From NCBI GenBank assembly GCA_947568835.1, contig OX387608.1, forward strand, positions 4,936,001-5,000,000: a DNA stretch of 64,000 bases. The letters are read 5' to 3'. Shown here piece by piece: positions 1 to 64,000 of the stretch. The notes under the pieces are model-generated. The model saw nothing but the letters and a program-made list of their open reading frames with translations, did no database searches and had not been told where the DNA came from. This DNA comes from Protonemura montana. Taxonomy: Eukaryota > Arthropoda > Insecta > Plecoptera > Nemouridae. Position numbers and translations under genes: made by a program. How positions within the stretch are numbered: position 1 is the first letter of the stretch; every line of letters begins with the position of its first letter.

Positions 1-552
1 CTTACCGGTAAGTCTAACTTTCTGCTGAGGGAACGAGCTGGCGGCAAGTGGCAATGGAGGACGATGGCAAAAATTACGACTCAGTATAGCGGTACAAGTA
101 TATCGATCGTTGAGGTCATTAACACATTAACGCCCAAGGGTAAACTACATGCAATAATTATTTTTAAATGTTATTGATTGTGAGTGACATATTGAGGAAA
201 GTAACATATAAGATGAAAAAAAACTTTAAACTTTTACAGTTCAATACTTCCATAGAGTTTCAAACTAATCATAGAAAGAATACACCAAATCACGCTTCAA
301 ACGCGTGTACAGTGGGCGGTATTGGGTTAATAAATATAAAACCAGTCTCAAATGCGAGTAATCTGTGAGAAATAACAAAATGAAGTTTTGTACGACGGTG
401 ACACCTAGTATCATCCTCCATTGTTGCTGGTAAAGTAGTCATTTGACGACAATCTTCCGCGCGTAGAGTTGAGCATTAGCGTGTTCTCTTTAATCTACAC
501 ACTCTACAACGCTACCCTGGTGCACAACCTGACCTTGCGCTCCGGTCCACAG
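1..552. other. upstream HDAC1 intron sequence, no gene seen
   Basis: This stretch ends at the acceptor tccggtccacag, just before the first HDAC1 exon in the window, so it should be intron. Positions 325-375 match a dispersed repeat also found at about 10115-10155 and, inverted, at 12225-12260. No convincing exon or RNA gene was seen. Confidence 0.6.
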
Positions 553-838
553 GTGACCGCCTGGGTTGCTTCAACCTGACCGTGCGTGGTCACGGTCGTT
601 GCGTCGAGTTCGTCAAGAAGTACGGCCTGCCGTTCCTGATGGTCGGCGGCGGTGGCTACACGATCCGCAACGTGTCTCGCTGCTGGACGTACGAGACTTC
701 GGTCGCGCTCGGCACCGAGATCGCCAACGAGCTGCCGTACAACGACTACTTCGAGTACTTCGGTCCCGACTTCAAGCTGCACATCAGTCCGTCGAACATG
801 GCCAACCAGAACACACCAGAGTACCTCGAGAAGATCAA
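553..838 (+). CDS. HDAC1: HDAC1 exon (catalytic tyrosine region)
   Basis: The exon follows the acceptor CACAG at 548-552 and starts at the second base of a Gly codon. It ends at ATC-AA before the donor GTGAGC. It encodes [15 protein letters not shown] through NTPEYLEKI, a near-exact class I HDAC segment. Length 286 nt, phase 2 at the 3' end. Confidence 0.93.
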
Positions 839-3800
839 GTGAGCTCTCCTCTTTAAAGTGTTTGGTTTGGAAACGTTTGCTTCTTTCGATGTTTGGCTGT
901 TGCCGTGTTCACATTTAAAGATAAACTCAAAAAACAAACGGTAATACAAATGTTAGCAAGTCACCTTGGGGTCATTCCATGTGTAATCACTCACTTTTAA
1001 TTAAATTTCACTTTGACCGACCCAGATTTTGATGAAAATTGGTATACTTGTTAAGTTTGTTGACTTAGGGGCTATTTTTTTTTTTTTTTTTTTTTGGTCC
1101 AACCGTTCGGATATTACAAGGGGGGGAAGTTGGGGTCATTTTGCCCCCCGGGCGTGTAGTGACCACCCTTTCTACGCAATATCTAGGGTTCTATGGGAGC
1201 TACAGAGCTGGGAAAAAAATCATCTGAAAGGTAATTTCATACCCTACCTGAATATGGAAACAAAAATGACGATATGTTAATACGAATTTAATTGTGATTT
1301 TACACATCTGCATTTTCCAAAATGACCATATCGCTGATGAGTCATTTTTGATTTGCCTGATTTTTTTTCTATATATACAGAACATACATATGATCATGTG
1401 TTCCAAAAATCAAGATGGGTGTTTTACCACTTTCCAAGAAAAAAAATTTTTTCTATAAAAAAGTGCCTTTTTGCCAGTAGAACAGCATTTTGATCACAAT
1501 TATTGTGATCAGAGCACTGGCATATATTTTATATTAAAGTTGATTTTTGTTTGCACAGTTGCATGTTCTTGAAATGTTATTCTCTACAATACAAATCGAT
1601 TGTTTGCCATATTCCTGTAAATCATGGATCAAGTTGAAACAGTTCATAGAAGTCAAAAGTTTGTTCATTTCTTGTCTGGACTTGCATCTACAAGAATCTT
1701 AAAATGGTATTCCCTAGAATACAACTATAGATTGTTTGTCATGCTCCTGAATCATGGATCAAGTTGTAACAGGTTACAAGTAAAAAGTTTGGTAATTTCT
1801 TGTCTGGACTAAAGCAATCAGTCTCTGGCCTCATGTTGATGAGGATAGAAGCTAATTTGCTCTCAAGCACCTTTTATTTAGAGATTCATAATGTGCTCAA
1901 TTGGACTGTTCTTTGAAGAAGAATGTGGACCCATCGAAGATCTAGCGATTAAAAGCATTGAAAGTTTCAATAGTGACCAGCAGTTATCATTAGCTCTGCG
2001 TACTAAGTGTGATAATGTGAAGACCGTGTGTCATTTACATGAAAAGAAATTCCTTCGTCTGTATAGCTGTCACCACAAGTTATGCTGCGATCCGTTTCAG
2101 GCTCACTGTGGAATAGTGAAAGTTAATGGGTTAAGAGAAATTAATGCAGCATCCAGGACGAAATACTTGGAGATTGCCGACCTCATCCCTGGAAAGAAAT
2201 TATGCTCAACTTGCCGTAAGCTGCTCTCGCTCAGGCTGAAGGAACTAACAACCGTTTCTGTTCTAACGCCAACTAAATCCACTGAACTTGACCTACCTTT
2301 CGTGGACATACCCTGTGAAGCAGATGCCGTGAATCAGTCTTTAGCTGCATTTGGTGTGTCACCTATTAATACCACCAAACTAAAGGGTAAATCTATGTTT
2401 TATTCGAAAAGAAAGTTCAGCGAAATAACACAAGGTGTAAAGAAGAGATTGGAACTAGTATCTCCCAGTAATGAAGAAATCAGCAAAGAAGATTTGACAT
2501 CTTCAGAGGAGTGCAAGGACAGCATCCGTGATGGGTCAGAGATAATAGCACAACTGAAAGAAAAGTTTAAGACGAGTACCAGAAGCGAGAAAATAACAAT
2601 TTTATCTGTGCTTCCAAAAAGTTGGAGCATTAAGAGAATAATGCAAGAGTTCAATGCATCTAACCATTTGGTACGTAAAACCAAACAACTAGTAAAGGCC
2701 CAAGGGATACTGCCATCTGCAAATCAAAAAGCAGGAAAAACTCTTTCCCCTGATTGCATTCAACTGATTGAAGAGTTTTATGAAAATGATGATGTAAGCC
2801 GTGTCATGCCGGGTAAAAAAGATTTTGTCTCGGTTAAAGTGGGTGACAATCGAGTTCACCGCCAGAAGAGACTAGTGTTAAGCAACTTAAGTGAAGTGTA
2901 TCGCAGCTTCAAAGATAAATATCCTGACATCAAGGTTGGATTCTCGAAGTTTGCAGAGCTCAGACCCAAACATTGTGTTCTGGCAGGAGCAGCTGGGACA
3001 CATTCTGTCTGTGTCTGTACGATACACCAAAACGTTAAGTTGATGGCTTTGGGAGCAAAGCTGCCTTTGCTTTCAGACGGTACCATCAAATCATACCAAC
3101 ACTGCCTTGCCAGCCTCATGTGCAACCCCCCGCTTCTCAACTGCTTTGTAGGAAAGTGTGGCAATTGTCCGGGAACCGATGAACTTCGTGAATGGCTAGA
3201 AATCTCATTCAGTGAAAATTTCATAGACTCTGTGACTTATAAACAGTGGCTGTCAACAGACAGATGTACCCTAGAGACAATTACGAAACCTACAGATGAG
3301 TTTGTTGACTGTTTTATTGAAAAATGCATTTTATTAAGAAATCATGATTTTATTGCACGGCAGCAAGCGGCATTCATGCAGGAGAAGAAAGCCAACCTTA
3401 AACCAGGGGAAGTTTTAGTAGTGGGCGACTTCGCTGAGAATTATTCTTTTGTGCTCCAGGATGCTGCACAAGGTTACCATTGGAATAACAGCCAATGCAC
3501 CCTTCACCCATTTGTGTGTTACTTTAAGCCTGAAGATCGAGACATACAACATTTAAGTTACGTTGTCATTTCTGACTCGCTAACTCATGACACCGTTACT
3601 GTGCACACTTTCCAAAAGCACCTGATAAGACACCTGAAACAAAACATTTCGGATGTATCCCATTTAATTTACTTTTCTGATGGAGCGGCAGCCCAATATA
3701 AGAATAAGAAGAATTTTTCCAACTTGTGCCATCATGAAGTTGACTTCGAACTAACTGCTGAGTGGCATTTTTTTGCCACATCCCACGGTAAAGGACCATG

Positions 3801-6188
3801 CGATGGAGTTGGTGGGACTGTAAAACGAAATGCAGCACGGGCAAGTTTACAGAAACCATATGCCGACCAAATAATGACGCCGATAGACTTTTACCGGTGG
3901 GCAACAGAAAATGTGTGGACTGTAAATTTTGTGTTTGTAGCCAATGAAGAGATTACAGCAAATGGCATCAAACTTAAAGAACGATTCAAAGAATTAAAAA
4001 CTATCGTAGGCACAAGAAGCTTTCATGCGTTCTACCCAAAATCGCTAACTTCCTTACATGTGAAACACTTTTCTCTTTCTGAAGAAATCAACATTGTGAA
4101 GATTGTTGAGAAAAATGAAGAAGGAGAAGAAGAAGAAGAAGAAGAAGAGGAGGAAGCAACAGCAGCAGAAATACCCGAGTTTGAGTTCAAAGACGTGGGC
4201 AGTTTCATCACTGTAGCATACAACGAAGACTGGTGGCTAGCGTGTGTTCTTGAAAAATCATCACAGTCTCTTGAACTTCAAGTCAACTTTCTACACCCTC
4301 ATGGACCAGCTCCATCATATTTTTATCCCAGTGTACAAGACAAACTAATTGTAGCTTTTGCTGATGTTTTAACACTGGCCGACCCCAACACGGCAACTGG
4401 TCGAACATACTTTTTGTCGGCTACAGACACCAACAGGGCAACAGCAGGGCTTATAAAATATGTACCTCAATAAGGTAAACTACATCTCTCTTAAGATATG
4501 CAAATTTGTACTTCATAGTAGCTATGATTGTAAGTAATGATCATTTTCTTGAATGTTGTCTTAAATTCAGTTCATATTAATTTATATTATGAATGAATTT
4601 GCAGAAAACATTTTTTTTTCTTGGAAAGTAGTAGAACACCCATCTTGATTTTTGGAACACATGATCATATGTATGTTCTGTACATATAGAAAAAAAATCA
4701 GGCAAATCAAAAATGACTCATCAGCGATATGGTCATTTTGGAAAATGCAGATGTGTAAAATCACAATTAAATTCGTATTAACATATCGTCATTTTTGTTT
4801 CCATATTCAGGTAGGGTATGAAATTACCTTTCAGATGATTTTTTTCCCAGCTCTGTAGCTCCCATAGAACCCTAGATATTGCGTAGAAAGGGTGGTCACT
4901 ACACGCGCGGGGGGCAAAATGACCCCAACTTCCCCCCCTTGTAATATCCGAACGGTTGGACCAAAAAAAAAAAAATTAAAAAATAGCCCCTAAGTCAACA
5001 AACTTAACAAGTATACCAATTTTCATCAAAATCTGGGTCGGTCAAAGTTTGAGGTGAGTGATTACACATGGAATGACCCCTTGGCCTTTCCTTCAGAGAT
5101 CCCTGGCTTAGCTCGGCAGGTAGAACTGGCAATCTACGACGGCAATCGGGAGGTTCCGGGTTTGTATCCCGACTCAGTTGCACATTTTTTCACACTACTC
5201 TCAAGTCTGTTCTTGGTTGGAGGATTTAAAATGCTCGCTCTCGTCAGAACACACGTACATTTGCATGCAAACTTGCACTTTTTTCGAGATCGATTCTTCG
5301 TTCAAGGACCTGTGTCTCCAAGAACGCTATAACTGCTTGTGCTGACCCGTCCGCTCCTTCCGCCACCCAGGAACCGACTGTTCGAGAACCTGCGCATGCT
5401 ACCGCACGCGCCCGGAGTGCAGGTCCAGGCAATCCCCGAGGACGCCATCATGGAGTCTGACGACGACGACGACAAGGCCAACCCAGACGAGCGACTCACG
5501 CAGGCAGCGCTCGACAAGCGAATCGTGCCCGAAAACGAGTTCAGCGACTCGGAGGAAGAGGGAGAGGGCGGCCGCAGGGACCAGCGATCTTTCAAGGGGC
5601 GCAAGCGGCCGCGGCTAGAGAAGCAGCCGGAGTCGAGAGTCGAGAAGATGGACGTCGATGAGAAGCCGAAGGTCGAAGAGAAGGCTGATGGCAAGGGTGA
5701 GTTGACTTTTCCAATACACATGTCTCGGTGAATATATGTTGGCGACAGCTAAATCGAAGGAAAAAACACATCTCAGCACCTTTTGCACCCAAGGAAATCA
5801 ACCCCACCCCTCAAAAACTTGACTTTCTGCATTGTATTTCTACCTAATGATCATATGTATCTTGGTCCAAGAATAGTTTTAAGAAAAACTATTTGAAATG
5901 GGTTTTGAATGCTATGTAAAGGGCTACTAAATTTCCCGACGTTTCGTAACACATACTAGTTACTTCTTCAAGGGTAAGAGCAGTCCTGACAATTTTCGAA
6001 TAACAAAAGAACCACATAAAATTATAACAATAACCTAGTTCAAGCTTCCTAAATGCATATAAATAAAAATATTTGCTAATGCATTGCCAATCAACTCTTG
6101 TGTTTTCTCTTCGGCAGGCGAAGCAGACAAGGAAAGCAAGACGGCAGTCGTCGAGGATGCAAAGAAAGAGACATCTTCCAACCCGTGA
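553..6188 (+). CDS. HDAC1: histone deacetylase 1 (class I, Rpd3/HDAC1), C-terminal three exons
   Basis: Class I zinc-dependent deacetylase that removes acetyl groups from histone lysines in nuclear Sin3, NuRD and CoREST-type complexes. Exons are 553-838, 5371-5696 and 6118-6188. Their phases join cleanly (2 nt + G gives Lys; G + GC gives Gly) and encode the last ~226 residues. The first exon carries [14 protein letters not shown], whose Tyr aligns with the catalytic tyrosine of human HDAC1. It also has [17 protein letters not shown], typical of class I enzymes. The second exon has [12 protein letters not shown] and an acidic [12 protein letters not shown] stretch, as in HDAC1/2. The tail is Lys/Glu-rich. 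The N-terminal catalytic part lies left of the window. The intron 839-5370 is interrupted by a whole DNA transposon. HDAC1 and HDAC2 cannot be separated by eye; invertebrates generally have one HDAC1/2 orthologue. Confidence 0.95.
968..1455 (+). repeat. left long terminal inverted repeat
   Basis: This is inverted relative to 4600-5080 with only small differences, mainly homopolymer length. Short antisense ORFs within it mirror those in the right arm and are not genes. Confidence 0.88.
1891..4473 (+). CDS. transposase-like protein of the 968-5080 element (860 aa)
   Basis: Single uninterrupted ORF centred between the long TIRs, so it is presumed to be the transposase. Residues ~40-109 form a Cys/His cluster (CHHKLCC, CSTC) that looks like a zinc-binding module. 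A catalytic-looking core follows: VVGDFAENY (Asp ~513), [12 protein letters not shown] (Asp ~597) and [11 protein letters not shown] (Asp ~638). The first two strongly resemble DDE-type RNase H-fold strands; which residue is the third acid is a guess. A pure Glu run lies near residues 748-760. Related proteins are familiar to me as repeated uncharacterised ORFs in arthropod and cnidarian genomes, but I cannot name the superfamily. No frameshift or stop is seen, so the element may be active or only recently silenced. Confidence 0.8.
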   Translation: MCSIGLFFEEECGPIEDLAIKSIESFNSDQQLSLALRTKCDNVKTVCHLHEKKFLRLYSCHHKLCCDPFQAHCGIVKVNGLREINAASRTKYLEIADLIPGKKLCSTCRKLLSLRLKELTTVSVLTPTKSTELDLPFVDIPCEADAVNQSLAAFGVSPINTTKLKGKSMFYSKRKFSEITQGVKKRLELVSPSNEEISKEDLTSSEECKDSIRDGSEIIAQLKEKFKTSTRSEKITILSVLPKSWSIKRIMQEFNASNHLVRKTKQLVKAQGILPSANQKAGKTLSPDCIQLIEEFYENDDVSRVMPGKKDFVSVKVGDNRVHRQKRLVLSNLSEVYRSFKDKYPDIKVGFSKFAELRPKHCVLAGAAGTHSVCVCTIHQNVKLMALGAKLPLLSDGTIKSYQHCLASLMCNPPLLNCFVGKCGNCPGTDELREWLEISFSENFIDSVTYKQWLSTDRCTLETITKPTDEFVDCFIEKCILLRNHDFIARQQAAFMQEKKANLKPGEVLVVGDFAENYSFVLQDAAQGYHWNNSQCTLHPFVCYFKPEDRDIQHLSYVVISDSLTHDTVTVHTFQKHLIRHLKQNISDVSHLIYFSDGAAAQYKNKKNFSNLCHHEVDFELTAEWHFFATSHGKGPCDGVGGTVKRNAARASLQKPYADQIMTPIDFYRWATENVWTVNFVFVANEEITANGIKLKERFKELKTIVGTRSFHAFYPKSLTSLHVKHFSLSEEINIVKIVEKNEEGEEEEEEEEEEATAAEIPEFEFKDVGSFITVAYNEDWWLACVLEKSSQSLELQVNFLHPHGPAPSYFYPSVQDKLIVAFADVLTLADPNTATGRTYFLSATDTNRATAGLIKYVPQ
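4600..5080 (-). repeat. right long terminal inverted repeat
   Basis: Reverse complement of 968-1455; it ends GGAATGACCCC at 5080. The homopolymer near 4963 is the counterpart of the T-run near 1075. Confidence 0.88.
5371..5696 (+). CDS. HDAC1: HDAC1 exon (acidic C-terminal region)
   Basis: The acceptor cgccacccag precedes 5371 and the donor G|GTGAGT follows 5696. The exon encodes [17 protein letters not shown], an Asp run, then [12 protein letters not shown] and a basic patch (KGRKRPR) that may act in nuclear import. Confidence 0.93.
5916..5990 (-). repeat. single arm of the palindromic hammerhead-like MITE, in the last HDAC1 intron
   Basis: This shares ~100 bp with 57916-58109 and 59918-60016. 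On the minus strand it folds as CCC-(T)TGAAGA-A-GTAAC...GTTAC-GAAACGTC-GGG, with distal arms GGACTGCT and AGTAGCCC. The first core base is T rather than C in this copy. Confidence 0.7.
6118..6188 (+). CDS. HDAC1: HDAC1 terminal exon
   Basis: The acceptor tcttcggcag precedes 6118. The exon encodes [18 protein letters not shown] and stops at TGA 6186-6188. The charged tail is like the unstructured C-terminus of HDAC1 orthologues. Confidence 0.85.
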
Positions 6189-6266
6189 GAAGCCCGATTG
6201 AACGACAACGTCTGATCGCGATAGAATATTTCAAACATTTTTTACCTAAGTTATTAATCGAAAGTA

Positions 6267-6272
6267 AATAAA
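6267..6272 (+). terminator. HDAC1 polyadenylation signal AATAAA
   Basis: A canonical AATAAA lies ~80 nt after the HDAC1 stop codon, the first such signal downstream. Confidence 0.6.
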
Positions 6273-8614
6273 TACCAATGTACAATAATACTATAACGTT
6301 AGCGCACTATTTGATATTTTTGATTACAAAAATAGACTATGTCATTTAAAATATCAGTTTTATATATAGATGGAAACAAATTGTGCAACTTCCTGTCTGT
6401 GTAGTTCTTCTGAACTGTGTGTTTTTTACTTTCGTGTTCTGTCGATTAATGGTAGAGAATAACCCACTCGAACTTTCATAACATTTGTTCTTTCTCCATC
6501 CTGTGTTCCGGTTGTGTAAGTCACTGCCAAGTGAATTTGTCATCGAAACTCTGACATTAAATAAATTGGTTTTCAATCGACAGCGGTGCATAATTTCTCT
6601 CGACAACCCGTTCATTGCAATATTTCATTTCGGTCATATATGTTTGATATTCCTAGGTGAATATTTAATATTCTATCGAAATCGATAAATAGATTGGTGT
6701 GTGGGGTAATACTTTGGGATTAGGGTGAAGCAGTTGTGTCATAACAGTTACGAATAAAGATACTAGTGCTTTCGTCATTGTTTAACAAGTGACCAAAGCT
6801 CCAAAACATTGCCTAAACTTCAAAACTGTTGCCTCGCTTCCGTGGAGAAATCACATAAATATGCAGCTTAACTCTTCCTCTTACACACATCCTCTATTTA
6901 TTTTTTAAATAATCAAATAGCTAACAGATGGGGTGTTAAAAGCGTTAAAAGGCGTTAAAAAGCGTAAAGTGTTAAAAGGTGTTAAGGGTGTTAATTGTAG
7001 AATTTGCAACGATGAGAATCAATGTTCTATCTTAGAAAAGGATTTAGGGTATCGTTTCATTTGCTTCATTGTTTTGCCGTATCATTTTTTTGTCTCGGGG
7101 CACAACCAGCATATGTCAATCTCCGTCATCTCTGCTTGGGATATTCTAAGATCGTAAACTACCTACATAGCGTAAGCAGTTGTATAGCACCGAATGATAG
7201 CACCTTTCTTAAAATCTAAGACGATCAGACATCAAATCATACCAATGATAAATATCAATAATTGAGACAATTTGTAAGTTCCTTTCCCCATATTGTGACC
7301 CAGTAGTGACCAACTACGCTCAATTTATGGGCAGTAAAATAAGGTTAATTTTCAACATCTATCTAAGTCATTCAAATTCTAAGCTTTTATTCACTTATCA
7401 TATAAATGTATTCTCACATCTAGAGGCCTTTTCTCTTGTATCAAAGTCAGATGTTTTTCAAATAAAATCAAAGTTAAATATGGTTCTGCTGTTAATTTTG
7501 CATCCTAAAATAATCGCCTGAAATTGCATATCCAAAAAACACATCATAACATCAAACCATGGCTCTGAAAACCACCACTCAACCATGCAATTTAAAGTTT
7601 TCTTACAATGCATGTAAAATATGACAGCTCAAACTTCGCAACCTTCAATGGATATTGACAAAACACTCATACATACAATGATAATTCACACATACGTTGG
7701 CAAATACTGTAAGATCGTGCGGTCCATAATTATGCAGAAGCAGGTAAGAGTTTAATGGGTTTTTAACCATTTTCTGTGTAACAAGAGTTATTATTGTACC
7801 GCAAGCACTGCGGTATTATTGTTCCGCGCATTGCAAGCGTTCACAATTTAAATAAGATTTCATCTAAAAGCAACAAGAGTTTATTTATTTATTATAAAAA
7901 TTTGTTAAAAACAGTTTTGCAATAGTGTAACAGTAAAACAAAAATAAAAGAAGTTAAGTGCCAGTTTTTCAGTGGAGCATTTAGTAAATTACAAGCCTTT
8001 AAAAAACAAGAAACATTTTCTGATTGGCTGCTGACAAGCAAATATTAAATTAACAGACTGTTAACAGACCACTAAAATACTGAAACTACAAAGAAGATTA
8101 AAAGTTTGATCAAATTACTTCAATAAAGCGCTCATCGTTGAGCCTAAAGGGTATACCGCATGTTACCTACCATTGCATGTAAAAACCATGGACTTAAAAT
8201 TCAATCTTGAAGGATGGATTATTTTCTTGTAAACTTGTAGAATGTTGAAAAAAGTAAAAAGTTACAAAAGGAAATAAATAGTACAGTTAAAAAAAGAGTA
8301 TAAGTAAAAAAAAGGAAAACGGCAGAATGCCTATTTACTAGAAAATATTTTCAAGCTGGTTTCTCAAAGCTTGATGATGTTTACCTACATGCCTACAGCT
8401 TTGGCCTACAGGTAAACACAACAATGACCTGACATAACCTACATATAACAACTATACCTTGTCTATGTGGTATAATGAGCTATGGTTTAAAAAAAAAACC
8501 ATTAATCTACAAACAAGAATCCTTTCGTAATCTTTTCATTTTGGTACCAAACTCAGAAATGTTCTGCTGGTTTACATAAAATACGTGCCATTCATTCTTG
8601 ATGATGCCAAGCGA
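6273..8614. other. intergenic region between convergent HDAC1 and P450, no gene seen
   Basis: AT-rich sequence without a supported exon. A short GTTAAAA-type direct repeat (GCGTTAAAAGG variants) occurs at ~6935-6995. The longest ORFs here lack splice sites and recognisable motifs. Confidence 0.5.
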
Positions 8615-8935
8615 TTTGTGGTACATAACGACGCACTGGTTTGACAGCGAGCTTTGTGGCACTGGGCTTATGGCGTCGATGAATGAGTGGTTGATGAGCT
8701 TAGCAGATGCAGGTAGCTTACTACTGATAAAAAGCACCAAAGGAAAAGGACGGTACAATGCGAACAGCAGGATTCCTCCACAAATCCATGCTGTCGAGAG
8801 GTTGATGAGCAAGGCGAGTGAAGTTGCTGTATTAACTTTTATCCCTCCAGCCTCTCTCCCGAACAGAACTGGTCATGTGTACGATGGTCACCTCACCTAT
8901 ATCCAATACCCAACCGAGCACAGTGTTGCCGTTCA
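8615..8935 (-). mobile_element. 5S rRNA-derived SINE, diverged copy
   Basis: The tail (cgacgcactg, then the ggcgtcgatgaatgag region) comes first, so the copy is on the minus strand. The body (ggattcctccacaaatccatgctgtcgagagg) and a decayed 5S-like head follow. The central GC-rich segment present in other copies is shortened. Confidence 0.75.
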
Positions 8936-9004
8936 ACCATCAATTCTTACTTGATCCTTATAATATATATTTAATTATTGTTTAAATACCAAAAGCTCAT
9001 TGGT

Positions 9005-9010
9005 TTTATT
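9005..9010 (-). terminator. P450 polyadenylation signal AATAAA
   Basis: A minus-strand AATAAA lies 74 nt beyond the P450 stop codon. Confidence 0.55.
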
Positions 9011-9083
9011 GGAACACTATCTACTATCCTGTTTAAATATTCTCTAATAGTTGCTCACAGATAATTATATCTCATTTAGCAGC

Positions 9084-9911
9084 CTATCCATGTGGTAAAA
9101 TCATATCTGACGACACCGATCCTCTTTTAGTAATATTTTCCCTCCTAAAAACCTCAACTTTATATCCCACGGCTGATATATTCGTCAAATTAATCTCGAT
9201 GCTTCTCAAATCTCTCATCGTGTACTTACTAGTGAACCTAAACTGCCTTAAAACCCTACTGAGAGTTACCTTTATCTGGAGTAGCGCATACCGCTGTGCA
9301 ATACAGCTGCGCACCCCTCGAGCAAAGGGCATATACGCATAAGGATGACGTCCGCAGTTGTCTTCCAGCCAACGATCTGGGCAAAAGCTCTCCGGCTGAT
9401 CAAAACTGGCAGGATCCCGCTGAATGACGTAGTTAGAGATGATTACCGTCGCTCCTGCGGGAATTATGTGACCGCCAGTTACCTTCAGGTCAGAAGTCAT
9501 TGCTCGGGTCAACCCAGCGACAGGAGGAAAAAGTCGAAGCGTTTCTTTGATTATTCGTTCTAGGACGGGCATCTTTGAGATGTCCTCCGTGGTGGCAGCT
9601 CGCAAAGAGTCCTTGAATATGGCACGCTGTTCTTCTAAAGCCATGTCTTGGTGCTCTGGGTGCATTCCTAGCATCATTAGCGTGTACGACATTATTTTGC
9701 CGGTGGTTTCCATGCTTGAGCCTATCATGAACATGCATTCTTCGCGGAGTTGGTCTTCGTTGAGCTTCGCTTTGAAGCTAGACATCGTTGTGCTCATGAT
9801 ATCGGTGAAGCTCTTGTGTTTGATTTTGTCGCCAAAGTCGGAGTTTTCATCAGCGGTTTCAATCATTTGATTTCTCTTGTCAAAGCCTTGCTGAACTTTG
9901 GTCATGAGAGT
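9084..9911 (-). CDS. P450 exon 4 (I-helix, K-helix, haem loop)
   Basis: The acceptor is a T-rich tract ending CAAACAG. The exon begins TLMTKVQQGFDKRNQM and runs to the stop, containing all C-terminal P450 motifs. Confidence 0.92.
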   Translation of the reverse strand, partial: TLMTKVQQGFDKRNQMIETADENSDFGDKIKHKSFTDIMSTTMSSFKAKLNEDQLREECMFMIGSSMETTGKIMSYTLMMLGMHPEHQDMALEEQRAIFKDSLRAATTEDISKMPVLERIIKETLRLFPPVAGLTRAMTSDLKVTGGHIIPAGATVIISNYVIQRDPASFDQPESFCPDRWLEDNCGRHPYAYMPFARGVRSCIAQRYALLQIKVTLSRVLRQFRFTSKYTMRDLRSIEINLTNISAVGYKVEVFRRENITKRGSVSSDMILPHG

Positions 9912-12900
9912 CTGTTTGAAAAAAAAAAGGGCATGTAAGGATATATTTGTTTTTGCTGAGCAAACAAGCCGGCAACACGTGATAATGTTAGGTGCCACCC
10001 AATGGCGCTTGCACTCGTCCTTTTTAAGAAACCTCTACAATTACATAATTGTGACTCAAAATACTGATTTCTGTATATTATTTGTTGAGGTTAGCATCAA
10101 TAAAGATTAATTGAGCGTAAACCAGTCTCAAATGCGAGAAATCTGTGAGAAATACCATTATTGTCATTAAAGTAATGATTTGGCCACAAAAGTTTAGCAT
10201 TGGCGTTATGGTATTTATGTGTGGCTAGTCATTTATTTGTTAGCACGTTGCTTTCTTTAATCATTGAAAGATCATTATGTAACTAATTATGCACAATCTT
10301 CATTTGGTCACGTTTATTTTACTGCGTTAAATATTAAATTAAATTGCACCTTTTTTCAATGAAGAAATAATAATAAGATAGTCCTGAAGATGGTTGTTCC
10401 ATCGCGGTACACTGACCTTTCTACAGGCCTTCAACTTCTTGCCGTCTGCGAGGAACGAGTAGAACCAGTCTAACATTTGCCACGGGAGTGTAAATCGTCG
10501 GAACACGAGGATGTTCGCATCCAAGATGCTCTCGGAGACTTCTTCCCACTGTTCACGGGGCCAGTTCATCCTTGACCCTTAGAAAGGGGATAAAGAAATA
10601 TTGTTTTTGCCATTCTCATTAGACAAATGCTGTACTAGCAAAATTGTGATAAAATAATATTATTTAAAACTAGGATTTTTTAATGCTATTGCTAAGTAAA
10701 TAACAACAAATTTTACCGACGTTTTGCAACTAATGCCTGTTACTTCATCAAGGGTAAAAGCTGTTCTGACTGTTAATTGATGACACATATTTAATAGTTT
10801 CATAGTTTACTAGTTGCAAAACATCGGAAAAATGAGTTGTTCTTGCTTAGCATTCGAAGACCTAGCTTTTAAAATAGTTTTTTGCCAAACTAGGGCTAGA
10901 GGTAGATAAAGTAGACGTGAGTCGAAAAACCATAAAGAGGAAAATCGTGTGAGAGGATGAGCGGGTCAGGGACATACTGACTTTTTTTAAGGGTGCAACA
11001 CCAATTAATTTCATGCTTCTTTTAGGCAAGGATAGTTAAGGGAATCAGGAGGAAAATCCAAAAATCGGGGGGGGGAAAAGGAAATGTACATCGAAGCAGA
11101 AATAGGAAAACTTGCCGACTGTTAGAAGATTGGTCATTACTTGTCAAAGCATTGATTAATCAAGTTGAAATGAGTTTAAGCAAATGTTAGCTCTATCATA
11201 ATCAGATCTAAGTCGAAAGATTTCACTTTTATGTCCTGGAAATTTAAGTGGTTGAGCCATTTAGGTCGGGTTTTACCAAAATGTTCAACTATAAGTTGGA
11301 CCTCTAGCTCACAGAAACATCTGAATTTAACTGGATGTGATTGGAAGTCGTCATGGCAACAGTTTTAACAAAATGTTCAACTATACGTTGGATCTCTAGC
11401 TCACAGACACATCTGAATTTCATTGCATGTGATTGGAAGTTGTCATGGCAATAGTTTCAACAAACACTTCAACTAGGAGGCGAGATTTGTAGTAGATGGA
11501 AAATATATTTAAAAAATTTAGCAAACCCTAAAACATCACTGGAAAAAAAAACAGAAAACAACCATTTCGACTAACGGTGGATCCACTAGCAAAAACAATC
11601 CTAGAAAAGACAAAAAATCAACTCACCAATTGCTGTCTCGAATATAGTGTCAACCAACAGGATATTGAACTCATCTTTGACGTCGAAAGTACGTCCACCA
11701 ACCAACTTATCCAGCCTATCACACAGCTCGCCTCCTTTCCGTGCAAACACTTCAACATAAGAGGCAAGCGTCTTTATACTGAAACCCTCCAACATCTTCT
11801 TGCGTCTCGCACGCGCTTCATCGTCTACCACCGTGATGAGGCTGTGGTCGTACAAGGAGTCAAATATCTTCGAGAGGTAGAAGTCTCGATTGCGCACCCC
11901 GGGATGGGTGAGCACCAAACGAGCGTCTTCAGGCGAAGAGATGAAGACGATGCTTGTCAGCCAGAAGCAGGAGGCGCCGGGCCCGTAGGTTCGCATCATG
12001 TAGTTGATCCTTGAGATAGTTCCTATAGTTAAGCGAGGCTGATGAGGATAGGCAGACCACAGCTAAAGCAGGTTGATGTTAAGGTGGGCAAATCCCAGCG
12101 CTAGTTTTAAACTGTGTTCGCGAAAATTACTGACCGATCAACTAATACACCAAAAAAAATGCTAAGTGGTGGTCGCCCTGAGATGGAGTCACCGTCGTTA
12201 CGAGTGGTAATAAAGGTAATTGCGTTATTTCTCGCAGATTACTCGCATTTGAGACTTGTTTACGCTCAAACAATCTTTCTTAATGCTAACCTCAACGATT
12301 GATACGCATACATCGATATTTTTAATCATAATTATTTAACTGTAGAGATTTGTTAAAAAAAAAGGCGGCTGCAAGAGCCATCGGGTGGCACCAACTGTTT
12401 CCACGTGTTGCCGGTTCGTTTGCTCAGCTGAAAGCTTTAACACTGGTCCTCTGATAATATCTATAAACTCAACGGTTCAAGTTTTAAAAGTCGCGTTAGT
12501 ACGTTTTGAATGTATCATTTGTAAAATGACCACAGGGATTATATTTTAGAAAATGTGCATTTCAAATGTATTCTTGTGATTCAATTGAGGTGACTGTTGG
12601 ACTAGTCATCTCTGTACGAGACTTACCAATAGGTAACTCTGGAGCTTCGCGAACACAATTTGAGTTACGTTTTGGATAAGCGTATCTTCGTATAATGTCA
12701 AAGTTGGGTTAGGTATTGGATGGGTGACCATCATACACATGACCAGTTCTGTTCGGGAGAGAGGTTGGAGGGATGAAAGTTAAGCAACACTGCGCTGGGT
12801 CAGGTATTGGATGAGTGACCATCATACACATGACCAGTTCTGTTCGGGAGAGAGGTTGGAGGGATGAAAGTTAAGCAACACTGCGCTGAGTCAGGTATTG

Positions 12901-13440
12901 GATGGGTGACCATCATACACATGACCAGTTCTGTTCGGGAGAGAGTTTAGAGGGATGAAAGTTAGTACAGCAACTTCACTCGCCTTGCTTATCAACCTCT
13001 CTACAGCATGGATTTGCGGAGGAATTCTGTTGTTCGCGTTGTACCATCCTTCGGAAGGGACGTTAAACTGGCGGTCCCCTTGGTGCTCTTCGACAGGAGT
13101 AGGCTACGTGCCGGCACCAGAATTCCCCTCCTCCCTTATAGACTAAATAAGGTTCATCATCATGCACTCATTCATCGACGCCATTAAACCAGTGCCGCAG
13201 GGCCCGTTGTCAAAACAGTACGTCGTTAAACACCACAAATCAATCAATCATATCTTACGATTTGAATATCATCGTTGTGCCTTGCTGGAAACTGATCAAG
13301 TATAGCAGGTATCTCCAGAGCGGCGGTCCAGGCAGCTTCATCGACATCCATGTCATGCGTATCACTGGCCATGCGTAGCTCGCTGCCAGCGACAAAATGG
13401 CGGTCACGAGCAACGACTCCACGACTGCGCGTGCCTCCAT
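9084..13440 (-). CDS. cytochrome P450, CYP4 clan, complete four-exon gene (517 aa)
   Basis: Haem-thiolate monooxygenase, predicted to be anchored in the endoplasmic reticulum. Exons on the minus strand are 13440-13259, 12009-11627, 10577-10417 and 9911-9084; all phases agree and sum to 518 codons with the stop. Exon 1 gives a hydrophobic anchor and the KLPGPP hinge. Exon 2 has MMRTYGPGASCFW. Exon 4 carries the I-helix with SSMETT in place of the usual AGxDTT (the acid-alcohol pair E-T is kept), the K-helix ETLRLFPP (ExxR), DPASFDQPESFCPDRW, and the Cys loop FARGVRSCIAQRYA, where the last canonical Gly is Ala. Length is normal for CYP4-clan enzymes. The divergent I-helix suggests a specialised substrate; no function can be assigned. 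It could equally belong to a CYP4-clan family other than CYP4 itself. Confidence 0.92.
9955..10160 (+). repeat. repeat copy in P450 intron 3, inverted relative to 12225-12432
   Basis: Segments gctgagcaaacaagccgg, gtgccacccaatggcg, gttgaggttagcat and ccagtctcaaatgcgag recur as reverse complements, in reverse order, at 12225-12432. A shorter third copy is near 325-375. Likely a MITE; ends not resolved. Confidence 0.65.
10417..10577 (-). CDS. P450 exon 3
   Basis: The acceptor TTTCTAAG precedes 10577. G + GG completes a Gly, then SRMNWPREQWEEVSESILDA. The exon ends KACRK at a phase 0 donor GTCAGT. Confidence 0.85.
10645..10935. repeat. decayed copy of the palindromic hammerhead-like MITE
   Basis: The left part has the inverse of TTGATGA...AAAACGTCGG (about 10705-10765) and the right part has tagcattcgaagacc with the terminal stretch gataaagtagacgtgagtc, both also seen at 61360-61420. 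It lies in P450 intron 2. Confidence 0.6.
11255..11490. repeat. MITE (AGGT..GGTTTTACCAAAAT family), with internal duplication
   Basis: This is related in reverse to 20362-20511. The block from the inverted terminus through ctcacagaaacatctgaattt and tcatggcaa occurs twice in tandem here (~11280 and ~11370). Confidence 0.65.
11627..12009 (-). CDS. P450 exon 2
   Basis: The acceptor CTCAAG|G supplies the one base needed after exon 1, giving FKS-INYMMRTYGPG. The exon ends FETAI-G before the donor G|GTGAGT. It covers helices A to C, including the DDEARARRKKML region. Confidence 0.88.
12225..12432 (-). repeat. repeat copy in P450 intron 1, inverted relative to 9955-10160
   Basis: The same dispersed element as at 9955-10160, opposite orientation. 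Exons 2 and 3 of the P450 lie between the two copies. Confidence 0.65.
12715..13252 (+). mobile_element. 5S-derived SINE with triplicated head/body junction
   Basis: A 91-bp unit running from the head (aagcaacactgcgctg, ggatgggtgacc) to the body (ggttggagggatgaaa) is present about three times. Unit starts are near 12779 and 12870, with a partial copy before them. The normal body and tail follow, ending in the caatcaatc tract near 13250. It sits just downstream of P450 exon 1, in intron 1. Confidence 0.85.
13259..13440 (-). CDS. P450 exon 1 (membrane anchor and proline hinge)
   Basis: ATG at 13440 gives MEARAVVESLLVTAILSLAA, a typical N-terminal anchor, then KLPGPP. The reading frame is open further upstream, but only with a GTG at 13470. 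The donor TC|GTAAGA leaves phase 2. Confidence 0.85.
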
Positions 13441-13471
13441 TACGATGCGTCGATGACTGATCTTGAGCACG

Positions 13472-13506
13472 ACTGGCTAAGATTCGGCTTAAGACGCTCC
13501 TTTATA
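13472..13506 (-). promoter_or_regulatory. P450 core promoter: TATA box and initiator
   Basis: On the minus strand TATAAA occupies 13506-13501. CCAGTC, close to the arthropod initiator TCAGTC, lies with its A at 13474, 32 bp downstream. This leaves a 5' leader of ~34 nt before the ATG at 13440. Confidence 0.6.
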
Positions 13507-13952
13507 AACTCGGCATTTGATGGAAATTCAGAAGTGGTCAACATTGGCAAGTCATTTTTAAATGTGTGGATCTTTTTTTGTGGTGTGTTACTGAAGCGAT
13601 GAGGTATCATTAAAAAAAAATCAGTCTAGGTTACCGGTAAGCGTGACGATAAATATATTGTTTCCGAGGTTTTTTTAAAAAATCTCATCGTATTTAGTAC
13701 GAAATATTGTCAACAACAAACTTATTATGATCGAATAATAACACTACTTAAGAGATCTCAGAATTATTAGAGGTATGGGGATAAAGACATCATCCTCGAG
13801 TCCAACACACCTATAACTAGACGTCTAGAAGTCAAAGGAACCTTGAAACTAGTTTTAACTGGTTTTAGAATACATTTATTTTAGCGTAATAGATGCAACA
13901 ATGCTCGAAGGATTTGACATCGAACGGTTTGTCCCCCCGTTCTAGGAAAATC

Positions 13953-14338
13953 ATAAGAGTTAAGCAACATTGCGCTGGATCAGGTATTGGACGGGTGACC
14001 ATCATATACATAACCAGTTCTGTTTGGGAGAGAGGTTGGAGGGATGAAAGTTAGTACAACAACTGCATTCGCCTTGCTTATCAACCTCTCGACAGCATGG
14101 ATTTGTGGAGGAATCCTGTTGTTCACGTTGTACTGTCCTTCGGAAGGGACGTTAATCCACCTCGTGCTATTCGACAGGAGTAGGCTACGAGCCGGCACCG
14201 CATTTTCCTTACTCCCTTCTAGTCTAGGTTAGGTTAATCATCATCCTCATCATCAACCACTCATTCACCAATGCCATTAAATCAGTGCCGCATGGCCGGT
14301 TATCAAAATAGCGCGTCGTTAAACTCAATCATCAATCA
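13953..14338 (+). mobile_element. 5S-derived SINE, nearly full length
   Basis: The head begins at gttaagcaacattgcg and keeps the 5S box C-like ggacgggtgacc. Body and tail match the other copies, ending cgtcgttaaactcaatcatc. Confidence 0.85.
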
Positions 14339-14924
14339 AAGATTTGGCTGGAAAACTGCATAGCGGATTCATGAACTAGAAAATTTTGAAATGTTGAAAA
14401 TTAAGATTTCAGATTTGATAAGGCGTTTTTATCAAATAGTAATGATAGGGAAAAGATTGCAAACAACAGATATTATATCTTTATTACCTTTGAAAAGTTC
14501 CATTTGGTTTTTTTTTTAGTCTGTGTTTAGCGCGTGTGCTGGAATGATGCCTACAGATAGTTACAGGAATGAAATGGCCATGGTAGTATAAGTATTGTGC
14601 GTGAGTGCGTGCGTATACATAAAAGTAAAGCCATCAATTTTGGTTCCACTTGTTAATTTGCTGTTAGTTATTATGAGAACTTTTTTGAAGGTGATCGAAG
14701 ACTGTGAATTGCACAAGTGCTAGTGAATCTCCAACGACCATGTAGTATAATGGTGTCATGCTTCAGAGGGCAAAAAAAAATAACCGCCGTTTTGTGTTCG
14801 TTTCTGTCAGATTATATCACTTCCCTTTGTACATAACAGAACTTCATCGGTTTTGGTTTTGCTTATAAATTAAACACTTTTTGGAGCAGAATAGTTCACC
14901 TTTTCCAGCACCGGCTTTGGATTG

Positions 14925-15358
14925 CTTAATGTGTTTAACGACGCACTATTTTGACAGCAGGCCTTTCGGCACTGGTCTAATGGCGTAGACAAATGAGTGG
15001 ATGATGATGAGGATGACGAACCTAACATAGCTTAGAAAAGAGGAGGGGAAACCCGGTGCCGCCACGTAGCCTACTCATGTCGAAGAGCACCAAGGGGACC
15101 ACCGGCTTAACGTCCCTTCCGAAGGACGGTACAACGCGAACAACAGGATTCCTCCACAAATCCATGCTGTCGAGAGGTTGATAAGCAAGGCGAATGCAGT
15201 TGTTGTACTAACTTTCATCCCTCCAACCTCTCTCCCAAGCAGAACTGGCCATGTGTATGATGGTCACCCATCCGATACCTGACTCAGCGCAGTGTTGCTT
15301 AACTTCGGTGATCTCATGAGAACCGGTGTTTCCAACACGCCATACCATTCGGAACAAG
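14925..15358 (-). mobile_element. 5S-derived SINE, full length with complete 5S-like head
   Basis: On the minus strand the head reads gaacaccggttctcatgag, gaagttaagcaacactgcgc and ggatgggtgacc, which closely follow eukaryotic 5S rRNA. The body and the ...gtgcgtcgttaaacac tail are intact. Best reference copy of the family here. Confidence 0.88.
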
Positions 15359-15385
15359 CCCATGGAGGGGATGAGCCAGAACAGT

Positions 15386-15874
15386 TGTTTATTTTGTTTA
15401 TTTGTTTATTCCAGTTTGATCATGGACATGATTTTTGGAGTTGTCTCTCAATGACGATAAGTTGTCAATAAATAAAATATACATTAACGTATAAATACAC
15501 AATAAATACAATATAGGTACAATAATTATATAGTATCATGTCATGTATTTACAATCTAAAACTAAAATTGTATAATTCTAAAATTCTGGACAGAACGACG
15601 AAACTGAGTAAACACATTTTTCATTTAAAAACTCTCTTACCTTATGCTTAAAACCTGGATTCGACTGTTCTTTTAAAATATTTGAGAGTGCGTTATACAA
15701 TAGAATACCGGCATAAAAAGGGTTCTTCTTTGACGCTTTCTAATTAATTTTGCTTACTCTATGGTTAGTGCTTCCGCGAGTGTTGTGTTTTCGTTCTGTG
15801 ACATTTGAGTGTTCGAGTACAAAGAAAATGGTGCAGTAAAAATATAATGATGGTAGTGTCATGATTTTAAAAGT
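15386..15874 (-). mobile_element. 3' end of an old LINE, split by a younger LINE
   Basis: The minus strand encodes a LINE C-terminus: TLPSLYFYCTIFFVLEHSN, then FYAGILLYNALSN and VREFLNEKCVYSVSSF, followed by an A/T-rich tail at 15386-15410. Together with 17951-19740 it makes one interrupted element. Confidence 0.75.
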
Positions 15875-17950
15875 TCTAAAATGTAGTTTACAACTACATA
15901 AAACAAAACTTCTAAAACAACTAAAACTAAAACAAGATACAATGAAGGGTTTATAAAAAAGGCCACCAACAAAGGCAAAGCCACATGGCAAATACTAAGC
16001 AAGCAACTGGGGAAGAAGAAACCACGGAGGAACGCAGAAGACGAACTGAAAATAGAAACAGAAGGACGAGTTATTTGGAAAGGAAAGGAAGTAGCAGAAT
16101 CACTCAACAGATTCTTCATCGAGATGGCGGATTCGTTGGTAGACACGAAGAGTGACACGACATCAAACTGCAAGAAAATGCTCGAAAAAAACATACAGCC
16201 ACCAAGAAGCTGCATGGAACTTAACCCGACTAATGCTTGGGAAGTTGCGCAAACAATAGGGGAAACCAAGCGCAAATGGTCCTCAGGGTGGGATGGGGTC
16301 CCGGCAGCAATAATTAAACAAGTAGGCCCAGCTATAGCAGCTCCGTTGGCACACATATGTAACCAGTCCTTCAGAGAAGGCAAATATCCGCACATAGCAA
16401 CTTGGGCTTCAGTCAAACCCGTATATAAGAATAAAGGCAGTGAGTTAGAGATGAACAATTATCGCCCTATTTCATTGTTAAGTAATTTTGCGAAGATTAT
16501 ATCAAAAATATTCTACACGCGACTCCTAGCATTCACAGAAAACAACAGCATACTCTGTAAACAACAGCATGGATTTAGAAAAAACCGGTCAACCACCACC
16601 GCAGCCTTCAGCCTAGCACACCGAGTAGCGGAGGCACTAGAAGCTAAACAACACGTGGGGACGATCATGTTCGACCTGTCAAAGGCATTTGACACTATTC
16701 AACACAACACTCTATTACTGAAACTCGATTATTATGGCATCAGAGGGTTAGCTCTGGAATGGATTAGGTCATACATCTCAAATAGGAAGCAAAGGGTAAC
16801 AATCAATGACGACACTTACAGGTCAGAGTGGGGATCAGTTAAAACCGGATTACCGCAAGGGAGCATACTGGCCCCAATACTGTTCAGTCTATATGTAAAT
16901 GACCTCGTAGCGAACTTACCACTAAACATCAGCGAACCAATCCTATTTGCAGATGACACGAGTGTCGTGGTGCACGGTAGCAACAGAAATGAGCTCATCA
17001 CAAACCTTACCGAAGTCTCAGAATGCATTAACAACTATTTCTCTGCTAATAAGCTAAAATCAAACGAAGACAAAGCCCAAATAATGACATTCCACACGAT
17101 TGGGAAACAGCTGGAGTGCCAGGAAATGGAAATAGTAGAGAATAGTAAATTTCTGGGATTCACAATAGATTTTAAACTGAAGTGGAAACCACACCTGATA
17201 GACTTAGAAAAAAAGCTCAGTTCAGCCTGCTACGCACTCAGAATAATATCCAGATTCAATAATGAGGCGACGCGAAGAATCGCGTTCTTCGCAAACATAC
17301 AATCCCTAATTACCTATGGCATTGTCTTGTGGGGAGGGTCAATATTTGCTGAACGAATTTTTAGGAAACAGAAAAGAGCGCTACGCATTATACAGAGGGT
17401 TGGAAGAAAGGTGTCATGCAAGAAAATATTCGTAAGGAAACAGATTCTAACGTTACCATGCTTGTACCTCCTAAACATATTGCTCTTTGTAAAGGACAAT
17501 CCAACACACTTCTTAAAAAATAATACGATCCATGACAAGAACACAAGGTCCCGGGACGATATACATCCACCAATGAGCCGCCTCACAGTAACAGCAAGAG
17601 ACCCCTCCAGAATCGGAGTCCATATATACAACGGTCTCCCGAATCATCTCAAAACTCTAGATGTAAGCAGAGATGTGTACAAATGTAAAATAAAAAACTA
17701 CCTAATGAATAACGCTTTTTATAGCATTAATGACTATTTAAAGGGAACAAACTGTTTATAACTATACTGTAAACTATAACATTTTATTGTATTTTATGAC
17801 ATGATTTATAACCTGACTATTTCCAAGACTCCGGCTTTATTTAAAAAATAAAACTATTATGGAGTGAGCCTAACTTGTATGTTAAAATATTATGTACCTG
17901 AATACTGTGCGACGGAAAATAATAAATAAATAAATAAATAAATAAATAAA
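15875..17950 (+). mobile_element. 5'-truncated non-LTR retrotransposon (CR1/L2-like LINE)
   Basis: Contains an open RT frame and ends in a TAAA repeat (17925-17950). The flanks catgattttaaaagt (15860) and catgaatctttataaaagt (17951) look like a diverged target-site duplication. The frame stays open upstream of 16124 to about 15900, so the first Met is not the true start. Confidence 0.8.
16124..17761 (+). CDS. LINE reverse transcriptase ORF (545 aa from first Met)
   Basis: Reverse transcriptase of a non-LTR retrotransposon. Motifs in order: NNYRPISLLSNFAKIISKI, HGFRKNRST, FDLSKAFDTIQHN (motif A Asp), GLPQGSILAPILF (motif B) and FADDTS (motif C catalytic Asp pair). A C-terminal thumb and connection region ends NNAFYSINDYL. 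The endonuclease domain is missing because of 5' truncation. No stop interrupts the RT, so the insertion is fairly young. The CR1/L2/Daphne grouping is by resemblance only. Confidence 0.88.
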   Translation: MADSLVDTKSDTTSNCKKMLEKNIQPPRSCMELNPTNAWEVAQTIGETKRKWSSGWDGVPAAIIKQVGPAIAAPLAHICNQSFREGKYPHIATWASVKPVYKNKGSELEMNNYRPISLLSNFAKIISKIFYTRLLAFTENNSILCKQQHGFRKNRSTTTAAFSLAHRVAEALEAKQHVGTIMFDLSKAFDTIQHNTLLLKLDYYGIRGLALEWIRSYISNRKQRVTINDDTYRSEWGSVKTGLPQGSILAPILFSLYVNDLVANLPLNISEPILFADDTSVVVHGSNRNELITNLTEVSECINNYFSANKLKSNEDKAQIMTFHTIGKQLECQEMEIVENSKFLGFTIDFKLKWKPHLIDLEKKLSSACYALRIISRFNNEATRRIAFFANIQSLITYGIVLWGGSIFAERIFRKQKRALRIIQRVGRKVSCKKIFVRKQILTLPCLYLLNILLFVKDNPTHFLKNNTIHDKNTRSRDDIHPPMSRLTVTARDPSRIGVHIYNGLPNHLKTLDVSRDVYKCKIKNYLMNNAFYSINDYLKGTNCL

Positions 17951-18461
17951 CATGAATCTTTATAAAAGTGTATTGCTTAAGGGTTGCGGCTTGTCTGTGC
18001 TAGTGCTTTAAGGGCTCCTTTTTGTGTGGTTGGATAACCCCCAAAATATTATTCCATATTGAAGTCTCGATTGGATTTGTGCATGGCAAACAATTATGGC
18101 AGAGGTTACGCCCGCAATATCTGCTATCTTTTTGACAAGGAAACATCCTGTCGTTATCTTCTTGGTAGTTAAGTTTATGTGACTTCTCCACTCTAATGAT
18201 GAGTCTATTAATAACCCCAAAAATTTCGCTTCCTGGACCACGGGTATGCTCTTTCGATCTAGTTTAATGAGCGGACTGATACGGCTTGCTTCGTAATTAT
18301 GTTTATGGGAGAACTGGATTATTATTGTATTTTTTTTTATTAAGGAATAGGTCATTCTGATGGCAATAGTCAGCTACCTGTTCGACCGCTTAGGACCCTA
18401 CGTTGCTTAGATTAGTTTCGTCAACCTCGCTTATAAAGTGGGTCGTGTCATCAGCAAAAAG

Positions 18462-18998
18462 CAGTGGTGTAGTCGAGGGTATACGCGGGTATACGCCGTA
18501 TACCCAAAAAACTTTTTGACACCGAGCGTATACCCAAACAAAATATACAGGGTATACGCCCAATAAATACTCTTTGCAAAACTTTAAAATGCGTTTTGCA
18601 ACGACAATTCTTAATCTCCCTACAACCTGCACAGCTGCAACTCGAAAAGCAAAGTTTATTCCGAAAAGTGGGAAGTCCGTGTAAAGTAGCGGTTCGTATG
18701 ATCTGGATGGGTATGAAATGGTTTTTCCAAGCAGTCAACGTACTCATTCAACCCACCCGAGGAAAGCGCGATTGCAGCTACCCCAACATCAAGTAGTAGT
18801 TTTAGTGTTGATAGGAATGAACTATCTATGAACTATAAGTATAACTAGTGAATAGACTAAAGGTAAATAATTAGACATCCCCCCCCCCCCCCCCCCCCCC
18901 CCCCCCCAGTACCTAACCTAGTGATGACCGCGGCATTTGGAACTCACAGCCTGATAACCCAGCGTATACCCAAAAGAAAATGTAGGACTACACCACTG
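18462..18998. mobile_element. non-autonomous hAT-like element, 537 bp
   Basis: The terminal inverted repeats are CAGTGGTGTAGTC and GACTACACCACTG. They are bounded by a perfect 8-bp duplication, GCAAAAAG (18454-18461 and 18999-19006). Both TIR start and TSD length fit the hAT superfamily. Internal GTATAC-rich repeats lie near both ends, and a poly-C run of about 28 bases lies near 18880-18907. No transposase is encoded. Confidence 0.9.
18880..18907. repeat. poly-C homopolymer run
   Basis: About 28 consecutive C residues inside the hAT-like element. Exact length is unreliable in any assembly. It could form G-quadruplex or i-motif structures. Confidence 0.8.
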
Positions 18999-19740
18999 GC
19001 AAAAAGGGTTAACTTTCCTGTTTGTATTTTGTCGGCAATGTTATTAATGAAAATGATAAATAAAAGGGGGGACAGTATACACTGCCCTGTGGTAGGCCAA
19101 CATCAGTAATTATTTGTTTGGAGATAGACGTACCCGTATCTCCAGTGATAGTCGCTTCTTGCTGTCTATCCGCTAGGAAGGATTGAATCCACTTTTGTGC
19201 AACACCAAAAATCCCCAAATTTTCAATTTTTTTTTTTTTGTAATAGCAAGGTGCGATTTATGGCGTCGAAGGCCTTGGAATAGTCATAAAAGATCCCAAT
19301 TTTATTTCTTTTGTCGTCTAGCGCCCTAATTACGTCATTTACAAAGCCCAGCAATCGCGGTAGTAGTCGATTTCATTTTTTACGAAGCCGTGTTGAATAT
19401 TATTTAGCAAATTATATGTTTCCATAAACTGCCATAATCTTGTGCTAAAGATTTTTTCGAATATTTTTGAGAAAATTGAAAGGATTGCGATAGGACGATG
19501 GTTTTGTATGCAGAATTTATCCCCCTTCTTGTAGATAGGTTTTATAACTGCTCTTTTTAACATATTATGTGGAAATACACCTTGTGACAGTGATGCGTTA
19601 ATATCATGCAACAGAGGTTCGACAAGGCATGAGCTTACCTCTTTAATTATGTCCACCGGTACACCATCAAATCCTGCCGATCCTTTGTTGCAGACCTTTT
19701 TAATTATCTCATATAATTATGTTTTTATTGTATTTAAATT

Positions 19741-20361
19741 GAAAAATTTTAGGGATTATCTCTGCTCTGTTGTCCATGACAGACAGGGACTAACCTGGTC
19801 TTGAGTATCCAATTCAAATGAGGGTGAACAAGGCGAGAAAAACTGTAAGGTGGATATAATTATGAATATTATTTTTATGTCATGATTTCTTACAATTGGA
19901 CATAATTACTTTGATTATAACATAATTACTCTATTAAATATAAAACATATTATTTATTTTCATTAATATTATTGTTGTAAATACCATATCCAGAAAAATA
20001 CTATAAAATACCAAAAAAAAAACTACATAGTCACAATTGACTCTAATAGACTTGAAGAGTCGCTAGACTAAAAGACCGTGAAAAACATTCTTTCATCGTC
20101 CATAAAATCAGCGTTGGTGGTCATTCTAGATGCCATGATAACATGAAGTTACACGAAAACAAAAATATACAATATATTGTTATGACAGCCACCGACAACA
20201 TCTGTCACCCACATTTACACCAAATTGTGGTAAAAATTACATCTTACAAGCTAATGGCAGTACTGATTGAAACATACTTGTGCGTTGAGGTTCAGATACA
20301 AATAGAAATCACTGAATAAGATACACAATGATCAATTTTTGCTTGGTGTTTAAAATAACTA
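19741..20361. other. AT-rich intergenic sequence, nothing recognised
   Basis: No exon, RNA gene or clear repeat was recognised between the LINE remnant and the small MITE. Confidence 0.4.
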
Positions 20362-20511
20362 AGGTATGGTTTTACCAAAATCTCGCCTCCTAGTTGAAGT
20401 GTTAGTTGAAACTATTGCCATGGCGACTTCCAATCACAAGCAGTGAAATTCAGATGTTTCTGTGAGCTAGAGATCCAACTTATAGTTCTACATTTTGGTA
20501 AAACCTGACCT
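20362..20511. mobile_element. 150-bp MITE with TA target duplication
   Basis: Starts AGGTATGGTTTTACCAAAAT and ends ATTTTGGTAAAACCTGACCT, flanked by TA on both sides, as in Tc1/mariner-type elements. Related copies are at 57148-57293 and 11255-11490. Confidence 0.75.
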
Positions 20512-20576
20512 TACTAAAGCGATACTGAAACTAAATATAAATCATTGAGAAGTGATTATTGTCTTTAATTTTAGTT

Positions 20577-23500
20577 TTAATAATAGTTTGGCAGAACGTT
20601 GTAGTTTTTTACAAACTGATTGCAGCAGACAGCAAAATCTTGCTCAAGTTGCTGTTCCAGTTCATCCAACTCATCGTGGCATCCAACTTGCAAACGAAAA
20701 CTCCGTATCTCTTGCAACTGCCTGAAGATGTCCCTGAGATATTGGTTATCTTCGACCTGTTGTGTCGACAACGTAGTCCTGCTGCAATTCTCTTCCCCCG
20801 CGAGTGACACAAAGTCTTCGAGCCATTTCAGGAATGATATTTCCCATTTTCCCTGCGGTTCTGTCATTGATGGGACAACAGGAAAATCGGTGCTGGGACA
20901 GTGGATTAAAGAGCATAAATTTGCTGCATCGTCGTGCGTTTCATGTTCAGACATTTCCCTAGACTTTTTCAAAGTTTTCATCGAAGTACCCTGAGTTTTC
21001 TTCGGCTTTTCCCTAGTTTCCGTCACGTTTTGCCCTGTAGGAATATTTTTGCGGCTGTTATTTTGGTGAATTACTGGTGCAGAGTTTCGTCTCTTGGTAT
21101 TAGGTTTGCCGATTGACATTGTCAGAGAGTTTTCCCGAGTTTTTGTCAACTTTTCCGAAGGTTTTGTCACAACTTGCAAGGCAGGAATATTTTCACGACA
21201 ATTCTTTTCAAGGCTTGCTGGCACAGAGTTTTTCCGGTTGGCTAAAAGTTTATTGGGTGAAATTTTCTGGAACTTTCTTAAGATTTTTGTCAAACTTTCT
21301 GGTGTTTTCTTTGTGTTTGACGAAGCAGGGATATGATTGCAGGAACGCTCGGTTCTTCTATAAAAGTTCAAAGGTGTTCTCGCTGCTAGCGAGCTTATAG
21401 CAATCCCTTCTTCTAGCGGCATTTTTGGAGACTTTTCCTGGTGTTTTACAGACTTTTCCGGGGTTTTTGATGCGTCCTGCACAGCCTTATCAATTGCGCA
21501 GCAATTGTTTTCCAGGCTTGGTGATGCTGAGTTTTTCATGTTAGCTGAAGGTCCGACCAATGACTTTATCCACATATCCAATGAGTCTGTCATTTCTGCT
21601 GGCCCAACAGAAAGATCATTGCAGTTACTCTCCCAATATAAAGCTTCATCAATCAATTCATCGAGTGACATTTCTTGCACATTTTTAGGGTTTTCCAGCC
21701 TGCCAGAGGCAGCAGGAAAATTTTTCCATAGGTTCTCTTCAAGACTCACTGGCGCAGAATTTTTGATTTCGGAGATAGGTTCTTCAGACGACATTTCCCG
21801 CGGTGTTTCTACAATGTTTGGCGTTCCTGGCAAAGCAGTAACTTTTTCCCTGAAAACCATGTTACCAAGCGTATTCTTTTCAGAAGTTTTTCTTGCAAAA
21901 AAACTTTCTTTCGACATTCTTAGAGACATTTTTACAGGTCGAGTCGGTGCCCGCTTGCCAAGAAAATCTTTGAGGACACTCACTTCAAGCTCCGCTGTCA
22001 CAGATTCTTGTCGCAGTGGTTCTGGACTGACAGGTTGATCATTTTGGAGTTGAGCCGTCACAGATTTTTGTTGCGTTGGTTGTAGAATGATAGGCATGCT
22101 TTTATTTGGACACTTTTGAAGTTTCGCTGTCACGTGTTTTTGCTGGAATAGTTGAGGGTTGAAAGGTGTGTTTTTAAAGGGGCGCTTTTGGTGATCGACT
22201 GCTTTATGATGCACTTTGCTGAACCTTCTTTTCAATGCCATTTTCCAAAGCTTTCTCATGGGTCCTGAAGCTGTCGGCTTGGTGTATTTATATTTTCGAT
22301 ACTTCTTTCCTGTGGGATTATCTAGTTCTGCTGGTTCTAGATCGGCAGGAATATCTTTGACTTTTTTACCATTAGGAACACTTTTGTTTAATGGTATTTT
22401 TGCGAGCTTTTCCTTCGGTTCAGTTGTTGCCGGTACAGCAGAAAACATTTTTTGAGGCTTTTGTGCAAGGGCTTCGATTTTAAAACTTTGTTTCGTTGCT
22501 TCGGGATTGGCAGGAATTTCTTTGCATGTACTTTTCTCAAGGTGAAACTTGTCATTCAAAGATATTTTTCCCAGCTTTTTCTTCGATTCTGTTTTTGCCG
22601 GTATAGCAGAAATCCTTTTTCGAGGCTTTTGTGTAAAAGCTTCGATTATAAAACCTTGTTTCGTTGGTTCAGGATTGGCAGGTGTGTTTTTTCTTATACT
22701 TTTCTCAAGTTGAAAACTTTTGTCCAATGATAATTTGTCCATCTTTTTCTTCGGTTCCTTCCCTGCCTCCATAGCAGACACCTTTTTTTGTGAGCTCTTT
22801 ATAAGGACAACTGAAACAGAATCTTGTTTTGGTTGATTAGGATTGGCAGGAATATCTTCGACTTGTTTATCGTTAGCAACACTCTCATTTAATGGTATTT
22901 TTGCGAGCCTTTTCTCCAGTTTTGTTCTTTCTGGTACAGCAGAAATCCTTTTTGGAGGCTTTTTTGCAAGGGCTTCGGTTTTAAAACCTTGTTTAGTTGA
23001 TCCAGGATTGGCAGGAATTTCTTTGCATGTACTTTTCTCAAGGTGAAACTTTTCATGCAAAGATAATTTTCCCAGCTTTTTCTTTGGTTCCTTTATTGTG
23101 GCCATAGCAGAAATCTTGTCTTGTAAGCTCTTTACAAGTACAACTGTAGCAGAACCTTGCTTTGGTGGGCAAGGAATGGCAGGAATATCTTTGACAGAAT
23201 GCTTAAGATTGGCAAACCTTTCATTCAATGGTAATTTTCCCAGTTTTTTCTTTAGTTCCTTCACTACCCCCATATAAGAGACCTTTTCTTCTGATCTCTT
23301 TATAAGGAAAACTGAAACAGCATCTTGTTTTGCTGGTTCTAGATTGGCAGGAATATCTTCGACTTGTTTATCACTAGCAACACTTTCGTTTAATGGTATT
23401 TTTGCAAGCTTTTTCTGCGGTTCTGTTTTTGCTGGTATAGCAGAAATCCTTTTTCCAGGCTTTTTTGCAAGGGCTTCGGTTATAAAACCTTGTTTCATTG

Positions 23501-24815
23501 TCTCAGGATTGGCACGAGTTTCTTTGCACATACTTTTCTCAAGGTGAAACTTTTGGTCCAAAGATAATTTTCCCATGTTGTTCTTCGGTTTCTTCACTGT
23601 CGCCATAGCAGACACCTGTTCTTGTGAGCTCTTATCAAGTACAACTGAAGCAGACCCTTGTTTTGGTGGGCAAGGAATGGCAGGAATACCTTTGACAGAA
23701 TGCTTAAGGTTGGCAAACCTTTCATTCAATGGTATTTTTCCCAGTTTTTTCTTTAGTTCATTTGCTGCCTCCATAGCAAACACCTTTTCTTGTGAGCTCT
23801 TTTTAAAAGCAACTGCAGCAGAATCTTGTTTCCAAAGTTTTGAAATGAGAGGTTTATCTTTGACATAATGCTTACGATTGCCAAACCTTTCATTCAATGA
23901 TATTTTACCCAGATTTTTCTGCGTTTCCTTCACTGTCGCCATAGCAAAAACCTTTTCTTTTGAGCTCTTTTCGAAAGCAACCGACACCAAACGTTCCCCG
24001 ACACTCAGTCTCTTGCTCACAAGCATTTTCCGCGACTTTTCCAAAATTTCTTCCTTGGCAAGAAAATTGCGGAAATTAATTTGAAGTCTCTCTTTTGTCG
24101 TTTGTCTGTTATCGGTGAAACTTACATATTGCGGCATTTTCTGAGAGTTTTCCAACATTTCCTCCGGTCTCGACGAAGCAAGATCCTTTTTCAGGCAACT
24201 CTTTTGAACATTTGACACAGAATACTTCCCGTTGGTGAATACTTTAAGAGAAGACTTTTTAGAAGATTCTCCCAAAAGTTTTGTCGGCACCGAATCAGCA
24301 TGGATTAATTTCCGCGAATTTGATTTGACATCAACCCCCATTGAATCGAGTTTTGTTTCTGCTGGGTAAGCAGGGACGTATTTTTGAGCATTCTTTTCTA
24401 GATTTTCAAACACAGAACGTTTATCTTTGAAAAGACTTTTATCAACAGACATACTCCGAGAGTTTCCCAGCAGTTCTGCCAGCGATGTAGAAACATATTT
24501 CGTCGGACTCTCGTCAAGTTCACTCGGCACATTATCTTCAGGAGCAGCAAGCAGTTCTCCGAACGGCACATCTTGCGACATGAGCACAAGCGCACGTCGG
24601 TATCGGTCGAGAAGAGCGATGTGCTTAGCAGGTGGCAGCGTAAGAAGTCGAAGCCGCCACGGCATATCGTGGAGCAGCATTGGTTTGCGGGTGGTGGTAA
24701 GGTGGTCGACAGGGGCTTCTAGCTGTGCATCAAGTTCTGCTGCTCGTTTCAGGAGTCTTGCAGCTGCTCGACCCGTGTTACGTAGTGGCCGCTTTGGTTT
24801 TTGGAGATTGGGCAT
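20577..24815 (-). CDS. uncharacterised lysine-rich tandem-repeat protein (1412 aa)
   Basis: I do not recognise this protein. The single long ORF starts at ATG 24815; an in-frame TGA lies just upstream, and a T-rich acceptor (CATTTTAG) at ~24848 suggests a 5' non-coding exon. The N-terminus (MPNLQKPKRPLRNTGRAAAR) is basic. From about residue 280 to 870 it consists of ~10 units of ~55 residues. Three unit types alternate: LNERFANLKHSVKDIPA, LHEKFHLEKSTCKEIPANP and LNESVANDKQVEDIPAN, each ending near KKKLGK. The rest is low-complexity and Lys/Ser/Pro-rich. The C-terminus is different and may fold: FLKWLEDFVSLAG, then an acidic DELDELEQQLEQDFAV helix. There is no signal peptide or membrane segment. 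Basic, disordered composition suggests a nuclear, cytoskeletal or chromosome-binding role, but this is only a guess. Persistence of a 4.2-kb open frame argues for a real gene. Confidence 0.75.
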   Translation of the reverse strand: MPNLQKPKRPLRNTGRAAARLLKRAAELDAQLEAPVDHLTTTRKPMLLHDMPWRLRLLTLPPAKHIALLDRYRRALVLMSQDVPFGELLAAPEDNVPSELDESPTKYVSTSLAELLGNSRSMSVDKSLFKDKRSVFENLEKNAQKYVPAYPAETKLDSMGVDVKSNSRKLIHADSVPTKLLGESSKKSSLKVFTNGKYSVSNVQKSCLKKDLASSRPEEMLENSQKMPQYVSFTDNRQTTKERLQINFRNFLAKEEILEKSRKMLVSKRLSVGERLVSVAFEKSSKEKVFAMATVKETQKNLGKISLNERFGNRKHYVKDKPLISKLWKQDSAAVAFKKSSQEKVFAMEAANELKKKLGKIPLNERFANLKHSVKGIPAIPCPPKQGSASVVLDKSSQEQVSAMATVKKPKNNMGKLSLDQKFHLEKSMCKETRANPETMKQGFITEALAKKPGKRISAIPAKTEPQKKLAKIPLNESVASDKQVEDIPANLEPAKQDAVSVFLIKRSEEKVSYMGVVKELKKKLGKLPLNERFANLKHSVKDIPAIPCPPKQGSATVVLVKSLQDKISAMATIKEPKKKLGKLSLHEKFHLEKSTCKEIPANPGSTKQGFKTEALAKKPPKRISAVPERTKLEKRLAKIPLNESVANDKQVEDIPANPNQPKQDSVSVVLIKSSQKKVSAMEAGKEPKKKMDKLSLDKSFQLEKSIRKNTPANPEPTKQGFIIEAFTQKPRKRISAIPAKTESKKKLGKISLNDKFHLEKSTCKEIPANPEATKQSFKIEALAQKPQKMFSAVPATTEPKEKLAKIPLNKSVPNGKKVKDIPADLEPAELDNPTGKKYRKYKYTKPTASGPMRKLWKMALKRRFSKVHHKAVDHQKRPFKNTPFNPQLFQQKHVTAKLQKCPNKSMPIILQPTQQKSVTAQLQNDQPVSPEPLRQESVTAELEVSVLKDFLGKRAPTRPVKMSLRMSKESFFARKTSEKNTLGNMVFREKVTALPGTPNIVETPREMSSEEPISEIKNSAPVSLEENLWKNFPAASGRLENPKNVQEMSLDELIDEALYWESNCNDLSVGPAEMTDSLDMWIKSLVGPSANMKNSASPSLENNCCAIDKAVQDASKTPEKSVKHQEKSPKMPLEEGIAISSLAARTPLNFYRRTERSCNHIPASSNTKKTPESLTKILRKFQKISPNKLLANRKNSVPASLEKNCRENIPALQVVTKPSEKLTKTRENSLTMSIGKPNTKRRNSAPVIHQNNSRKNIPTGQNVTETREKPKKTQGTSMKTLKKSREMSEHETHDDAANLCSLIHCPSTDFPVVPSMTEPQGKWEISFLKWLEDFVSLAGEENCSRTTLSTQQVEDNQYLRDIFRQLQEIRSFRLQVGCHDELDELEQQLEQDFAVCCNQFVKNYNVLPNYY

Positions 24816-24847
24816 GGCGCTGGAGCCAACTGACCATCAGCTGCACT

Positions 24848-25525
24848 AAAATGACAAAAATGCATATAAATTATTAAATTGTACAAGAGTTTTGAATTGA
24901 AATAGGTTTGAATTTTTTCTTTTCTTGACTGTTTCAACTTTCAAACATTTCTAGATTATTTTCAAAGGCTGATAGGGATGATAAAACCTCTTTTAATTTG
25001 TAAAAATATTGGTAGATAATTTTTGGCCAGGGGTGGAATTCCACTTGACAGTGAAATTCTATGGGGTTGGGATCGCTCATAAGATTATTTCTTGCAACAC
25101 AATGTATAAGGGGTGGTAAGACCCCTCACAATTTGCCATGATCCTCTCCCTCTTGCAGATAAGAAAAGGACAGTGTATGCAAATCGTTTTGGTTTTGAAC
25201 AATGCATGTTGAGAAAGAGATGAGCATTTTATGAAATCTTAAACCCACATACCTCAAATCAAAAAGAAAATTATGTCGATATCTGGGATCAATAATTTTA
25301 TAAAGATGGCAGGGGTAGTGTAATTATCCACTCGTGGGGTTGTTAGCCAGATCTAAGACGGGTTCTGATAAATACTTGGGTAGAGGGCCGGATGCAGATA
25401 AACAATGAAGTCAGTTGACATAGAAGAATGATAAGAAGTTTCAAAAAAGTGTGGGAGGTCGGTTACAAATAAATTATTGCATTGATGAAAAATGAGGGAA
25501 GATCCACTATACCAATACAGAATGG
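24848..25525. other. upstream region of the repeat-protein gene
   Basis: Likely 5' intron or promoter of the 1412-aa gene. No other coding sequence recognised. Confidence 0.4.
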
Positions 25526-25725
25526 CTAGAACGGTTTGGCATGTTAGAAACACCGGTTCTCGTGAGATCACCGAAGTTAAGCAACACTACGCTTGGTCAG
25601 GTTTTGGATGGGTGACCACCTTCCTTCTAGGCTAAGTGATTCACTGACATCATCCGACTAGTGTCACAGGGCTCATTATCAAAACAAAGCGTCGTTAAAC
25701 ACAATAAATATAATCAATCAATGCA
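25526..25725 (+). mobile_element. 5S-derived SINE with internally deleted body
   Basis: A complete 5S-like head (cggttctcgtgagatcaccg, gaagttaagcaacac, ggatgggtgacc) is joined almost directly to the tail (gggctcattatcaaaaca, cgtcgttaaacac). About 200 bp of body is missing. Confidence 0.85.
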
Positions 25726-27212
25726 TCACACCAAAGACCTAGAAAAACTTATAAACTCACCCTTACAAAGGTTGTTCGGCCTTAAACTGTTATAAGATAA
25801 ATACTTGAACTTATTTGATTAGGGGATATCACTAAAACGTTCCTCTCAGGTGTTTGACCTACTTCAAATATAACAAGCTCAGACCTCTACCTGAGACCAT
25901 CTGTGCTAAAGAACGAAAATACAGGTGTACGTTTAGCGGGAGAGCGTAAAGTGCGCCTCTGTTTTCTGCGCCTCAACGAGTGTTTTGTGCGGCCCTGCAA
26001 ACTGCTCCCCAAGTGGAAACTGCAGCCGTGTATACTGCGCCCCAACTAGCGACCGATGTTTTTGGGACGGGCTTAATAATCTCCTCCCCTACCATTGTAC
26101 GTGCCGCAGTTAGACGGCACCCCGTTTAGCCGCAACAGTTTAGAACAGGTAGTTTAGGACAGGTAGTTTAGTTAAGTTTAGTTTATGTGACACAACTTTA
26201 ATATTAACAGGAAGTAACCCCTAGTGACAGTTAACATATATAACATTCATTTACGCTATTAAAAATGTTAAATGGTAGTGGGAACATGGCTGCTTGTAGC
26301 CAGCTACTTGAATGTGACTGGAGTATATATGGTCTTGGACGATCCCTTCCTGCTACGTGCACTAAGGGTGACTTTTGTGAAAGCCGCTCGAGGAATGAGA
26401 CTAAAACGTACAGTCTATTCGAAGATGCAAGAAAAAGATAAAAGAGTGACCTTGGGCATTTAAAGTGGCTATTTTATTAAACCTGCACAAAAATATCCAA
26501 ACAAAATCGTTCGAATTACAATTTTTAAAACAGTATCAGATGCAGGGAGACTAATGCTCGGCCTGAAATAAAATTTAATTTAAACGGCGTGCGGATCATC
26601 TCGGGGACGACTTACACGACTTCTGACTCGAACACTGGATTCTTTGGCTAGAGGTATAAGTCGCTTTGGAGTGGGAATCTTGTGGTTCATTTCCTAATTG
26701 ATTCGACGTGTAAGTGAACCCTTTAAGTGGTCTAGGTTTAAAAACGAGTGCTTGGTGCAGTTTTCATTAGAATGACTCAAATGTATGTTGTTTTGGTGAC
26801 ATTCGTGCTTGGTGACAAGCATTGTTTATTTCTTTTAAATGCTTTGCCTTCGCTGGGAAATGTGTTTCAATGCCTTATTTTAAGTGTGTTGATCAATTAA
26901 GAGCACTTCTACGTAAACAAATCGTTATGACGATGCGCCCAAGGACTCAGATCAGTACAAGCTTTGAAAAAATGCCTCATTCTAAGATACAAGCTTAGAG
27001 AAAAGAAAAGTGTGTTTATCTGTAAGACAAACGGATTCACCGACGAGATTACTTCTAGCAATTAAATAAATACAAAAAACTCATGGTTTTCCAACTTTTG
27101 TAAATGAAATGGTATGATTGGATCAGATTTCAAACGAAGATTCAAGTCTACGTTTAATCACACAAGTACAATCAGAAATTCGGGCCTTTTCGCCATAATT
27201 TGACTGAACTCT
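25726..27212. other. intergenic; GC-richer patch at 25930-26160
   Basis: A patch richer in GC and CpG than its surroundings contains a direct repeat of aacaggtagttta-like sequence near 26140-26170. A short ORF beginning at 26263 is discussed as a finding. No firm gene. Confidence 0.4.
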
Positions 27213-27274
27213 GTGCCTTGGTGTTCGACCTTTCTGTGCTTCGCGGCTCGTCATCTTCAGAAAGAAAGGGCACG
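27213..27274 (-). ncRNA. hammerhead ribozyme-like motif (diverged)
   Basis: The minus strand reads GTGCCCTT, TCTTT, CTGAAGA-T, a decayed helix II, GAAAGGTC, GAACACC, then AAGGCAC. The outer arms pair over 7 bp with one bulged C. The core has GAAAG instead of GAAAC, so activity is doubtful. Confidence 0.5.
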
Positions 27275-27370
27275 CGCGAGATTGTTAGAAAATAAAATAA
27301 GGGCGCCGTACTCTTCTACCCCATCCGACTACATCACTGATGGGTAAAAGGGTGCCATAAGCAATACTTC

Positions 27371-27630
27371 TGACCCAACGCAGTGTTGCTTAACTTCGGT
27401 GATCTCACGAGGACCGGTGTTTCTAACACGCCAAACCGTTCGTTGGTCGCCCATCCAATACCTGACCCAACGCAGTCTTGCTTAACTTCGGTGATCTCAC
27501 GAGGACCGGTGTTTCTAACACGCCAAACCGTTCGGTGGTCACCCATCCAATACCTGACCCAACGCAGTGTTGCTTAACTTCGGTGATCTCATGAGAACCG
27601 GTGTTTCAAACACGCCAAACCGTTCGGTCC
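27371..27630 (-). repeat. three tandem 5S-like SINE heads (92-bp units)
   Basis: Units start at 27371, 27463 and 27555. Each contains the inverse of ggttctcgtgagatcaccg, gaagttaagcaac and ggatgggtgacc with the terminal cgaacggtttggcgtgtt. No SINE body or tail follows. Confidence 0.88.
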
Positions 27631-27639
27631 CACCTTCGT

Positions 27640-28735
27640 CGTCGTATTTCAACGCACTTTCATTGAAAAGAAGATAGGAAATAGATTTCAGTCCCGACAA
27701 ACCGGATGTAGCTTCTTACGACATTTGATCAAAATTCAGTTCAATAAAAATTCCGATTCTGTTTAAAAAAATAAAAAATCACACCGATTCCTTACCATAT
27801 TGATTCCAACTTCTGGTTTCTATCAAAACTAATGATTGCTTAAAGGTCACGATTGCAAATAAAGCAGAGATTAATTCCTCTATGAAACATTCGATTTTCA
27901 ATTGTATCTGCTTTGTCTGCGATAGTGTCTGAGCAAAGACCAGCTTCGAGGCTGTCACCGTCTGGGATTTAAGGAGTGTAGAGGTTACTGTTAGTAGGAT
28001 GGATAGTGCATTGAAGTGACAAACCAGATTGCGAGCCTAGTTTTGGGGGGTTTTGAGACCACAGGGACATTGAACAGTGGCGGGTATTCGTGACAATAGG
28101 ACTGGGGGCATTTGAGTGTTTTTTTAAATGGGTTTATGTAGGTAATGTAAGCTTTTTTTGTTTAAAAAATTGTAATAACTTTACTAACAGAACTTATATT
28201 GAAATATCATGCTATTTTCAAGTAAACGTTTTACAAATTATTCTTAATACTCAGTACTTTGTTTGTTCTCATTTAACTTAATCTGGGTTTTAATCGAAAT
28301 ATTATCCAAAGTCTAACTTATTTTTAACTCTCATGTCCTAAATAGTTGAAGTGCACACAGACATTGATTTTATTGCGAGTTTTTTTAGTAATGTAACAAC
28401 TTCTTGAGATTTGTATTGACTCTAGATTTCCGGGTGTTTAATAAAAATGTGGAGGGGGTATGTGGTATGTACGGTCAGATATGTACGGTCTGTCCGGTCG
28501 TAAGATCATGACATGACAAATCAAGGGTTTTGCGAAATAATAATGAAGCTGATTTCAGATGACAGACTTTTATAGAAGGTTTTAATTTGGTTTAGACAAC
28601 CGCTTGGCGTAGAATTAGCGCGATTCAGGTTCTTTGTATTTGAATTTTATAGCTGCGGACAAGTAAATGGTATTTGTATAGGCGCTTGTAATTTTGTCGA
28701 AAGGTTAACCGTGTTGGTAACACAGCCCACAGGTT
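27640..28735. other. intergenic, nothing recognised
   Basis: AT-rich sequence with no exon, RNA gene or classified repeat that I could support. Confidence 0.4.
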
Positions 28736-28739
28736 CTCG

Positions 28740-28965
28740 AACGAGCACCGAACGAATGCAACACTGCGCTGAGTCAGGTATTGGATGAATGACCATTATA
28801 CACCGTTCTTCGGAAGGGACGTTAAGCCGGGACCGGGTGTTTTCCTTGCTACCTTCTCTGCTAGGTTAGGTTCATCGTCATCCACGCCATTAGACCAGTG
28901 CCGCAGGGCTCGTTGTCAAAACAGTGCGTCGTTAAAGCCCCACAAATTAATCAATCTAAGATTTT
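28740..28965 (+). mobile_element. 5S-derived SINE, internally deleted
   Basis: The head (gcaacactgcgctgagtcagg) and tail (cgccattagaccagtgccgc, cgtcgttaaa) flank a shortened body that resumes at cttcggaagggacgttaa. Confidence 0.82.
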
Positions 28966-29248
28966 AGTATACTCAAATTGAGTGGGAGATAATGAGAATA
29001 GGTGTGCATTTAAGATAATAATAAAGTTAATAATAATAACAATAGCAGTAGTAGGTATATCCGTTGACGTTACAAGCGACTTCGACATGGCAATTGTATT
29101 GGTAATACAAATTGATGCAATATTTCATCATTTTTCATGATAGTGTGAATTGTGAGAGACCTAAAACTGGTCCCATAATAGATATCAAATAACTGCATCT
29201 TAGCACCAGACATGGAATGTTAATTGATGTTATATTTGCACTTTGCAG

Positions 29249-29384
29249 ACAGAACGTTTAAGCGGTTTGGCATATTTTTGTGCAGGGTGTCGACTGCTCG
29301 ATTTAGACTCTGACCCAAAGACCTCTGGCCTATTGAACGAAAGTGAAGCTCTCTTTGGGTTCCAGACAAATGACGCAAATCTAA
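29249..29384 (+). CDS. candidate orphan exon A, function unknown
   Basis: Preceded by a good acceptor (tttgcactttgcag). It is open in phase 0 for TERLSGLAYFCAGCRLLDLD, then PKTSGLLNESEALFGFQTND. The composition looks protein-like. The donor A|GTAGAA is weak. No family recognised. Confidence 0.35.
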
Positions 29385-29438
29385 GTAGAAACAAATAATG
29401 AGCAAAAACGGAAATTACATTTTTTTCAATCACTGCAG

Positions 29439-29564
29439 ATGAAAGAGCTGTTGGCAAAGCACCTTGAGTTTGTATTTGAAGACCCAGAAGGTTGTAACCT
29501 CGCAAAACAGAAGAACGAGGTTCTAGCCGCCTTGTTGAAGACCAATGCGCGTGGGAGGGGGTGA
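29439..29564 (+). CDS. candidate orphan exon B, possible terminal exon
   Basis: Preceded by ttttttcaatcactgcag. It reads MKELLAKHLEFVFEDPEGCN, then KQKNEVLAALLKTNARGRG and TGA. It looks like an amphipathic C-terminal helix. The phase does not join simply to exon A unless an acceptor slightly inside is used. Confidence 0.35.
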   Translation: MKELLAKHLEFVFEDPEGCNLAKQKNEVLAALLKTNARGRG

Positions 29565-30600
29565 AATTGGTGCGCGGCAATATGTTTTTTTGTTTCTTAT
29601 CACTGCTGAGGCAGTAGCCGGGGATAAAAATTAACCATACTACGCAAATTAGATTCTGATTTTGATGGCGAAGAACCGACGTGCTCAGCAGTTATTCTAA
29701 CAAAATTTAATTTAATTATGTAAGTTAGGTTATAATTTGGCGTCCTTTAAAAAACACGGCGCCTCGGCAAGAATTTCCTTACCCGCGACAGAAGCGCGAT
29801 GAGTAATCCAACCAGGCAGACGATCACGAAAGAATACCGACAACGCACGAAATTGTTTACAAGATGAGCTTCACCAACACTGAATTCAAAACTTGTAATG
29901 ATAATAATTATTCGTTTTATTTAGCGCACGCGTACAGTTGCACTAGGGTTGCGACACCGAGATTGGCCGACCATTGGTTTGGAAGACCGATTGACGACTG
30001 AACCCCGACCCTGACCGAGCCGCATAGCCTAGTCTGGTTCAAACAGTTTGTAAACACCGTTCTTCAAGGCTCTAGGGAAGGTAACGTGGTATCTGTATCG
30101 ACCCTTGCTCTTGTCGAGGGTTGCATAGCGGTCAGTTGTGTACCTACTGAACACTCAAGGACACTTTTAACATGGTGCATCCTTGCACCAGTAAAAGGTT
30201 GCCAGTGGTTCTCCCTGCTATGTTGCAACCTCGAGCGGTTGCTTGATTCATTCGGTTGTTCGATTCATGTGCTGTTTCAAATGGTCAAGGGCATGGATAG
30301 GCTACTTATACGAATATCTCCAACAGACCTCCATATAATTACCAGATCTCATTGTTAATGTTATCCCCTATTGTTTCCCTTAAATTAGTGTGTTAATTCG
30401 ATCAATTTTGAGAGTTACTATCACTTCTATTATTACTATTTACTAAATGTTATTTATCATGTAATTTAGCATGGATTTGGACATGATTTTAACATCACCC
30501 TTCTGCAGAGGAGGGCCAACTAAATGTAATGTGTTAATTTTAATACATAAGGTAAGGAAAGGATTGATGCCTGAATATATGTCGTAAAGAATAAATATGA
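29565..30600. other. intergenic, nothing firmly recognised
   Basis: No supported coding exon or RNA gene. ORFs here lack motifs and splice context. Confidence 0.4.
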
Positions 30601-30639
30601 ACAGAGAAAATAGTAGTAGTAAAGAAAGAGGAATATTTT

Positions 30640-31240
30640 AAAGGTAATAAATATAGAAGTAGCATAGTATTTAAAGGAGTGAAAGATTACAATTGTTTAC
30701 CAGGAGAAATGAGAAAATTAGACATTGGAAAGTTTAAGTTCAGGTTAAAGAAATTATTGATAGAAGATAGGGAAAAAAGTGTATTGTGATTTGTAATAGA
30801 TACATTGAAAACTTAATCGGTGAATCTGGATTGGACTGTGTTGCTTGCGTAGTGCCCAGCAGCAGTCGGATAGGAATAGGCAGTTTAATTCTAGCAGCGG
30901 TAGGTTTTATGTTTAAATAGAACAATTAATGTTTTGCCGTTAATGTTTTGCGTCATTTGCAAACTAAATGTAAGACAGATGAAAATGATGAAATACATAT
31001 ACGATACCCCTTTGTAGGAGTACATTTACCTATGAATATGATCAGCTCATCAGATTATATTATAGACTTTATTATATTTTAATTATAATAATTATATTAT
31101 TTTTTTATTATACTTTACTATATATTAATATAGTCTCTTTTATAGAGTCCTTATGTATTTTTAGTGCGAGAAGGAACTAAATACTTTATTATATTGTAAC
31201 CCAGTGGATGAGCTGTAATCAATAAACCAAATACATACAT
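30640..31240 (+). mobile_element. LINE 3' remnant
   Basis: Encodes a LINE C-terminus (IVFKGVKDYNCLPGEMRKLD, FKFRLKKLLIEDR, stop), then an A/T-rich 3' region ending in an ATAC repeat next to the 31246 transposon. Confidence 0.6.
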
Positions 31241-31583
31241 ACGGACCCCTCAGAACCAGAGTGGAGTAAGTCACGTTTACCTCATTCCTAGAAATTTTGA
31301 TGTAAAGTTAATTGAAAATTCTAAATTCTGAAGACTCACTCGAGAGTGGAAAACTTAACACTACGTTCATAAAAGTCAAACTTGCTTTGTGAAATAAAAA
31401 AATCACAATAATATACAATACCCTGAACAGGGCCAAGGGTCAAAATGGAATACACCACTATGGCACCGAGATAATGTAAGGAAGAAAATAATTATTGACA
31501 AACACTGATATTACAATTTATAAATTTATTGATAATAATTAGAAATGTCCCCAAAAATTACTTTTAAACATGGAAACATGGTT

Positions 31584-33623
31584 TTATTCATCGTCAACAT
31601 TGTCGTCGTCCGAAATATCGCACGGCACAGCGGCGTCTTCTTCCAGGCTTTGGTAAAATGGGTGATGGATCGGCGGTACATACTTTAAGAGATCTTTTAA
31701 ATCTCTGAGTTTTAATGGATTGATGGGCCTGGCTGAAGCAAACAGATGATTCTCTTTGACACTTCCGATGTTGGACGGTCGTCCAGACACCTTTGGTTTG
31801 AAATCTACTTTAAAGAAGCACCCCATCTCACTGAAGTTGTACCGAAACTGCATTTCATATGGAGATCCGGCTTCAAACTTCATCCACTGAATCTTTAACC
31901 ACTGGACTGGTTCCAGTGTGCTGGTCTGCTTACGATTGACAAAGCACCGTTTTACTTTATCGGTCGAGAAAAAGTGCTGCTTTTCCATGACATGCACAAT
32001 GAAAGGATTTTTACGTTTACATTTTCGCACATGGTTGTACCAGTCCTCTGGAACATTGACACACGAAACATGTCTTCGCGCTGCTTCGATCACACCGAAG
32101 TCGGCATCATTCGGTAGGTAACTGTGCCCAGAAACCATGAATTTGTGTTCGATGACTGCAATATTTAGCTCCGGAGCCTGCAAGAGTTTTAGTAGCGTCG
32201 CCACCATATTGAAATTCCGGTTCTGGCCGGAGCAACAGTCGCTGTACATAACGATGTGTGTGTGCGTGGGCTTTAAATGCTCCATAAGGTGCCGGATGAG
32301 ACAAGACGTTACTTCTTGCGAGCCACGTGACGCAGTACCTTCATGCCACATGTACATGTGGCCCACATTATCCGGGTAACTGTGGATCCCAAGGTTGTAA
32401 ACCCAGAGCTGACGCTTATAATAGGCTTCCCCCACGCTGAGCTCAGGCACCGGTAACGTTTTTTCGAGATCGAACGTGAAAACATACTTCGTTTCATCCG
32501 CACTTTCCTTATCTTGGCGTAAATGGACCCGTGCAGCTTCCGCTTTCTGATGGTGAAGGTTCAATGTCGCCGTCATCTCTTCCCTTGTCTCTTGGCAAAC
32601 TTCAGCATCTATCTTATTTTTCATGGAGTCGCACGTTCGGCAGGTGTCTTTCTGGCGACTTTTAAAACTAAGATTAAAATTCTCATTGAAAATTTTATCG
32701 TAGATAAATCTTGAAACTGGAGTTATACCTTTCTCCAGACAAAAATTATTTTTATAGCAATCGTACATGATAGTTGGTGTCAACGTAGGAGGCAGAAATT
32801 TCTTCCTTGTTTGATTGCGGCAGTAATGGCTCTCATAAAATGGAAAGGAGTTGACATGGGCTTCGACAGCCTCAACATTCTCACGAGAAGTTTTATTACT
32901 GGGAGGATGCTGTCCACGCTCGTCACTCCCAGGAGTGGTTTTGCCAAGGCATCTGGTTAAACGTCCGTCAGAAATGCTAAATGTACTCAAAAAAAATTGT
33001 TTGCACACTTTAACATCGACACCATCCGATTTCAAGTGATACCCGTAGGTCTTGGCCTTGGGAGCTCGTGTGTTTGCACGAGGTCGCTTTTGTTTTATTG
33101 CATTAACCGTCACAATACCAACAAGAAAAGCATTTTGGGCCCTGAAATTAGATATTTTCCAGAAAGATTCGAAATGCTTGCGTCTTTCATCCTCTGGACA
33201 CTTTTTGTGGCATTCTGCTTTGCATTTACAAGGTACATGAACGAAGGTCTTTCCGTCAACTAATTTCTTTACAGTGGAAAGATAAGCTTTTCCTGAGTTA
33301 CGGTTCGCTTTGCGTAGCGAACGCGCCCACGCAGCAGTGTTGCGCTTTCGCTTCCTTGATCTACGTTCCTCGGGTTCGGCGACAGCAGCAGGGTCCGCGA
33401 CAGCAACAGGGTCCGCGACAGCAGCAGGGTCCGCGACAGCAGCAAGAGCCGCAACAGCAAAAGTGTCCTCGGCAGGAACGGTTTCCACGGCGCCTTCATC
33501 GCCACTCGTGGCGGAGTCTGATGATGACGTTTCTTTCTCCCCTGGCTCAAAATCGGACCCGCTTGAATCACCTGTGTCTTCAAATTCCACCACAGCATTC
33601 AAGATGTCTTCGTCAGTCAACAT
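31584..33623 (-). CDS. transposase-like protein of the 31246-34080 element (679 aa)
   Basis: Single open frame filling the element. The N-terminus is acidic and Ser-rich, with an Ala-Val-Ala-Asp-Pro repeat at about residues 58-85 coded by an 18-bp tandem repeat. Cys clusters follow: CKCKAECHKKC and, later, CRTCDSMKNKIDAEVC. The core contains YSDCCSGQNRN and FMVSGHSYLPNDADFGVIEA, hallmarks of a large family of arthropod transposon ORFs (I believe the DUF7869-type region, from memory). By position, the Asp in YSD and the Asp in NDADFG are candidate metal ligands. No disabling mutation is seen. Confidence 0.78.
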   Translation of the reverse strand: MLTDEDILNAVVEFEDTGDSSGSDFEPGEKETSSSDSATSGDEGAVETVPAEDTFAVAALAAVADPAAVADPVAVADPAAVAEPEERRSRKRKRNTAAWARSLRKANRNSGKAYLSTVKKLVDGKTFVHVPCKCKAECHKKCPEDERRKHFESFWKISNFRAQNAFLVGIVTVNAIKQKRPRANTRAPKAKTYGYHLKSDGVDVKVCKQFFLSTFSISDGRLTRCLGKTTPGSDERGQHPPSNKTSRENVEAVEAHVNSFPFYESHYCRNQTRKKFLPPTLTPTIMYDCYKNNFCLEKGITPVSRFIYDKIFNENFNLSFKSRQKDTCRTCDSMKNKIDAEVCQETREEMTATLNLHHQKAEAARVHLRQDKESADETKYVFTFDLEKTLPVPELSVGEAYYKRQLWVYNLGIHSYPDNVGHMYMWHEGTASRGSQEVTSCLIRHLMEHLKPTHTHIVMYSDCCSGQNRNFNMVATLLKLLQAPELNIAVIEHKFMVSGHSYLPNDADFGVIEAARRHVSCVNVPEDWYNHVRKCKRKNPFIVHVMEKQHFFSTDKVKRCFVNRKQTSTLEPVQWLKIQWMKFEAGSPYEMQFRYNFSEMGCFFKVDFKPKVSGRPSNIGSVKENHLFASARPINPLKLRDLKDLLKYVPPIHHPFYQSLEEDAAVPCDISDDDNVDDE
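33375..33455 (-). repeat. 18-bp in-frame tandem repeat
   Basis: About four copies of a gggtccgcgacagcagca-like unit coding for alternating Ala, Val, Asp and Pro within the 679-aa ORF. Confidence 0.8.
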
Positions 33624-33884
33624 TTTATTATTTCGTTGTTATCTGCAGACAAAATTCGGACAGACACAATATTAGATCTTGCAAAAGTAATACATAACCA
33701 AACTTTTTTTTTGAAGTTTCCCTTTAGAGCATTATTTTTTACTTACAGCTTCGCAAGTTAAGCAAATATAGTAAAGAGAACACTATTTAGTAATACCACC
33801 ATAATATAACCCATAAGATAACGCATAATAACCGTGGTTACTCACCATAACAGTCTTTTCTTGATCTTGCTGTCACTTTACATT

Positions 33885-34066
33885 GACTTGCACCACTTTT
33901 GCACTAAGAAAATGATCAGTAAAATAAACCAGTCGTGTTGGTGATGCATTCTAGTAGCCAAAAGATGAACCTATGACTTGCACCACTCTGACACAGACAT
34001 ATTGCGATATTTGAAAGGTAATTGAATGCAGCTTCTCCAAAGTTATATTTCGTGACTTACACCACT
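33885..34066 (+). repeat. three subterminal repeats GACTTRCACCACT
   Basis: Copies at 33885-33897, 33976-33988 and 34054-34066; the last overlaps the TIR. The spacing is 91 and 78 bp. They lie upstream of the transposase ORF, so they may be transposase-binding and promoter sites. Confidence 0.6.
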
Positions 34067-34262
34067 CTGGTTCTGAGGGGTACAATATGAATATTCACAA
34101 TAATATGTGAATATCACACCCCATGTCAGCGTTAAGAAAATTCTGACTGATCTTGGGTGAGGTGAGACACACTAGCAACAAGAAGAAGTAGGGTGGGACT
34201 CTGATGCCTTTTCACAGCTTTAATCAAGAAGCCTGCCTGGCAAGGTCTAGATGGGGTATGGT

Positions 34263-34560
34263 CATTCTCAACCAAAATCACCCGGCATGACCATAGCCTC
34301 AAACTTAATCTACGGCGCTTTAAGACAGACATCGTTCTACACTCGTTCCTGGGTAGGACATGTCGACTCTGGAACTGACTGCCTGCAGAGAAGATAAAGA
34401 CCCTACCTACTGCTTCTCAATTGGATATCATACTCTCCACTTGACCATTGTATTGCATTCATTGTATTGGTCCACTTGTTTTGCTGCAGCCACCAAACAA
34501 TGTCTTAATGCCTAAGCTAAATAACCGTAATAAATAAATAAAAATAAAAATGTTTTATCC
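34263..34560 (+). mobile_element. LINE 3' remnant with A/T-rich tail
   Basis: Encodes a degraded LINE C-terminus (RFKTDIVLHSFLGRTCRLWN, LPAEKI) and ends in AATAAATAAAAATAAAA. Confidence 0.6.
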
Positions 34561-36219
34561 ACAAATCAAATTCTTGCAGGTTAAGATACAATAATAATGA
34601 TCTCAGTGTTGAGGAATGGTCATCGAAAGAGTCATGGACGCTAAATTTGTAACATTTTAGTCCCAAATAGAATATTCTAGTATATATTTTGTAAATTTGT
34701 TCATTTTTGTATTTTTGAGCTTGAAGCTCAAAGTTCTTCAGCTAAATAGACCACGAATACACATTATAAATCACAATGTAACTTTCTGTAAAGCAAATCA
34801 AATTACTTCTCATTAAAAATTTCTGAACATACTATGGAATTTTTAGCTTTCCAACTCTCTTAATTTTTCTCCAAAAATAAAACTTCACCCATCCGCACTT
34901 CACAACTTTAATTGCATTCACAAGACATTTGTACGATAACCAAAGGAAAACACATTATTCATTACGCTTATCATTTATTCAAACAACCTACCTTTGAATG
35001 TTGATTCAAAGGTAGGTACAATACCAATTAAATAATAATCAGTTGATGTCTCCATCTAAAAAAATAAACATTGCATCATCTCACACATTCTTTAGTTAGT
35101 TTTTTTAATCAATTTAGCACATACATAGTAATTTTATTAACTAAGAAACTCATGGAAAGTGACACGAGGAATTTCAATAAGGCACCGTTTTGTTTTATTC
35201 CAAAAATATTTGGCTTTCCATCTTTTTCTGAATACTAAAGTAGCTTTCTACAATGATTTTATTGATACGAATAGAACATTTAATTGAGAAATGCAGTTCG
35301 CCAGGAAATTATACTCTAGAAAATAGGAATACCTACAACGTTGGCAGTTTTGTTCAAAATTCAAATTCGATCACTGCACGCTGCCAAGAACCACTCTAGT
35401 CTACTACAAAACAATTTGTGAATTATGGCTAAATCTTAAATGTAATACAACTTTAACTTGCACACTGGTCAGATTACTTTACAATTCACAATTCGCAAAA
35501 TAAAAACATGAATATATCGAGTCCTGTGAATGACGTTTTTCACAAAATAATACTTCACAATTCACTACTAAAAACTAAATTGTTGAAGATTTACACTATT
35601 GACTAAACGGAGAACGACCCGGGAGTTGGTACGGGTGTGGAGGCCAACATTCGCTAAATTTACTTGACACGTTTGCTTATTTTTACACTTTCAAAACATA
35701 GCAAAATTGTAAACTTGTGTATTTTGAGACTTGAGGCGTGTTAAAGTAAATATTTTTATTTTCAGTGACGTTGGTGATAGGTATTTGACATCATATATTA
35801 TTTTGATATCATGAATTCCAATCTCCCGTTTGCATTGCCAAAATCTTGTCTTTGTTCATGAGAAACGTAGGTAATAAACCACATCCATGTTTGCATTTCC
35901 AACTTTGGGGGATTTTTGTTAACGATAATGAAGGCAACTCAAACTTTTTAAAGTCAATGAACAGAATTTTAACTGAAGACTTTGCTATGCCACTAATGTA
36001 ACAGATTTTAACGTCTTCAATTAGTCGTCTTCTGGTTTATTAAATTTTGAAAACTAACATTTCCTCGACCGAGAATCTGTGATATTAAACATCTGGCAAA
36101 AATTATGAGCTGTTCCTTGTTGCAATCACGTTTTACCAAATGAATAAGAATTCCAAACACCGATAATGATTCTGCGACTGGCCCCCTGTCCACCCTGCTG
36201 CCGCCAAACTTTTCGGAGT
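34561..36219. other. 3' flank of the axotactin-like gene, AT-rich, nothing recognised
   Basis: Contains a perfect small hairpin (cctacctttgaat ... attcaaaggtagg) at 34988-35018 but no coding sequence I can support. Presumed 3' UTR or intergenic. Confidence 0.4.
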
Positions 36220-36404
36220 TCAGTCCAGCGAGAGCACCGACTCCTTGCTTGCTCGCGTGGTGTTCGGAGAGGTTAGCCGTGGCCCGCCCAGGTAGCTGAT
36301 GGGGTTCCCAAAGGTGCGGTGCTCGTCGGAGAGGAACACAGGCGACAGCATGGCGCCAGGTACCAAAGCACGTTCGGTGCCACGAGCCGCCGGCCTTAGC
36401 GGAT
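36220..36404 (-). CDS. axo: axotactin-like terminal exon of the long splice form
   Basis: Acceptor ttctcgtttcag. In phase it reads DPLRPAARGTERALVPGAML, SPVFLSDEHRTFGNPISYLG and TRASKESVLSLD, then TGA. GC content and codon use match the other exons of the gene. Confidence 0.72.
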
Positions 36405-39400
36405 CTGAAACGAGAAAGTTACGGTGGGAGACACTTGATGAAATTTCTTGCTTGATCCGGAGGTTTTCCACGATAGTCTTACTGGTGAATGATTTAAAAT
36501 TTTAGACTTGTCTTAAGGGCTCTGTTTATAGCCTCTGGTCATGCGAAGACGGCATAAAACTGCCTTACTGGTTATCTGTGAAAACTGTTTAATTATTCAG
36601 TCTCAAAATTTTAATTTGAAAGGAAATACATAAATACGGTCGTAAATTAGAGTCGTCTGAAGAATTTTACATATCTATGATTCTTTTCGGTACTGGTGTT
36701 GATTTTTGTTACTGTTTTCGAGTCCTTTCTGTTTGGTTTTGGTACGTTTTGGTCAAAAAGTCAAAGGTTACACCACAACCAACCAGCACCATAGTAAAAG
36801 CAGGTACTATGTATTTAAACTCTAATTCGAAAGAATTGTAATTCATTGTAGAAGCTTGCGTGCACATATGTAGCAGTCGAGCAGAATTGGTTCTGACCTC
36901 TAGCTTCAGACCCGTTGTCGGCAAATGTCGACGAAGGAGAGTTGTAATCGTCCTGACTTGAACCCACTTCTTGTCCCTGATGCAAAACACACGCGATTAG
37001 CGGAGCAACGTCGTAGGAAAACTTGCAGGCGTAAATGTCTAGAAATCTAAGAAAACACTTATACGAAGATATTAAATGGCCGTGTAACAGTCCATTTATT
37101 GACAGAAGCGGTTAGTTTTACGCACATCACAATGAAAAACTACAACTAATTTAGCTAACTTAAAGTGGCTACGTTTAAGAATTCTTCTCCCATGCTAGGG
37201 CAACGTTTGGTGTGCTTCCCATAGGTCAAGGGTTAAAACAGATGAGATATTTAAAAACTCTGCATTTTGATAAAACTTCATGGCCCATTTTTGAAACTCA
37301 TATAATAAAGTTTGAAACAATGATTGCTGAAAATTTTGCATTGAGAAGTACGACATTATTTACCGTTCAGTTTAATTTGTGCTGTGATTATGACCCAACT
37401 CTGAAATTTATATTTTGTTTGTAGGTCTAAGCAGAGTAAATAATTTAATAACATCCCCAAGTGTGTTTCTGTTTCGTGTCTCTCCTCCCAAATTCATGCG
37501 CAGGTTCCCAAATCGGACAGGGATACGACCAGCACGCGTACACCGACAGAATTAAAATCGTAGCATGCGGATTGTAAAAAATGGGCCTTCACCTTATCGC
37601 TAAAGAAGTACCAATTAGTGCGTGGACGACGCTCTCTTCTTGTCAGGCGCACGGGGTTGCGAGGAACGTGACTTTCCTCTCAACGCTCTGTTTCGTTAGC
37701 GACTGAAATACACGTTAGTGTACCACAAAGGTCACAAGCAACAGATGTTAGTTTCAAGCAAAATCTAGGGTTAATTGTTATTGGTTTGAGCTACACTCTA
37801 GTTATACGCTGTGTTTTTTAAATTATTAACTGCTTGTGGTCATCAAAATTAGCAGTTGAATATTTTCTTTTTCTTTTTAAATGGGTATTGTAGAACTGGC
37901 ATGACCTTTTGAATGAAACATAACATTTTACATTAAGTGCTTATGCCATGGAACTGAACTATAGGATGCCTACTTGATGCCTACCTAACTTATTTATATT
38001 AAAATCAGTGGTGTTTCTTTCAGACTAGAAATCAAGCGTTAATTTCTGAAAGTAGCAGCTATGACCGATATCTTATGATGTTTAAATGTTTAGAACAAAC
38101 TAAAAATAATCACAACGAGTTAGAGCATGTTAAGACTTACTTTCTACGACAGTTTCTTGCAAAATGCGACATTCATGCACGTCCTGTTGTCATTCAGTAC
38201 TAAAATGCAGATGCACGCCACAAATACCCACCTCTGTTTCAAGCATTACTTCGAACGTCAGAGTTCAAACAAGCATTAGTAACCGCAAACACATTTCCAA
38301 ACCATGCGCTTAAAAATAACATGGCTAAAAAATAGGAAGTTAGCTAAAATTTCACTCGACCAGAAGTAATACCAGGACTTGGAAGAAGGCATGTTACATT
38401 ATTGTCATAGAACATTTTATTTTATTACAAAAAGATTTACAAAAGAGTTATAGATGAACACAGTGAAGGCTGCAACTACATAATCGATTGATTTTTTTTG
38501 GTAGCACACATAACCTGCTGCAGCGTATACTTTCGGTTTCGATTCCAAATTGGTTTGTAGATCTTTGGTAAAGCACATGTCAGACTTGAATTACAATACT
38601 AAATAAAATACTGGCCAGCTAGCAAAATTCAGAACTAGAGATCTCAGAAGCTAGTAGAGAAGAGATAACACAATAGGTAATATTAAAGTAACCCATGGTA
38701 ATAAATAAAAGAAATAAGTACTTTGAGACCAATCAGTCTGGGCCAAGTCTTTGATAAGCTATTTTGAATCAAAATAATTAAACGCTGAGGAAACATTGCG
38801 ATCAGCAATCGAAGATGCAAACTAAAGCTTCGTGGTAGGCATATTTTAAGAGCTGTCACTAAAAAATCAGAGGAGGGAAGCAATTGTTTTAGGAAAACAA
38901 TTTAATTAAAGAATCTGCTTTAAAGCCCAAACCTCCCATCAATGAAACCTGGTAATGTGATTTATAGCTCCTTCAACATTTAAATTCCTTGTTATTTGTT
39001 ATTACCACATTATTTGAAAAGACAGTAATGTAGAAATAACAAGTTATTCAACAATTTTTTTAACTATTTAGTTTAAAATAAAGTAGCTAAGTTTAAGTAC
39101 GTTGAAGTATTCTAAAATACTTAAAGTAGTTTACGGTAAAGTACTCAGTGACAGTTTCCAAAAATAAAACCTACCACAGAAATAAGATTCCAGTCAAGCT
39201 TACATTCTACTAGTTTCGACTCGTCGTAGCGACCTTGTGGTCAGTCGAAAGCGTAAGCGTTTAGCGTAACTTCGCTGATTGTGCTAAGGGGAGCCATTCG
39301 CTTGAGCTGGCTTACCGGTTTGCTGCGTGGAATGTCCAACAGCTCCTGTTCTTCCTCGTCTTCCCCCACCCCCTCTTCATCTTCCTCCGCTATGCTGTGG

Positions 39401-42400
39401 TGGTGAACTCTCGGCTCATCTTCCATGGACTAGAAAACGCGATAGGAACATTAAAAAATAACGAAAAAAATGGCGAATGTTTGAAAAAAATATTTAAGAA
39501 CTAGGTTAGTTTTACTGGTTTTCTAAAAACTTCCTAAAAGACTAGGAAGTAGTAAGCATGATTAGCAAAAGGTCGAAAAAATTAGTTGTTTTACTTCGCA
39601 TTCAAAAAGCCAGTTTCAAACATTTTTTTTCAAAACTAGTTCAAAACTAGATTAGATAAAGTAGAGATTAGTTGTAAAATCTTAAAAGTGAATATTTAAT
39701 TCCTTATTTCAATCAGATTGTCTTTGTTTTTGAGATGGATGAATGGGAGATAGAACAAGAATTGCCTATTGACTTTTAAACTAAACAAATTTTGAATTTT
39801 GCAATCTGATTTAGACTATTTTTGTAGACTATTTTCTGTAATTTTGAAGTATTTCTTGTAACCTATAATTCAAGAGAAATTCATTCAAACTTCAGATGGT
39901 TAATCTTTAAGAATGTGATTGATTGTTGCATGTTGCAGTGATTGATTGCACCTACCTAACCGAACAAGATACAAGAATGCAAGCATATTTCACTGAACGC
40001 TCCAAACATCCAAAAGTCAACGTAAAATAAAAATTCTCACCACTGGCACTTGAGTTTGTTTCCCATCGTTCTCATCATCGACCCCGTTCTCCACCGGCTT
40101 CTCTTCTCCCGGCGGCGACAACGGGATCTGCACGTAGTCGTTCTTGACAATCGGTTTCAACTCCGCTCCGTTCTTCTTCTCTGTTCCGTTCACCTGAGGC
40201 TTCGGCTTGTACGCTGTCAAGGTCGGGTCCTGGTACTTGGCCGGCTGCCCTTTCTGCCACAAGATGGCGGCGTCGGTCTCTTCCTTTCGCTTGCGCTTCT
40301 TGTACGACTGGTTGTTGCGGTAGACGAGACACAGCGAGAGGATCACGACAGCGGCAAAGAACGTTGTCAGGATCAGGAAGATCGCTAGAGACAAAACAAT
40401 CATTACAAATCAAAACATCCTAAGCCCATTTTAGTATTTTGATCTGATATTTGTGAATTTATTAATAACTGAGAAGTAACACTTTTCAAGGCATGGCTTC
40501 TGCTATGAAAAAACTTTCTATGAATAATCTAGCAAAACTAAGCTAATGTTGCAACAAACTGTAAGTTGATTTGTTGTACATAAACAAAAGCTTAACTCGT
40601 GGGACTTGAATTTATGCGAAGACTAACTGTTTATGGTGCAATTTGGAAACGTACTGGATTTACTGGACCAGTAAAAAATCATACTAGATTAAGGGCAACT
40701 GGAGATTCTTTTCTCATTAGACTTTGCCAAATCCAGTAAAATTTTAATGAAAGAAGTCGTGAAGAAAAAGATTGTATTCTAGTAGGAACTCGATGATAAT
40801 TATCTGATGTATTGATTGTGACATTTAAAACCTATTTACCATCAACGATCGATCGTAAATTGTGTAAGAAAATGTCTTATTAACTAAATCACATGTTCTG
40901 TAAGAATTTAAGTTACCAAATAACTTTCACTCTTCTTATACCAGTGTATATTGTCTGAACTGTCGTAAGTATTCGTCCATTGTCACCATAATAAAAAGTA
41001 GCTGACAACTGCCTGTTAGAAGATGTCGCGAATGTTTGAGTTCCGTTACTGGAACTATTTGCTTCACTGGACGTGTACTGGAAACCAATACTGGATCCAA
41101 TACATTTACGTTGAAATACCATATTTCACAGTCTAGACTGCAGTCGAGTACTGAAGAGAAATTAATCTGTCGGTGCTTTTATTCCTTTCCCAATTACACC
41201 GCCAAAATTTACAGAGCAAGAAAAGAGACCAGAGAGCAAGTAACTCTGCCAGTTGAACTTGTGAAAGTTGGACTGGGTCAGAATCACATGCCCAGTCGAA
41301 CACGTGAAAGTTGCACTGGGGCAGAGTCACATGTCCAGTCGAACACGCCAGCAGAGAGACAGGAAGAAAGGTCCCTGACATTGTAGAGGAAAGTCTTCTC
41401 ATGGCTCACCTTGCGTGGATCCCGTCTCGATGATGGATGCGTCGGTGTAGGTCGACTTGTACTCGATGCGCCTGGGCGGGTCTTCCACCCATGCCTTGTC
41501 CAGCCCCTGCAGAATCATCGTTGGCTACATTACGCTTGGGTCAAGTCCTTGCCCCACCCACCCACTGCTACGCCCAGAAAGGGGCCGACTCACGTACAGC
41601 ACAACTGCTGAGCTTGTAACGAGAATTTGTTGCGGTTGCTTAACGGTTAAACTGTCGCAAGTTCTCGGAATTTAATGGATTTGTTATAAAATATTCAGCG
41701 AGAAGTTTCTTCAGCAGTTGAATGCTTGTTTAATTCAGTGTTTGTAAACATTTACTTATTTGGGAACAAATAAACAGCTTACGTTATCTGAGCAGTTTGA
41801 AAATAAGCTTGTAAATTGTTAGAATATATTAATTATTTTTGATATCCTAACGTGTTTGTGTGTTTGTTACATTGTTGGTACTTTTTAGCATTTTTTCCGC
41901 ATTTACCAGCTTTAAAGTATGACAGCAGCGTCGAGCCTTTTCCTCATATAAGAGGCAATTCAGAAAGTTTTGTAAGAACCAGTTTAAAAATCTAAAATAC
42001 TGAGATCAAATATTGTGCAATTGCAGTATGCAGTCATAGACTGTCATGCACTAGACATACTTTTGAAATAAGATTTAATGAAAAGAGCAGGCCACTCCGT
42101 GTGCCAAGGAAGTTAGAACATCTTGGCAGAGCAAATACGCATTTAACGCTAATTAAATGGCATGCACTAGCAAAGAATTAAACATGCTTATGATAAAAAA
42201 AAATAAGTATCAACAAACACATTCTAAGGCAAAGAATCAATCAACGTTCGCATGCCGGTGGGGATTTTTGTCAAAACAAACTCAATAAGTACTTTTTGTG
42301 TATATTAAGTGTTTGCTCTTTTGTGAAAGTTTTGCAGTCCTACGAAGAACAGAGTAAGACTTTCAGCCTGAAGATAACGGAGCAAACTCCGTTGAAACGT

Positions 42401-45400
42401 CGAGAAACAAAGTCCTACTTATGATTGATTGATTGTTGGAGTTCAACGACATACTGTTTTGACATCTGGCCTTGTTGCACTGGTCTAATGACCTAACCTA
42501 ACCTAGTCTTAGGCCTGCAAACCTCTTACAAGTAAGCAAACTTAGTGAATCCACAAAAAAAAATCTACCAATGGCTCTACAAACCTCAGAAAAAAACAAA
42601 AGAAAAGATTAAACAAACTCGACAAGCTCTACAGTGGTGCAAACTAAGCGTTGTGGTACGCGAGCAGGCCCCTTTCGAGCATCGGGAGGCTTACAAGACT
42701 CATGTTGAGCGTCAGACCGGACTGTGGTTTGTGCACGAGATCAAAGTCTGCGCACTGGGCGCTTCGTACGCCAGCTGCGTTGACAACTTCGACCTCCTCG
42801 CTGCCAAACTTGGTGAACAGCATGTACTCTTCCAGCGGCTTCATGACGTGGTGGTTCACCTCGACAACGACGTCTGGGCAGGGAGAAAACATTCGGTACA
42901 GCAGACACAAAAATTAGATCACAAAGCAAGACAGATCATAGAAGCTCTGATATTAAAGGTTCTCAGGGTCAGCTAATTCAGAAAACATCTTAACAGATTT
43001 AAAGCGGACGTTTAATTCTGGGTATGTTGTTATCCTAATTGCCTTCCAGCTCGTCATGTATAAAACAAAGTTCGAGTAATGTTTTAAGTAATGTTTCTGA
43101 GTCACTCACTGGACAGACACCCGCTGTAGCTCTTGTAGGCAACGAATCGTGGGTCGGCAGAGTTGAAGCCTCCAACTTGCACCTGGTTGGCCCCGAGTTC
43201 TCCTACCTTGACGTCGGTCATGCTCATCACTGGGATCAACTCGAGGGGGACTTCCTCCCGGTCGATCTGCAAGCAAAGCCAGGACCTTCAGAAAAAACCG
43301 GTATCTCCCTATGAGGAATGCTCACTGGCGAATCAGATCATGCTCAGATCTTAAGCAAATATTAAAGAAATATTTTTATAAAAAATTTATATATTTTGCG
43401 GTGATGGCAACACAATATTTTAAAATAAAATAAAACGCATACCAGCCAGCTAGCTCGGGTTTTCTGAGTGGCTCGCTAAGAACCTAACTGTTCGTTAACT
43501 TGTTAGTTGCTTGGCAACGGCCAATCAGAGGATCTATTTTGTTTGTTAATGGTCTGTTTATTACTTAAATGCCACTGGAAAACCGGGACTTAATCCATTT
43601 TCTAGCGATGATATCTTGGAATGTAATGTCCACATTAATATGGATGTTTCTGCATACTCAATTTAACGAAACCTACTAAATCAATAAGATTGCACAGTTT
43701 GAAATATGAGTAAAAAATAAATATCAAAATTAGAGCAAACCCCTAGTAACCGGTTGTTTTTGCAATGATCTCCGTCAACTCACGAGTAGAACTGCCGAGT
43801 CGTTAGTTCTCTGGTAGTACACGGAATGTCGTGCTCCGTTGAGGAAGTGCCTGTCCTTGATGGTAGCACCCATCGAGCGCTGATCCACTCCACCGTCTCG
43901 GTCCTCCTCGAAGACGAGGTACCCCTCGCCAGTTAGCGCCACCAGAAGGTAGTAGCTGCTCCTGTGAGATCCAATTTCAATGTTTTTTTAATTAAAAACT
44001 TAGGATACACACACGGATTAATTCGGAGGTTGCTAATATGTACATTTGGAATTGAATGAATGATTGATCGATTATTTGTACATATACATTTGGATAGCTA
44101 GCTATCACTAATTAGCTTTAACTGCACACTGTCAGGTAACAGTTAGGTTTTGCCAAGAATTGTGCTGAAATCATCATGAAGAATTCATCATGAAGGTTAC
44201 TAATAATATGGGGCAGCTGCCAAAACATCTCTTTATCCTTTCCAATTGACCATTTCTACTTTGATGCGTTACGTTTCCTTAATTTATCTTCCCAAGTTGA
44301 CTATTTTACATTTTTAAAGAAAAATAATAAAAATCTACAAATTGCTTGTAAAATATGTATACAAATTTTTGAAAGACTTAAATATCTGTTTTGATCGTAA
44401 TTTGTGGAGAATTAAAAAAGTTACTTTTCATAAATGTACTTTGATTTGCTTTAAAAGCTGAAAATTTGTAGACCAGATGGTTGCTCCCTTACGAGTCGCT
44501 CTTCCAAAATCATAAAATGTGACGAACACAAAAATTCAAATGAAGGTGAGTGATTGGCCGGGAGAGCGGTTTCCTTACGAGCTGTCAGTTTGCAGAAGTA
44601 GCAGCACGGTACGATGCTGTCGGTGATCCGAACTGGAGAAAGCCAGCTGCACTTTCACCTGGTTCACCGGGCTGTCCAGGAGGTACTTTCTCCTCAACAC
44701 AGACTCCCCTCCAAAGTCGGCACCTTTCTCTGTCGGTCACCGAAAAACCTTGTCATAAGTAAGAAAATCGGCGACCTATTCGATCATAAGCAACCAATTA
44801 CACTTTTAAACAAAGTGCCGTTTGAAATGAAATCAAACTTTAAAACGCTTCTGGCCAAGTTGTTGTCAATTGATTTGTAATGAATGAGTCTGTGATTTCC
44901 CTCGCCATTCATTGACTCACCCGTCGCGCAGAGCTCTCCGTAGTACGACGTGTGCTTGCAGTCGCACGAACTCTCCCCCTTCGCAAAGTCCTCGATGCAG
45001 ATGCCCTGATTCTTGCACGGGACCTCGTCACACTTCATTCGACAGCCTGAACGAACGCCCCCAGGGTCTGAGAAGAACGTTACACTCTCAGTCAAGTTAA
45101 GTTACAGCTTTTTATTATTTATTTAATTTGTCTTTCATCTGGTACATTAACAAAAAAGTATGGTATTTAACTAGATATCAGGAGAGAGAAACCTCCACCA
45201 AGTTTTGAAAGTTGTCTCAAATTATGTATGTATAACATTCTCATTTGTACAATTGAAAAACATTTTAAACAACAAAACACTTAATAACAATTTAAAATAA
45301 TACAAGATCAAAATTGATTACACCCCAAGGGAATTTACTTTAGGAAAATTCAAATAGGCAACCTTAAAATCATGTCATTTTTAAATGCTTGCTTTTCAAA

Positions 45401-48400
45401 TTTCAAAACTAGAAGGAGGTTTGTTTTCTATCTATATTTAGTTAGGCACCTTGCTCTTTTCAAAATGTACTGGTTAAAAAAAATAAAAACAACAAACTCT
45501 GCTACCTCAAAGTATGCCAACGTAAGAAACCAAGGAAATTAGCAACATTTCATGTGGCGAGCAGCTTACCAGGACTGACGGCAAACTGCATCTGAGCTTC
45601 GAGATTGACAACGTGGTCTCCGATTTTGAGCCCGCGAATGCAGCCGACGTATCCATCGAGAGCCAGAGCTTCGGGCCCTACGATGAGATTCGCAGTGTCG
45701 TAGCCGCCGATGTTTGTCTGGAAGTACTCTGTGGGGGGCGCAGGTGGTCGCTGGGGCGCCAGCACCTCTGGAACAAACACCAACGTTTACGCATGTTACG
45801 CCGTTTTATTAACTATACTGTCGTTGACTGTATAGGTTATAGTTCGAAAAAAAAGGTTATTCAAACTACTCATAACTAACAACCAACCGAACAGACTAGT
45901 TGTCAACAAACATTTATTGTTTTGGCACTTTAATGTTTCCATTTCAAAATTATAACACATGAACTAATTAATAACCGCCGAGTGATTTCCAGGGCAATCC
46001 CAATTAAACATCACTATTTCATCACTCAAAACTGCAGTTAATTTATGTTGAATTCAACGTTGGATATTTAAGATTCAATGCCAAACACCCTAAGCACCCT
46101 TGGCTTCCTGGTACTTACCTAGCTCTGGGTTGGACCACGGCTTGTTAGCGTATTGCGTGAGGAGCAAGACGGGTACGGCGAGAGAGTTTTTCTTCTCGTT
46201 GACGTGGACCACGGTCTCGCCCGCCTTGCGGATGATCGCGATCTGCACCGACTTGCCGCTGTTCAGACCTACAGTTTAAAAACACAGAGATGCTTGATTG
46301 CGTGATGGTTGCGTGAAACTCTGTCTCCTGAAGATGGCGAGTTGTGCCTCGCTGAAACGTCCAGACTTTTGGCCATTTTTAGGGCCGCAAACCTTTTCAA
46401 ACTAGAGCACAACCGGCACATCAAAACAACAGAAGTGCTTATTGCTTATGGCATCGAGATGCTGGAATTCAGTTTGGTTCTTTGGTCTGCCGAGAAAAAC
46501 TGATTACAAAGTAAGCAAAATTCCTGTATTGCAAGAGTCTTGATTTCTTTGGGACTGGATGCAAAAAGCAGAGTGTAAGCTCGACCCCCATAAATCTTGG
46601 GGTCAAATCGTTATCATCATGGTAAAAACCACTGAAAATCTGTAAGATAATAGCTAAACTCTGAGCTTGAGGTTAAATTTAAACTCTGCTTTGAGATTCT
46701 GGCCCCAGGTGTTTCTAATGTGGTACTTCAATCCTTCAAGTAATGGATGGAAAGAGAAAAACTTACTAAAAATGCACAACTATACAAGGAAACAAGTTCG
46801 GGACTTCCCGGCTGACAAAGGAGAGTCACGAGTTCATTTCTCGATTCACTTGGCCATTTTTTCCAGCTTCCCTCCTGTTCCAAATACCTGGAAACTCGAC
46901 GGCAATGCTCTTGATTTCGTTGCCAACGTTGAAAGCAAAGACGACAGTGCGTCCGTCGCGGATGTATATCTGCACGAAGTTATTGAGGTTATCGTTGGCG
47001 TAGATGACGAGGGCGTCTGTTGAGTACGTGCGTAGATTCACGAGGATGTCCTCGTTGAGCAGGTGTTTCAAGAACTGCTTCTCCTCATCAGTCACGTCGC
47101 CGAGGTAGTTGCGTTTGATGTACGCGTCGGGCGCGACAAACGTCATTGCGTCTGAGTTGATGTCTGCGGAGAGACGGAGAATTTGAGGATTTCTCAGAGT
47201 GACTGAGTCGTTATTTTACGAGCTGATGTGTGTGTGAAACCCAAAACATTTGTATTTAAACGTCTATATTTTTATTAAACCCATGAGGAAATGGATTATT
47301 ACAATTAATTGTTTCATTTAGCTGTATCTCAATTACCTGTAAGGCTTGTATTTTTTAACCTTGACAAAGTAGCTTAAAACTGAAGAACACCAACTCATTA
47401 TAATTTTGCAAAGATTCACAACTAACCTCCTAGAACTAAGTATGTTTAAAAAAACTATTGGCAAAAGAGCTTTTTAGTTACAAAATTTGTCATATTAAGG
47501 GAACTGAGAAAAAAAACACAAATATCCATAATACAATTTGCAGAAACACATCTTTGGGGAAAGAAAACAGATAAAGACACTTGAAAAGTTTCCCCGAAAC
47601 CCATTGCCACTCACTGGTTTCGCAGTACGTTCCTACGTGCGCCCACGGGTTCTCGCACACGCATTGGAATGTGCTCCACAGTTCCGTGCACTGCGCCCCG
47701 TTCTTACAAGGACTGGGATCACACGATGGCTTGCAGTCCTTGATGATCTCCGACAGGTGGACGCTCATGTACGAGTATATGTCCAGAATCTCGCCGTTGA
47801 CCACCAGACCGCGGAAGCAGCCGATGAGTCCTTGACGCACGGAACTGTTGGCCAGCAGATCTCTGTAGGGATGAAACGAAGGTTGTTTTTAGCTAAGTCC
47901 GTATATGAAGTACAGTGGCATATGTTGGGTATGGTTGCGGTCACAACTACAAAAATTGTAAGAAGTGCCCTTATAAATCTCTTGCGACTAATAAAGGAGA
48001 CACTTGTCATGAAAGGATGTCTAGAAAATGTGTATTTTAAATGAACCATCAAGCTACAGAAAAATTTATTTTCCCAAGTTCATGCAATTATTTTAATTTG
48101 TGTATTTTACAATGTTATTATTGGGTTTAAAGGCTTTCCTTTCAATAAGCTGACATAGAATCATACATGAGGGCAAAGAAAAAAGATTTAGGTCTTAATC
48201 TTAAACCTTTAAAACCTTTAAAATCTTAAAATTTAAACCTAAATCTTTTTCTATGTGTAGGGAATAATTGTTTAAAGTTGGAATTTGTAACAGTGAAATT
48301 AGTAGTGGTACAAGTCAGTTAGACAGCAAAACAGCACAACTAAATGGTTGCTCTTCATTGTACAAGCTTTATGCATACAGTCCATGCTGTCAATATGCAA

Positions 48401-51400
48401 CATTATTGTACCGTCAGAGTCAGTTTTCCGGTCAGCCAACTCACTCTGTGGCTCCGCCGATAAACATGCTGCCTTCGAAAGGTCCAAACTCCTGGTCGGG
48501 CAGCAGTTCGACCATCTCGTAATCTGTGTTGATCATGAAGCGTACATGGTGCTCGTTGTAGTCGATCCAGATCTTCTGCCACTCGCCGCCGTTGAGTTTC
48601 CGCTGCGACTTGATCTGCAGTTCTCGCGTTCCACCGTTGTTCAGCGTGAAGTTGAACGTCAGGTGGAAGTCTGCAACCGTATAAGCAGTCTGGTTTCAGC
48701 TATAAAATTAGGTAACATATCTAAGTCTGATAGATGGTTCTTTGGAACACTTCGCATAAAGTGTTATTCTGTTTGGTCCTGGCATGGTTTTCTAAAAAAA
48801 GTGGGTTATGATGGCTTTTGACAGACCTTCACTTGACTCACAATTCTGAAAGTACTAGTCAAAGATCGTACTAGTTTCTATCATTTGAAAGTATAAAAAG
48901 TCGTTTTATTTTCGTATAGTTGTGAATTTTCTTTGCAAGCAGAGTAAACAAGGAAACAAATCAGCAAAAATGTGAAATGATGGAATTTTCTAGATTATTT
49001 GATGGTAAGCTAGTTCTTTGAAACCGAAACTGAAACTTAAACTCTAGGCCAGAAACAAACATTTTACCTAAAATAGTTGTGCAATTAACCTTTTTTTTTC
49101 TATAAAGATGACAATTTATATTTAATACTTTGGTCAGCCAAGCCTAAACCGGTGACAACCTGTCGAACACTGTCTCATTTTGCAGATTCCTAGCAATGTG
49201 AATTGACAACTTGGACTCACCGCTGGTAAGAGCTACCATGAACGACGGGTGGTGAGGCCGAATTGGTGGCTGATAAAGCAGTATTGCCTGCTTGCCCGTC
49301 GTCCTGAAGCTGAACGAGATGTCTCCCTTACGCCAACCGGGCACTTCGATGTACGACTGGCTGGACGTGAATGTCACCACATACTGCTGGGTGTCTGGAA
49401 TGGCAGTTGGAGAATGGTATGTACTGAATATGTTATTTTATTCCTGTTAATGTGCTACAATTATAATGCATTAATTAGGTAAAATCTGGGTCCTGTCCAA
49501 GGATATTCAAATAATACATTTTCAAACATATTCATTTTACTGTCAAAGCTTGGAAGTTTGAATTAGGCACTATGCGTTGGTGTTGAAACACCTATACCTT
49601 TTGACTTTTGCGATAGCATACAAAAACTAAGTTTTAGTCCCAAAAATACAAGCAAGAATCTTAAAGTAGGTGCCATAAGTGTACTGTGTGTACGACTTTT
49701 TTGCTGGGATACATCTTTTGGGTGTTTATTATGCTCGTGAAAAGTAACTATTCGTGGAAAAATAGGAAATTCGTTACTTTCTCGATCGCCCCAAACTCAC
49801 TCGTTTCGACGCACTCCAAGGGGCCCAAAGTGATCCTGCCCTGAGCGTCAGGACTCATCTCTTTCTGCTGAAGGAACACCATTTGCATGATGCCCAAACT
49901 CTCCGGGGTCGTGTAGTAGCCTTCGTCCGAGTGCCATTTTCCCTCGGAGATGTCGCAATTGCATCTGCGAAATCGGTGAAAAAGTTTAAAACTCAGTGCG
50001 GGTGATATTGCAAACAATTTAATTGCGCTTTGAAAGGAGAATCTGTACAATTTTTTCAAAAAGTATGCACCTGATAAAGAAAATATATTTGCTCCCAACA
50101 AGTAGCTATGGGTCACAAAGAAAAGTCCAAAAAAATCCACCTATGTTTCAAAATGAAAATGGAAAACCAGACGGTATTGACTAGACTTCTACCATTTACT
50201 AATAACCAACGTGAAAGTTGTATTAAAATTCAGCTCGATATGTCTACGTAGTTGGGTATTGCCCAAACCACTGGGAACATATCAAAAATTATGTTAACAA
50301 TTTCATCCAATCTTGGATCTTATGATGGTCTCTTGACCCAGCTGAAAGAATACATTTGTTTAAGTAACTTAAACAAAATTCTCCAGCTCTAAGGGTGGAT
50401 TTTGAGATTTTGCTTCATTATTGTCAATCCTTACATTTGATCTAGTGCAACTATCAGCAACAATAGCAGATATCGATCGAGAAGTAGTTATCGACAAGAA
50501 GTTGTGGTTTCCTCTCTTTACTTCAAGGCTCTGCTAGGTTTATTAGGTATTTGTTAAAACACCAAACATTAAATATTCAACCTAGCCAGTGGACCCACCT
50601 CTGACTAGGATTAAGACAAGTTCGATTGAGCGCGCATGGACAAGCCCCTCGTTTGACATTGCCGATGTAGTCAACGATGTCGTTGGTAGCCGAAGAGATG
50701 AACCAAGTGGCAGAGTGTAGGTCAAGCGGAGCCTTGTAGCAGTCGTACTTGATGTACTGGCTGCAGTTCAGTGAGTGGGAGATCAGCTCTTGAAGCATCT
50801 CGGCGCTGAACTCACGGTATTTGATGCTGAAGCTAAAGTCTTCCTCGGATGGACTGCGGACGTCCTACGGAAAGAGAAAGTGCCGTTAAGGATAAGCGTT
50901 GTGTCTCTTAGTGGATAAACTAGCCAAGATGGGTGCTTTTAGCTCCTGATCGTAGATGCATTTGGTTTTTTATTGGGATTGAATTCGGTCACCTATTTTT
51001 AATCTTAATTTTTTTATTGTTGTCAAGAACTGATTTATTGTTGGATGTTGCTGGTTAAGGAAGGACATTAAGATCAACGCTGGAGTCTGACAAAGTAAAA
51101 TAAAAAATATCTTCCATGTTGGCACTTACATTTTGCATAAAAATGACTCATTTACTATTTTGACAAAATCTGTGTGGGTATGCGCTATGGTCTGTCAATC
51201 TACAAAAGTTTGCAAATGTGAAATTGCATATAGACCATTAAATTTGAGGCTACATGCATTGAGAAAACTAAAACCAAGCAAGTTGCTAATCGATATCTCT
51301 GCGTTGAGCACGAATGTCTTTTTGCATCGTCCAAGAACAGGAGTGAGGACAGGAGTAGGCTACGTGCTGGCACCTGATTTCCCCTCCTCCCTCCTTGGTT

Positions 51401-54400
51401 AGGTTAGGTTCAGCATTAACCTCATTATCAACCACTCATTAACCGACGCCATTAGACCAGTGCTGTGTGACACGTTGTCAAAATAGTGCGTCGTTAAACA
51501 CAATAATTAATCAATCAATCAATCCAAGAATAAGAATTAACATGGATCCCCGAAAGGACGATAAAGTCGGCGAGTGCGAATAGCGAATCAGCCGCAAGTG
51601 GCCAGCTTAATCTTCATTATAAGCATTCTTTATAGAAAATACTTTGCACATTTCAAAAATAATATTTTACGACCAGCTTACTATTTGACTCGGCAAGTTG
51701 TGTTCGACAATTGTCTTGGTGGACTCCTCGAACGATTGGAACTCGCACTTGACGTGTGCAGGCGGGAACGGGCCGTTCCCGTCGATGTCGATCAGGTACA
51801 CGTCCGGTTTGGTGTACCCCAGCAGCGCGAGTTCTTCGCATGTCTTGCGGAACTCGGCTGACAGCGAAAAAAAACCCACGGTTAGACTTCTCTATTTGAT
51901 CGATAAAACCACTGGAAGCAACGTAAGTCTGTAACTTGTCTCTTGGAAGCTGATAATGAGAGAGTCCATCGTATTCTTGATACCTATGTCTACTTTTTCT
52001 AACCACAGCGTTCGTTTTCCAAAAAAAGTCTTTTGAACTCTGTATTGACAAAAGTATAGATCTTGCCCTGTCTTTTTAAGGGAGATGATTAAAACAGACA
52101 GCGTTTTGGATCCAAAAACTGCCCCAACTGTAAATGACATTCCATATTGCATTAATCAGAACTACTTCACTAGTTCATCTGCTCTGGTTGTAATGAATTT
52201 TCATAAATTCTAGCAATTTATTTGTTTAATCTTTTGATAGCGGTGGCATATGTAGGTCAAGTGCGTATGTAAGTAATAACAGTTTAAGAGCATGTATGTC
52301 TGGCATTCGAGAGATCACAGATTCGACCCTGACCCGGAAATCCTGGTTCGGAAAAAGTGCTGGTCATATTGTTATCTCCTCTTATCCCCTGACTACACAT
52401 GGACAACAGGCTCCCCTTGACGAGGGATTAAAGTTAGCTGTTCACCTCACCAAAGTGGCAGCTGTTTCCGATGTAGCCGGTACCACTGCAGTCACACAGT
52501 ATCTTCTCGTCTTTGACCGAACACTTGCCGCCGTGCTCGCACGTGTTGGGTCGCGAACACGGGTCCACCAGTACGCAGTTGTCCAACGAGACCTGCGAAC
52601 AAAGCCGCGTGTGGTTGAAAGACTTAACGCTTTTACCTAAGTACTTTTTATGACTGAACAGTTTGGAGTAATTAGTAAGGATCAGTAGGTTAAGTAAGAT
52701 TACCAATACTGCGATGAGTTAGGGATTGGATGATCTGAAAATTAAATAGTATGGAGCATTTAGTACGGTTACCAAAGTTAAGCAACACTGTCCTGGTTTA
52801 GGTACGGGATGGGTGTCCATCAAACACACGATGGACGTGATGGTTATCTTTTCGGGTTCTCAACATTGAAACCTCTCCGCAGCGCAGGTTTGTAAATACA
52901 CTTAGTTTTTTGTTTGAATCATTCCTACTAAGAAGGGAAATGTGGCCTTTGATGCTCTTTGCACCAAAAATTTGCAGAACGTGCCGTTTCTCCTTAATTC
53001 GGGTGGCCGGTGCTCCCAAATTTGCATATCTTAGCAGTGACCAGCATAGAATTCCACCATATCTTACATAGTTCCGACCCTTGTAAATATTCCAACCCCA
53101 AACAAAGTCCCCGGATAGTTACCTCCCCGACGGAGTGGTTCGACCGAACGACTGCTCGCGGTTCAACGCGGATTCCGTTGATAGAAATGTCTCTCATGCA
53201 TCCAACCAGCCCCGACCTGGAACGCAGACCCAACGCCAGCGAGATGTTGTTTCCAGGCTGGAAGTGGAGGTGGTGAACTTCGGCGCTCTTGTACCGGTGG
53301 TCAACGCTTAGCTTGATGGTTTCATTGGCATACGACAGCTCCACCTAGATTTACAGAGGTTAGGCGTTTTAGTGGCTAAGAGGCGTGGATTTGGGTGATT
53401 TCGCTAAGCACTATTAGCAGAAGCTACTTTCACAGATATAACATATTCAAAGAAGAAGCATCTGATAATATTTGAAAATTCTTTTCTCAGCGCGTTAGCA
53501 ATTAGCATAGCAGTCGAAATTGAGAGAAAATATTTCGCTTGAAAGAACTGGCATGGAGGCTTTTCGAAGGGGTGTGCGAAATTCGCTCTCGTTTGAAAAA
53601 TAATAAACTTAGAGCTTTGGGGTTTTTTGCATTTTCAAGATCAAAACTTAATGAGACCTGGACGTTTAAGCGATTTTTTAATTATTTTTTTGTCAGACAA
53701 GAATAAATTTCAAATAATGCCAATAATCGAAAAGGCCTACACTATTTTAGCTTGTAGACAAATGGGATATTTCAAGAATTTTCTGAACTTTTTGTGGTAA
53801 TTTGAATCTAAGATTGATTATGTGTGGCTGTAGTTTTTCTTGCATACCTTGTGCCAACTTGAATGTGTCTCGAACTTGACCGTGGTGAGGTGGGTGATGT
53901 TCTTGGTGCTGTCCGGCACCAGCTCGAATCGGATCTCGTCATTCACTACTCTAAGCTCCCAGAAGCCCCGTCCCGTGTCGGTGGTGACCTCAGAAGAGGC
54001 CAGGATAGCCATCGGTCGACTGCTCCTGAGGATTGAGAGTAGCACAGCGAGGCTTTAGAGTTGAATTGTACTTACAATTTAAAATGTGGATCTAAGTAAC
54101 AAAATCTGATATTCCGAGACTTAAAGATGGCACCAAGTGTAAACCTTGCGGGCATAAAATGGAATGCCCTTTGCTTCTCTTGGGTAAATTAGGCTTTGAG
54201 AAAAAAAATGCTAATTCAAAGGTTTTAATTTTTTTTAATTACCTGCTATTTTAAAAGTTACTAAAATCAACAAAAAATCAACAAAAATAGTATAGGTAAG
54301 AGATTTTTTAAAGATTTTTTGATTTTTTAATCAAAAAATTTAAAGACTGGAATGTTTTTTTTTTGGCATTCCACCATTGTTTCAGCATTTGGTGTAAGTG

Positions 54401-57400
54401 AGTTCAACTTAAGGTCACAGGAAGTGCTGAAAATAGCAGGTTCTTATCAAAGAACTGAAACTAGGGGCCACAAAACTTCGTCATCATTACTCTGAGGGTA
54501 AATCTGTCCAATCCAATCAAAACTGTAATCGCAGCCTGCCAATCTGCTTTAAATCCTGAGGTCATACGTCTTGGATTTTGCCCGAGAAGAGTGTTCACCC
54601 AACCTGAATCCGAACGCCATGTCGAAGCTGTCCTGTCGCTTGTTCTCCCACCAAATGTGGGACGACGGGAATGGGAAGGTGATCGGTATCGTCTCGACGT
54701 CAGCCTCGTAGATTTCCGGCTCGAGGACGCCGATGTAGTGCACCTTGGGGTTGGCTTTCTTCAACTCGTAGATCACCGAGATGTCGTTGAAGAACACATA
54801 CTTGAGAGAGCCTAGAGCATACGGGGGGACGTTGTCAAGTAAACATCGGCCATAAAACATACCACATTTGAAGAATCTTGGTAAAGTTTGATTTATGACT
54901 TTTGATTTATTGATAATTGGTGTTTAACGACGCACTGTTTTGACAACTGGCCCTGCAGCACTGGTCTAATGGCGTCGGTGAATGAGCGGATGATTATGAG
55001 GATGATGATGAACCTAACCTAGCTTAGAAGAGAGGAGGGGAAAACTGGTGCCGGCACGTAGCCTACTCATGTCGAATAGCACCAAGGGGATCACCGGCTT
55101 CCGAAGGACGGTACAACGCGAACATCAGGATTCCTCCACAAATCCTTGCTGTCGAGAGGTTGATAAGCAAGGCTAGTGAAGTTGCTGTACTAACTTTCAT
55201 CTCTCCAACCTCTCTCCCGAACAGAACTGGTAATTTTTTTTTTATTTACTTTTTATTGTCCCTTTGATCCGAAGATATAAGACAGTCAAACAATCTCTTT
55301 ACAGATATAAAAAAGCATATGAGATAACATAACAGAAGACAATCACAATGAAATGTTTTTACAAATCAGTTATGTGTTTGATGGTCACCCATCCAATACC
55401 TGACTCAGCGCAGTGTTGCTTAACTTCGGTGATCTCATGAGAACCGGTGTTTTCATGACGCCAAGCCGTTCGGTTTTATAACTTTTAATTTTGATTGATT
55501 GTTTTCCTGTACTTGCATGGTGCAATGAGAATTATTGACTAGAAATAACAAAGAATTATCTTACAAAGAGATGAGTCGTCATATGTTAAAACAATCTCCA
55601 ACACGCTATTTTGTGGACATCTTATAATTTGAGAGCAAAGTTTTTATCTTTTCAATGAAAAACATAGAATTTGGCAGTGCTTATGAGATCCAGGCATGAC
55701 CAATATTTTGTTTTTCCAATTGTGTGGAAAACGTACTAACGAGGTTTTTCACAAATTTCTTTTTCCCATGACCCTTGCGCTGTGGGAATCTCGCCTACAT
55801 AGTTACTCATTAAGGATTCTGTTGAGGAGTAACTAGATTACAAAGAAAATATCAAGCATAAGTCTGGTTTCATTTGAAGAGCAATTCATATGCTATGTAT
55901 TTGAGAGAAGCTTTTCTGTTGTGGTTTGACCCTACTGAATTTCTTGACTTAATTAATAGATAAATCTACTTGTTATTAACATCTTATAATAAGATTTCTA
56001 TTGAATCAATTTTTATTAAAATCTACTTCAATTATAATTACTTCCAAGAGACTTTTTCGCAGTGCCAGAGTGTTTCGGGAACAACCAATGGAGTGAAATG
56101 AGGTGGATGTGAAGCCATGAATGTGTATCCAGCAAATTTTGGAATTCGAAAACCGTCATGACATAAACCCATTACCGTTGAGTGTAGGTTATAGGTAGAG
56201 AAACAACGTCAATGTTACAGTCTCCGCGTGAATGATGGCCGCCAAATGACGACCTTACCGACAAAAATGCAGAGTACCGGAACGTCACGTTAAGTGGAGC
56301 CACTGTCGTATGAAATTTAATTTCAATATTTCTCGTAAGTTACTCGCTTTTTAATATCGTTACGTGTATATCAATCGTTGAGGTAAACATTGATGGAGAT
56401 TTTTGAGCATGAAAAGTCTCGAAAGCGAGTTAACCTACGAGAAATATCGAAATTAAATTTCATACGACAGTGGCTCCACTTAAAGTGATGTTCCGGTACT
56501 CTGTATTTTTGTCGGTAAGGTAGTCATTTTGCGGCCATCTTTCACGCAGAGACTGTAACATTGACGTTGTTTCTCTACCTATAACCTACACTCAACGCTA
56601 TCACCTTATAAGCTTTGAAATTATCTGCTCCCTTACCAGCAAAGTTGTTGTGCGACGCCAACCCGTTCCTATTGGCCAAGTCAGGCCCGCCCCCAATGTA
56701 TATCTCGGGATCGATATACAAGTGATGTCGTTTGCCGGGCAGTTCTAGAAGCTTTGTTTCTTCGTTGAGCACGATGCGGATATCGTGGTTGTGGTGGACG
56801 ATCGTCAGGTTGTTCCAGTAGTTGTTGGTCACGTCGGTGCCGATCGTAGTGTGCAGGGGTCCGTCACCAAAGTCGACCTCCAAAACGATGGTTCTAGGGG
56901 CAGGGAGAGAGGCTGCCAGTTAAATGGTTCAAAGACTCGTGTCAACTTTATTTTACCTAAGCACTAATTTTTTAAATAATAAACTTAGTTGTAAATAGTT
57001 TTTTCAGGAGCTGTCAGTTATCTAAAATTTAATTTGGGCGAGTGAAAGGTGTTTTCTGCTATTCTTAGCAATATAATTGATTGATTTTGGTATAATTTTA
57101 TATCATTATGTCAAATAAATTTAGTCTTCACACGATACAATACTGAGGTTAGTTTTATCAAAATCTCGCCTCCTGGTTGAAGTATTAGTTGAAACTATTG
57201 CCATGACGACTTCACATGCAGTGACATTCAGATGTTTCTGTGAGTTAGAGGTCAAACTTATAGTTAAACATTTTTGTAAAACCTGACCTTCGTATTCAAT
57301 TTTTTTTTGTAAAAAAGTTAATTTTAGAAGCAAAATGTAGACACAATGGTTCATCTTATTTGTGTGTCAGCCCTTATGATGGGCTAGTGTTTATTTTTTC

Positions 57401-60400
57401 TTACTGAAATCTTGTAATTTCAGTAAATCGTCTCTTAAATGGACCCTTCAACGAGCTTCAATCATCTTCAATGAAGTTCAAAGCCAAACAATTAACACAC
57501 AATTCAAACGGAAAGAGCTAGAGCAGTGGCACAGTGCACCCGTTACAGTGGCGTACCTGTTTTTTATGGCAGCGGCGATGTAGTGATGTTTGAACGGCTC
57601 GCCACTGGCGTAGAACAGCGCGGAGTCGTCGTACCGCGTCTTGAAGAACAAACTGATTCGGTTCAGACTTGACTTGACGCGATCTCTCCAGTCGTAGACT
57701 CGGTACGAGATGTACGAAGAGCCGCGGAGGGTGAGGACCGTACCGGCTGGGAAAAAGATTGGTTAAAATTACAGTCTTTTGTTGTTTAAGCATCAAGTTC
57801 TTGGCTTCTAGCGCTAATTTTGAAACTGTCTTGACGAAAAATGCTCAACGAACAACTACTATATGATGGTTTTTGGACTCATGTCTACTTAATTTATCCT
57901 TAGCACAAGTTTTTAGAAAAACTATTTGAACTGGGTTTTGAAGGCTAAGTAAAGGGCTACTAAATTTCCCGACGTTTCGTAACATATACTAGTTACTTCT
58001 TCAGAGGACTGCTCAAACCTCTGAAGAAGTAACTAGTATATGTTACGAAACGTCGGGAAATTTAGTAGCCCTTTACTTAGCATTCAAAACCCAGTTCAAA
58101 TAGTTTTTCTAACTACTATATGGGTGACTCCGTGTCACATGAATACATTTTGAATTATTTTTCAGCCACGGACTCTGATTTTAATGCAATTTGGTACACA
58201 CACTAACATTGTGGCTTGTAACAACTGTGATTTTTTTCAATTTTTTCTGACAGATATTAAAAAAAATATGAGGTTAAGAGATTTGTGTCCCGACGCCCCG
58301 AAACGAGTACCACTGAAGTGTTTTTACTAAATAACTCCTTTCCTAATTTACCTAGAACACTGGAAAAAAGCTAATTTTAAAGCTTTTGATGAGACCTTTT
58401 AAGATAATACCATAAACACATACTTTTGATACATACTTATTTAGATTTTTTCAGTCTAGATCTCCTTGAGGGCAAAGGCAATTTGAAAAAATGCTCCTAA
58501 TAACTACCGCTGCTATGCCAACTACTTGGACTACTAAGTAATATTTAATATGTAATGTTCCTGGTTGGTTCTTACTGTAAATGTCGCATTGTTCCCCCTC
58601 GTACTTCATGCCGTAGCAGTCACAGGTCAGACTGTTGTAGTGATTCACACACTTGCTGCCAACGAAGCACAGGTTCTCTTTGGTCTTGCACCTGAAACAA
58701 GGTCGAGGATCACAGTTAACATGCGTTAATGGTCAACTACGTGGTTCACACTGATCTGAAATAACCTGGATAGAGCACAGGATCCAGCCAGCTAATCTAA
58801 AATAACCTGGATGGAGCATAGGATACAGCCAGCTGATCTCAAATAACCTGGATAGAGCATAGGATCCAGCCAGCTGATCTCAAATAATCTGGATAGAGCA
58901 TAGGATCCAGCCAGCTGATCTCAAATCACCTGGATAGAGCATAGGATCCAGCTAGCTGATCTCAAATAACCTGGATAGAGCATAGGATCCAGCCAGCTGA
59001 TCTCAAATAATCTGGATAGAGCATAGGATCCAGCCAGCTGATCTCAAATCACCTGGATAGAGCATAGGATCCAGCTAGCTGATCTCAAATAACCTGGATA
59101 GAGCATAGGATCCAGCCAGATGGTCTCAAATAACCTGGATAGAGCATAGGATCCAGCCAGCTGATCTCAAATAACCTGGATAGAGCATAGGATGCAGCCA
59201 GCTGGTCTCAAATAACCTGGATAGAGCATAGGATCCAGTCAGCTGGTCTCAAATAAACTGGATAGAGCATAGGATCCAGCCAGCTGATCTCAAATAACCT
59301 TGGTAGAGCATAGGATTTAGCGAGCTGGTCTCAAATAACCTGTATAGAGCATTTTAGAGCATTAAGCTCTTGTTGATAAAAGTCAAATGGCCAACATTTT
59401 GCAAATAAAAGAAAAGTCAACTTCAAAACGGTACATTTTGACCTTTTATGTTTTTAAAAGTACCTACATGGGACTTGTTCTATGCGTTATGGAGAAAAGG
59501 CCGTTATTTGCAAGCATGGACGAATCGGCATAACGGATAAAGAATAATCTTGTTATTCCCTATTAGATGTTTTTTGGGTTAGTGAGGAAGAGACAGGAGA
59601 GAGTGACTTGTTGGTGTAAGCCGAAGGAGTGAGAGAGTGAGACTTACTTGTTGATGCAACCCTCGACGACGTTCTCATGTTTGGTGGCGATCAGTGGTTT
59701 GATTGGCAGTAGGTCGGAGGCCGCTTTACCAGCGCTCAGGCGCATGCTCCGAATGCACCCCACGAACGACTCGATGATATACTTTACCCCGTGTAGTTTC
59801 TCCTCGCTGCTCAGGCCTGCGCGCAAGAGATTAGGAGCTTAGGGAATGGACTGTGCAGAAAATGTTTGTTGTGATTGGGAAATGTTCACCAATTACAAAT
59901 AAAAACAAGCCTAAGTGTCAAGAAAAACTATTTCAAATGGGTTTTGAATGCTAAGTAAAGGGCTACTAAATTTCCCGACGTTTCGTAACAGGTACTAGTT
60001 ACTCCTTCAGGGGGACGGACACTTTGCCAGGGGACACTTTGCCAGGCTGTTAAGGTTGGGTAGAGGGGGTGGGCAGGTAGGCATGCCATCGGAGTGATTG
60101 ACAGTTTGCCGGGCTTTGCTTGTGAGCTCCGTCGCGGTCAAGACATGTCCCCCCGGTTTAGGAAGAACTATGCTCCGTGGGTACCATGTCAAAAGTTAAA
60201 GAAAAAATGAGAATACATACAACACGACACTATCGCTGTAATAGCGCTGTCGAAAAAGCGCTGTAAATTCTGTACGGATGGCCGCAGACACCTGATATTC
60301 AAACAACCTGATATTCAAAAAATTCAACGAGTGCCAAATTCAAAAAATTATACATCCCTGATCTCCAGCGTATAATATGAGTGCCTTCGATCAATGCACT

Positions 60401-63400
60401 ATTGTGGTGATACCTTAGAGGTGATACCTATTCATAAAACAACAACAAACAACATTCAACAAATACGCTGTTAAAGCCCAGCTAGAGTTTTAGTTTTAGA
60501 ACCAGTTATAGAACCAGTTTTATCGCAACACAATGGATTTCATCGTAACTTTTTGTAAACTGTTAACGATACACTATAACTAATGTGAGTTTGCCACTTT
60601 TTGGGGATCTGATATCATAGAGTCCACCAGGCTGACTGTTAGTTTTTGGTTTTTTAATGAGCTCGTCAGCTAAAGCTAGTAGTATATATTAGATGTAAAA
60701 ATAAAATAATAGGCGGTAAGGTAAGACTAACACAACTATATATATGCTTTTATTTCAGAGTAACAATATCAGTGGAATTCTTTAAAATACTCACACGACT
60801 GAGTAATGTTAGGTTAGGTCACATGCACGTTCAGAATACTATCGCTGTTAACACAAAGTATTAATGCATTTTTCTTCTTTTTTAGTCTGTGACTTACAAT
60901 GGTGAACTCTGATAAATGATTTTAAATTAGGGTTGTAGGTTTTGAGCTATGAAGGAAGGGTCAGCATCGAACGAACACAACTTAACTTCGACTTTGCGTT
61001 TTATGTATTCTCATTCTTTCTTCAACTTTTGACGTAGTACCCACGGAACATTATTCTTCCATAACCGGGGAGACATGTCTTGACCGCGACGGAGCTCGCA
61101 AGCAAAGCCCAGCAAACTGTCAATCACACCGATGGAATACCTACCTGCCCACCCCCTCTACCCAACCTTAACAACCCCTTTACAGCCTGGCAAAGTGTCC
61201 CCTGGCAAAGTGTCCTACACTCACTTCTTCAAGGGTTAGAGCAGTCCTTACCCTTACAGTCCTTACTTCTTACCCTTGAAGAAGTAACTAGTATATGTTA
61301 CGAAACGTCGGGAAATTTAGTAGCCCTTTACTAAGCATTCAAAACCCATTTAAAATAGTTTTTGTTAAAACTAGTGCTAAGGATAAATCAAGTAGACATG
61401 AGTCTAAAAACAATCATAAAGCCTAAGTGTTGGTTTTCTATGTTTAACAAACAAAAATCATCATGTGATTGGCTGTTACCAAGCAAATAACAAATTAACG
61501 GACTGTTAGATTCTCAACGTACCTCTGAAAAATGAGCCTTTAGGCTAACGGATGAAAAAAACATTGCTGGTAGTTTATAAATTTGCCGCAGGAGCGCGTT
61601 GGCATAGCGATCGTATAAGAGAGAGAGAACTGTCGAAGATCAGCGGTGCCAAGCTTCAAATAATGTCATTTAACGGGTGTGGTCCAAACTATTTTAGCTT
61701 TTAGGCGAGGGAAATGCCACAGAATTAAGCCTGCTATCGGAGAAGTTAGATTAATAACTTAATTTCTAGTGGTACTTGGTCTGGATGCAGAAATACGGAG
61801 AATTTTATTGCAATGCAACAAGGAAATTCACATTATTTCCTTCTTTTTTCGCTTCTAAAAACACTGCACGTCATGTCCAATTGGCATTTTTCGTGTGACG
61901 CAAGTTAAGCAACACTGCGCTACACCATTTTATTGGATGGGTGACCATTTTTGCAATTATAATAATTTCGAGAAGTAAACTTGCATAGAAATTGCTGTAA
62001 AATGCACTTCATCAATTTTGTCCACCCACCGATTGCTTGGCCGAGTGTACAGAAGTGCATCACGTGAAGAGTTGAATTGCAAATATAAAAGGATTACATA
62101 TTTCATAATTTCAACTCGTGATGTCGCTGTCGCAACACTTTTACTCGCTTTGGTGCGAAATGAAGAACCGAAAAACGTGTGCATTGAAACAAGTTAATTT
62201 GAAATAGTTGAAGATTTAAGATAAAACGCTGTGTTACATGAGATTATCAGATGGCTTTTATTGGTGCAACTACAGCCAGATTAGACCATCTGATAACGAG
62301 GATGGTATAACAATAAAGCTTTGTTGCCGAGACCGTATTTGGCACAAATATTTGCTAGCGTGAAAGCAGTTTGATAAGAGGCTAATTTTACCCCCCCTTT
62401 GCAGGGAAGTGTTTGAACAGCTCATTTCAGGAACGATATCTGGTGAGAGGTTTGTTTGTGTGCGATAGATCAGAGTAAGGGCAAAGACCCCTTAATATTT
62501 GATAAAGTAACTGTCAATATTATGTTATTATTATTTGTGGTGTTTAACGACGCACTGTTTTGACATCTGACCATGCGGCACTGGTCTAATGGCGTCGGTC
62601 AATGAGAGGATGATGATGAGGATGATGATGAACTTAACCTAGCCTAGAAGAGAGGAGGGGAAACCCGGTGCCGGCACGTAGCCTACTCCTGTCGAAGAGC
62701 ACCAAGGGGACCACCGGCTTCACGTCCCTTCCGAAGGACGGTACAACTCGAACAGCAGGATTCCTCCACAAATCCATGCTGTCGAGAGGTTGATAAGCAA
62801 GGATAGTGAAGTTGCTGTACTAACTTTCATCCCTCCAACCTATCTCCCGAATAGAACTGGTCATGTGTATGATAGTCATCCATTCAATACCGGACTCAGC
62901 GAAGCAACACTGCGCTGAGTCAGGTATTGAATGGGTGACCATTCACAAATAATTTTTGAGTCCCCGTTTGGGCAACAATTATTGAGAGGGTTATAGTGTT
63001 CCTAATAATAAAATACCTCGCGTATTGCAAGCGTTTGCAATTTAGATCAGAGTACACATAGCTGAATTCAACATCAGATACAGCATATGACAGTGGCATA
63101 TAACAATGACAGCATATGTTACAAAAACTGATTTCCTGAAAGTTCCTCATCAAGACCGATTGTTGTAAAGCTAAAAATTGTAATTGTAAAAATTTTTTTT
63201 GCACAGTTTTTTTTTTAGTTGTGTCCATATGTCACTACTAGGGGACAAAAACAAAAGAATATAAAGCGGAAAATTGTTGGAGAAAACTCGAAAAATCTTT
63301 TTTTTCTGATGACTCCGTTTAAAAGAAAAGGAAATAAGTTTTGAGATTTGAAAACATATTTGTTATGTGTTTAATGATAGTGCTAACTTCCAGTTTTCAT

Positions 63401-63755
63401 GCAACTGGTCTGCAAAGAAAAATAGTTACATTTTTCAAAAAATAAGCCAGGTGTTTTTCACCTATAACTCGCCAGCAAAATAATAGATTACTACTTAACT
63501 TTGTGTTTTTAAGACCTAGAGAAAGAAAATTCTAAAAATGTTAATCCCATCTCACTCAGACAAATGATGAGCCCCATCTCACTCACCTCCTACCAGCACC
63601 ACGGAGGGTAGATCGGTATGCACCCCATAGTTGTCAGCCGTGCGCAGTCCCAGGATCTTGGCCTCTTCTTTGATCTTATCGACCGTAGCTATCAGACGGG
63701 CTCCGTGCACGTCGATTCTCACCGTCACAGTGTGCCACTCGTCGCGGTTTAGTCC
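36220..63755 (-). CDS. axo: axotactin-like transmembrane receptor (neurexin/CNTNAP superfamily), 28 exons, 5' end outside window
   Basis: Cell-surface adhesion or signalling protein; Drosophila axotactin is a glial member of this superfamily. Twenty-eight minus-strand exons, all phase-consistent, encode 1719 residues. Domain order: LamG (partial), EGF, LamG, LamG, EGF, fibrinogen-C-like (YLIDIDGNGPFPP), LamG, EGF, LamG, EGF, LamG. A transmembrane helix (IFLILTTFFAAVVILSL) and a ~250-residue cytoplasmic tail follow. CNTNAP/Nrx-IV proteins have fewer LamG and EGF modules and a juxtamembrane protein-4.1 site that is absent here, which is why I favour axotactin. The tail starts KKRKRKEE, is charged, and has apparent alternative 3' ends (39241, 37643 or 36220). 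Introns are 0.3-4 kb and hold SINEs, MITEs and a minisatellite. The N-terminus and signal peptide lie beyond 63755. The symbol rests on architecture, not a search. Confidence 0.8.
36898..36976 (-). CDS. axo: axotactin-like tail exon, penultimate in the long splice form
   Basis: Acceptor ttttgcatcag, then GQEVGSSQDDYNSPSSTFAD and NGSEAR, phase 0 to 1. The next exon supplies the two bases that complete Asp. Confidence 0.68.
37643..37702 (-). CDS. axo: axotactin-like candidate alternative terminal exon
   Basis: Acceptor gtgtatttcag, then SLTKQSVERKVTFLATPCA and TGA. Phase 0 fits the donor at 39316. Short, so support is modest. Confidence 0.4.
   Translation of the reverse strand, partial: SLTKQSVERKVTFLATPCA
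39241..39429 (-). CDS. axo: axotactin-like exon: acidic tail; can end here or splice onward
   Basis: Acceptor gttttctag, then SMEDEPRVHHHSIAEEDEEG. Read through, it ends STISEVTLNAYAFD at a stop (39241). A strong internal donor, AAACCG|GTAAGC, ends the coding part at 39316 in phase 0 and fits the exons at 37702 and 36976. Confidence 0.82.
   Translation of the reverse strand, partial: SMEDEPRVHHHSIAEEDEEGVGEDEEEQELLDIPRSKPVSQLKRMAPLSTISEVTLNAYAFD
40041..40384 (-). CDS. axo: axotactin-like exon: transmembrane helix and cytoplasmic tail
   Basis: Encodes AIFLILTTFFAAVVILSLCL, then a basic stop-transfer KKRKRKEE, TAYKPKPQVNG and VKNDYVQIPLSPPGEEKP. Donor GTG|GTGAGA, phase 0. Confidence 0.9.
41236..41348. 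repeat. two tandem ~55-bp repeats
   Basis: The block actgggtcagaatcacatg ... ccagtcgaacacg is repeated as actggggcagagtcacatg ... ccagtcgaacacg in the intron next to the linker exon. Confidence 0.7.
41410..41506 (-). CDS. axo: axotactin-like exon: extracellular juxtamembrane linker
   Basis: Encodes GLDKAWVEDPPRRIEYKSTY and TDASIIETGSTQ. Donor G|GTGAGC joins directly to the transmembrane exon. Confidence 0.83.
42353..42419 (+). ncRNA. hammerhead ribozyme-like motif
   Basis: Distal helix I: 42353-42363 pairs with 42109+300 offset positions 42409-42419 (AGTAAGACTTT with AAAGTCCTACT), 10 of 11 base pairs. Core CTGAAGA at 42368-42374, one extra T, helix II AACGGAG/CTCCGTT with a 4-nt loop, then GAAACGTC at 42394-42401. 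It lies in an axotactin-like intron, antisense to that gene. Confidence 0.6.
42424..42512 (-). mobile_element. 5S-derived SINE, tail fragment
   Basis: Matches only the 3' tail (gatygattgattg, cgacatactgttttgac, gcactggtctaatg) and the tract cctaacctaacctag. Confidence 0.7.
42695..42873 (-). CDS. axo: axotactin-like exon: LamG-6, C-terminal end
   Basis: Completes GCLSNVVVEVNHHVMKPLEE and continues YMLFTKFG, with a Cys in AQCADFDLV. Confidence 0.86.
43110..43266 (-). CDS. axo: axotactin-like exon: LamG-6, third part
   Basis: Encodes IDREEVPLELIPVMSMTDVK and VQVGGFNSADPRFVAYKSYS, then GCLS. Confidence 0.85.
43784..43961 (-). CDS. axo: axotactin-like exon: LamG-6, second part
   Basis: Encodes SSYYLLVALTGEGYLVFEED and HFLNGARHSVYYQRTN. 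Donor CTC|GTGAGT. Confidence 0.84.
44579..44729 (-). CDS. axo: axotactin-like exon: LamG-6, first part
   Basis: The minus strand reads GADFGGESVLRRKYLLD and VNQVKVQLAFSSSD, ending LLLLQTDSS. Phase 1 in, phase 2 out. Confidence 0.83.
44921..45067 (-). CDS. axo: axotactin-like exon: EGF-4
   Basis: Encodes CRMKCDEVPCKNQGIC and CDCKHTSYYGELC. Acceptor cttctcag, donor G|GTGAGT. Confidence 0.88.
45570..45767 (-). CDS. axo: axotactin-like exon: LamG-5, C-terminal end
   Basis: Encodes LIVGPEALALDGYVGCIRGL and KIGDHVVNLEAQMQFAVSP. Confidence 0.88.
46119..46268 (-). CDS. axo: axotactin-like exon: LamG-5, second part
   Basis: Encodes GLNSGKSVQIAIIRKAGETV and VHVNEKKNSLAVP. A hammerhead-like motif lies ~50 bp into the intron before it (46315-46370). 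Confidence 0.86.
46315..46370 (+). ncRNA. hammerhead ribozyme-like motif
   Basis: Distal helix GAAACTCTG (46315-46323) pairs with CAGACTTTT (46362-46370) with one mismatch and one G-T. Core CTGAAGA at 46328-46334, extra T, helix II GGCGAG/CTCGCT, then GAAACGTC at 46354-46361. Confidence 0.58.
46888..47163 (-). CDS. axo: axotactin-like exon: LamG-5, first part
   Basis: Encodes MTFVAPDAYIKRNYLGD, ILVNLRTYSTDALVIYANDN and FVQIYIRDGRTVVFAFNVG. Confidence 0.88.
47615..47862 (-). CDS. axo: axotactin-like exon: LamG-4 end and EGF-3
   Basis: Encodes QGLIGCFRGLVVNGEILDI, then CDPSPCKNGAQCTE and CVCENPWAHVGTYC. Confidence 0.89.
48445..48670 (-). CDS. axo: axotactin-like exon: LamG-4, second part
   Basis: Encodes FHLTFNFTLNNGGTREL, GGEWQKIWIDYNEHHVRF and SMFIGGATE. 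Confidence 0.88.
49221..49394 (-). CDS. axo: axotactin-like exon: LamG-4, first part
   Basis: Encodes VTFTSSQSYIEVPGWRKGDI then FSFRTTGKQAILLYQPP. Confidence 0.87.
49801..49964 (-). CDS. axo: axotactin-like exon: fibrinogen-C-like, third part
   Basis: Begins RCNCDISEGKWHSDEGYYT and ends ITLGPLECVET, the conserved CDxxxxxWxxDxG pattern of the domain. Confidence 0.87.
50599..50864 (-). CDS. axo: axotactin-like exon: fibrinogen-C-like, second part
   Basis: Encodes NCSQYIKYDCYKAPLDL and ATWFISSATNDIVDYIG, ending ACPCALNRTCLNPSQ. Confidence 0.87.
51340..51525 (+). mobile_element. 5S-derived SINE, 3' half
   Basis: Starts in the body at acaggagtaggctacgtgc and runs to the tail cgtcgttaaacacaataatt and the caatcaatc tract. 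Confidence 0.78.
51682..51857 (-). CDS. axo: axotactin-like exon: fibrinogen-C-like, first part
   Basis: Encodes TCEELALLGYTKPDVYLIDI then DGNGPFPPAHVKCEF, matching the fibrinogen-like segment of CNTNAP-type proteins. Donor ATA|GTAAGC. Confidence 0.87.
52451..52592 (-). CDS. axo: axotactin-like exon: EGF-2
   Basis: Encodes CSRPNTCEHGGKC and CDCSGTGYIGNSCHF, an EGF module. Confidence 0.88.
52755..52825 (+). mobile_element. 5S-like SINE head fragment
   Basis: Contains accaaagttaagcaacactg and gggatgggtgtcc, a decayed head only. Confidence 0.6.
53123..53344 (-). CDS. axo: axotactin-like exon: LamG-3, C-terminal end
   Basis: Encodes VELSYANETIKLSVDHRY, then GLVGCMRDISINGIRVEP. Exactly 74 codons, phase 0 to 0. 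Confidence 0.88.
53848..54025 (-). CDS. axo: axotactin-like exon: LamG-3, middle
   Basis: Encodes SRPMAILASSEV and GFWELRVVNDEIRFELV. Phase 2 in, phase 0 out. Confidence 0.87.
54604..54811 (-). CDS. axo: axotactin-like exon: LamG-2 end / LamG-3 start
   Basis: Encodes GSLKYVFFNDISVIYELKK, then ITFPFPSSHIWWENKRQ, which opens the next LamG. Donor AG|GTTGGG (phase 2). Confidence 0.85.
54903..55475 (-). mobile_element. 5S-derived SINE, full length, carrying an insertion
   Basis: Tail, body and complete head are present. The body is interrupted between aactgg and atgtgt by ~145 bp (55233-55377). Confidence 0.85.
55233..55377 (-). mobile_element. short insertion with poly-T start inside a SINE
   Basis: Begins with a T-rich run and splits an otherwise continuous SINE. 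On the minus strand it would end in poly-A, so a heavily 5'-truncated retroelement 3' end is the simplest reading. Confidence 0.55.
55480..56175. other. axotactin-like intron sequence, nothing recognised
   Basis: AT-rich intron between the SINE and the palindrome. Confidence 0.4.
56176..56597. mobile_element. 422-bp palindromic foldback element
   Basis: The sequence cgttgagtgtaggttatagg at 56176 is mirrored at 56578-56597, and the arms match for ~165 bp around a loop of ~80 bp. Family unknown; no ORF. Confidence 0.82.
56637..56893 (-). CDS. axo: axotactin-like exon: LamG-2, second part
   Basis: Encodes VLEVDFGDGPLHTTIG, NNYWNNLTIVHHNHDIRI and YIDPEIYIGGGPDL. The donor lies only ~40 bp from a large palindromic repeat in the next intron. 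Confidence 0.88.
57148..57293. mobile_element. MITE related to 20362-20511
   Basis: Same order: gttttatcaaaatctcgcct, gaaactattgccatg, cagatgtttctgtgag and gtaaaacctgacctt. Confidence 0.7.
57557..57746 (-). CDS. axo: axotactin-like exon: LamG-2, first part
   Basis: Encodes GTVLTLRGSSYISYRVYDW and RISLFFKTRYDDSALFYASG, the classic start of a LamG fold. Confidence 0.88.
57916..58109. mobile_element. palindromic MITE with near-perfect ~95-bp arms
   Basis: The arm gaaaaactatttgaactggg ... cttcttcagagg is followed by actgctcaaa and the reverse arm. Each arm carries the hammerhead-like core. Partial copies: 5916-5990, 10645-10935, 59918-60016 and 61216-61440. A more divergent trace may lie at 39530-39680. 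Confidence 0.85.
58006..58071 (+). ncRNA. hammerhead ribozyme-like motif with complete core, in the palindromic MITE
   Basis: Distal helix GGACTGCT/AGTAGCCC, internal loops CAAA and AAATTT, proximal helix CCT/GGG. Core CTGAAGA (58021-58027), extra A, helix II GTAAC/GTTAC with an 8-nt loop, then GAAACGTC (58047-58054). Confidence 0.6.
58576..58691 (-). CDS. axo: axotactin-like exon: EGF-1
   Basis: Six-Cys EGF module: CKTKENLCFVGSKC then CDCYGMKYEGEQC. Acceptor tgtttcag, donor A|GTAAGA. Confidence 0.88.
58763..59350. repeat. 41-bp minisatellite, about 14 units
   Basis: The unit is aataacctggatagagcata plus ggatccagccagctgatctca. Variants aataatctgg, aatcacctgg and agctagctg recur every third unit between ~58843 and 59089, making a duplicated 123-bp higher-order block. 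It lies in an axotactin-like intron. Confidence 0.92.
59648..59816 (-). CDS. axo: axotactin-like exon: LamG-1, C-terminal end
   Basis: Encodes GLSSEEKLHGVKYIIES, then FVGCIRSMRLSAGKA, the usual LamG closing Cys motif, and VVEGCINK. Phase 1 in, phase 2 out. Confidence 0.88.
59918..60016 (-). repeat. left part of a split palindromic MITE
   Basis: Same arm as 57916-58012; the sequence is interrupted at ctccttcagggg by the 1.2-kb element that follows. Confidence 0.75.
60017..61215. mobile_element. 1.2-kb element with ~210-bp inverted repeats, inserted in the MITE
   Basis: The outer ends are two tandem copies of GGACACTTTGCCAGG, and the same in reverse at the right end. The arms (to ~60223 and from ~61003) include caagacatgtc and agctccgtcgcggt. 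The ~780-bp middle has no ORF, so it is non-autonomous. No clear target duplication. Confidence 0.82.
61216..61440 (+). repeat. right part of the split palindromic MITE
   Basis: Resumes at cacttcttcaagggttagag, then gives a full reverse arm with TTGAAGA-A-GTAAC...GTTAC-GAAACGTC and the terminal gataaatcaagtagacatgag. Confidence 0.75.
61895..61955 (+). mobile_element. 5S-like SINE head fragment
   Basis: Contains caagttaagcaacactgcgc and ttggatgggtgacc separated by a small insertion. Confidence 0.6.
62535..62954 (-). mobile_element. 5S-derived SINE with a head-to-head second head
   Basis: Tail and body are on the minus strand. At 62880-62900 the head meets a plus-strand head (gaagcaacactgcgctgagt ... 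gaatgggtgacc), forming a hairpin. attatttgtg on the left faces cacaaataat on the right. Confidence 0.82.
62955..63586. other. axotactin-like intron sequence, nothing recognised
   Basis: AT-rich intron between the SINE and the first exon in the window. The ORF here is random-looking. Confidence 0.4.
63587..63755 (-). CDS. axo: axotactin-like exon: LamG-1, middle
   Basis: Encodes GLNRDEWHTVTVRIDVHGAR and DLPSVVLVGG. The acceptor is ctttccag and the donor G|GTGAGT (phase 1). First exon of the gene inside the window. Confidence 0.88.
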
Positions 63756-64000
63756 CTGGAAAGTTGGAGGGTAGCTTAGTTGACATTTCTTAGCTCTGAA
63801 GTAAATTGCCAGAAGAAACGCTTTTTATATGGGCCCAATTTTTTACAATCGCCTCCCCAATAAAATAAAAATGTTTAAAAAGTAGAGAAAGCTTTAAAAA
63901 TCAAGTGAAGGGCTTGGTAATTTTCAATTGTTTTGATATTATCGATGAATATGTAAATCTGAATAAATATGAATGTAATTACTGTGTAAATGAAACAAGA
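63756..64000. other. intron continuing beyond the window
   Basis: No exon recognised upstream of the LamG-1 exon within the window. Confidence 0.5.

Follow-up and report, generated by a model that had tools for sequence, protein, structure and literature searches.

The closest described systems are minimal type I hammerheads in Penelope-like elements (PLEs). As set out in PMC3846280, a PLE has a pseudo-LTR holding the first codons, an inverted pseudo-LTR, an optional tail and target repeats of 8-10 bp. PLE hammerheads without helix III were already reported (PMC6155905, PMC7761336), and minimal type I forms go back to Cervera and de la Pena (2014) and Lunse, Weinberg and Breaker (2017), as cited in PMC6155905, PMC7761336 and PMC11167929. 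In those citing papers they have a core with helices I and II, lack helix III, lie in PLE pseudo-LTRs and are proposed to act as dimers. PMC11167929 describes a hammerhead at the start codon, internal initiation of reverse transcription, a protein-assisted ribozyme, and cutting and extension of both target strands; in its element PAc (Poseidon of Anolis carolinensis), uncleaved RNA was the main template in vitro. The animal non-LTR retrozymes of PMC7229834 likewise carry a type I hammerhead, with a helix III that is weak in some and with dimers that are more active.

Here we analysed a 64-kb stretch of the Protonemura montana genome (the window) with a fold of this type at 42353-42419. The element to which the fold belongs is of a known kind, common in the P. 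montana genome, and the fold's oddity is that core bases double as the start codon in most families. Unlike the minimal PLE type I hammerheads as the citing papers describe them, the helix-forming copies examined here carry an extra base that separates A9 from helix II. Compared with PAc as described in PMC11167929, the host is another animal, no reverse transcriptase (RT) of the elements was seen, and the window copy has lost the start codon, which family 1 also lacks. The retrozymes of PMC7229834 are tandem repeats with canonical cores, whereas the copies here are head-to-head fragments holding a coding start. Since the fold recurs, overlaps the start codon of a common frame in three of four families and lies in PLE-like anatomy, the feature is most probably an old relic of a PLE pseudo-LTR. 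We put the probability at roughly 0.86 that it consists of two head-to-head pseudo-LTR pieces of a Penelope-like retrotransposon, later cut by a SINE-like repeat. Coordinates are given in Table 1.

Table 1. Fold copies, arms and repeats located in the window.
Feature	Position	Strand	Basis
Hammerhead-like core, predicted cleavage after C42401	42368..42401	+	sequence; genome pattern counts; covariation among relatives
5' arm of "distal helix I"	42353..42363	+	9 of 10 columns pair in window copy
3' arm of "distal helix I"	42409..42419	+	9 of 10 columns pair with 5' arm in window copy
Direct arm of pseudo-LTR relic	42363..42424	+	local alignments to 10 of 13 sisters, scores 40-71; MAFFT alignment A1
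Truncated inverted arm, head to head with direct arm	42309..42350	-	score 49 against L063; maximum 21 in 200 shuffles
Dispersed SINE-like repeat ending direct arm	42419..42480	+	genome matches
Second copy, family 3, ATG kept	46328..46361	+	window scan and model search
Family 1 copy, left arm of 100-nt inverted repeat	57971..58004	-	window scan and model search
Family 1 copy, right arm of same inverted repeat	58021..58054	+	window scan and model search
Target-site repeat, left copy AACTACTATATG	57854..57865	.	12-mer found twice in window
Target-site repeat, right copy AACTACTATATG	58111..58122	.	12-mer found twice in window
Family 1 copy, C3 changed to T	61276..61309	+	model search; outside model's training set
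Decayed family 1 copy	59977..60010	-	model search; outside model's training set
Decayed fold copy	5938..5971	-	model search, E 6.8e-05; outside model's training set

Structure of the window fold

The fold was confirmed by reading the window sequence directly. CTGAAGA (42368-42374) is followed by an extra T (42375), by helix II (AACGGAG, 42376-42382, and CTCCGTT, 42387-42393, with a CAAA loop) and by GAAACGTC at 42394-42401, in which GAAA occupies 42394-42397. The flanking arms AGTAAGACTTT (42353-42363) and AAAGTCCTACT (42409-42419) pair in 10 of 11 positions. These core elements and arms had been noticed in the initial annotation and are present as it described them. The window copy contains the hammerhead core CUGANGA ... 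GAAA ... UH. Helix III is absent within the molecule, GAAA running on into C, G, U and C with no loop; for ACGT at 42397-42400 the only possible partner is a second copy. When RNA 42330-42425 was folded alone, its stability was modestly above that of shuffled sequences (z -1.86; 9 of 200 as good).

The distal helix I of the initial annotation turned out to be private to the window copy. MAFFT alignment A1 covers all 13 sister copies except L066 and L070, and in these 11 only 1-5 pairs form among 3-10 lettered columns. Covariation thus speaks against this helix, and the non-pairing of the 11 sisters rules it out as a family feature; in the window it looks like a by-product of fold-back insertion. 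Proximal helix I is weak: the window copy forms a single pair and its subfamily two. Among 41 distinct copies, each forming 5 or more of the 6 helix II pairs, the first three pairs of helix I form at 77%, compared with 59% when arms are swapped between families.

The Rfam hammerhead scan proposed in the initial annotation gave no match between 41 and 44 kb of the window, even with E up to 10, which is one of the outcomes that the annotation had listed as counting against its reading. The whole window at the gathering threshold gave four 5S rRNA matches only, and none of the 17 matches at eight fold loci was a hammerhead. The fold-back pairs had matches below the cut-off to the microRNA precursor models MIR4374, mir-955 and mir-1204, which are taken to be long-hairpin matches.

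Judged from sequence, the fold most likely represents a minimal type I hammerhead that has no helix III, a type already published. The core and its many dispersed copies support such a PLE-type assignment, and dimers stand as a plausible predicted active form. The fold sits in what looks like an intron of a host gene. The proposed placement in an axotactin-like intron needs correcting for strand: the fold is opposite to the host gene, whose pre-mRNA would therefore carry only its complement. The window copy has AUA in place of AUG and keeps every helix II pair; it is most likely a passive fossil, its predicted fold antisense to the host gene.

Dispersed copies and helix II covariation

A 34-nt pattern of the fold (CTGAAGA, one base, helix II, GAAACGTY) had 1,251 matches in the genome, compared with 163 for the reversed pattern. 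The strict ATG form had 195 against 0, and a window-like pattern allowing up to 3 mismatches found 14 copies, with 0 for the reversed control. The fold is thus present in hundreds of copies belonging to at least four families, seven of them found within the window by model search. A fifth match of the window scan, CTGATGA..GAAACA at 47065-47091 on the minus strand, which lies in an exon-like ORF (46826-47215) and lacks GAAACGTY, was rejected as a chance match. A search of the phage collection gave no match.

Helix II was assessed in 77 distinct copies, namely 60 ATG forms (from 100 of the 195 matches), 13 window-like forms and six family 1 forms picked by hand, with two duplicates merged; 81.6% of cells were paired, compared with 60.6% in shuffles (0 of 2000 as high). 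In alignment A2, a hand-chosen 47 of the 77, the values were 84.2% and 62.2% (0 of 500), and the covariation score was 0.657 against 0.243 (0 of 500). The number of pair types was weakly above shuffles (22 of 500), and both-sided changes, seen in 6 of 7 pairs, were not above them (185 of 500). Covariation of helix II, one of the checks proposed in the initial annotation, is thus present in both the 77 and the 47 copies, and it rests on all families together, since pairing in the window's subfamily alone was not above shuffles (90.1% versus 88.0%; 282 of 2000). CTGAAGA (columns 1-7) and AAACGT (columns 28-33) do not vary among the 47 copies, and G27 and C34 are conserved in at least 90%, an invariance that is partly by construction because most copies were found with patterns fixing those letters.

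In the textbook type I hammerhead, helix II stands directly on A9 with no extra base. A register lacking the extra base paired only 35.3% of helix II cells in the 47 copies, compared with 84.2% with it. Exactly one extra base was present in all 79 copies with a helix II of at least 4 bp among 100 of the 1,251 matches, all on contig C1 and mostly of family 1. Among the 60 distinct ATG forms (100 of 195 matches), 39 form a helix II of at least 4 bp, all with one extra base, and 21 lack such a helix. The extra base had been taken as a departure from the textbook core; helix II indeed does not stand directly on A9, but this is the rule among helix-forming copies and no peculiarity of the window. 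Read as an extension of helix II, U8-G27 (42 U-G and 1 U-A in 47 copies) shows no both-sided change and so argues neither for nor against a pair with G12.

A start codon within the core

In three of the four families (2, 3 and 4) the extra base supplies the T of the ATG with which a common frame, M..KRR..FLGPQ-like, begins. Family 1 has no such frame and no start codon. AAACGTCG may be conserved in part because it is coding (K-R-R), and in families 2, 3 and 4 the ATG and the K-R-R codons do coincide with core bases. It is nevertheless unlikely that the string is kept mainly by coding constraint, as a start codon and basic N-terminal peptide with a hairpin and no ribozyme. CTGAAG precedes the ATG yet is kept, helix II changes on both sides despite an amino acid change (GCG..CCG versus GCA..CTG, P versus L), and family 1, which has no frame, still keeps CTGAAGA, helix II and GAAACGTC.

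Anatomy of the probable pseudo-LTR

The direct arm starts about 5 nt before the core and reaches the SINE-like repeat, its end falling at 42407-42427 depending on the alignment. Within 42300-42480, 39 of 41 genome matches lie in the part from 42408 on, the rest being the locus itself and one fold copy. Against ten sister copies, the inverted arm scored above the shuffle maximum in four, equal to it in one and below it in five. Head-to-head arms with common outer ends recur in the fold copies; in family 2, outer ends fell at q114-117 in 46 of 68 arms and at q119-132 in 21 of 68 (BLAST tables, candidates scored).

No inverted arm was detected in the bases upstream of the second (family 3) copy. 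The family 1 pair at 58 kb forms an inverted repeat (57908-58007 and 58018-58117) flanked by a 12-bp target repeat, and the first AA of the left AACTACTATATG may be the end of the element. A tail is present on its left arm and on 4 of 12 family 1 arms among the matches listed; tail and target repeat are demonstrated for family 1 only. The copies thus show the anatomy of PLEs, with first codons in the pseudo-LTR, an inverted copy, an optional tail and target repeats. No RT or GIY-YIG ORF was seen beside any fold copy examined, and two narrow GIY-YIG regular expressions found no match in 74 sequences (359,416 bases, partly overlapping). At L073, where two family 1 copies lie 3.9 kb from each other on the same strand, the intervening sequence was rejected as a full-length element, its frames being at most 171 codons and none PLE-like by eye. 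Two family 4 copies at 12619558-12622616 of contig C2 share a strand with 2.9 kb between them, roughly the distance that a pLTR-ORF-pLTR element would show.

This arrangement bears on whether the copies are retrozymes, that is, non-autonomous tandem repeats with a canonical type I hammerhead that are processed to circular RNA. The core is type I-like, and according to PMC7229834 there are animal retrozymes of which only the dimers cleave well. Retrozymes, however, are head-to-tail repeats of 150-450 bp, and no same-strand neighbours closer than 1.4 kb occur among the matches listed (100 of 195; 40 of 74 candidates scored), on which arrangement the tandem reading was rejected; in addition, no copy examined has helix III and three families share the AUG frame. 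A retrozyme origin is accordingly very improbable. Chance resemblance in AT-rich intronic DNA is barely credible, the modest single-sequence stability and the lack of an Rfam match being outweighed by the 14 close relatives against none for the reversed pattern and by helix II covariation across families.

Insert 5' ends and proposed mechanism

The 5' ends of inserts cluster at a CAGTC that lies just upstream of the fold, where 41 of 68 family 2 arms (q9-15) and 23 of 46 family 4 arms start. Starts past the predicted cleavage point were found in 3 of 68 family 2 arms, at 2-5 nt, and in 4 of 46 family 4 arms, at 3-7 nt; within 1 nt of that point there were none (0 of 68 and 0 of 46). These counts rest on the 40 candidates scored out of 489 and the 40 scored out of 74, and three of the family 2 pairs are one tandem duplication. 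Since starts were taken from BLAST tables, they are accurate to a few bases, less so in the old family 4. This distribution agrees with the uncleaved-RNA template result reported for PAc in PMC11167929.

For the PLE pseudo-LTR reading, the fold, its conservation, helix II covariation, the constant extra base, the three-family frame and the head-to-head arms with common outer ends are demonstrated. The start of the pseudo-LTR would lie a few bases 5' of a minimal type I fold with helices I and II and no helix III, and core A9, the extra U and the first base of helix II would together be the AUG of the element. Transcription may start at the initiator-like CAGTC just upstream. Two RNA copies, or one copy aided by the element's protein, might form helix III by pairing through the self-complementary ACGU. 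Cleavage is predicted after GUC, 25 nt past the AUG, and would end translation of the cleaved RNA. RT would start within roughly the first 100 nt of the ORF, at either side of the cut target, so that an insertion has two pseudo-LTR arms, 5' end to 5' end.

Implications

With hundreds of copies spread over at least four families, the genome makes two genomic tests possible, one on the constancy of the extra base and one on insert 5' ends. We tentatively suggest, as a possibility that we regard as doubtful, that ribozyme core and initiation codon form a single structure in this animal's PLEs. The extra base that is constant in the core would serve as the U of AUG, so that a ribosome would have to unfold the predicted ribozyme in order to start translation. 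The fold, with a +1 core unlike the textbook form, would then switch a single molecule from mRNA to non-coding template or back, thrown by dimerisation or by the element's protein. If this is true, cleavage would take the cap and the AUG off the RNA.

Hammerhead-like Fold and Its Copies

The fold at 42368-42401 (plus strand) is 34 nt long. In agreement with the initial annotation, CTGAAGA is followed by an extra T, by a fully paired helix II (7 bp, loop CAAA) and by GAAACGTC, between outer arms that pair in 10 of 11 positions. RNA folding of this stretch taken singly was slightly better than shuffles. The Rfam hammerhead models proposed as a check did not recognise the fold even at E up to 10; it went unreported both when Rfam models were run on its region up to that E value and in a whole-window Rfam scan at the gathering cut-off.

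A simple scan of the window gave five places with a paired middle. Four of them (42368+, 46328+, 58021+ and 57974−) share a 34-nt architecture with one extra base and end in GAAACGTC; the fifth, located in a coding-like ORF and without GAAACGTY, was rejected as a copy. A family covariance model, whose alignment included forms of these four so that their matches are by construction, detected three further copies in the window (61276+, 59977− and 5938−). Across the whole genome, a loose pattern matched 1,251 times compared with 163 for the reversed pattern, the strict ATG form 195 times compared with 0, and the window copy's own form, with up to three mismatches, 14 times compared with 0. At least four families have distinct helix II stems: GTAAC/GTTAC (family 1), GTCGGCG/CGCCGAC (family 2), GACGAG/CTCGTC (family 3) and GGCRGAG/CTCYGCC (family 4, to which the window copy belongs). 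One contig holds three equally scoring family 2 pairs at intervals of 4,978 bases (G000:C12:6708938, 6713916 and 6718894), probably a segmental tandem duplication that carries the insertion.

Helix II Is Conserved as a Pairing

In the full set of 77 distinct copies, 81.6% of helix II cells were paired, compared with 60.6% after shuffling (0 of 2000 shuffles as high). For 47 copies hand-picked from these to span the families, pairing was 84.2% versus 62.2% in shuffles (0 of 500 as high). The covariation that the initial annotation had called for was found across the families together, at 0.657 versus 0.243 (0 of 500 as high). Two measures on the same 47 copies were weak: 6 of 7 pairs had changed on both sides, a number equalled in 185 of 500 shuffles, and the number of further pair types was equalled in 22 of 500. 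Within the window copy's subfamily alone (13 copies), pairing was not above shuffles. Kinship among sequences can beat shuffles without structure; this is argued against by the different family stems and by a slide control, in which a shifted partner gave at most 53.2% pairing in the 47 copies. In the register without the extra base, 35.3% was paired. On these comparative grounds, helix II is genuine as an RNA helix. Only the window copy, among the 47, has an A-U first pair, so that helix II was kept while AUG became AUA.

The Extra Base and the Start Codon

Among 100 loose-pattern matches listed, all from one contig and predominantly family 1, helix II reached 4 bp or more in 79, each with exactly one base between CTGAAGA and the stem, and was missing from 21. 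Of 100 strict-ATG matches listed, 76 had a helix II of that length and 24 lacked it. In families 2, 3 and 4 the extra base is the T of an ATG, whose A is the final core base of CTGAAGA and whose G is the first base of helix II. The peptides that follow are alike in better-kept copies, for example MSAPSPTKRRLFRSFLGPQ (family 2), MAKRASPKRRYFWHFFGPQ (family 3) and MAERTPQKRRETKSFLGLK (family 4). Family 1 has A instead of T, and a comparable frame is missing. We met no description of the extra base in the passages of the literature consulted; it may already be described in detailed accounts of the hammerheads of Penelope-like elements (PLEs).

Arms and Insert Ends

Features of the window and their coordinates
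Feature	Position	Strand	Remark
Direct arm of window copy	~42363 to 42424		then SINE-like repeat takes over
Truncated inverted arm of window copy	42309-42350		detected against 4 of 10 sister copies
Family 1 pair	57908-58117		100-nt inverted repeat, 97% complementary, 10 nt between arms
12-bp direct repeat AACTACTATATG	both ends of 57854-58122		bounds family 1 pair
Exon-like ORF	42.65-42.88 kb	−	host gene
Exon-like ORF	46.8-47.2 kb	−	laminin G match slightly under Pfam cut-off
Exon-like ORF	47.5-47.9 kb	−	EGF domain exceeding Pfam cut-off
5S rRNA-like	15233-15353	−	over Rfam gathering score
5S rRNA-like	25535-25637	+	over Rfam gathering score
5S rRNA-like	27512-27628	−	over Rfam gathering score
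5S rRNA-like	55360-55474	−	over Rfam gathering score
Long open frame	15902-17761	+	reverse-transcriptase-like by eye
Long open frame	1882-4473	+	
Long open frame	20577-24836	−	
Long open frame	31584-33638	−	

The distal helix I proposed earlier (42353-42363 with 42409-42419) did not hold up among relatives: 9 of 10 columns pair in the window copy versus 1-5 in 11 sister copies. Being private to this copy, it is most simply explained as a by-product of fold-back insertion. The proximal part of helix I consists of a single pair in the window copy, usually of two across its subfamily and in most cases of three or four in families 1 and 2; family 3 is mixed.

Family 2 arms are arranged head to head, one long and its partner often truncated. 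Of 68 aligned arms, 46 had outer ends at query 114-117 and 21 at 119-132, and one was the query itself. Starts fell at query 9-15, at CAGTC ahead of the core, in 41 arms; one was at 18, 24 were further in and two were at query 1 (the query locus). In family 4, where BLAST ends are less exact, 23 of 46 arms started at CAGTC 10 nt upstream of the core. No arm started at the base that follows the predicted cleavage or 1 nt to either side of it (0/68 and 0/46); three of 68 started 2-5 nt past that point in family 2 and four of 46 at 3-7 nt in family 4. CAGTC is initiator-like, and this together with its position suggests that the arms start at a transcription start. Truncated family 2 arms also clustered at query 21-25, near the ATG (7/68), and at 40-44, in the helix II 3' strand (6/68, three from one duplication); the reverse transcriptase may have paused at helix II, or the palindromic helix may have affected the alignment.

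In family 1, a common extension (tail) of ~50 nt beyond the usual end was present on 4 of 12 arms among those listed, and on the left arm of the pair at 57908-58117. The insertion containing this pair appears far younger than the window copy at 42368-42401.

Fold-back pairs at three genomic loci (L040:3489-3603, L025:1441-1520 and L051:3579-3651) appear microRNA-precursor-like to Rfam (MIR4374, E 3.8e-11; mir-955; mir-1204), all under gathering score, and are a pitfall for annotating small RNAs in the Protonemura montana genome. The 5S rRNA-like matches, also found once each in loci L013 and L065, probably represent a 5S-derived SINE.

Assignment to Penelope-like Elements

PLE anatomy (PMC3846280) comprises a pseudo-LTR, an inverted pseudo-LTR, a tail and short target repeats; the arms, inverted arms, tail and 12-bp repeat of the copies here match it. 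According to PMC11167929, both target strands are cut and extended from an internal template start in the case of PAc in vitro. Head-to-head arms would follow from such PAc-like extension on both cut strands.

Two narrow GIY-YIG motifs did not occur in 74 sequences examined. No PLE reverse transcriptase was seen in the sequences examined, in which frames from the ATG were short (longest 74 codons), so the assignment rests on fold, arms, tail, target repeat and frame. Two same-strand family 4 copies 2.9 kb apart (G000:C2:12619558-12622616) may bound a fuller PLE. The host gene, a candidate axotactin-like gene according to the initial annotation, lies on the minus strand, and its sense transcripts would carry the complement of the fold.

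The feature at 42368-42401 is a genuine relic, of a kind already known: most likely the pseudo-LTR of a PLE, carrying a minimal hammerhead-like fold. What lifts this relic above routine is the constant +1 core built on a start codon, together with the insert-end statistics.
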